Shown here piece after piece: positions 1 to 33,981 of a stretch of DNA of 33,981 bases. Numbering within the stretch: the first letter of the stretch is position 1; every line of letters begins with the position of its first letter. Location: the NCBI GenBank assembly GCA_949287395.1, contig CASEFZ010000004.1, positions 1 through 33,981 on the forward strand, read 5' to 3'. The position numbers and the translations under genes were made by a program. This DNA comes from an uncultured Verrucomicrobiota bacterium (GTDB lineage: Bacteria; Verrucomicrobiota; Verrucomicrobiia; Opitutales; Intestinicryptomonadaceae). The notes under the pieces were generated by a model that made no database searches, was not told the origin of the DNA, and worked only from the letters and a program-made list of their open reading frames with translations.

Positions 1-15
1 AAATCCCGTATAAAT

Positions 16-41
16 AAAGGCTTCCCGCTTGGGAAGCCTTT
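16..41 (-). terminator. Intrinsic terminator of tRNA-Thr
   Basis: An 11-bp perfect stem (16-26 with 31-41) closes on a GCTT tetraloop. Read on the minus strand it follows the tRNA 3' end by about 9 bases and is followed by a T-rich run (TTTATTTAT). It fits a rho-independent terminator for the tRNA transcript. Confidence 0.8.
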
Positions 42-50
42 GCTCTAAAA

Positions 51-126
<76 letters not shown>

Positions 127-134
127 TTAAAAAA

Positions 135-163
135 ATTATCCTGCCAGAAAATAGTATTGTTAA
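135..163 (-). promoter_or_regulatory. Sigma-70-type promoter of tRNA-Thr
   Basis: On the minus strand TTAACA (158-163, 5/6 to the -35 consensus), a 17-base spacer, then GATAAT (135-140, 5/6 to the -10 consensus). The -10 box ends 8 bases before the mature tRNA 5' end, so transcription would start at or next to the tRNA. Confidence 0.7.
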
Positions 164-421
164 TTTATTGCAAGTTTTTTCTCCTGTGGCGGAGCATTGA
201 ATTTTTTTACGGACAATTCCATTTGCCGCGCGTAGTTCCGGTGCAATGGGGGTGCCGCCCCGCAAGAAAGGCACGCGCTTTGGCACGCACAAGCTTGAAC
301 AAATATCCAAAAATGCGTTTGCTGCATTTTGTACGCCGCGCAGGTCTACGGGAGACCTCCCCTTGCCAGAGGTGCTTGGGAATGTCTGCACGGCATAAAA
401 ATTTTTTACAAAACTTTTAGG
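164..421. other. Gene-free stretch upstream of tRNA-Thr
   Basis: No convincing gene. The open frames here have no plausible start region or family, and one runs antisense-free straight through the tRNA. The only structure seen is a small hairpin at 342-358 (AGGTCT/AGACCT around ACGGG) without a T tract. It lies downstream of the minus-strand TIGR03790 gene and could stabilise its 3' end. Confidence 0.5.
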
Positions 422-2077
422 CTATTTTTTTTCGGGCTCGGTTTTCGCCTTTTCGGCGGCTTTCTTTTTGGCAAGCTCCTTTGCGGCGTCGTCGGCTTCA
501 ACGGCAGATTTTATTTTTGCAATGTTTTCCGGGAGCGGCATGCCGGCCTGGGCGCAGGCGGGCACCGCAAACTTTAGCAAGACCCTCCCAAAATTTAGAT
601 CTCTCCTGTTTTTTGCCAGGGTCTCGTAAATCTCAACGGCCCCTGCAGCCTTGCCGTTCTTTGATAAAAATTCGGCTATTTCCATCGCAAGACCCTGCAA
701 ATCGGGCCTTTTGTAAATGTCGGCCCCTGCCGCGGCGAGCGCATATTCAACGGCTTCGCCAACAGCGCCGGATTCAAAATATTTTTGCGCCAACTTCCAA
801 TTTAGCGCATAAGCATCTTTCAATTTTGGCAGGTAATGTTTCCCAACAGCAATTGCCGCAGAAAGGCCCTTTTGGCTTTCAGCCGCATTCATTGCCCGCG
901 TGACCGAATATTGCGACAATTCGTCAACTTCCCCCCTCTCTATATCCGCAATTTGCTCCGACAAACTGTGCTCCGAAGGCCTAAAAAGCGGGTCTCCCAC
1001 GTTTACCGTCTGCCAGCTGAGCGCGGGCTGGGCGGCATACGCGCATTCCCCTATTTCATTTCCCCGCGCCACCGCCAGCGCGAGTGCTGTGGTGTTGTGC
1101 GTCAAATGCAGATATGGCTCAAACACGTTTCCGGCCGCAAACGATGTTCCAAGGCTTGCAAAACGCGGTGTCCAGCTGCGCGCATTCCTCATGTCCTTGG
1201 CGCTGAAAGAAAATATGTGGACCGACACAGCGCCGTCGGCCATTTTAAATCCCCTGTCGGCAAAATATTTTTCCACCGTATATGAATACCAGCCGAAATA
1301 AAGCGCCGCGGCGTCCATGCGCTTGTTGTAGTCGAACAGGGGTTTGTCTGGGTCCACGGAAAGGTCAAAATTCATCTTTTTCAGTATTTGGGCGGTTTTA
1401 TCCAGCATTTCGTCCCCAGATTCTACAAAGTGCGACTTGTCCACATAGGCGCGCCCGCGCAACCCTCGCCTTTCGGCCCTCAGGCAAGAATCCACAATTT
1501 TGCGCGCGTCCTCCGCTGTGGGCGCGTCTATTCTAAACACCCTCAGCAGCCCTATTTTTTTGAAGTCGCCAGCATTTTTGAATGCGCCGAACATTGGGTT
1601 TTTTACAATGCCTTTCCTGTCTTTCATCGGGGCAAAACGCGCGGAAAGCTCGCTGTCCACAGACGCGGCGTCGGTCTTCATTCCATATTGGCCGTCCGTG
1701 GGAAGAATGCCTATCGGAACTCCCATAAAAAGTATTATGTAGTCTATCTCGTGGGATTTAAATTTCATCTCATCCCTGCCTTCGAAAACCTTATTGCCAG
1801 TCTTTTCCGCATTCAGCGCCCCGAGCTGCGCCAGTTTATCCATCAGCGGATTTTCCAGCAGGCCGAAATACTCGCCTGCGGATATGTGCTGTCTGTCGGG
1901 GAGGTTGAGCTCTATTATGTTCGATTCCGGAACGCCCCTTTTTTTCGCATAGTCTTTTGCCAGCGCGATGCCTTCGGGGACATTTGAATTTGCCACAAGA
2001 TAAACCTTTTTTGCATCCGATGCAAAGGCGCATGTGCCAACTGCAACACATAAAAGGAACTGGAAAAAAATCTTCAT
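422..2077 (-). CDS. TIGR03790-family secreted protein
   Basis: A 551-residue protein with an N-terminal signal peptide (about residues 1-19, ending CAFAS). After it comes VYLVANSNVPEGIALAKDYA, and the core contains IDYIILFMGVPIGI near residue 113 and a C-terminal LSWQTVNVGDPLFRP segment; together these are the pattern I associate with TIGR03790. The last ~150 residues are helical and TPR-like, ending in a highly charged Lys/Glu tail. The family has no known reaction. From memory, it was described as occurring mainly in genomes that also carry exosortase/PEP-CTERM sorting, but no PEP-CTERM tail is seen on any protein in this window. The start has only a weak GAG-type ribosome site. Family assignment is from recognition, not a search. 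Confidence 0.75.
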   Translation of the reverse strand: MKIFFQFLLCVAVGTCAFASDAKKVYLVANSNVPEGIALAKDYAKKRGVPESNIIELNLPDRQHISAGEYFGLLENPLMDKLAQLGALNAEKTGNKVFEGRDEMKFKSHEIDYIILFMGVPIGILPTDGQYGMKTDAASVDSELSARFAPMKDRKGIVKNPMFGAFKNAGDFKKIGLLRVFRIDAPTAEDARKIVDSCLRAERRGLRGRAYVDKSHFVESGDEMLDKTAQILKKMNFDLSVDPDKPLFDYNKRMDAAALYFGWYSYTVEKYFADRGFKMADGAVSVHIFSFSAKDMRNARSWTPRFASLGTSFAAGNVFEPYLHLTHNTTALALAVARGNEIGECAYAAQPALSWQTVNVGDPLFRPSEHSLSEQIADIERGEVDELSQYSVTRAMNAAESQKGLSAAIAVGKHYLPKLKDAYALNWKLAQKYFESGAVGEAVEYALAAAGADIYKRPDLQGLAMEIAEFLSKNGKAAGAVEIYETLAKNRRDLNFGRVLLKFAVPACAQAGMPLPENIAKIKSAVEADDAAKELAKKKAAEKAKTEPEKK

Positions 2078-2473
2078 AAAACAACTCTATTTCTGCCCCA
2101 GTCGCCTTTCAAGCTTTTTGAAGGAGCGTTGCGCCGGCCTTTGGGCTTCCATGCAGGTTTGCCGCCAATATGTCTACGGGGCTGAATTTATCCGAAAGCT
2201 GAATTTGCCCTCAATGCAATTTTCCCCTTCTTGTATTGTACTTGAAACGCTGCGGCGTGTTCCAATTCTTCTGAAATTTGCCGCTGTGGCGCCAAAAGCG
2301 AGTTTGCGCGCCACAGCGCGTTCCCCGAGAGGCTTTGGGAAGCGCATGATTCCCACTGGGCAGATTCCAAGCGCGCCGCCGCTGCGGCCGCTTAGCTTTT
2401 CATCCGATTCCCAACTCTCCCAAAAAGATGCGCCTCCTTCAGGCGGGACTTCTCCGCCGGAAACCCAAACATG
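2078..2473. other. Gene-free interval with a strong hairpin
   Basis: About 400 bases between two minus-strand genes. Open frames on both strands lack ribosome sites and recognisable families. The interval contains an 11-bp perfect inverted repeat extended by 4 more pairs (2282-2318, listed separately). It could be a long 5' leader of the TIGR03790 gene, a 3' region of the GH106 gene, or a decayed gene. Confidence 0.5.
2282..2318. repeat. Long imperfect hairpin (11 + 4 bp)
   Basis: Arms 2282-2292 (CGCTGTGGCGC) and 2308-2318 (GCGCCACAGCG) are exact reverse complements. Inside them CAAA (2293-2296) pairs with TTTG (2303-2306) around an AGCGAG loop, leaving one bulged C at 2307. Neither flank carries a proper T tract, so a classical terminator is only weakly supported. 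It is more stable than expected by chance in a short noncoding gap. Confidence 0.7.
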
Positions 2474-5400
2474 CTATTTCCTTGCGGGAACATAGAAATT
2501 CAGGCGCGGCTGCGCCAGCAAGCCCGATTCCGTCTTACCTCTGTACCGCGTAGGTATGGTCACATAGTGGTTTGCGGCCGTGTTGTAGACTTCAATCTCC
2601 AATAGGTTTCCGCTTATTCTTGTCTGCTTTGTGATGTCGAAGGTCCACGGAGGAGCAAAGCGCACCCCGGCGTCTTTCCCGTTTACCCTTACCCGCGCAA
2701 GGCCGCCAACCTTGCCGAGGTCTAAAAGTACTTTCTTGCCGAAAACCCCGCCGGGAAGGTCGAACTTTTTCGAGTATAGGGCTCCGCCCGAATATGTGAG
2801 CATTCCTCCCATTTTGTCCCAGGAAACCGGCTCTATCTCAGCTGTTCCGCAGCTTTGGTTTATGTAGTAGGGCACGGCCGCGCCCCCGCCGATACCCTCC
2901 TTGGGGGAGCTTATCTCTATCGTCACAGCCGACGTCGACTTCGACACCTTCGGAATCTTTGCCCTGTACGCGCATGCGCCGTCCTCCCGCACCCCAACCT
3001 GGCTTAGGCGGACGGGATTCCCGTTTACATACAGTTTCACCCCGGAGCCGAAAGCCACAAAGCGCAGTTCCTCAAGTGCCGGCGCGCTCTCAAATGAGAG
3101 CCTTAGCGGGCGGGTGAAATCCGTCGTGGCGTCGAAGGGCAAAATGTTCTTCATCCCGTTCCAAGACATGCTTAGGGGCTTTTCGTTGCCGGCGAACATA
3201 AAGTGCCCTTCGGGGGCGTCAGGGTCGCAAAATACAAGGTATGTGGAGCCGTGGGAGTCGTAGTGGAGCACAACCTCGTTTGCGCCCGCGCGCAGTTCCG
3301 CATCGCTGGCGGAAGCGTCGAGAGGCGCTCCGTTGACAAATATTTCCGCCGGCCTTTTTTCGCCGCTTAAAATTTTGAATACGCCGTCCCGCGGAGCATA
3401 TACCCTCGTGTACAAATAGTAGTGCTTGCCCTCGGGCTCCGCCGCGCGCACAATGCTTGTGGCGGTTTTCTTTTGGGCGCCAAGCCTTATGAAATTGTCG
3501 GTAATTTCCGCCTTCAGACCGTGGTAGCCCTGATGCGCGGTGTCGCCAAGAAGGCCGTACCTGATGGATATTTTTAGCGGCTTTAGGTTGTCGGAATATT
3601 TTTTTGTCAGGCGCGGTATGTCGTCGCCTGGGAGCGGTTCGGGCAGGGGGCCAAGCTGTAGAAACTTTGTGGAAAAGCCTATCTGGTCCGAATTTGCCGC
3701 CACGCCTTCTTCACCAGGAGCCGGAACGGCGTCGTCTCCCAAATTTAGAAAACGTATTTGCGGGCCCACAATCTCTCTGCGTGCGGGCCATGCAAAGTCT
3801 CCCCAACGGTTGTCGAGAACGGGCTTTACGCTAAATTTCCACTTCCCGTCGAGAATTTTCGACGACACAAAAACATCTTCCGAACGCGAGTCTCCCAATA
3901 CTTCCACAAGCGGCCTTCCGCCTGCATTGAAGCGCAGAATTTGCATGTCGGTTGAATTTAGGGGTGTGTGCAGCCGCGTGACGGTGTCGTTTTGCCTGAC
4001 TATCCTAACCCTGCTTTCCTCGCCCGTGAATGGGTCAAGCAATGTCACGGCGCCCGTGCTCCTAAAGGCGCATTCCGTGCCTTTTGGAAGATTGTAGACA
4101 ACGTAGTAGTCGTCGCCGTTTATTTTCCTGTGCAAGACGCGAGGAGCCCTTGGGACCTTTGCCTCGGAGAGTATTTTAAAGTCTGGCTCAAACGCGTCCC
4201 CAAGCGCCGATACGGCGTCGGAAACTGAGGAAAACTTGTGCGATTGGCGCCCGTTCTCAAGAATGCGCCTTGAAATCTCTTCGGCGGAAATCTTTGGGTT
4301 GTCCAAGGCTGCGCCCTCTTTGTCCGCGTCTTTTGCAAAGCCGTCGACCCAGTCGGAGACGAAGGGCGTTGGCCCCACAAACCATATTCTTGCGCCGGCG
4401 TCGGAAAGCTCCAAAAGCTTTTCAAGCGTTTTGTGGCGCATGGCCTCCATGGCCGGAATAAAGAGAACTTCAAAACTTTCCTTGGCAATCCTTATCTTTC
4501 CTTCGGAAAATTCGGCCCTTTCTATGGAGTCGGCGTCGACAAAGTCAAAGTCGGTTCCGTTTGCGTACACGGCTTTGGCAAGGTCGAAGGCGGTCTTTAC
4601 AGATTGCTCCCCAAAACCGGCAACTTTTGACTCCACGGGATACATTATTGCCACATCCGCGCAGTGGACGCCCTGGGAAAGCAAAAAGCTAAGCCTCTCC
4701 ACGCATTTGAGCAAGTGCGGCATTTCCTTCCAATATGGCTGCCTGAAATGGTTGCATGGCGGCGCCCATTCCCACCAGCCGCCCATTGTGGCGTAGTACA
4801 AGCCGTGCAGGCTTAGAAGATTGTGCCCCATCGCAAAATTTGAAAATATTGCGTTGGTCAGGTGGGCGGGCGTTTGCCCCCAGCCCGAACCGTAAAAACC
4901 CTCAAGCCATACGCGCGGGCGCCCGTACATGTGCGATATCGACGCGGCAACCTTGTTCTTGATTAAATTTGAAGCCCCCATCGGCTGGTCGCACCCGGGC
5001 CCCTGGTTCCATCGCTGCGTCTTGAAGTAATCGCCAAATTCGTCCACTATGAGCCCCCTGCCGCCGTGGTCGCAGCCGTAGATTAGCCCGCGGGATTCGT
5101 GCCAGTCGTAAACGGGCTTGAAGAAGTTTTGCTCTGAAAGCGACACAAAGACATCGTTGAAATCCAACTTGATTTTCGGGGATATTTCCAAATCGTCAAC
5201 AAAGAGGAAGTCGAGGTAATCGGCAATGTCGTAGCCTTTCGCCTTTGCGAACTCTTCGCGCAGGTAGGCGCTCCAGAGTTTACCGCGCACCCTGAAGTCA
5301 AGTTCGTCGCTAAAGAAGAAATTCAGGCCTTTGGTTCCTCCGAGGCGTTTTTCAAACTCCCCAAAAAAGTGCTTTATGTACAACTTTCCGGAGTCTGGGT

Positions 5401-6097
5401 TTGTTGGGTCGAACGAGGCCACAACCGGGCGGGAATAGACGCATATAAGCACGTGCCTGCCGTTGCGCTTTAGCTCTAAAACGCCGCTTTTGTCTATTTG
5501 CGATGTCACGTTTTCGCGGGTGGCAGGCAGGACAGTGTCGTCGTCGCCCAGCGCGTAGACGGCCGCGCAAATCGGCTTCTTGGTGAAGAACGCCCTGCGG
5601 AAGGCCCCGTCGAATTTGGTGCGGGTTTCGTAGAGCACCGACGCCTTTAAGGACGGCTTTTCCTTCACGGCCCTGTCGACGAACTGGCCCTGCCCAACGC
5701 CGAGAGTGTAGTCGCTCAGGCTCACCGTCATGCCGCGGGCGTTGGCCTCGTTCTTAAACCATTCAAACAGCTCCCACCACTTTGGGGTCATAACCGGCGG
5801 CTGGCTTGGATATGTCAAGCCCCACGCGTGGCCGCCCTTGTCGCTGTGGGCATAGTTTACCTGAAGGCTTTGTATTCCTTTGCCCTTGAGCTCTTCCAAG
5901 TGCGAAAGAATGCGCTTCTTGTCTAATTTGTCCCCCATCCACCAGTAGAACGGAACTTCCCCGTATCCCGGCGGCGGATTCTTAAACAATTCAACCGCAT
6001 CAAAGGAACCTTCCTTCAACGGCCTGCCTTCGCCGGCGGCATACGCGCACACGGCAACAAACAACGCGCAAAGCGCGCACAATACTTCCCTCATCAT
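2474..6097 (-). CDS. GH106-like secreted glycosidase (alpha-L-rhamnosidase family)
   Basis: A 1207-residue protein with a signal peptide (about residues 1-21, AVCAYAAG). The N-terminal NPPPGYGEVPFYWW block (about 40-53) and the GMTVSLSDYTLGVGQGQF region are typical of GH106-type enzymes, as is a long catalytic barrel with FYGSGWGQTPAHLTNAIFSN and GLYYATMGGWWEW (about 395-445). The C-terminal ~120 residues look like a galactose-binding beta-sandwich and end SGLLAQPRLNFYVPARK, a common ending in the family. Known members remove terminal alpha-L-rhamnose from pectin-like glycans, but many distant homologues are uncharacterised, so substrate is inferred. The ATG at 6097 follows GGGGAAAAT; a second ATG follows immediately. 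It lies 158 bp from the upstream AI-2E gene. Confidence 0.85.
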   Translation of the reverse strand: MMREVLCALCALFVAVCAYAAGEGRPLKEGSFDAVELFKNPPPGYGEVPFYWWMGDKLDKKRILSHLEELKGKGIQSLQVNYAHSDKGGHAWGLTYPSQPPVMTPKWWELFEWFKNEANARGMTVSLSDYTLGVGQGQFVDRAVKEKPSLKASVLYETRTKFDGAFRRAFFTKKPICAAVYALGDDDTVLPATRENVTSQIDKSGVLELKRNGRHVLICVYSRPVVASFDPTNPDSGKLYIKHFFGEFEKRLGGTKGLNFFFSDELDFRVRGKLWSAYLREEFAKAKGYDIADYLDFLFVDDLEISPKIKLDFNDVFVSLSEQNFFKPVYDWHESRGLIYGCDHGGRGLIVDEFGDYFKTQRWNQGPGCDQPMGASNLIKNKVAASISHMYGRPRVWLEGFYGSGWGQTPAHLTNAIFSNFAMGHNLLSLHGLYYATMGGWWEWAPPCNHFRQPYWKEMPHLLKCVERLSFLLSQGVHCADVAIMYPVESKVAGFGEQSVKTAFDLAKAVYANGTDFDFVDADSIERAEFSEGKIRIAKESFEVLFIPAMEAMRHKTLEKLLELSDAGARIWFVGPTPFVSDWVDGFAKDADKEGAALDNPKISAEEISRRILENGRQSHKFSSVSDAVSALGDAFEPDFKILSEAKVPRAPRVLHRKINGDDYYVVYNLPKGTECAFRSTGAVTLLDPFTGEESRVRIVRQNDTVTRLHTPLNSTDMQILRFNAGGRPLVEVLGDSRSEDVFVSSKILDGKWKFSVKPVLDNRWGDFAWPARREIVGPQIRFLNLGDDAVPAPGEEGVAANSDQIGFSTKFLQLGPLPEPLPGDDIPRLTKKYSDNLKPLKISIRYGLLGDTAHQGYHGLKAEITDNFIRLGAQKKTATSIVRAAEPEGKHYYLYTRVYAPRDGVFKILSGEKRPAEIFVNGAPLDASASDAELRAGANEVVLHYDSHGSTYLVFCDPDAPEGHFMFAGNEKPLSMSWNGMKNILPFDATTDFTRPLRLSFESAPALEELRFVAFGSGVKLYVNGNPVRLSQVGVREDGACAYRAKIPKVSKSTSAVTIEISSPKEGIGGGAAVPYYINQSCGTAEIEPVSWDKMGGMLTYSGGALYSKKFDLPGGVFGKKVLLDLGKVGGLARVRVNGKDAGVRFAPPWTFDITKQTRISGNLLEIEVYNTAANHYVTIPTRYRGKTESGLLAQPRLNFYVPARK

Positions 6098-6255
6098 ATT
6101 TTCCCCAAAATTCTAAACGCCGCAAATCCCCATAAGTTTCAATGTGCGAAAGCCGCGAATTTTTACCTCCATGTTTCCCATGCGTTGCGGTTTGCAGCAA
6201 TGGCTTTTTTGTGCGTTGCGCCGGATAAAACCCAAACACCAAAAGCTTTTGCCTT

Positions 6256-7374
6256 CTACTCAAGCTGTTTTGAGACGGCGTTTTTCCCCCTCCAAAGAGC
6301 CACAAAGAAAGCCGTGAGCGGTATTGCGAGAATCATTCCCAAAATTCCGTCCAGGGCAATCCCCCAAAAGAATACCGAAAATATTATAACCGTCGGGTGC
6401 AGGCCCGTTCTGTCGCCCATAATCTTCGGCGTGAGAACGTAGCCCTCAAGCATTTGAACCGCCACGAACACAAGCAAGGCCCCGCATACCGTCCATATTC
6501 CGCCTCCGTCTTGGAGCGCGGCCACGGGGATTATAGTTCCCAGGCCTACTATTGTGCCGAAATACGGAATCAGGTTTAAAAGCCCCGCCGCAAATCCTAT
6601 TAAGAAGCCGAACCTCACCCCCACAACGGCAAGCCCAACGCCGTAAAGAGTGCCCATTATAAGGGCGATAAATAACTGGCCCCTGAAAAAGGTTGTCATA
6701 ATCTCGCCGAATTTGCGCGCGAAAAATACGATGCTTTCGCGGGTGTCCGCGCCGCAGAAACGGAGATTGCGCCCTATAAAGTCGTAAATGTCGAACTTCA
6801 CCGAGAGCATGTAATAAAGATAAATTGGCACCACCGCGAAAGCCGCCGCCGCCGCGAAGAAATTTACCACGCTTCCCGTGGCAGACGCCGCGGTCTTCAA
6901 TATGCCGTTGATAGACTTGACCACGGAATCCGCATTGGCGGCCTTTATGACTTCGGCCTTGATTTCCGGAAGGCGCGCAAGTATTGCATCTTTTGCGTCG
7001 GGAAATTTTTCCGACAGAAACATTGCCGCCTTTGATATGCCGTCCGGTATGGCCGCCACCAGCAGCGAGATCTCCCCTACTGCCATGGGCACCACGTATA
7101 TCGTCGCCCCCGCAAACAAGACCGCCGCCGCCGCGAATATCAATAGCGCCGCCGCGCCCGGGGAAAGCCTGGCGCGCGTGTTTAGAAAGTCGGCAAGCGG
7201 CCTGAATAGCACCGCAAGTATTGTCGAAAGCGCCAGCGGCCACACCACCGCCGAGAATTTGTCGAGAAAAGCCGCCAGTACCGTCAGTACCAGCACGGCG
7301 AAGGCCGCTATGGCCGCCATCGAGCAGCACGCTATGGCCGATGCGGCAACTTTTTTCTGGAAAGCGTTCAGCAT
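6256..7374 (-). CDS. AI-2E/PerM-family membrane transporter
   Basis: A 372-residue integral membrane protein. Two hydrophobic segments lie at about 15-60 and one near 75-100, followed by a hydrophilic stretch (about 105-160) and then further membrane segments. The motif LNLIPYFGTIVG in the second half and a C-terminal PKIMGDRTGLHPTVIIFSV block are characteristic of the AI-2E/PerM family. Members export various small solutes, and a few act as sodium/proton antiporters; the autoinducer-2 link is proven only for TqsA. Substrate here is unknown. Its start lies 31 bp from the divergent uvrA start, so the two promoters must overlap each other or the opposite gene. The palindrome CAAAAGCTTTTG (6240-6251) sits just after its stop. 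Confidence 0.9.
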   Translation of the reverse strand: MLNAFQKKVAASAIACCSMAAIAAFAVLVLTVLAAFLDKFSAVVWPLALSTILAVLFRPLADFLNTRARLSPGAAALLIFAAAAVLFAGATIYVVPMAVGEISLLVAAIPDGISKAAMFLSEKFPDAKDAILARLPEIKAEVIKAANADSVVKSINGILKTAASATGSVVNFFAAAAAFAVVPIYLYYMLSVKFDIYDFIGRNLRFCGADTRESIVFFARKFGEIMTTFFRGQLFIALIMGTLYGVGLAVVGVRFGFLIGFAAGLLNLIPYFGTIVGLGTIIPVAALQDGGGIWTVCGALLVFVAVQMLEGYVLTPKIMGDRTGLHPTVIIFSVFFWGIALDGILGMILAIPLTAFFVALWRGKNAVSKQLE

Positions 7375-7405
7375 TTGTCGAAAATACTTCCAAGAAAGAT
7401 TTTAA

Positions 7406-10291
7406 ATGCAACCAAATTCTAAACAGGCCACCGCGCGCAAGGACGCCGCCGCGGACGGAGAATTGATGCGAATACGCGGGGCGCGCCAGCACAACTTAAA
7501 AAATGTCAGCTTGGACATCCCGCGCGGGAAACTTGTGGTATTTACCGGCAAGAGTGGGTCGGGGAAATCGTCTTTGGCGTTCGACACGATATACGCGGAA
7601 GGCTATAGAAAATACATGGAAAGCCTTTCTGCCGACGCCCGCGGGCTGCTCAGCCAGATAGAGAAGCCGGCGGTCGAAAGCATTACGGGGCTTTCGCCGG
7701 TGATAGCGATAGAGCAGATGAAGTCGCTGGGCTCAAACCCGCGCAGCACGCTTGCGACCCTTACGGAGATAGCCGACTACGCCCGCCCGATATGGCGCGC
7801 GGTTGGCGAGCAGCGGTGCCCAAAGTGCGGAGGCAAAATTTTAAGAAGAAGCGTGGACGAGTGCGTTGACGAAATTATGTCGCTTCCGAAAGACAGCCGC
7901 ATATACATTTTGGCGCCAAACGCCGAAGGCAGGATATCGGTTCTGAAGGCGGCGGTGAAGTCGCTCAGGCAGCGCTCGTGGCAGCGCGCCCGGCTGAACG
8001 GCTTCATATTCGACCTCGACGACCCTTCCGCCGAGGCCGAGGCATTCTCAAAACTTCCCGCCGGCAAAAGCGCAAAGCTTGAAATAGTTGTGGACAGATT
8101 TCCGCTTTCGTCGACGGCGCGCGGAAGAATAGCCGACTCTTTGGAGCTTGCTCTTCGCGAGGGTTCAGATATGGCAATTGCCGCCTATTGCCTTCCGGGG
8201 GAGACCCAACTCAGGCAAATGTTGCTAAGCTCGGCATTTTGCTGCAGCAAGTGCGCCACGGCTTATCCCCAGCTGACGGCTAAAAGCTTTTCTTTCAACC
8301 ATCCCGACGGGGCGTGCCCGGTGTGCGGCGGAATAGGCAGAATAATGCGCGCAGCCGCCGAGCTTGCGGTGCCCGACGTCTCAAAAAGCGTCCGCGGCGG
8401 GGCCATAAAAGGCTGGAGAATGGGCGCCAAAAACATAATAATAAGGCACAACGCCATATTGAGGCAGCTTGCGGAGCAGATACCGTTTGATCCCAAAGTT
8501 CCATGGAAGGATCTTCCTGAGGAAGTGCGCAATATCATTTTGTACGGAGATGGCAAAAGGCAGTTTCTGTTCAGATTGGGCAGGGGGCGTCGCCTGCCCA
8601 AGCCAGAGTTCTTTCCCGGCGTATTGGCGGAAATAGACAGAATATGCGCGGAAACGTCAAGCGACGGCTTGCGCGCGCGGCTTGCGGCGTTTCAAGTGTC
8701 TTCTCCTTGCCCGGCCTGCGGCGGGGCCCGCCTTTGCGAGCGCTCTCGAAACGTTTTTGTGGAGGGGGTATCTTACGACGCCTTTTGCGCGATGAGCGTT
8801 GACGATGCGCTTGCGTTCTCGAAAAAACTTTCCGTAAACCCCGCCTACAAGGGGGCTGGCGACGCAGTAAAAGGCCTCTTGGAAAGGCTGGGCTTTTTAA
8901 GCGAGGTTGGGCTTGGGTACATATCTCTAAACCGTGAAGCCTCTACGCTCTCGGGCGGCGAGGCGCAGAGGGCGCGCTTGGCAACGCAGCTTGGAATGGA
9001 TTTGACGGGCGTGACCTACGTCTTGGACGAACCCACAATAGGCCTGCACCCAGCCGACAACGGAATGTTGATAAGGGCCCTGAAAAAATTGCGCGACCGC
9101 GGCAACAGCGTCTTTATGGTGGAGCACGACGAGTCTGCAATAAAGGCCTCCGATTGGATTGTGGAACTTGGCCCCGACGCGGGCGAAAACGGGGGGAATG
9201 TCACCTTTAACGGGTCGCTTTCCGATTGCCTGAAGTCTGACTGCAGAACCGGAATGTATCTTTCCGGGCGCGAAAAAATAAAGCCCAGCTCGTCGGCGGT
9301 GATTCCTGATTCCAGAATGCTGGTTGTCAGGAATGCGCGCGAAAACAACCTTAAGAACATAGACGTTTCGTTTCCGGTGGGCCTCTTTACCACGCTTTGC
9401 GGGGTTTCGGGATCGGGCAAGAGCACCCTTCTAAACGACATTTTGGCGCGCGCGGCGCGCTTTAGGCTAAACGGGGCCAAGGAAATAGCCGGCGCGCACG
9501 GCGGGATAGAGGGCTTGGAGTATTTCGACAGCTGCGTGGTTGTTGACCAGTCTCCGATAGGCAAGAGCCCGCGTTCAAACCCCGCAACCTACACGAAGAT
9601 TTTTGATTTGTTGAGGGACTTATATGCGAAGTGCCCGCTTTCAAAACTGCGCGGGTACGGCCCCGGCAGATTCAGCTTCAATGTCAAGGGCGGCAGGTGC
9701 GAGCACTGCTGCGGCGACGGATCAATATGTTTGGACATGCAGTTCCTGGGCGACGTTTACGTTCCTTGCCCGTCGTGCGGCGGCAAGCGCTACAACCGGG
9801 AAACCCTCGAGGTGAAGTTTAAAGACCTGAGCATATCCGACGCCCTGAACCTCACCGTCACGCAGGCGATGAGGGTGTTTGAATCGCATCCGAGAATAAT
9901 GGCCAAGCTGCAGACCCTTTACGATGTCGGTTTGGGCTACATAAGGCTTGGCCAGGCCTCAAACACGCTTTCCGGGGGAGAGGCCCAAAGAATGAAGCTT
10001 TCGGCGGAGCTCTCGCGCAGGACGCGCGGAAAAACTTTGTACATTTTGGACGAGCCCACAACCGGCCTTCATTGGGACGATGTCGACAGGCTTCTCAAAC
10101 TTTTATTTAAGCTTCGCGACGCCGGGAACACCGTCATAGCCATAGAGCACCACCCGGACTTCATAAAGATGTCCGATTGGATTGTGGAGCTTGGGCCGTG
10201 CGGGGGCGCCGGCGGCGGAAAGCTGCTTTTCGAGGGAAGCGTTGAAAACCTGCGCGGGGCGGGAACTCCAACGGCCAATTTTTTGGATTAA
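7406..10291 (+). CDS. uvrA: UvrA excinuclease ATPase subunit
   Basis: A 961-residue protein of normal UvrA length. UvrA dimerises, scans DNA for bulky lesions and hands it to UvrB in nucleotide excision repair. Seen: Walker A GKSGSGKSS (48-56), a UvrB-binding-like insert (about 145-260), zinc cysteines C280/C283 with a later CPVC, ABC signature LSGGEAQR at 515-522, second Walker A GVSGSGKST (666-674), zinc module C765/C768 and C788/C791, second LSGGEAQR at 855-862. The first half departs from common UvrA sequences (for example YRKYMESLSADARGLL and an added CPKCGG at C138), so it may be a paralogue. The ATG at 7406 follows AAGAAAG; an internal ATG at 7466 is possible. A small membrane-protein gene follows after 14 bp. 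Confidence 0.93.
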   Translation: MQPNSKQATARKDAAADGELMRIRGARQHNLKNVSLDIPRGKLVVFTGKSGSGKSSLAFDTIYAEGYRKYMESLSADARGLLSQIEKPAVESITGLSPVIAIEQMKSLGSNPRSTLATLTEIADYARPIWRAVGEQRCPKCGGKILRRSVDECVDEIMSLPKDSRIYILAPNAEGRISVLKAAVKSLRQRSWQRARLNGFIFDLDDPSAEAEAFSKLPAGKSAKLEIVVDRFPLSSTARGRIADSLELALREGSDMAIAAYCLPGETQLRQMLLSSAFCCSKCATAYPQLTAKSFSFNHPDGACPVCGGIGRIMRAAAELAVPDVSKSVRGGAIKGWRMGAKNIIIRHNAILRQLAEQIPFDPKVPWKDLPEEVRNIILYGDGKRQFLFRLGRGRRLPKPEFFPGVLAEIDRICAETSSDGLRARLAAFQVSSPCPACGGARLCERSRNVFVEGVSYDAFCAMSVDDALAFSKKLSVNPAYKGAGDAVKGLLERLGFLSEVGLGYISLNREASTLSGGEAQRARLATQLGMDLTGVTYVLDEPTIGLHPADNGMLIRALKKLRDRGNSVFMVEHDESAIKASDWIVELGPDAGENGGNVTFNGSLSDCLKSDCRTGMYLSGREKIKPSSSAVIPDSRMLVVRNARENNLKNIDVSFPVGLFTTLCGVSGSGKSTLLNDILARAARFRLNGAKEIAGAHGGIEGLEYFDSCVVVDQSPIGKSPRSNPATYTKIFDLLRDLYAKCPLSKLRGYGPGRFSFNVKGGRCEHCCGDGSICLDMQFLGDVYVPCPSCGGKRYNRETLEVKFKDLSISDALNLTVTQAMRVFESHPRIMAKLQTLYDVGLGYIRLGQASNTLSGGEAQRMKLSAELSRRTRGKTLYILDEPTTGLHWDDVDRLLKLLFKLRDAGNTVIAIEHHPDFIKMSDWIVELGPCGGAGGGKLLFEGSVENLRGAGTPTANFLD

Positions 10292-10305
10292 TTGAATTGT
10301 TTTTT

Positions 10306-10644
10306 ATGAAATACGTATTGCCGGTTTTGTTGCTGACCATATCAAACACGTTTATGATGTTTGCGTGGTACGGACATCTGAAATTTAAGAGTGCGGCGCT
10401 TTGGAGCGTTGTATTGATAAGTTGGCTAATAGCGTTTTTCGAGTACTGTTTCATGGTGCCCGCAAACAGGCTGGGAAGCGAGTCTTTTACCACGGCGCAG
10501 TTGAAAACCATTCAAGAGGTTGTGACATTGGTGGTGTTCTTCCTCTTTTCCGTCCTCTATCTGAAGGAGGACTTCAAATGGAACTACGCGGTTGGTTTTG
10601 TCTTTATAGTTTTGGCGGATTTTTTCGTGTTTAAAAAATGGTAG
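10306..10644 (+). CDS. DUF486 (DMT-like) small membrane protein
   Basis: A 112-residue protein with about four transmembrane helices. The blocks SNTFMMFAWYGHLKFK, SWLIAFFEYCFMVPANRLG and AQLKTIQEVVTLVVFFLFS match the DUF486 family closely along its full length. The family is part of the drug/metabolite transporter superfamily; no transported molecule is established. I chose the ATG at 10306, since homologues begin MK.. followed at once by the first helix; an in-frame TTG at 10297 adds only three residues. It starts 14 bp after the uvrA stop and is probably cotranscribed, although a functional link is not evident. Confidence 0.88.
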   Translation: MKYVLPVLLLTISNTFMMFAWYGHLKFKSAALWSVVLISWLIAFFEYCFMVPANRLGSESFTTAQLKTIQEVVTLVVFFLFSVLYLKEDFKWNYAVGFVFIVLADFFVFKKW

Positions 10645-10713
10645 GCGGGGCTTTTCCCTTGCGTCTGAAATTTTACTTGAATCCGGCGTTGGGAGCGATA
10701 GGATTTGGGGCGT

Positions 10714-13179
10714 ATGTTGAGTAGAGGAGTTTTTTTTGCGGCATTTTTGTCTGCGTTTTTTGCGTGTGTGGGAACCTCTCTGTTTGCGGACGGAGCCCTT
10801 GAGGTTTACAAGACCCCCAAGCTTGCGGGCAAAAGCATTGTGTTTACAACACACCGGCAGTACGGGAAAAGCCACCACAATACGGATACGATGTTTCAGA
10901 ACGGAGAGGTTGGGAGCAACCTTTGGGACAGGTCGGCGGGCGGTTCAAAGCTGGTATTGGCGAGTTTCGACAAAGACGGGAATCCGGAGCTGAAAACTTT
11001 GGTTGAAGCCCCGGACGGAATAATAAGGGATCCCGATATCTCGTTCGACGCAAAAAAGGTTGTTTTTTCAATGCGCCGCAACAAAGCCGACAGTTTTAAG
11101 ATATATGTTTACGACTTGCAGAGCGGAAAGACCGACCAGCTTACCAAGCTTGAGGATTCCTCCGATTTGGAGCCTATCTGGCTACCGACGGGCGAGATAG
11201 TTTTTTCATCTACGCGCGCGGCGAAGTATTGCGGGTGCAATAGGCACATAATGTGCAATCTTTACCGCATGAATCCCGACGGCTCCAATATATTGCAAAT
11301 AGGAAATTCAATAGAGTTTGAGCACGCCCCGAGCGTAATGCGCGACGGCCGCATATTGTACACGCGCTGGGAATATGTAGACCGCAACTTCGGGGGCGCC
11401 CAGGGGCTTTGGACGTGCAACCCCGACGGCACGCGCCACGCGCTGTATTGGGGGCAGGAGACATCCAACCCGTCCATAGGCGGCGTGCAGATGCCGGATT
11501 CTTCAAAGGTGGTTTCCGTTTTGGCGTCGTGCCACGACAGGCCCTGGGGGGCTCTTGTCCTCATAGACAGGAATGTGGGCATAGAGGGCGAAAAGAGCGT
11601 ATTGAAAATTTTTCCGAAAGACGCGCGCCATTTGATAGGCAGGGAAAAGACATTGACCGAAAAATGGGGCGACGCAATGTGGCCCATTCGCATAAAATAT
11701 GAAGACCCGTACCCGGTGTCGGAGAATTTGGTGCTGGTTTCGCGCTATGTGCGCGAGGGCGACCCTCTCAACCCGCCCCCAATGGGGCTGTGGCTTGTCG
11801 ACTTTTCAGACGATTCCGAAACCCTTGTTGCCAAAATTGAGGACAAAGAGCTCCAGAAGGTTTGGGACGCCGCCAAAGACAACGGCGCGCGCATGAGGGC
11901 CAAAGAGTTTATGGGGGTATTTTCCGCAAAGCCCGTATCGGCCCGCAAGGCGGCGGTGATAGCCGACCAGCGCGGATCGTCCACCGACAAGAGCTACGTT
12001 TACATATCCGACGTTTACGAAGGCACGCACATGAAGGGCATAAAGCGCGGCGACATAAAATACATAAGGGTTGTTGAAAATGCCCCGAAGCTCTCGTGGA
12101 GCGCCCGCGGCTGGAGCAACGACGGGGAGCAGGCGCCGGCTATGAATTATGAAGACTATGCAATAAAGGTCGACTTGGGCGTGGTGGAGGTTGAAAAGGA
12201 CGGCTCGGCATATTTTGAAGTTCCGTCGGACAAGTTTGTGTATTTTCAGGCGCTCGACAAAGACAAGAACATGCTGCAATCTATGAGGAGCGGTTTGGTT
12301 GTTTTGCCCGGGGAGATATCGTCGTGTACGGGCTGCCACGAATCGCGCTACTCGCCGCCGCCGACTATGTCCACGCCGTCCCTCGCGCTAAGGAAGCCCC
12401 CGCAGGTTCCGCGCGGCGCGCCCGAGACTTTCGGCAAGGCCTTCGACTACATGAAAATGATCCAGCCTATCTTTGACAAACATTGCATGGACTGCCACGA
12501 TGCCGGCAACGACACCGGACTCACTCTTTCACGCGACAAGGGGCTGGTGTTCAACAGGTCTTACATGGATTTGCACTCAAAGAAGCTTATAAACGTTGTA
12601 GGCGCCGGCCCCAACGCCGTGCAGGAAGCCAATACTTGGGGCGCAAAGCACAGCGTGCTGATGTCGAAGCTTGACGGCACCCACAACGGCGTGAAGCTTT
12701 CCGACAGCGAGAGGGACGCAATAAGGCTGTGGATAGATTTGAATGCGCCTTACTATGCAACGCACGACTCTGCCTATCCGGCGAATCTTGCGGGGCGCAG
12801 CCCGCTTACTTTTGAGGAGCTTAAAGAGCTGGCAAAGTTGTCGGGCAATGACGGAATTTTAAAGTCGCACGCCAGGGCGTACAAGACGGAACTGGTGTCT
12901 TTTGACAGGCCGCAGACTTCGGAGATTTTAAAAAAATTTAAGAAGGGGTCGCCCGAGTACGCGCGCGCGCTTGAGATAATAGGTGCGGGCGCGCGCCGCT
13001 TGAAAGAGCGTCCAAGGGCCGATATGGAAAATTTCAGGGGAATGCCAATTGACGAATGGCGCGCGCAGCGCTACGAAAAATTCCGCCAGCTGGAACTGCT
13101 TTGCAGAAAGGCGGTTGACGAAGGTGGAATTGTGCATGATCCGCAAAAGTTGGACATGCCCACGATGCCGGGCAAATAG
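10714..13179 (+). CDS. Secreted beta-propeller with two CxxCH heme motifs (HZS-alpha-like)
   Basis: An 821-residue protein with a signal peptide (about 1-26, ending SLFAD). The first ~400 residues carry TolB/PD40-type propeller blades such as DPDISFDAKKVVFSMRR and EPIWLPTGEIVFSSTR. A cysteine cluster C173-x-C175-x5-C181 lies within. The middle resembles the hydrazine synthase alpha subunit domain. Two c-type heme sites follow: CTGCH at 538-542 and CMDCH at 591-595, the latter in a cytochrome-c-like segment preceded by IQPIFDKHCMDCHD. The family is common and uncharacterised in PVC bacteria; hydrazine synthesis should not be assumed. A periplasmic or surface redox role is inferred. The ATG at 10714 has AGGA 10 bases upstream; an in-frame TTG at 10705 would overlap that site. 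An 8-bp hairpin with TGCG loop follows the stop. Confidence 0.8.
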   Translation: MLSRGVFFAAFLSAFFACVGTSLFADGALEVYKTPKLAGKSIVFTTHRQYGKSHHNTDTMFQNGEVGSNLWDRSAGGSKLVLASFDKDGNPELKTLVEAPDGIIRDPDISFDAKKVVFSMRRNKADSFKIYVYDLQSGKTDQLTKLEDSSDLEPIWLPTGEIVFSSTRAAKYCGCNRHIMCNLYRMNPDGSNILQIGNSIEFEHAPSVMRDGRILYTRWEYVDRNFGGAQGLWTCNPDGTRHALYWGQETSNPSIGGVQMPDSSKVVSVLASCHDRPWGALVLIDRNVGIEGEKSVLKIFPKDARHLIGREKTLTEKWGDAMWPIRIKYEDPYPVSENLVLVSRYVREGDPLNPPPMGLWLVDFSDDSETLVAKIEDKELQKVWDAAKDNGARMRAKEFMGVFSAKPVSARKAAVIADQRGSSTDKSYVYISDVYEGTHMKGIKRGDIKYIRVVENAPKLSWSARGWSNDGEQAPAMNYEDYAIKVDLGVVEVEKDGSAYFEVPSDKFVYFQALDKDKNMLQSMRSGLVVLPGEISSCTGCHESRYSPPPTMSTPSLALRKPPQVPRGAPETFGKAFDYMKMIQPIFDKHCMDCHDAGNDTGLTLSRDKGLVFNRSYMDLHSKKLINVVGAGPNAVQEANTWGAKHSVLMSKLDGTHNGVKLSDSERDAIRLWIDLNAPYYATHDSAYPANLAGRSPLTFEELKELAKLSGNDGILKSHARAYKTELVSFDRPQTSEILKKFKKGSPEYARALEIIGAGARRLKERPRADMENFRGMPIDEWRAQRYEKFRQLELLCRKAVDEGGIVHDPQKLDMPTMPGK

Positions 13180-13198
13180 CTTTTGCTGCGGCAAAGGC
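13179..13198 (+). other. Stem-loop after the heme-propeller gene
   Basis: Starting on the last base of the stop codon, GCTTTTGC pairs with GCAAAGGC (one G-T pair) around a TGCG tetraloop. It lacks a T tract, so it may be a 3' stabilising structure or a weak terminator rather than a classic one. Confidence 0.4.
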
Positions 13199-13446
13199 GG
13201 CGCGGCGGAATGGGTTGGCATGTTTCTTAAGACAACTCTCTGTCGCGGCGGGTCTTGGCGCGCACGGGCGGCGCACTTGTTGCCAGCCATTTTTTTGCAG
13301 CTCCGTAAAGTGGCTTTGTTGCGCCTTGCGCCTTTACATTTCCGCATGCGGCGGTGTTTGGGCGTTTTATGGGGCGCAATGCGCGTTTTTGCGCAGGCCC
13401 CCGGCGGCGTACTCGCCCCGCGGAGGACGGCGTATAAAATATATCG
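13199..13446. other. Gene-free spacer
   Basis: No supportable gene. The stretch is GC-rich in its first part and turns AT-rich near 13430, just before the candidate promoter. The open frames that cross it show no family, signal or ribosome site. Confidence 0.4.
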
Positions 13447-13474
13447 TTGATAAATTGCAAAAGAGGCATACCAT
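13447..13474 (+). promoter_or_regulatory. Candidate promoter of the beta-helix gene
   Basis: TTGATA (13447-13452), a 16-base spacer and TACCAT (13469-13474), in an AT-rich patch about 90 bases before the chosen start. A 7-bp inverted repeat (GGCGGCG/CGCCGCC, about 13499-13529) lies between promoter and gene and could affect the leader. Confidence 0.4.
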
Positions 13475-13563
13475 CGGATTCCACAAGCTAAGGCCTTGGC
13501 GGCGCGGGAATGTTTTTTCTCCGCCGCCGGGGTGGGTTAATGAGACAATATATGGGGGAAAAG

Positions 13564-15501
13564 ATGAGAGTTTTATTCATATTGGGAATATTTCTGCTGG
13601 AGTGCGGATGCGCGTGCGTTTCGGATAAGACGGCAAAAGTGGGAGACTTCGGCGCATTGCAAAAGGCTGTGGATGCCGCGCGGCCGGGAGACACGGTGTG
13701 GGTGGACGGCGGAATATATTTCGGGACGCTCAAAGTCAAAAATTCCGGAGAGGCGGGCAAGCCCATTTCCATAAAGTGCGCCCCCGGCGAAAATGTGGTT
13801 GTGAGCGCTGCCGACAAAATTACGTCGAAATGGACCAAATACAAGGGGGGGATAGATGTGGCGGATGTTGACTGGAGCGCTCCGGAGGGGCGCAACCAGC
13901 TGCTGATGGACGATGAAATTATGATAGAGGCGCGCCACCCGAATATTTCCGGCGAAAAACAGTTGATGGAGGTTGCAATAACGCCCGGTTTGATGACAAA
14001 TGCAAAGGCGCATAAAGACAAAGTGGAGATTGAAGGCGACAAATTTTTGGAGTCGCTGCCGGAGAATGCGCTTGCGGGTTGTGTGTATTGGGGCATGCAT
14101 TGGCCGGCTTGGGCCTCGCAGTGCGCAAAAATATCGGGGTCAAAGGGCAAAATTTTGAGCGTGGAGGACAAGTCGCAAAGCGGCTGGTGGTGGGTTAAAG
14201 ACGAAAAGAAGGACGCGAAACGGGGCGAGGGAAAGGGCGTATTGACAGGGGCTCTTGCTCTTTTGGACTCCCCGCGCGAATGGTATTACGATTCTTCGGC
14301 CAAGAAACTTTATTTCTATCCGCCGGACGGGAAGGACCCAAATAAGCTCAACCTCTATTTTAAGAAGCGCGCGGAAGTTCTGGACTTGCGCGGCGTTTCA
14401 AATGTGATAGTCAGCGGGATAAACGGAATGGGCGGAGGAATAAACATGCTGGACACAAAAAATTGCACGCTTGAAAACGGAACGTTCAAGGCGGTGTCGC
14501 ACTGCAATTTTTTCAGCAATGCCCGGGGGGACACAATGTTTAAAAACGACAACGACGACATTGCCGGCACAGGCGTGCTTCTGACGGGCCAAGGATGCGT
14601 ATTGAGAAACCTGAGTCTGAGCTATTCCGCAGGCTCTATAATTCTCATTGACGGCAAAGACCACTTGGTTGAGAACAATTTTTTGAGCGACGGCGGCTAT
14701 ATGGGAACATACAGGAGCGGCATATTCGTGGATTGCAAGCATTCCGACGCAACCCGCGGTGGGCATGTTTTTAGAAATAACACCATAACGCGCGTCGCGC
14801 GCGCCTGCATACATTTTACGAGCAGGGCGGACGGCAAGAAGGACGTTCCGGGCGCGCCGTACGATACGGCCTACAGGGCCTGCGACATATTGATGAACGA
14901 CTTTTCCAACTACCTGATGCTGGCAAACGACGGCGGAGCCCTGAACTCGTGGAAGGTAAATTTGGGTTCGGACAGGTCGGCGCGGTGGGCTTTCAACTGG
15001 TTTGAAAACTGCCGTTCGGCGGAGCTTGGCTCGGCGCTTTATCCCGACAATTACTGCCGCAATGTGACCATGTGCCGCAACGTTGTGCGCGGCGTTCAGG
15101 AGGGAACGCGCATAAACAGGGTGTGCGAAAATGTGCGCATATACAACAACACGTTTTGGGACGTAAGCGTCAAGACTACGGCGCAGTGGAAACACAACGA
15201 GGGGCTTAAAATATACAACAACGTTTCCGACAATGAAAATTGGGAGTTCAGCAAGGGCGATGTCCACGAGAATAACCTGACATGGAAAGGCGATGCTTCG
15301 GAATTGTTCGAGCTCAATGGCAAGGGGCTGTCGGGCTTTGTTCCGAAGCGCGGCTCAAAGCTTGACGGTGCGGGGAAAGCCTTGGACAAGTCGGAATTTC
15401 CCGATTCAATCGGCGACATAGGCGCCTATGAGGTTGGCGGCCAAGTATGGATTCCCGGAGTAAAGAGCCGCCGCAATGTCAACCCCTTGTCAAAGAATTA
15501 A
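13564..15501 (+). CDS. Secreted right-handed parallel beta-helix protein
   Basis: A 645-residue protein. The N-terminus (MRVLFILGIFLLECGCACVS) is a signal peptide, possibly a lipoprotein signal though the lipobox is imperfect. The mature start FGALQKAVDAARPGDTVWVD is the usual entry to a pectate-lyase-like beta-helix, and short rungs such as CVLRNLSLSYSAG, NVRIYNNTFWDVS and LKIYNNVSDNEN recur to the end. Such proteins are often polysaccharide lyases or hydrolases (PL6, GH110 and related), but I see no diagnostic catalytic set, so activity is unassigned. Start: ATG at 13564 has GGGGG with short spacing; in-frame ATGs at 13510, 13540 and 13552 would put extra polar residues before the signal. 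It has its own candidate promoter and a strong terminator. Confidence 0.82.
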   Translation: MRVLFILGIFLLECGCACVSDKTAKVGDFGALQKAVDAARPGDTVWVDGGIYFGTLKVKNSGEAGKPISIKCAPGENVVVSAADKITSKWTKYKGGIDVADVDWSAPEGRNQLLMDDEIMIEARHPNISGEKQLMEVAITPGLMTNAKAHKDKVEIEGDKFLESLPENALAGCVYWGMHWPAWASQCAKISGSKGKILSVEDKSQSGWWWVKDEKKDAKRGEGKGVLTGALALLDSPREWYYDSSAKKLYFYPPDGKDPNKLNLYFKKRAEVLDLRGVSNVIVSGINGMGGGINMLDTKNCTLENGTFKAVSHCNFFSNARGDTMFKNDNDDIAGTGVLLTGQGCVLRNLSLSYSAGSIILIDGKDHLVENNFLSDGGYMGTYRSGIFVDCKHSDATRGGHVFRNNTITRVARACIHFTSRADGKKDVPGAPYDTAYRACDILMNDFSNYLMLANDGGALNSWKVNLGSDRSARWAFNWFENCRSAELGSALYPDNYCRNVTMCRNVVRGVQEGTRINRVCENVRIYNNTFWDVSVKTTAQWKHNEGLKIYNNVSDNENWEFSKGDVHENNLTWKGDASELFELNGKGLSGFVPKRGSKLDGAGKALDKSEFPDSIGDIGAYEVGGQVWIPGVKSRRNVNPLSKN

Positions 15502-15525
15502 CGGGTGTGTCTATATTCCATTTCA

Positions 15526-15559
15526 GGGGCGGGCGGTTTTTGCCCGCCCCGAGTTTTTT
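15526..15559 (+). terminator. Intrinsic terminator after the beta-helix gene
   Basis: GGGGCGGGC (15526-15534) pairs perfectly with GCCCGCCCC (15542-15550) around a 7-base loop, followed by GAGTTTTTT. It lies 25 bases after the stop and is the clearest terminator of a protein gene in the window. Confidence 0.9.
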
Positions 15560-15672
15560 GCGGGAAAACTTTAACTTTAAACAGAGGTGTTTTTATCAGG
15601 AAATTTATTGGTCATTAAAAGGTTTTGTGCCGGAAGTGTTTTTGTAATTTAGAAATGCAAATATATTTGGCG

Positions 15673-15726
15673 GCAGAATTTTTACGTTGCGCGTGCGCGC
15701 GTTTTTTTTTATGAAGGGAATTCTGC
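15673..15726. repeat. Nested inverted repeats with a T9 run
   Basis: GCAGAATT (15673-15680) is the exact reverse complement of AATTCTGC (15719-15726). Between them lies a small GC hairpin (GCGCGTGCGCGC) directly followed by nine T residues at 15702-15710, a possible short intrinsic terminator on the plus strand. Confidence 0.5.
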
Positions 15727-15895
15727 GCAGCAACTTATAGAATCCGGGGAGAGTTTCCCGCGCAATTTTTGCCGGCAAGATTAAGCGATGTGTGCTGGCT
15801 TTACTTTTTAGTTTTTTTAAGGCGGAAAATTTTTTTGCTGTTTTGGCTGTAAGGTAGGCAGCCGGGACAGGCAAGATGAATGCGGCCCGGTTGCA

Positions 15896-15922
15896 GCGCC
15901 GGGCGCGCCGGTTGCGCCGGGT
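15896..15922. repeat. Three tandem 9-bp repeats (GCGCCGGNN)
   Basis: GCGCCGG recurs at 15896, 15905 and 15914 with exact 9-base spacing and variable last two bases. One forward frame reads Ala-Pro-Gly-like triplets, but it has no start codon, so a coding role is not supported. Confidence 0.6.
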
Positions 15923-16019
15923 GCTAAGCTTGGGTTGTGCGGATAGAAAGGGCTGGTAAATCGCGGCGCGCGGGAACAAAAATCTTGAAAAATTTTCCCG
16001 GCGGGAAATGTTTTTGAAC

Positions 16020-16778
16020 ATGGCTTTGTTTTACCGCTTTGTGGAAGATTCGGAACCCGGGGAGGGAACGGTATTCTTCGACGACGAGTCCGCAAAAAGC
16101 GCGGATTGGGACGAGTATTTAAAAAAGGGAAGGCTGTTCTTCAGGGTGGCTGAACTGTCGCCCCTTGCGGTGGAAGTTTGGTGGAAATCTTCGGGGTGCT
16201 CCAAAATAGACCAGTTCAGCCATCTAAGGCTCGGGTGCGAAAATTCCCTTGAAGAGCTCGTCAGCGGGGGCGTGTTAAAAACGCCGTCGGCTTCGTTGAT
16301 TCTTCCGCAAGACTGCGAAAAACTGGATATTATAGCGCGCGATGCACCGGAGTTGTTGGTTTTTGCGCAGTTTGACTTCGGCATGGACGGCGTGGCGCGC
16401 ATGGCGCCTAAAAAGGAAAAAAGCCAGCCGTCCGCAGGCGGGCAGGGGGTTTTGTTTGACATGGATATTGCATTCGGCGGGAATTCTTCTGCGGAGGGCG
16501 GAGAGAAAAGTTCAGAACCTGCAAGGCTGATAAAAAAAATTTCCACGGCGAATTTGGAGGCGGGCGAAATAAAGGCGATGCTTGCAGATTTCGAGTGCGA
16601 TGTTTCCGAAGGCATAGCGCCGGATAGCGACATGATTGTCTATTCCGACAACACGAAGTTTGCCCGCGGAAACTATGCTCCGTTTGTCATAGAGGAAAAA
16701 TTTTTGATTCCGAAAAATTGCGTAGTCTTAAAAAAATCCTTGTTAAAAAAATTCTTGGATAGGCACTCTGGTAAGTAA
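16020..16778 (+). CDS. Orphan acidic cytoplasmic protein
   Basis: I do not recognise this 252-residue protein. It has no signal peptide or membrane segment. The N-terminal half (to about residue 125) looks like a folded domain: ALFYRFVEDSEPGEGTVFFD, then GRLFFRVAELSPLAVEVWW and a run ending LLVFAQFDFGMDG. A low-complexity Lys/Ser/Gly/Glu linker (about 128-170) leads to a second small domain with LEAGEIKAMLADFECDVS and a basic end. This two-domain, linker-joined layout suggests a real protein. The start is uncertain: ATG at 16020 follows GGCGGGAA by a long gap, while ATG at 16008 is too close to it. It stands alone between two gene-free stretches, so context gives no function. Confidence 0.65.
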   Translation: MALFYRFVEDSEPGEGTVFFDDESAKSADWDEYLKKGRLFFRVAELSPLAVEVWWKSSGCSKIDQFSHLRLGCENSLEELVSGGVLKTPSASLILPQDCEKLDIIARDAPELLVFAQFDFGMDGVARMAPKKEKSQPSAGGQGVLFDMDIAFGGNSSAEGGEKSSEPARLIKKISTANLEAGEIKAMLADFECDVSEGIAPDSDMIVYSDNTKFARGNYAPFVIEEKFLIPKNCVVLKKSLLKKFLDRHSGK

Positions 16779-17232
16779 AAAATGCCGCGCGTTTTTGGGG
16801 AGGCACTTGCCTGTATGTTGCATTTTTTGTTTTGCAACCCGCCAATTGAGATGGCGCATGCTTCAAAATTTTGCGGCATTAAAAAATATTTAAGCGGGCG
16901 GCCATGCCCCGGGCATTTGCGCATATTTCTCCGCAAATGCCCGTGTTTATTGGGGCAGTCTGGCTGGAGTATGCGCATATTAAAAAACTCTCTGCGTATG
17001 GAGAAGCAGTGCGTGAGGTGCTTTCGCCTTAAAAAAGTTGCTGGCACAATTGGGTGATTCAAAAGTTGTGCAAAGCTGGAAATTGCGCGGGTTGCGTAAA
17101 AAGTTTCTTTTATCTGCAACATTTTGCATGGCCTGCCGTTAAAAATGTCCGGCGGGGGTTGAAATTTGTGAACAGATATTTTACAAAGCGGGTTGCAGGC
17201 CCGGTGTGCGCATTTTGCGGGGGGAGATTTTC
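16779..17232. other. Gene-free stretch before the envelope operon
   Basis: About 450 bases without a supported gene. Short cysteine-rich frames (for example around 16782-17057) lack ribosome sites and homology I can name. It contains a 12-bp stem-loop (16910-16943). A GTTGCA/TGCAAC hairpin with a T-rich loop (about 16815-16837) lies soon after the orphan gene and could end its transcript. Confidence 0.45.
16910..16943. repeat. 12-bp stem-loop with an alternative pairing partner
   Basis: CGGGCATTTGCG (16910-16921) pairs perfectly with CGCAAATGCCCG (16932-16943) around a 10-base loop. A second ATGCCC at 16904-16909 could compete for the same GGGCAT. The plus-strand flank GTGTTTATT is only a weak T tract. 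Confidence 0.6.
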
Positions 17233-17261
17233 TTGACCTCCTAATTGGACTGGATTAGTCT
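17233..17261 (+). promoter_or_regulatory. Possible promoter of the envelope operon
   Basis: TTGACC (17233-17238) is a good -35 box, but the sequence 17 bases on (TAGTCT) is a poor -10. It is the best candidate in front of the six-gene operon, 55 bases before its first ATG. Confidence 0.25.
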
Positions 17262-17315
17262 TCGGCCGAGTGGTGAACATTTGGGTAATTTTTATTCTAC
17301 ATAAAAGGTATTGGT

Positions 17316-18518
17316 ATGGGAATATTACATGGTGGCAAATGCGCGGCAATTTTTGCGGCGTTCGCGTGCGCGCTGGGAATGGGCGGACAGGTGTTGGCGC
17401 AGGAAAAGGGCGCTGAGGCTCCCGGCGCGAAGAGGGTTGTCGTATATGCCAGGAACGATTCGGGCAATGCGAAACTGGACGGAAGTGTAAGGTTTTTAGA
17501 AAGAGCGGTGGAGTCGCGCTTAAACGCGGCGGGCTTTGCGGTTGTTGACAGGGAACTGGCGGTAAAGTCGTTGCAGGAATATCTCGACAGGCCGCAGGCT
17601 GCAGACAAGGCCGCAGTGGAAAAGGCGAAGGAAATATTTGAGAAATCGGGTTTTGGGGCAAATCTGTTTGCGGACGCTTCTGGATTGCGCGTGGCAGAAA
17701 TAATAGGCGCCGATTATGTTCTTACCTTGGGGCTCGGCAGTTTTGCCGTTGATAAGCGATTGTATTCGGGGTATGGAATAAGCACGGACAACGAAAACCA
17801 CGTCTTGAGAAGCAACTATTCCTTTGGCAAAATAGCCGGAGGAGGCGCGGGAATAACGGGCGGGGCGGTGAAGTCTTCGGCTGTATTGCGCAGAACGGAT
17901 GGATCGTTGCCTGACGGCGGGGACATTCTAAACTCTCTTGTGGAGGATACGGCCAGGCAGGTGGCAATGGAGGTCTCAAAGAGCCTAATTGTGAAAAACG
18001 ATACTCCCGACGCGCCGCAGATGTCGGACGTTTCCATCGTCTTTGCACTGGAGGAATTGTACCTGCCTGAATTTGTAAAAAAGGACGGCGAATTTGTTCT
18101 GACGGGCAGGAATGTTCCGTTCCATATTCCGTATGTCACGGCTCTTGTGGACGGCGTGGCGCGCACCGTGGGCGGAAGCATCAGCCTTTCAAAGGGATTG
18201 CACACCTTGAAAATATCGCAGGCCGACATTGCGCCTGTTGAGATGCACATAAATGTCACCGGAGAGCTTGGCCAGAGGCTTGCGCTTTCCCTGAAGATCA
18301 GCGAAGACGCCAGGCGCAGGTGGAAGGACGACTTGGAGTTTGTCGAGAAAATAAAGGCCCGCGCCGCGCGCAGCGACGACTTGCGCAAGTTGACCGATGC
18401 CGAGGCCGAAAGATTGCGCGGGGTTGGAAAGTCTTTTGAGAATTCCGGCTTTAAGGTAAATATAGATGCGGACAATCTGCCGGAGGTGCACCGCACCCAG
18501 AGTATTTTTGGGCAATAG
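17316..18518 (+). CDS. Secreted CsgG/LpoB-fold protein with PEGA-like domain
   Basis: A 400-residue protein with a signal peptide (about 1-28, cleaving after QVLA). Residues ~38-215 resemble the CsgG/FlgO/LpoB nucleotide-hydrolase-like fold: a strand-helix start VVVYARNDSGNAKLDGSV, VESRLNAAGFAVVDRELAVK, then VAEIIGADYVLTLGLGSF. Residues ~260-325 (LVDGVARTVGGSISLSKG and HTLKISQADIAPVEMHINV) resemble a PEGA domain, a small surface beta-sandwich. The rest is charged helix. CsgG-family proteins form or associate with outer-membrane secretion pores; pore formation is not shown here. It opens the operon: ATG at 17316 has AAAGG 8 bases upstream, and the next gene starts 30 bp later with its own GGAGG site. 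Confidence 0.72.
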   Translation: MGILHGGKCAAIFAAFACALGMGGQVLAQEKGAEAPGAKRVVVYARNDSGNAKLDGSVRFLERAVESRLNAAGFAVVDRELAVKSLQEYLDRPQAADKAAVEKAKEIFEKSGFGANLFADASGLRVAEIIGADYVLTLGLGSFAVDKRLYSGYGISTDNENHVLRSNYSFGKIAGGGAGITGGAVKSSAVLRRTDGSLPDGGDILNSLVEDTARQVAMEVSKSLIVKNDTPDAPQMSDVSIVFALEELYLPEFVKKDGEFVLTGRNVPFHIPYVTALVDGVARTVGGSISLSKGLHTLKISQADIAPVEMHINVTGELGQRLALSLKISEDARRRWKDDLEFVEKIKARAARSDDLRKLTDAEAERLRGVGKSFENSGFKVNIDADNLPEVHRTQSIFGQ

Positions 18519-18548
18519 CCGGAGAGGGAAATTTTTTGGAGGTTTGCT

Positions 18549-19520
18549 ATGAATGGTAGAGCGGTTTTGTCATTTGCGCTAATATTTGCGTGGCCCTGCC
18601 TTTGGGCGGCGGAGGGGGAAAATGCTGTTCCCGCCGCGCCGGGCGCGCCGGATCGGGTTGCCGAACAGCAAAATTCTACATCTGAGAAAGCTACCCTTGC
18701 CATCGCAAAAATTGCGGTTGCCAAGAGCTTGTCGGCAAAGGCTGCCAAAGATGGCGCTTCTGAGATGTTGGGAAGAATTACGGAGGCGCTTGAGGGCAAT
18801 TTGGTGTCGGCCTTCCATGCGGGGCGGCGCTTTGAACTGCTTGTGCGTTCAGATTTGGACGCCGTAATGGCGGAAATTTCGCTTTCTGATTCCGGGAATG
18901 TGGCCGCCGACAGGAACGCCGCGGCGGCGGGCAAACTGAAGGGGGCAAAATATTTGCTGGTGGTGTCGGTTGACGATTTTCAGCAAATAGGGCTGAAAAA
19001 AGCTTTTGCGTCTTTGGACAAAACCGTTTGGCGCAAGTCGGTGCGCGTGGGCGTAAGCGCGAAGATGATTGACTCTTCTACGGGGGCGGTTGTGGACGCC
19101 GGAAACTTTTCGTCGGCGGATTCAGGGGTTGCGGAAATGTGGTCGCAGATAAAATCTGAGGCGGACTTTAACGATTTTCTTGCGGCCAAAATCTCGCGCG
19201 AGCTTGCGGATAAGATAGCCTCTAAGATGACCGATGCGGCCTTCCCCGTGAGGGTAGTGGCAAAGACTGGCAAGTATGTGACGATAAACCGCGGCGAAGG
19301 CGCGGGGGTGTCGGTGGGGGACGAGTACACGGTTTTTGCGGCGGGGCGCAAAATGAAAGACCCCGACACGGGAGAATTTCTTGGAACGGAGGAAATACCC
19401 ATAGGGAAAATACGCATAGAGGCGGTTTCTGCGAAGACGTCCCGCGGGGTTGCCGGAAAGGACATGGGGGTGGAAATAGGGCAGATTGCCCGTAAAACGA
19501 ACCGGGGCTCCGGGCAATGA
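18549..19520 (+). CDS. Secreted CsgG-family protein with FlgT-like C-terminal domain
   Basis: A 323-residue protein with a signal peptide (about 1-20, cleaving after LWA). The first two thirds look CsgG-like: ATLAIAKIAVAKS, ITEALEGNLVSAFHAGRRFE, LLVRSDLDAVMAE, then AGKLKGAKYLLVVSVDDFQQ, the usual layout of a curli-assembly-type core. The C-terminal ~85 residues (VTINRGEGAGVSVGDEYTVF and GKIRIEAVSAKTSRG) match the beta-barrel found at the end of FlgT and related proteins. In flagellated bacteria FlgT builds a basal-body ring, but no flagellar gene is present here. ATG 18549 is preceded by GGAGG at ideal spacing. Its TGA overlaps the next ATG by four bases, indicating translational coupling. 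Confidence 0.75.
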   Translation: MNGRAVLSFALIFAWPCLWAAEGENAVPAAPGAPDRVAEQQNSTSEKATLAIAKIAVAKSLSAKAAKDGASEMLGRITEALEGNLVSAFHAGRRFELLVRSDLDAVMAEISLSDSGNVAADRNAAAAGKLKGAKYLLVVSVDDFQQIGLKKAFASLDKTVWRKSVRVGVSAKMIDSSTGAVVDAGNFSSADSGVAEMWSQIKSEADFNDFLAAKISRELADKIASKMTDAAFPVRVVAKTGKYVTINRGEGAGVSVGDEYTVFAAGRKMKDPDTGEFLGTEEIPIGKIRIEAVSAKTSRGVAGKDMGVEIGQIARKTNRGSGQ

Positions 19521-20947
19521 TTTGGCTGGCGCGGGTGTTGTGCGTTTATGGCGTGCTTGCGCTTGCGGGGTGCGCAACGTACACATCGCAGACGGAAAAA
19601 ATGCGCGCTGACTGGGCCGCCGGGAATGCGGCTTCGGCTTCGCGCGAGGCCGAGGATTTTGCAAAGTCTTCGGCGGATAGCGGCGATGCGTTGGTATGGT
19701 TTCTCGAGGCGGGGGCGGCAGCGAGGGCCGACGGCAAACTGAAGGAAAGCATAGGGCATTTCGACGCAGCCTTTAAGCTTGTGGAGCGTTATGAGTCCGA
19801 GGCGGAAATACGCCTCGGGCAGGAAACCGCCGCAATATTTACCAATCAAAGTTTCATGCCCTACAAGGGGTACAACTACGATAAGATAATGATGTCTGTG
19901 TACCAGGCGCTAAACCACATTGAAGCCAAAGAGTTTGACGCCGCTGCCGTGGATTTAAAGCGGCTGGAGAATTTCCAAGCGTCTGCGGAAAGAAAGAATG
20001 CGGGCGATATAGAGAACAGGATGAGGGCGCTTGATGAGGAATCGGCTAAGCGCGGGGCGGTTGGAGCGAGTTCTTATCTTTACAACCCGGGCGTCAACTC
20101 GGCCTTGAGGCGCGCGTATGGAGATAAGTTTCCGCAGTCTGCGCGGCAGCAGGCAAAGGGTGTGTATGTAAACCCGTACGCATATTGGGTTGGCGGCCTG
20201 TACTTTGCAAATAGGCCGGAGGATATTTCCGACAAGAACAGGGCGGCCGATCTTTTTAGATTTGCCGCACAGATGCTGGGCGGCAAATCGGGCCCGCTGA
20301 ACGAGGACGCACGCGCGGCCGGAATGCTTGCCTCGGGGCTTATAACGAAATTTCCCGCCACAACTTATGTCGTTTACGAGGCCGGATGCGCCCCTGTCAG
20401 GAAGCAGATAAGGGTGGATATACCCCTTTCTATAGTTGGGCGCGGCCTTCCGTATGTGGGGGTGAACTTCCCATATTTGGATTTTCAAAATTTCCATCGC
20501 GGAGATTTGTCGGTTATGGCCGGCGGAAAAAAATACGCCTTCGATACTGTTGCCGACATGGACGAAATAATAAAGCGTGAGTTCGATTCTGAATTCCCCT
20601 ATGTTGTGGCAAAGACCATAATTTCAGCCGGCGTCAAGGCGGCTGCCGAATACGCAGCCTCGCAGGCCGCTGGCGACTATTGGTGGATTGCCGCGATAGT
20701 GGGCGGGATTTATCAGGCAGCAACCAACGATGCTGATTTGCGCACTTGGACAACCCTTCCCAAACAGATCCGCATAGCGCGCCTGCCAACCCCAGAGGAC
20801 GGCAAGCTAAGCATGGATGGAAAGGTTGTGGAGCTTGTTCCCGGGTGCACAAATGTTGTGCTTGTAAAGCGCATGTCCGCGGGCGGAAAACTTATTATAC
20901 GAAGGTTTGACTTTAATGACAAAATGACAACAAAGGATAAAATATGA
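19517..20947 (+). CDS. COG3014-like lipoprotein
   Basis: A 476-residue lipoprotein with lipobox LAGC (Cys19), +2 residue Ala, predicting outer-membrane sorting by the E. coli rule. The helical first half looks TPR-like: WFLEAGAAARADGKLKESIG is followed by a helix containing YNYDKIMMSVYQALNHIEAK. The second half contains PYAYWVGGLYFANRPEDISD and YVVYEAGCAPVRKQIRVDIP, then a hydrophobic segment around AAEYAASQAAGDYWWIAAIV and a beta-rich end. This combination is what I know as the COG3014 family, which has no described activity. Such genes are often next to YcfL- and LpoB-type genes, as here. It overlaps both neighbours by four bases (19517-19520 and 20944-20947). Confidence 0.75.
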   Translation: MIWLARVLCVYGVLALAGCATYTSQTEKMRADWAAGNAASASREAEDFAKSSADSGDALVWFLEAGAAARADGKLKESIGHFDAAFKLVERYESEAEIRLGQETAAIFTNQSFMPYKGYNYDKIMMSVYQALNHIEAKEFDAAAVDLKRLENFQASAERKNAGDIENRMRALDEESAKRGAVGASSYLYNPGVNSALRRAYGDKFPQSARQQAKGVYVNPYAYWVGGLYFANRPEDISDKNRAADLFRFAAQMLGGKSGPLNEDARAAGMLASGLITKFPATTYVVYEAGCAPVRKQIRVDIPLSIVGRGLPYVGVNFPYLDFQNFHRGDLSVMAGGKKYAFDTVADMDEIIKREFDSEFPYVVAKTIISAGVKAAAEYAASQAAGDYWWIAAIVGGIYQAATNDADLRTWTTLPKQIRIARLPTPEDGKLSMDGKVVELVPGCTNVVLVKRMSAGGKLIIRRFDFNDKMTTKDKI

Positions 20948-21351
20948 AATTGAGGCTGTTTTTATTTTTGGCGCTTCTGTTTGGAGCGTGCGCGTGTTCG
21001 ACGGTCAATACGGTGGAGAGGGCCGCCCCATCCGGCAATGCGGGCATGGTTGACGACAAGCGCGTCATAACCGACAGCGCTTTGGACGAATACGCCTATG
21101 TGGCCGCCATAAACGAGAGTTTTGTAAGCGGAAATCTTTTGAAGATACAGGCAAAGATTGTAAATTCGACAGCCGCATTCCGAAGCGCCAACTACAAGTT
21201 TACGTGGTTTGGCGCCGATGGCATGCAGGTTGGGGAAACACCCTGGGGCGTTGTCACCCTCGAGGGTGGGGAGAGCAAGTATATTTCGGCTGTGGCGCCT
21301 ATGCCGAATGTTAGGAACTTTACATTGACGCTTTTACCAAACGTTAGATAG
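20944..21351 (+). CDS. YcfL-like (DUF1425) lipoprotein
   Basis: A 135-residue lipoprotein; signal MKLRLFLFLALLFGAC with the likely lipid cysteine at 16 (Cys18 is an alternative). The mature part has LLKIQAKIVNSTAAFRSANY, then KFTWFGADGMQVGETPWGVV and an all-beta C-terminus ending FTLTLLPNVR, matching the small immunoglobulin-like YcfL family. In E. coli ycfL is the gene next to lpoB, and here too it directly precedes an LpoB-like gene (11 bp gap), which strengthens both calls. Its molecular role is unknown. The ATG overlaps the stop of the previous gene by four bases. Confidence 0.8.
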   Translation: MKLRLFLFLALLFGACACSTVNTVERAAPSGNAGMVDDKRVITDSALDEYAYVAAINESFVSGNLLKIQAKIVNSTAAFRSANYKFTWFGADGMQVGETPWGVVTLEGGESKYISAVAPMPNVRNFTLTLLPNVR

Positions 21352-21362
21352 GGGGCACTGAA

Positions 21363-21926
21363 ATGAAAAATACATATCTTAAGTTTTTTGCGTGGGCGTT
21401 TGCGGCGATTTCACTTGCGGGCTGTGCGAGCTCCAACGCCTCTTATGTCGATTCCGGCGGCCCCAGAACCGTAATATCGACGAATAAGATAAACATGGCC
21501 GATTGGAACAGCGCCTCTGCGGCCCTTGTAAACGACCTGCTTTCTTCCGGTGTTTTGGAGAGGTTTAAGCAGCCTGTCCGCATGTCGGTTGGGCGCATAA
21601 CAAACCGAACCAGCCAGCCTGTTGATACCGACATGCTGACAAAGCAGATTTGCATAGCGCTCAACAACTCTGGCAAGGTTGTGGCGATGTCAACTGACGG
21701 TGCCTCGAAAGAGCTTGCAGAATACCAGGCGTTCAAATCCGGAGGGCAGGTTGCAGCTCCGCAGATAAGCATGACAGGAAAAATTGTGGAAGACCGCGAA
21801 AGCAACGACGATGTTAGGGAGGTCACGTATGTGTTCATGCTTGATATCAATAGCGGAGGGGTGATTGTTTGGTCGGGCCAAAAGCAGATAACCAAGCAAT
21901 CGCAAAAGAGCGTGTTTGGGTTTTGA
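21363..21926 (+). CDS. LpoB-like lipoprotein (penicillin-binding protein activator family)
   Basis: A 187-residue lipoprotein with lipobox LAGC (Cys21, +2 Ala). The mature domain follows the LpoB pattern: MADWNSASAALVNDLLSSGV, then VGRITNRTSQPVDTDMLTKQ and IALNNSGKVVAMS, ending VIVWSGQKQITKQSQ. Enterobacterial LpoB reaches from the outer membrane through peptidoglycan to activate PBP1b via its UB2H domain. The long disordered tether of E. coli LpoB is short here, and no penicillin-binding protein is in the window, so activation of a PBP1b-type enzyme is only a hypothesis; the fold is shared with CsgG relatives. A GGGGG site precedes the ATG. Confidence 0.82.
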   Translation: MKNTYLKFFAWAFAAISLAGCASSNASYVDSGGPRTVISTNKINMADWNSASAALVNDLLSSGVLERFKQPVRMSVGRITNRTSQPVDTDMLTKQICIALNNSGKVVAMSTDGASKELAEYQAFKSGGQVAAPQISMTGKIVEDRESNDDVREVTYVFMLDINSGGVIVWSGQKQITKQSQKSVFGF

Positions 21927-21952
21927 GCGTTCGCGGATTCGGAGGTGCTTTT

Positions 21953-22147
21953 ATGAGACTGGCTGGATTGTTGGCTTTGGCGTGTGCGGCCTTGTGGCTG
22001 TGCGGGTGTGAGAGTGCCGGGTTTGCACCGGAGTCTGCCCCGGACCTAATTACGCCGTCCGTGGACGCAAAAACTACCGTGCGCCATTGGGACGCATCGG
22101 GGCAGCCTGTCGAGAGGGAAGTTCCCTCTCAGGCTCCGTTTAACTGA
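21953..22147 (+). CDS. Small 64-residue lipoprotein, end of envelope operon
   Basis: MRLAGLLALACAALWLCGCE is a lipoprotein signal with likely lipid cysteine at 19. The 46-residue mature chain has no hydrophobic core (TVRHWDASGQPVEREVPSQA), so it is probably extended or disordered and acts as a tether or partner peptide. I know no family. The ATG at 21953 has GGAGG at ideal spacing and lies 26 bp after the LpoB-like gene, so it is the sixth member of the operon. An upstream in-frame non-ATG start would overlap the previous gene and place sequence before the signal. Confidence 0.75.
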   Translation: MRLAGLLALACAALWLCGCESAGFAPESAPDLITPSVDAKTTVRHWDASGQPVEREVPSQAPFN

Positions 22148-22223
22148 CAGATACAACTTGGGTTGCGGTAAAATGCGCTCCGTGTTGTGCGGACCGATGG
22201 CTGAGAGTGCGCGCACTTGGGTG

Positions 22224-22251
22224 TTGACTGACGCGGCATTTTTACTATTTG
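22224..22251 (+). promoter_or_regulatory. Candidate promoter of the AraC-family gene
   Basis: TTGACT (22224-22229), 16-base spacer, TATTTG (22246-22251), 28 bases before the chosen ATG. The same boxes and spacing occur in front of the propeller/hydrolase pair at 29161-29188. Confidence 0.45.
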
Positions 22252-22279
22252 TGCGGATTGGAGGTTGTGGTGCCAGTTC

Positions 22280-23287
22280 ATGGGTAGAAATGTAAAACCG
22301 ACGGTGTTTGTAAGTTCGGACTATCGTTATGTGTGCGACACTTGCGAACCGCTTAAGAGCGCAATAAAATCCGGAAGCGTTGAATGGACGGGTTTTAGGC
22401 GCGGTTTGTATCCTGGGGTGGAGCTTGCCGGGGAAGAGCTTGAGGGCCTGCGTTTGCTCGCCTATTGGGATGCGAAAAAAAATCAGGATTGGAGCCTTGG
22501 CTTCCACAGAAACGAAGGCCTTGAAATAGGTTTTGTGGAGAACGGTTCAACCGGGTTTTCGTCCGACGGGCGCTCCAAGAAGTATGCGCGCCTCACCAGC
22601 GACTACGTTGCCGTGACAAAGCCGTGGCAGGAACATTCAGTTGGCGAAGGCGGGGTAGGTGCGTGCAAAATGTATTTTGCCATAATAGATTTTGGGGTAA
22701 GGCGCCCCAACCAGGAATGGAAATGGCCGGCTTGGATTATCCTCAGCGAGTCCGACAAGAGTTTTTTCTCAAAGTATATGCAGAATACGCAGGCGACAGT
22801 CTTCAAATCGACTCCAGAAATGAAGAGGGCCTTTTCGAAAATTGGGGGCATATTGTCGTCGCCGAACATGTTCGACTTTTCCGCCATTGCTCTGATGCTG
22901 AATTGCGTGCTGTTGGAGCTTTTAAATGTCTTTAGGGGCGAAGGCTCCGGCCTGTCGGATTCCTCCCCGAACGAGAACGTTGTTAAGTGTTTTCTTGACC
23001 AGCTCCCCGCGTATTGCGCCGAGCCTTGGACTCTTGGAACAATGGCCGAGGATTGCGGCTTAAAGCCAACGCGTTTTGCCTATTATTGCAAGCGTTTGGC
23101 AAATGCCACCCCGATGGAAATATTAAATGACACCAGACTTGAACGCGCAAAGAAGATGATACTTGCCTCCGCCGGAGAGTTGCCGCTGACACAGATAGCG
23201 TTGGAATGTGGGTTTTCGTCCAGCCAGTATTTTTCTACAAAATTTAAGGAAAAGTTCGGCGTTCCCCCGCGCGAATTTAAGGCTTAG
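22280..23287 (+). CDS. AraC-family transcriptional regulator
   Basis: A 335-residue regulator. The N-terminal half is a cupin-like sensing domain with VAVTKPWQEHSVGEGGVGAC and IDFGVRRPNQEWKWPAWIIL, a version common in Verrucomicrobiota. The last ~95 residues form the double helix-turn-helix DNA-binding domain: WTLGTMAEDCGLKPTRFAYY, MEILNDTRLERAKKMILAS, then LPLTQIALECGFSSSQYFST and FKEKFGVPPREFKA. It lies at the edge of the sugar-catabolism locus, convergent with the kinase gene, and is the obvious candidate regulator of it; the ligand is unknown. The start is uncertain: the ATG at 22280 lies 15 bases after GGAGG, while an in-frame TTG at 22265 abuts it. Confidence 0.9.
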   Translation: MGRNVKPTVFVSSDYRYVCDTCEPLKSAIKSGSVEWTGFRRGLYPGVELAGEELEGLRLLAYWDAKKNQDWSLGFHRNEGLEIGFVENGSTGFSSDGRSKKYARLTSDYVAVTKPWQEHSVGEGGVGACKMYFAIIDFGVRRPNQEWKWPAWIILSESDKSFFSKYMQNTQATVFKSTPEMKRAFSKIGGILSSPNMFDFSAIALMLNCVLLELLNVFRGEGSGLSDSSPNENVVKCFLDQLPAYCAEPWTLGTMAEDCGLKPTRFAYYCKRLANATPMEILNDTRLERAKKMILASAGELPLTQIALECGFSSSQYFSTKFKEKFGVPPREFKA

Positions 23288-23297
23288 TTTCCATTGC

Positions 23298-23319
23298 GCC
23301 GCGCGCGCGGGGCGTTTTT
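23298..23319 (+). terminator. Possible terminator just after the AraC gene
   Basis: A GC-only hairpin (CGCC .. GGCG, inner alternating GC) is followed by TTTTT. It starts about 10 bases after the stop. The stem is short and has competing folds. Confidence 0.4.
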
Positions 23320-23482
23320 GTGTATTGGGCATTTGGAAAAGTTGTTTTCTTAGCTTTGCGCTTTTTTTATTTCAAACATTTGCGGATTTATTTCGGCATG
23401 AAAATAAGCCCCGGCAATTCTTCGCGGGAGGCTTTAATTCAAATCCGCTTTAGCCATTGGAGGGACTTTCCTAAAGAGTGCC

Positions 23483-23515
23483 GCGCAAATGCGAATGAAA
23501 ATTTTGCGCTTTTTT
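23483..23515 (+). terminator. Intrinsic terminator between convergent genes
   Basis: GCGCAAA (23483-23489) pairs with TTTGCGC (23503-23509) around a 13-base loop and is followed at once by six T residues. It faces the AraC transcript, about 200 bases after its stop, and protects the convergent kinase operon from read-through. Confidence 0.6.
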
Positions 23516-23573
23516 GGGGATAGATTTCTATGCGCATTTCAAAAAAAATTTTTGCGCACAATTTTAACAAAGC

Positions 23574-25130
23574 TTATTGCCCATAGCCCGGCAGCGATTC
23601 CAAAATTTTTTTGAAATCCGCAAGCTTTTGCGCATATACTTCTGGATTCTTTGGCGTCTTAAAGAGCGTCCGCGAACAGAATTTATTTTCAAGCTCCGCC
23701 AAATTGATTCCTCCGGCTACACAGGCGGCTCTCATTGCGGCCCCCAGCGCCGCGGAATTGTGGGTGCGGCTCAAGCGGAAGACGGGAGCGTTGAATATGT
23801 CGGATATTGTCTGGGCTATTCCGTCGCTGCCGGAGGCCCCGCCTGTCAGAACAATGTTTTCGGGCTTGGAGCGCATCCGCTGCGCCTGTATGAACATGTT
23901 CATGAATTGCCCCTCTATAAACAGCCTGACTGCCCGGGCTTTGTCTTGGAGCGGATTTTTTATGCCGAAGAAAGCCGGCGCATGCGCGGCAACTTTCGGC
24001 GAAATTTCCGGAACGTAAAATGGAACCGCAAACATGCCGTCGTTTTTTGGAACGGAATTTTCAAAACTTTCCCTGTCAAAAAAATTCCAGTCTACTTGAA
24101 GCTCGTTTTTAAACGCCTCCCTTGCCAGAGAACCGTTCCTAAAACATATCAAATTCATGTATCCGCCCGACGGATTGCCGAATACATGCGCGTTTGCGAC
24201 CGGCGCATACACATTGTTTGAGCAAAAGAATGTGTCGCTTGTCCCAAGGCTGATTGCCGCATTTGAACCCTCTGAAGCGCCCACCCCAACAAGGCTTGCC
24301 GGATTGTCTCCGGTGAAAGCGCACACGCAGGCCCCGTCGGAAAAGCCGTAGTTGCGCCGGAAGTATTGCGCTATCTTTCCCGTTGCGCAGCCGGCGGCGT
24401 CTATTTTGGGAAGCTTTGCCTCCAGGCCGGGGGCAGTGGCGTCCAGCATTGTGCGGTCCCAAATGTTTTGCCTGAGGTTTAAAAGGTTCATGCCCGCGCC
24501 GTCTCCGAGATCGACAGGCATGTCTTTCCCGCACAGAACCGAACATATGAAGGACGAATTCAAGTGAATGCGTTTTGTGGCCTCATACACATCGGGATTT
24601 ACCCGGCGCATCTTGAGTATTTGCGCCGCCGTAAAGCGTTCTGTCGCAATCGATCCCGTAGCCTCTAAAACATAGTCTTCGCCGCCCGCCGCCGAGGTGA
24701 TCATGGCGCATTCGCGCGAGGTTGATGCGTCCATCCATATTGGAGATTTCTCGCTGCTGAAAAATTTTGCAATTCTTTCCGAAAGCGCTCCCTTTGCGGC
24801 TCCGTCCGATGCACCAAAAGCATTCTGGTCGGAAAGCCACACGCTTGCGTGCTGCTGCCCCGACCCCCCTATGGCTGAGACCTCCCCCAGGTTCATTCTG
24901 CGCGACAACCTCTCAAAAAGCAGGTCGAGCGCATCCAGCCACATACGCGGGTACGACCACACTTCAAGCGGGTTCGACGGGTTTGACACCGAACCCGCGC
25001 GCGTGCCGTAAGAAGGCAAGTCTCTCTCGAAATTTACGCTTTCCGAAAGCACATCCGCGCCGCCGCAATCTATTGCCACCGCCGTCAGCGATTGCGTGCT
25101 TGCGTCTATTCCGAGAAATTTTTCAGGCAT
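23574..25130 (-). CDS. xylB: Xylulokinase of the animal-XYLB-like type (FGGY family)
   Basis: A 518-residue FGGY sugar kinase, expected to phosphorylate D-xylulose to xylulose 5-phosphate with ATP in the cytoplasm. Seen: N-terminal FLGIDASTQSLTAVAID phosphate loop, FERDLPSYGTRAG, GGSGQQHASVW, SPIWMDASTSRECA, GDGAGMN with the probable catalytic Asp210, FTGDNPASLVGVGASEG, ISLGTSDTFF and the C-terminal LTGGASGSDGIAQTI adenosine site. Several of these blocks read more like eukaryotic XYLB than like E. coli XylB. It is the last gene of a four-gene minus-strand operon, 17 bp after the HEAT-like gene. Specificity for another ketose, such as ribulose, cannot be ruled out because the isomerase partner is of the fucose/arabinose type. 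Confidence 0.9.
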   Translation of the reverse strand: MPEKFLGIDASTQSLTAVAIDCGGADVLSESVNFERDLPSYGTRAGSVSNPSNPLEVWSYPRMWLDALDLLFERLSRRMNLGEVSAIGGSGQQHASVWLSDQNAFGASDGAAKGALSERIAKFFSSEKSPIWMDASTSRECAMITSAAGGEDYVLEATGSIATERFTAAQILKMRRVNPDVYEATKRIHLNSSFICSVLCGKDMPVDLGDGAGMNLLNLRQNIWDRTMLDATAPGLEAKLPKIDAAGCATGKIAQYFRRNYGFSDGACVCAFTGDNPASLVGVGASEGSNAAISLGTSDTFFCSNNVYAPVANAHVFGNPSGGYMNLICFRNGSLAREAFKNELQVDWNFFDRESFENSVPKNDGMFAVPFYVPEISPKVAAHAPAFFGIKNPLQDKARAVRLFIEGQFMNMFIQAQRMRSKPENIVLTGGASGSDGIAQTISDIFNAPVFRLSRTHNSAALGAAMRAACVAGGINLAELENKFCSRTLFKTPKNPEVYAQKLADFKKILESLPGYGQ

Positions 25131-25147
25131 CGTGCGAAGCTTTAGGC

Positions 25148-26212
25148 TTAGGATTTTTTTATCGCCGACAGTATTCTGTCAAGAGCCGCCTTGTATTCGT
25201 CGGAGGAATTCCCAACCGAAGCGGTAAGCAAGTTTACGGCCTTCTGTTTTGCGTCGTCGTCGACGCGTTTCAGCGCCGCCGAAAGCACCTTTACAAAGTT
25301 GGGCAGCTTAGATTTGTCGATCTGCCTAAAGGACGGCGCAAAAGCCTCAAGCGTGGACTTGCTTCCGACAGCCTCAAGAGCGGCAAACGCCTCTGAAAGC
25401 GCCTTTCCCCTGCATTCGGAGACGGCCTTTATCAGCTCGGCCTCGGCTTCGGAACACGCCCGGAGCCTCGCGGCCCTGAACGCGGTTATATCGCGCGCGG
25501 CAATTGCCTCGATTATCGCGGCGTCGGATTGCGCGCACTCCGCAAGCGCGTTTTCCAAAGACGCATTCGGCCTGTTTTTTGCTTCGGCAACTATCTTTTT
25601 TGCGCAGTCGGCGCCGCCCATGCGGGCAAGCGCAAAGCACCACGCTTTCGAGATGTTGTCGTTGGAGGGGGTTATGCGCATCAATATATCCTTCGAGCCC
25701 TCGCACTTGGGAAGATTTCTCAGCATGCGAATTTTTGCGCGTTCCGGGGCATTCTGGAAAGCCTTGTCAAAGGCTCCCCAGGCGGGCTGCCGATTGGCGC
25801 CGGGCTTCGCCATTAGGAATATGGCAGCCTTTGCCGTAACACATCCTTCCGCGTCCAACTTCGCCAAGTCTTGCGCAGCCTTTTCGTCAGCGTAGTAGGC
25901 CAGGGCCAAGACCGCCGCCGGGCAATCGTCCTTTCCGGAAAAAGCGGCGCGGCTAATTATCGGGTAGGCCTTCCGGCATTTCATGCAGCCGAGGGAATAT
26001 ATCACCCCTCCTTTGAGCTTTTTGTCGCCTATCTTGTCCAGCGCGGCAAGCAACTCGTCGGCCGCCCCCATGAATTCAAGCTCCAGCCTGGCGTTGTCCG
26101 CAACTCTGGCGTCGGAACTTAAAAGCCTCTTTGCGGCGTCGTCGCGCGAAGCCTGGGCGAACATTAAGGCGCATGTTAGCGCGCATGCCAATGTAAACAA
26201 ACACTTCTTCAT
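25148..26212 (-). CDS. Secreted HEAT-like repeat protein
   Basis: A 354-residue protein with a signal peptide (about 1-19, ending LMFAQ). The mature chain is almost all alpha-helical with ~30-residue repeats of HEAT/PBS-lyase type: RVADNARLELEFMGAADELL, KLKGGVIYSLGCMKCRKAYP, CPAAVLALAYYADEKAAQDL, with a CxxC pair in the second. Such solenoids bind partner proteins; no enzymatic motif is seen. Position, 3 bp after the oxidoreductase gene and 17 bp before the xylulokinase gene, makes it an operon member, but how a secreted scaffold serves a sugar pathway is unclear. Similar repeat proteins next to oxidoreductase genes are familiar in PVC genomes. Confidence 0.75.
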   Translation of the reverse strand: MKKCLFTLACALTCALMFAQASRDDAAKRLLSSDARVADNARLELEFMGAADELLAALDKIGDKKLKGGVIYSLGCMKCRKAYPIISRAAFSGKDDCPAAVLALAYYADEKAAQDLAKLDAEGCVTAKAAIFLMAKPGANRQPAWGAFDKAFQNAPERAKIRMLRNLPKCEGSKDILMRITPSNDNISKAWCFALARMGGADCAKKIVAEAKNRPNASLENALAECAQSDAAIIEAIAARDITAFRAARLRACSEAEAELIKAVSECRGKALSEAFAALEAVGSKSTLEAFAPSFRQIDKSKLPNFVKVLSAALKRVDDDAKQKAVNLLTASVGNSSDEYKAALDRILSAIKKS

Positions 26213-26215
26213 TGC

Positions 26216-27505
26216 TTAAACCCCCAGATAGTACGGCGCGCGGCGCGGACGCGAAAGCATTGCCTGGGCGCGCGCATTGTTGAGAACATTTTCGGTTTTC
26301 GGATCCCACTTGACGTGTTCTCCCAAGCGCAAGGCTATGGAGGAAAGCTGGCAAATGGTTGCGCTTCTGTGCCCTATTTCGGCAGGGCAAATATTGTCGC
26401 TGCCAAAACGCACCGCATTGATAAAGTCCGCGCGGTGGTCGTTTGAAATATGCAGGCGGGTGTCGGACGACTTCAGCGGCATGCTTGCAAGCCTCAACGG
26501 GGTTGTGGATATCCTCCCCCCGCGGCTGACTAGAACCTCCCCCTCTTCGCCTATAAATTGTATCATCTGGTTGTCGCGCGCCGGCGCATTCACAAACACG
26601 GTTATGCCGTCGGCATACCTGTAATGGCGGTGTTCCGAACCGTCGGAATTTGGCGGAAAGAAATCAACCGGGCCGGAATTGTCCATTCCAAGCGCCCACT
26701 GTATTATGTCAAAGTGGTGCGCGCCCCAGTCGCCTTCCTTGCGGGCGCCGTACTCGTAAAAGCAGCGCCAGCCGCTGCCGTAGTTGCCCATTACGCGGAA
26801 ATGGTTGTACGGGCGCCAAGGCGTCTGGCCCAGCCACATGTCGTAATCGAAGCCTTCGGGAATGGGCTCCTCCTTGAGGTCTTTGGGCTCCGGAGGAAAT
26901 TCGCCTATCATGGTGTTGATTCTCGTCACGCGCCCTATATAACCGTTCCTGACAAGCTCGGCCGCCTTTCTAAAGGCCCATTCGCTCCTCTGCTGCGAGC
27001 CAACCTGAAGCACGCCGCCGGTCTTCTTAACGGCGTCGGCAAGGGCGCGGCCCTCGCGCACGGTGAGGCTCATGGGCTTTTCCACGTACACAGCCTTGCC
27101 AGACTCTATGGCCTTTAGCGCTATGGCCACGTGCCAGTGGTCGGGCGTGCATATGCACACAACGTCAACGTCGTCGCGCGCTATAACGTCTTGATAGCGG
27201 TGGTAGGTGTCGCATTCCTTAAAGCCTATGTCCTTTCTGCCGCGCGCTATATTGTCAACTTCGTCCTTTGCATTCTTGAGATGCTGGGCGTGGACGTCGC
27301 ACACGGCGCAGACCCTCGTGTTGGCGGAACTGGCAAAGTATTTCCTGTGCCCTTCGGAAATCAGGCCGTTGCCTATCATGGCAACATTCAACATTTGGCT
27401 CGGGGCCGTTCCTCCCTTGCCAAGCAGCCTGGAGGGTAGAACCTGCACCGAGAGCATCGCCGCAAGGGCGGAATTGCCCAAAAACTTTCTTCTGGATATT
27501 TTCAT
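26216..27505 (-). CDS. Gfo/Idh/MocA oxidoreductase with twin-arginine signal
   Basis: A 429-residue NAD(P)-dependent sugar-type dehydrogenase. The twin-arginine motif SRRKFLG (residues 4-10) and hydrophobic segment predict folded export by the Tat system. The Rossmann start LNVAMIGNGLISEGHRKYF has a variant glycine pattern. VCICTPDHWHVAIALKAIE and YVEKPMSL (Glu142-Lys143-Pro144, the family's conserved EKP) follow, then the substrate domain with EGDWGAHHFDIIQWALGM. Members oxidise or epimerise sugars; some exported relatives act as glycosidases by transient oxidation. The substrate here is unknown. It is second in the minus-strand operon, 6 bp from the isomerase gene and 3 bp from the HEAT-like gene. 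Confidence 0.9.
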   Translation of the reverse strand: MKISRRKFLGNSALAAMLSVQVLPSRLLGKGGTAPSQMLNVAMIGNGLISEGHRKYFASSANTRVCAVCDVHAQHLKNAKDEVDNIARGRKDIGFKECDTYHRYQDVIARDDVDVVCICTPDHWHVAIALKAIESGKAVYVEKPMSLTVREGRALADAVKKTGGVLQVGSQQRSEWAFRKAAELVRNGYIGRVTRINTMIGEFPPEPKDLKEEPIPEGFDYDMWLGQTPWRPYNHFRVMGNYGSGWRCFYEYGARKEGDWGAHHFDIIQWALGMDNSGPVDFFPPNSDGSEHRHYRYADGITVFVNAPARDNQMIQFIGEEGEVLVSRGGRISTTPLRLASMPLKSSDTRLHISNDHRADFINAVRFGSDNICPAEIGHRSATICQLSSIALRLGEHVKWDPKTENVLNNARAQAMLSRPRRAPYYLGV

Positions 27506-27511
27506 GGCGCC

Positions 27512-28993
27512 TTATCCTTTAAACGGGTTTTCTGACGGATACGCCTCTTTGCTGGGAACGTAGATCTCATCCACCCCCAGCTGTTTGAGCGCGTCGAAAA
27601 GTATCGAACCGCAGTGGCAGAAGGCCACCGCCGCGTGATGGTGGAAACGCCCAAGCAGGCAGTTCCTGTAGAAGCGCATGAAGCCTTCTATGTGCGCAAC
27701 CCCAACCGAACCGAAGGTTTTGGGATCCACGTCTATAAACGAGCCTTCACATATGTATGCGCGCAGCTTGTCGCCCGACCCGTGCACCTGGAATATGGTT
27801 ATGTCGGAAGCCTTAATTGCGCCTTCAAGCGTTCCGCGCGTTATTTCCGGCTTCACCCCGGGCTCCATGAGGCGCGACATTATAAGCTGGTGGCAGACCT
27901 TTGGCTGATTCATGAATTTTGCCGGCACATTCCCGCAGTGGAACAGCCCTATTATGTCTTCAGACTTGTCGGCCAAAGAGGCGCAAAGCATATCCTTGGG
28001 TATGGTGTGGTTTATATCGAGCATTGTTGCCGCATTGCCCGATGCGTATTGGCAGGCGAGCTCCGCCACAAGGCTGTAGGCGTCGTTTTCGCACGCAACG
28101 GGAAACCCGTTTTCGGTAAGCCTCGAATTTACAAAGCACGGAACGTGCTTGGAAAAACTTTCCTGGCGCGTCCAGCACTGGGTGGTGGCGCCGGACAATT
28201 TCTTTGATTCCTTAAAATTCAGCAGGGCGCGTTCGTAAAGAGACATGCGCTCGGCAAGCGGAAGGTCTATGGAGCCGGCAGCCTCCATCATTTCGGCGGC
28301 TATCCCCTTCGCGCTTGCCGCGTCGGATTCCCTGATTCTGGCAATTTCCTCTTCGAGGTCGAATAGGCCCAGCTCCTCAATCTCCACGCCGATAGACATG
28401 AGCGACGCAACGTTGTAACTGCAGCTTTCAAAATCTCTCGGCCGCGGCCCGAAAAGCCCTATCGTGGCGTTGGAAAGCCCCTTAACAACCGCGGTTATTT
28501 TTGCGAACCTGGCTATTTCGCGGGCGGCAGAATCCGCGTCTACAAGGGGTTTCGAGGGAATGGTCACTTTTCCGGACAAGCCCCGCTTGGCTATCGCCAA
28601 AGAGGCGCTCATAAGCCCGCACAGGGCGTCGCCCCTTGCGGTGGATACGCTCTGCGAATTTTCTTCGGCGGCGGCCATAAGCAAAACGGGCTTGCCGAAA
28701 GCCTTTACAAAGTTGGCGTCCTCTATTTCGGGCGAGAAATTGCCAAGGTATAGTACCGCGGCGTCGCAGCCGCTCTTGGCAAAGAAATCCGCCGCGGCAG
28801 CAGCGTCTTCTTTAGACTCTATTATAGAGCATCTTCCCTCTGGCTGGACAACCTCAAAATCCTCGGGTTCCCCAAGAGCCTTCATTACGGCCGCCATCCT
28901 GCTTTGCGAAAGTTCCCGCGGGAAACAGTTGCGTGACGCACTTACAAGGCCGATTTTCACATTCGGCGAATATTTTCCGTTCTCAAGGTACAT
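27512..28993 (-). CDS. L-fucose/L-arabinose isomerase-family protein
   Basis: A 493-residue protein of the fucose/arabinose isomerase superfamily, which interconverts aldoses and ketoses using a divalent metal. Evidence: NVKIGLVSASRNCFPRELSQ at the N-terminus, GCDAAVLYLGNFSPEIEDA, IGLFGPRPRDFESCSYN in the middle, DINHTIPKDMLCASLADKSE with IIGLFHCGNVPAKF, and a C-terminal LGRFHHHAAVAFCHCG histidine cluster that could bind metal. Specificity cannot be read; with xylulokinase in the same operon a pentose is likely, L-fucose or D-arabinose possible. I moved the start to ATG 28993, preceded by AGGGAGA at good spacing; the longer frame starting at 29047 adds 18 residues unlike the family. It is the first gene of the operon. 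Confidence 0.82.
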   Translation of the reverse strand: MYLENGKYSPNVKIGLVSASRNCFPRELSQSRMAAVMKALGEPEDFEVVQPEGRCSIIESKEDAAAAADFFAKSGCDAAVLYLGNFSPEIEDANFVKAFGKPVLLMAAAEENSQSVSTARGDALCGLMSASLAIAKRGLSGKVTIPSKPLVDADSAAREIARFAKITAVVKGLSNATIGLFGPRPRDFESCSYNVASLMSIGVEIEELGLFDLEEEIARIRESDAASAKGIAAEMMEAAGSIDLPLAERMSLYERALLNFKESKKLSGATTQCWTRQESFSKHVPCFVNSRLTENGFPVACENDAYSLVAELACQYASGNAATMLDINHTIPKDMLCASLADKSEDIIGLFHCGNVPAKFMNQPKVCHQLIMSRLMEPGVKPEITRGTLEGAIKASDITIFQVHGSGDKLRAYICEGSFIDVDPKTFGSVGVAHIEGFMRFYRNCLLGRFHHHAAVAFCHCGSILFDALKQLGVDEIYVPSKEAYPSENPFKG

Positions 28994-29077
28994 ATTGAAT
29001 TTCTCCCTATAGTTAAGAATCCTTTTTGTCGCCCAACAAAACTCCATCCCCTACATCTCGGGGCGTCCTTAACACAA

Positions 29078-29083
29078 ATTCTA
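29078..29083 (-). promoter_or_regulatory. Possible -10 box of the isomerase operon
   Basis: TAGAAT on the minus strand (5/6 to consensus), about 85 bases before the isomerase ATG, in an AT-rich region with an A7 run upstream. No good -35 is found at 17 bases, so an activator such as the nearby AraC protein could be needed. Confidence 0.3.
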
Positions 29084-29160
29084 ACCTTTTTTTGCTGATA
29101 TTTCTTCAAAAATTTAACACTGTTGTATTTTAAACATTTTTTGCGCGCGGTGTAAAAAAC

Positions 29161-29188
29161 TTGACTTGTCGGCCTGCCGAAATATTTG
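29161..29188 (+). promoter_or_regulatory. Candidate promoter of the propeller/hydrolase pair, with palindrome in the spacer
   Basis: TTGACT (29161-29166), 16-base spacer, TATTTG (29183-29188), about 65 bases before the ATG at 29254. The spacer contains the perfect palindrome TCGGC-CT-GCCGA (29169-29180), a likely operator position. Confidence 0.5.
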
Positions 29189-29192
29189 CTCA

Positions 29193-29202
29193 CCCGTGCG
29201 GG
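29193..29202. promoter_or_regulatory. CCCGTGCGGG palindrome near the transcription start
   Basis: A perfect 4+2+4 inverted repeat lies 4 bases after the candidate -10 box. With the spacer palindrome it makes two dyads within 35 bases in the divergent regulatory region. Binding is inferred only. Confidence 0.35.
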
Positions 29203-29253
29203 AATCGCTAAATTTTTACAATTTATACTTTTTATCGGGGGGAGAGATTTTGA

Positions 29254-30579
29254 ATGTTTAGGCTATTTGTGTTGTGCTTGTTTGCATTGCAGCCTTTTTC
29301 CAGCGCCATGGCGGACGCGGAATTTTCCGGAGCGATGGCGCAAAGCCAATTCGGCCTTCCGGGAGAGAGAATAGGGGAACTTGCCCCCCGCGGAGCCACA
29401 AACGATCCACTGAGCGGAGAGGTCTTGCTTTCCCTTGACAACGGCATATATAAGCTGGATAAACAACTTTCCCTGCAGCGGATTGCGGACATTCCGCATG
29501 CGGGCTGCCGCCTGGCAAACGACGGCGTTAGAATTTACGCAATTAGCGACTACGTTGTTGTTCCCTACGAAAATGAGGGCGGCAAATGGGTTGCTAAAAA
29601 AACCGTCTATATCAATCCCGCGCCGATGCGCATATTTGTTGCGTCAACATCTTCGGGCTGGGGGGCGAAAGGGAAGTTCTTCGGGTACAATGCAAAGGAC
29701 GGTAAAGTCTATGCCTTCGATGCGGGGCTAAAACCTCTTGGGGCGGTGTTTGAGCCTCCAAAAATAGAGAAGGGAAGCGGGTATAAGTCGGTTGCGGTAA
29801 TGCCGGAGAGCGGCGATATGCTTCTCTCGACGGAGTATCCCGATTTGACAGTTTACAGGTTTTCACCCGACGGCAAACAAGTCTATGGCGGCGGCTGGCC
29901 GCTCAGGGGGCAGTACTGCGCCTCGGGCGGATTCGCTCTGGCGGGCGGAAAGTTATTTGCAATGCACGCGGGGATAAGCGAAGTTCCGGAGCGCATATTG
30001 TCGGTTGGAGATTTGGAGTCTGCCGGAGACGGAAGCGACATGCCTACATTTGGGATGGCCTCAGACGGCGCGGACGGCTTCTATGTGGCGTCGGCATGCG
30101 GGACAAAGCACTATCCCGACGGCTTTGGAACGGAGGCTAAGCGCAGGATAGGGGGCGTTGGGAAACTGAAGTCCATAGCGGTAAACTCGGGCATGGTGGT
30201 GTTTATAACCGACGGGTTTCTGTGCGCAATGATGTTGGACGATTTCAGCGATTCCGCAATGCTCTCCAACGGGCGCGAGCCGTGGCGCTGCGGCGCAAAT
30301 TGGGTTTCAAATCCGGAAATAATTGCGGCGTACGGCGGCGGATTTGCGGTTTACGATTCAAAACTCGACTGCGCGTGGGCCTTTAATCCGGCGTCAGATG
30401 GCGCGGAAAGGTGGGTGAAAATAGACACGGCCGGGGTGCCTGCCAGAAATTTCGTATTGTCTTTGAAACGGACTTTCAAGCCTCTTCCAAAATCCGTCGG
30501 GGAGCACGATGTTTGCGGCAAGTGGCTTGTCGGGCACGTGCCGTCGGAGAAGGCCATATTCCGCTATAAATTAAAGTGA
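29254..30579 (+). CDS. Secreted beta-propeller-like protein
   Basis: A 441-residue protein with a signal peptide (about 1-21, ending SSAMA). The mature chain is beta-rich with recurring blade-like segments: SGEVLLSLDNGIYKLDKQLS, LANDGVRIYAISDYVVVPYE, KDGKVYAFDAGLKPLGAVFE, SGDMLLSTEYPDLTVYRFSP. This fits a seven-bladed NHL/SMP30-type propeller. I see no catalytic signature and cannot name a family. The ATG at 29254 follows GGGGGGAGAG. It is transcribed with the glycoside hydrolase 10 bp downstream, so it may bind the same glycan or hold the enzyme at the surface. Confidence 0.75.
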   Translation: MFRLFVLCLFALQPFSSAMADAEFSGAMAQSQFGLPGERIGELAPRGATNDPLSGEVLLSLDNGIYKLDKQLSLQRIADIPHAGCRLANDGVRIYAISDYVVVPYENEGGKWVAKKTVYINPAPMRIFVASTSSGWGAKGKFFGYNAKDGKVYAFDAGLKPLGAVFEPPKIEKGSGYKSVAVMPESGDMLLSTEYPDLTVYRFSPDGKQVYGGGWPLRGQYCASGGFALAGGKLFAMHAGISEVPERILSVGDLESAGDGSDMPTFGMASDGADGFYVASACGTKHYPDGFGTEAKRRIGGVGKLKSIAVNSGMVVFITDGFLCAMMLDDFSDSAMLSNGREPWRCGANWVSNPEIIAAYGGGFAVYDSKLDCAWAFNPASDGAERWVKIDTAGVPARNFVLSLKRTFKPLPKSVGEHDVCGKWLVGHVPSEKAIFRYKLK

Positions 30580-30589
30580 GGTTTTTTGC

Positions 30590-33397
30590 ATGGGAAAGTT
30601 GCTGTATTTTGCGCTGTTTTTTTGCGCGTGCGCCGCATGGGCGCAGCCGCGTTTGGTGTGCGAAACTTCAAATCCGGATCTCTCCCTGTTTAAAAAGGGC
30701 GAACGGGTCTTGCTGAAATTTTCCGCCAGCGGCCTGACACCGGGGAAGGTCTTGTACTTGGAAATCGACGTGCGCGACCACAAGGGCGCCCGCGTAGGAA
30801 AGAAGAGTGTGCAGCTGGCGGGGGACGCCGCCGGGAACTGGGCGGCCCAGATGGACGCTCCGTCTTCAAAATTCGGTTTTTACAGGGTATGGGCGCATTT
30901 GTCCGACGGTACGAAACTTCCGAAACTTGGAAGCAGGCCGGAAGGGTGTGTGACTTATGCGGTTTTGCCTGATCCGCAAAAGCGCAAATTGTATTCCATG
31001 GAAGACTCGTTTTTTGGAATACACGGGAACGGGTCCGGGAAGGCGGATTTGCGCCCGTGGCTCGGGGCGCGGTGGCAGGGGCGCAGCCAGATATATTCCG
31101 ACGGCGACTACGCAAAGTGGCTTTCCGAAAAAAAGGGCAATGAGTGGGTTTCTTACAGCCAAAGATGTTTTGTCCACGACAGCGACGTCTATTCCAAATG
31201 GCCGAAAGGAGAGCTGAAACATTTGAGGGAAACTTCAAGGCTGTCGAAGGGCAAAATATTTGCGGATGCGAAGGGAGAGGAAATCTACTCGCAGATATTC
31301 GGCAAAATCGTCGGGCAGATAGCGCGGCAGAAATTTTACAACGACTACAATTTGTACCAGCCGCTCTGGGAGCCGGATTTAACGATGAGCGACGAAGACA
31401 TAATATCGGTCTACAGGGTTGCAAGGGGAATAATTAAGTGCCTTGATCCCGATGCCCGACTTATAGGGCCGTGTTTCAGCCATTTAACAAGAACCTCCCC
31501 GAAGCTCCACGAGGAGCTTTTCAAGAAGGGGTTTCTCGAGTATGTTGACGAGATTTCCATACACCCGTACATAAAATATCCCGTGGAATTGAACGGCTTT
31601 GTTGAAAATATAAGGGCTCTAAAGCGCCTTGTTAAAAAATACGGCGGCGGCAGGGATATAAAAATACGCGCAAACGAATCCGGCGCGCACCTTCCAAACG
31701 ACACCAAATCCGAACTCTTGCAGATGTGCGGCCAAGTGAGGGCAAATTTGATAATGCTTGGCGAGGGTTTTGCCTCTAACGAACCCTTCTACGGATACGA
31801 CCATTGCGAAACCGTTGACGGCGATTACGGCCTTTGCTACAACCTGATGTTGCCGAAAGTCAGGTTCGGCCCGAATAAATTGTCTCCGCGGCCTTCGTTC
31901 GCGGCGCTGTCGGCGGCAAGCTTTATTCTTGAGGGGCACAAGTCGACAGGCTGCATAGACTATCTTTCGGATTCGGTTTTGGGCTATTGCTACGCGGACG
32001 CGGACGACAAGTGCGTGGCGGCCTTGTGGAACTTCGGAGACGAGGACTGCCAGGTTGATTTCTATGCGGGCGCTCCCGAAGTGCAAATTTCAGACATTAT
32101 GGGAAACAGGCGCAAGCTTCTTTCAAAAGGCGGATTTGTCAGGTTAACATTGTCTTCCGAACCCGTTTATGTCATCGGCTGCGACGCCGGAACCTATGGG
32201 CGCTTTGCGGCAAAAAAAGTCAAGCTTGATTTTTTGGAGAAATCTTTTGTCTGCGGCGAAACTGTGGATATTTCGGGAACAGTTTTGGAGGACGGAATAT
32301 TGGAAGTTTCGTTTCCGCGGAAATTCAAGCTTGAGGGGGTGTCTAAGAAAGTCAAGGCCGGTGATAAGTTCAGCTTAGGGGGAAAGCTGCCCAAGGGTCT
32401 AAAGCCGGGGCGATACCCCGTAATTTGCAAGCTGACGCGCGGGGGGCTTCCGGTATCGGGGGCGAGGGCCGTGTTGGACATAAGGCCGGCCATTGAGATA
32501 TTCGATGTTGAAACGGGCTTTGTGGGGGGGATTCCTGCGGTGGAATTCTCGGCGCGCAACCTTTCGGGGGCGGAAGTCTCGGGCAAATTTCTAACGAGAA
32601 TTCCGGGGTTCCCGGACGCCAGAAAGAGCGAGAATTTTTCTATAGGGAAATCCGGCGAAAAGCGCGTGTGTATTACTTTTGACGGGCTTGAAATTCCGCA
32701 GCAGCTGGAGTCTGAACTTCAGGTAAGGGCTATTTTGGATGCGTCTGTTCCCGGCGCAATATGCAGAAAGCGCGCCAATTTTATGCGCGCGCGGTACGTG
32801 GAGCCGTCGGACGGCGATCTCTTTTCGCTTTGGGAAAAACCCAACTTTGTGGAGGCGTCGGCCTATCCGACAAATGCGGGAGAGAAAATAAACGGGCGCG
32901 CTTTTGTGGCTTATGGATGGAATGAAAAATATTTGTTTGCGCGGGTGAAATTTGAAAAATGCAAAGGCTCTAATGCGGCGGAAAAGGCAAATGAATTTCC
33001 GGAACTGCGCTTTGGGTTCGCAAAAAATAGGGATGTTGAGGCGTCTTCCAACACGGTGTTGGACAATTTTTCAATGGGGTTTTGCGGCGTAAAAATTTCC
33101 CGGGAAAATGGAGGCCTATGCGCGCGAATGGAGAGGTTTTTCGACCAGGGGAAAAAGTTTGACGGAAAGCTTGACATACCTGTCCTTCACAGATCGGGCA
33201 TTCGCGGAGAAAAATCATTAGCGGACGAATATATTGTGGCAATGCCGTGGAAATATATTAACGCGCAATCGCCGCTGTCGGGCAAAAATGTTGCGGTGTC
33301 GTTCCTTGCCGATTTTGGCGGGGGCACGGGCTTTAAGCTGTTTGAATTAAACGATGCGCTCCCCCGGGGATTTGGCTTGCTTAACCTTGTCAAATAG
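30590..33397 (+). CDS. Secreted clan-A-like glycoside hydrolase with C-terminal binding domain
   Basis: A 935-residue secreted protein (signal about 1-19, AWAQ). Order seen: an N-terminal beta-sandwich (about 25-130); a TIM-barrel region (about 135-440) with YQPLWEPDLTMSDEDII, Glu261 at the acid/base position, DEISIHPYIKY, and IKIRANESGAHL, Glu363 at the nucleophile position; a beta-domain after the barrel (about 440-530) typical of clan GH-A enzymes; further beta-sandwiches; and a C-terminal CBM9/DOMON-like domain (about 755-935). The classic Asn before the acid/base Glu is Trp here (WEP), so it may form a new or remote family, or an inactive one. Context suggests release of sugars used by the divergent isomerase/kinase operon. 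GAGG precedes the ATG. Confidence 0.75.
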   Translation: MGKLLYFALFFCACAAWAQPRLVCETSNPDLSLFKKGERVLLKFSASGLTPGKVLYLEIDVRDHKGARVGKKSVQLAGDAAGNWAAQMDAPSSKFGFYRVWAHLSDGTKLPKLGSRPEGCVTYAVLPDPQKRKLYSMEDSFFGIHGNGSGKADLRPWLGARWQGRSQIYSDGDYAKWLSEKKGNEWVSYSQRCFVHDSDVYSKWPKGELKHLRETSRLSKGKIFADAKGEEIYSQIFGKIVGQIARQKFYNDYNLYQPLWEPDLTMSDEDIISVYRVARGIIKCLDPDARLIGPCFSHLTRTSPKLHEELFKKGFLEYVDEISIHPYIKYPVELNGFVENIRALKRLVKKYGGGRDIKIRANESGAHLPNDTKSELLQMCGQVRANLIMLGEGFASNEPFYGYDHCETVDGDYGLCYNLMLPKVRFGPNKLSPRPSFAALSAASFILEGHKSTGCIDYLSDSVLGYCYADADDKCVAALWNFGDEDCQVDFYAGAPEVQISDIMGNRRKLLSKGGFVRLTLSSEPVYVIGCDAGTYGRFAAKKVKLDFLEKSFVCGETVDISGTVLEDGILEVSFPRKFKLEGVSKKVKAGDKFSLGGKLPKGLKPGRYPVICKLTRGGLPVSGARAVLDIRPAIEIFDVETGFVGGIPAVEFSARNLSGAEVSGKFLTRIPGFPDARKSENFSIGKSGEKRVCITFDGLEIPQQLESELQVRAILDASVPGAICRKRANFMRARYVEPSDGDLFSLWEKPNFVEASAYPTNAGEKINGRAFVAYGWNEKYLFARVKFEKCKGSNAAEKANEFPELRFGFAKNRDVEASSNTVLDNFSMGFCGVKISRENGGLCARMERFFDQGKKFDGKLDIPVLHRSGIRGEKSLADEYIVAMPWKYINAQSPLSGKNVAVSFLADFGGGTGFKLFELNDALPRGFGLLNLVK

Positions 33398-33865
33398 GAG
33401 GGCCGTTTTATTGCATGGAAAACTGTTTCCCTATCAGCAACTGCTGGGCGGGATAACAAATATCAGCGGAAGATATGCAAGGGGCGGGTAAAGCCAACGG
33501 GTATTCTCCAGGCGGATTCCGATATGCGGCCGGAGGTTGAAAACATTCGAGATGTAGCCAAAAGTGCGCTGGAAACAGTATAGAAGCAGGTTTGTTCCCG
33601 AGAATACGCGCATGAGTAATGATGCGCATTTTCAAATTGTTGAAGGCGCTGCGGGTTTGATATGGAGTTTTGGAAAATTTGCAAAATATTGGCAACATAT
33701 GTTTGATTTTGCGTAGGACTTCCCCCCAATGCTTGATTTTTTATTTTGACAATAGTGTTGGTCTAAGTTTCGCTCTATTTGCCGAGCGTGATACAGTGAT
33801 GTAGGCCTACGCAATTGTGCGCGTATTTACGGCGGCTGTGATACTCTTTTGTTTGGAATATCGAT
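33398..33865. other. Gene-free stretch before the antiporter gene
   Basis: No credible gene on either strand. It contains an isolated perfect -35 hexamer TTGACA (33746-33751) without a good -10 at 16-18 bases, the palindrome GTAGGCCTAC (33801-33810), and two TGATAC elements (near 33789 and 33839) that resemble extended -10 boxes. The antiporter promoter is probably among these. Confidence 0.45.
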
Positions 33866-33981
33866 ATGGAATTATACTTGGGAATTCTTGCGGCGGCTTT
33901 TCTGCTGATGGTTTGCTTGCTTACCAGCAAGGTTTCAGCGGCGTTGAATGTGCCGTGCATGCTGTTATTTCTCGCGGTGGG
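33866..33981 (+). CDS. Cation:proton antiporter, N-terminal fragment (cut by window end)
   Basis: Only 38 complete codons are present. MELYLGILAAAFLLMVCLLT is a first membrane helix, followed by SKVSAALNVPCMLLFLAV, the pattern at the start of NhaP2/CPA1- or KefB-type potassium or sodium/proton antiporters (S..S..LGVP.LL.FL..G). These exchange cations for protons across the inner membrane. The subfamily cannot be settled from this much. ATG at 33866 has GGAAT about 10 bases upstream. Confidence 0.65.
   Translation, partial: MELYLGILAAAFLLMVCLLTSKVSAALNVPCMLLFLAV

Follow-up and report, generated by a model that had tools for sequence, protein, structure and literature searches.

An envelope operon of six genes, joining LpoB-, YcfL- and CsgG/FlgT-like proteins, is shared by several phyla and occurs mainly where class A PBPs are lacking

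The window analyzed here, a stretch of 33,981 nucleotides, comes from a MAG of the phylum Verrucomicrobiota (1.93 Mb, 119 contigs, 92% complete), the nearest named kin of which are Opitutales MAGs and Puniceicoccaceae bacterium Marseille-Q1082. Between positions 17316 and 22147, it contains six open reading frames (ORFs), all on the plus strand, which we refer to as genes A to F (Table 1). The B/C and C/D junctions are 4-base overlaps (ATGA), and the intergenic gaps are 30 bases (A-B), 11 bases (D-E) and 26 bases (E-F). The reading of these ORFs as a single operon, which an earlier note on this DNA had based on the two overlaps and gaps of 30 bp or less, was borne out, as were the four lipoboxes that it had named; scans for promoters and terminators gave a signal no better than that of shuffled sequences. 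The N-termini of all six products are hydrophobic. Lipoboxes are found in C, D, E and F, whereas A and B have signal-peptide-like N-termini without a lipobox. For each of C, D and E, all 49 orthologues compared have the lipobox cysteine, and it is kept in every relative of F among the matches listed. The residues at position +2 of C, D, E and F are A, S, A and E, respectively, and none is Asp; the E. coli Lol sorting rule, which concerns this residue, is to our knowledge unproven in Verrucomicrobiota.

Table 1. Genes of the envelope operon, with positions given in the window.
Gene	Position	Strand	Length (aa)	Features
A	17316..18518	+	400	Exported, without lipobox; CsgG/FlgT-like domain, PEGA-type beta domain, C-terminal helices
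B	18549..19520	+	323	Exported, without lipobox; CsgG domain, FlgT/TsaP-like C-terminal domain
C	19517..20947	+	476	Lipoprotein, COG3014-like; TPR N-terminus, beta domains, long helix
D	20944..21351	+	135	Lipoprotein, DUF1425/YcfL family
E	21363..21926	+	187	Lipoprotein; LpoB domain on short tether (~22 residues)
F	21953..22147	+	64	Small lipoprotein; mature form of 46 residues

Elsewhere in the window, the ORF at 10705-13179 (+) encodes a protein with a hydrazine synthase alpha middle domain (PF18582, 2e-29); in this gut-type Opitutales MAG, it is probably a general exported-protein domain rather than a sign of anammox. A sugar cluster at 23574-29047 (-) consists of an FGGY kinase, a 354-aa ORF without a family, a Gfo/Idh/MocA oxidoreductase and a fucose isomerase-like protein, and is adjoined on the opposite strand by an AraC-type regulator (22265-23287). 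Two large ORFs of 441 and 935 aa, without a Pfam family, lie at 29254-33397 (+).

The AlphaFold model of A (pLDDT 80.5) places the CsgG/FlgT-like domain at residues ~40-226 and the PEGA-type domain at ~236-326, followed by the helices. In a Foldseek comparison with solved structures, this model matched the LPHT ring/FlgT (1e-7 and 1.8e-6) and GNA1162 (5e-7), and further HpaA, LptE, PelC and CsgG; the TM-scores were modest (0.2-0.3 by query), marking these as partial-domain matches. The PEGA-like domain that the earlier note had claimed for A is correct, because 24 of 38 A orthologues match it (best 6e-12). Among the window proteins, A, C and F match no Pfam family above the cut-off. A candidate match of A to TraT (0.0011) was rejected, as it fell below the cut-off and was absent from the other A orthologues on rescanning. 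A is homologous to B (hhalign 97%, 4e-11), in which residues 44-188 match CsgG (PF03783, 6e-8, 32.7 bits against a cut-off of 20.8). In profile searches, the C-terminal part of B matched solved pilus structures with TsaP (6ve2, 4.7e-7; 3jc8, 1.4e-6). FlgT_M and FlgT_C were recognized in 13 and 9 of 39 B orthologues, respectively, and both were below the cut-off in the window protein, so that the FlgT-like end ascribed to B is seen through its orthologues. A Pfam scan detected no LysM domain in B or its orthologues, and a lipobox-like motif occurs in only one of 39 B orthologues. The match of B to the E. coli CsgG profile is weak (22% probability), and an amphipathicity scan found no segment like CsgG TM2 in B, the alignment with CsgG ending before the region of this second membrane hairpin. 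CsgG, PelC and FlgT are ring formers, and A or B may likewise form a ring.

The structure of C was predicted with confidence (pLDDT 88, pTM 0.89) and consists of the TPR N-terminus, a beta domain, a 56-residue helix (348-403) and a C-terminal beta domain. TPR families match some C orthologues; Foldseek returned generic TPR matches only and no PDB fold match below 1e-3. The PDB profile matches of C, all of them cytochrome b562 fusion constructs, were dismissed as noise. We found no literature on COG3014, either alone or together with LpoB. A lone second copy of C, without the other operon genes, occurs at one locus (L036, G014:C50), in a genome that also has a full operon. D matches DUF1425 (PF07233, 2.7e-14, 53.3 bits against a cut-off of 28.3) and the solved relative 3o0l (5.9e-12); its lipobox residue, Cys18, is invariant, and its gene adjoins that of the LpoB-domain protein E. 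We know of no function assigned to YcfL, the neighbor of lpoB.

LpoB figures in textbooks as a regulator of cell-wall synthesis. E matches the LpoB family (PF13036, 1.9e-16, 60.7 bits against a cut-off of 22.3) and the solved LpoB structure 2mii (2e-4), and fails the NCBI equivalog model TIGR02722 (73.1 bits against a cut-off of 110.55). The profiles accordingly place B in CsgG, D in DUF1425/YcfL and E in LpoB, in agreement with the families named beforehand. We then considered the tether between the lipidated cysteine and the LpoB domain in 157 homologues from Verrucomicrobiota, Planctomycetota, Azospirillum, Aeromonas and E. coli, in 18 of which the lipobox was unrecognized. The tether is 18-24 residues long in 138 of the 139 homologues with a recognizable lipobox, and the sole exception is E. 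coli LpoB, with 55 residues including 16 prolines. The Aeromonas LpoB has a short tether of 21 residues, and E of the window is without a long proline-rich linker. In E. coli, LpoB activates a peptidoglycan synthase, and its long linker has been described as letting it reach PBP1B from the outer membrane (PMC4632607). The narrowly fixed length in the other homologues suggests that E is packed beside the membrane. In one Verrucomicrobiota genus, a tandem pair of LpoB-like genes follows C and D (L188, L192 and L193).

F is conserved behind E in nine further genomes of the same family and carries the motif VRxWDxxGxPxExxVP (in fuller form TTVRxWDxxGxPxEKxVP), which resembles VRxWRTETTxDGRxIQVP of a larger, glycine-rich small lipoprotein. 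The gene for the latter flanks the operon in about 30 other loci, where it precedes A or follows E. F appears to be a relative of this broader family of small lipoproteins encoded at one or the other end of the operon; the direct link between the two is weak (0.0093).

How widely is this arrangement kept? C is present in 21 of 36 relatives of the source genome. Around 20 such places, the neighboring genes mostly read A-B-C-D-E, and F accompanies them in many members of the same genus and family. A scan of 84,980 species genomes yielded 378 relatives of C, and 80 loci from Verrucomicrobiota and Planctomycetota (Brocadia, Jettenia, Loosdrechtia and Phycisphaera) were kept for flank analysis. Among the 70 loci with enough flank, E is located just downstream of C in 69, and D in 55; the 56 loci flanked on both sides include 32 with ABCDE, 11 with C-D-E and 10 with C-E. 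The order A-B-C-D-E is common to Opitutales, other Verrucomicrobiota and Planctomycetota (Brocadiaceae and Phycisphaera). Another 40 loci, which belong to other Verrucomicrobiota classes, have the genes together in shuffled orders (C-A-D-E, A-C-D-E and C-A-B-E), and because the genes are kept together despite rearrangement, functional linkage seems a better explanation than inherited order alone. This neighborhood search, which the earlier note had proposed, found the gene set conserved together far beyond chance. C itself occurs in 219 of 388 genomes of the phylum and in 44 of 198 genomes of the class of the Phycisphaera locus, some matches being weak or partial.

The set extends into Proteobacteria. 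Plasmid p1 of Azospirillum sp. TSH100 carries a row of genes for C, YcfL, LpoB, a DUF6844 protein and a B-like protein, and the DUF6844 protein between lpoB and the B-like gene (L225:9388-10731) is a possible further partner. Gammaproteobacteria were sampled through plasmid-collection records and E. coli K-12. An Aeromonas caviae record contains hinT, C, ycfL, lpoB and a thiK-like gene in a row, and the C profile aligns over the full length of the Aeromonas protein whose gene immediately precedes ycfL-lpoB (99.9%, 9e-31). This locus resembles our operon in its C-D-E order and short LpoB tether, and differs in having no match to A, B or F within the 17-kb stretch examined. The gene set is distributed over at least three phyla. 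In E. coli K-12, the locus reads hinT, ycfL, lpoB, thiK, without C, and so resembles a remnant of a C-D-E cassette. There, as in the window, YcfL adjoins LpoB in the same order and on the same strand, the LpoB domains are homologous and both products are lipoproteins; in contrast, C, A and B are missing from the E. coli locus, the proline-rich linker of its LpoB has 55 residues compared with ~21 here, and the enzyme that it activates is absent from the source genome. The simplest reading, drawn from two proteobacterial samples only, is that C was lost in E. coli.

The earlier note had suggested looking in the source genome for a class A PBP with a UB2H domain. The search detected neither: PF00912 has no match in this 92% complete MAG, and the lone UB2H match, subthreshold at 18.4 bits, was rejected because it lies at the end of a truncated Mfd/UvrB-type frame and because the model is unspecific, with matches in 12 of 14 control genomes too. 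PF00912 is also missing from 35 of 36 relatives and from 46 of 49 other named operon-bearing genomes, compared with its presence in 137 of 388 genomes of the phylum sample. When the lists of genomes with C and with PF00912 were compared by hand, none of the 27 strong-C genomes of the same class (26 of the same order and G329) had PF00912, and none of the 55 PF00912 genomes of that class had a strong C, whereas in the other Verrucomicrobiota classes 41 of 100 C-bearing genomes also had PF00912. Because this class-level split is confounded by phylogeny, our claim is one of independence from class A PBPs, not of exclusion. UB2H is missing from the seven class A PBPs inspected, of which six are from genomes with the operon or a strong C and one is from a genome with a partial C (G225); the E. 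coli MrcB control was positive. The source genome contains two SEDS proteins, and bacteria with SEDS proteins and class B PBPs but without class A PBPs have been documented, PVC members included (PMC8406291). Literature searches for LpoB with aPBP and Planctomycetes, and for LpoB with FlgT and CsgG, found nothing. With no class A PBP, no UB2H domain and a tether of 18-24 residues instead of 55, E in this operon does not qualify functionally as an LpoB. This tether argument would be weakened if short-tethered LpoBs, such as that of Aeromonas, were PBP1B activators.

What, then, might the operon do? The most likely mechanism, to which we assign a probability of about one half, is that the six gene products form an outer-membrane-proximal periplasmic complex with CsgG/FlgT-like subunits that works independently of class A PBPs. 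A and B, as CsgG/FlgT-fold subunits, would be expected to oligomerize, probably into a ring like those of FlgT, PelC and CsgG, and C, D, E and F would anchor the assembly in the outer membrane, at its inner leaflet. Held beside the membrane on a fixed tether of ~20 residues, E would be a structural subunit rather than a long-reach activator of an inner-membrane synthase. Since some loci have C and E but neither A nor B (10 C-E and 11 C-D-E among the 56 loci), the ring proteins are perhaps not obligatory. The likely role would be that of an envelope-stabilizing or docking collar that either sits between peptidoglycan and the outer membrane or surrounds an envelope-spanning machine. The multi-part outer-membrane assembly envisaged in the earlier note survives in this form, its location being a predicted one. 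Among known systems, the FlgT/H-ring and LPHT ring of polar flagella share the structural match of A and, as judged from the B orthologues, probably the CsgG/TolB-like middle domain and the FlgT_C-like domain; however, the source genome is without FlgH (PF02107), so no flagellar L-ring gene was found, no flagellar gene adjoins the operon, and LpoB, YcfL and C do not belong to such a ring. The CsgG, PelC and GNA1162 families, some members of which form rings, have the fold common to A, B and E, but curli and Pel genes are missing from the window, and B is unlipidated and shows no evident membrane hairpins.

The operon might instead regulate cell-wall synthesis, with E, scaffolded by C and D, activating or positioning RodA/FtsW and class B PBPs. 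That E is a true LpoB-domain protein in a genome with SEDS proteins and no class A PBPs would fit this idea, as would the activation of a peptidoglycan synthase by LpoB in E. coli (PMC4632607). We nevertheless regard it as unlikely, because the tether of 18-24 residues contrasts with the long E. coli linker that reaches PBP1B, because the operon is also found alongside class A PBPs, and because the CsgG/FlgT proteins and the TPR lipoprotein would be left unexplained. Moreover, neighbor-ORF clustering, which is noisy and was informative only for the small-lipoprotein cluster, revealed among the matches listed no recurrent synthase gene beside the operon and likewise no recurrent secretin or pilus gene. 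The latter result, the lack of such genes in the window and the missing LysM domain of B make it somewhat less likely still that B is a TsaP-like collar protein stabilizing the secretin of a type IV pilus or type II secretion system at the outer membrane and peptidoglycan, even though its C-terminal domain matches TsaP of solved pilus structures and the source genome encodes two secretins. Least probable of all, in our estimation, is a CsgG-type export channel in which B would form a pore in the outer membrane through which a surface protein or polysaccharide passes, with the lipoproteins as accessory factors. B does exceed the CsgG Pfam cut-off, and A resembles the PelC and CsgG folds, but B has no lipobox, its weak match to the E. 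coli CsgG profile ends before the second hairpin with no comparable amphipathic segment following, and no CsgE/F or curlin gene is present in the window.

Returning to the complex that would work without class A PBPs, we note a corollary concerning E. coli, where ycfL-lpoB would be what is left of a C-D-E cassette whose LpoB acquired a long linker and, as its partner, PBP1B. We tentatively speculate, at odds somewhat short of even, that LpoB is older than its partnership with PBP1B, and that it originally belonged, as a subunit on a short tether, to a widespread outer-membrane complex in which C, YcfL and LpoB are joined by CsgG/FlgT-like proteins and which needs no class A PBP, the E. coli pair having arisen after the loss of C and the extension of the linker. 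Because the cross-phylum set is found mostly in bacteria without the known target enzyme of LpoB, LpoB may have an older, unstudied job in an outer-membrane protein complex. The presence of LpoB and YcfL in a conserved set, in bacteria that build their walls without class A PBPs, would give the trio of LpoB, YcfL and C a general envelope role that has not yet been studied, and the trio is accessible in easy hosts, namely Aeromonas with C-ycfL-lpoB and E. coli with ycfL-lpoB.
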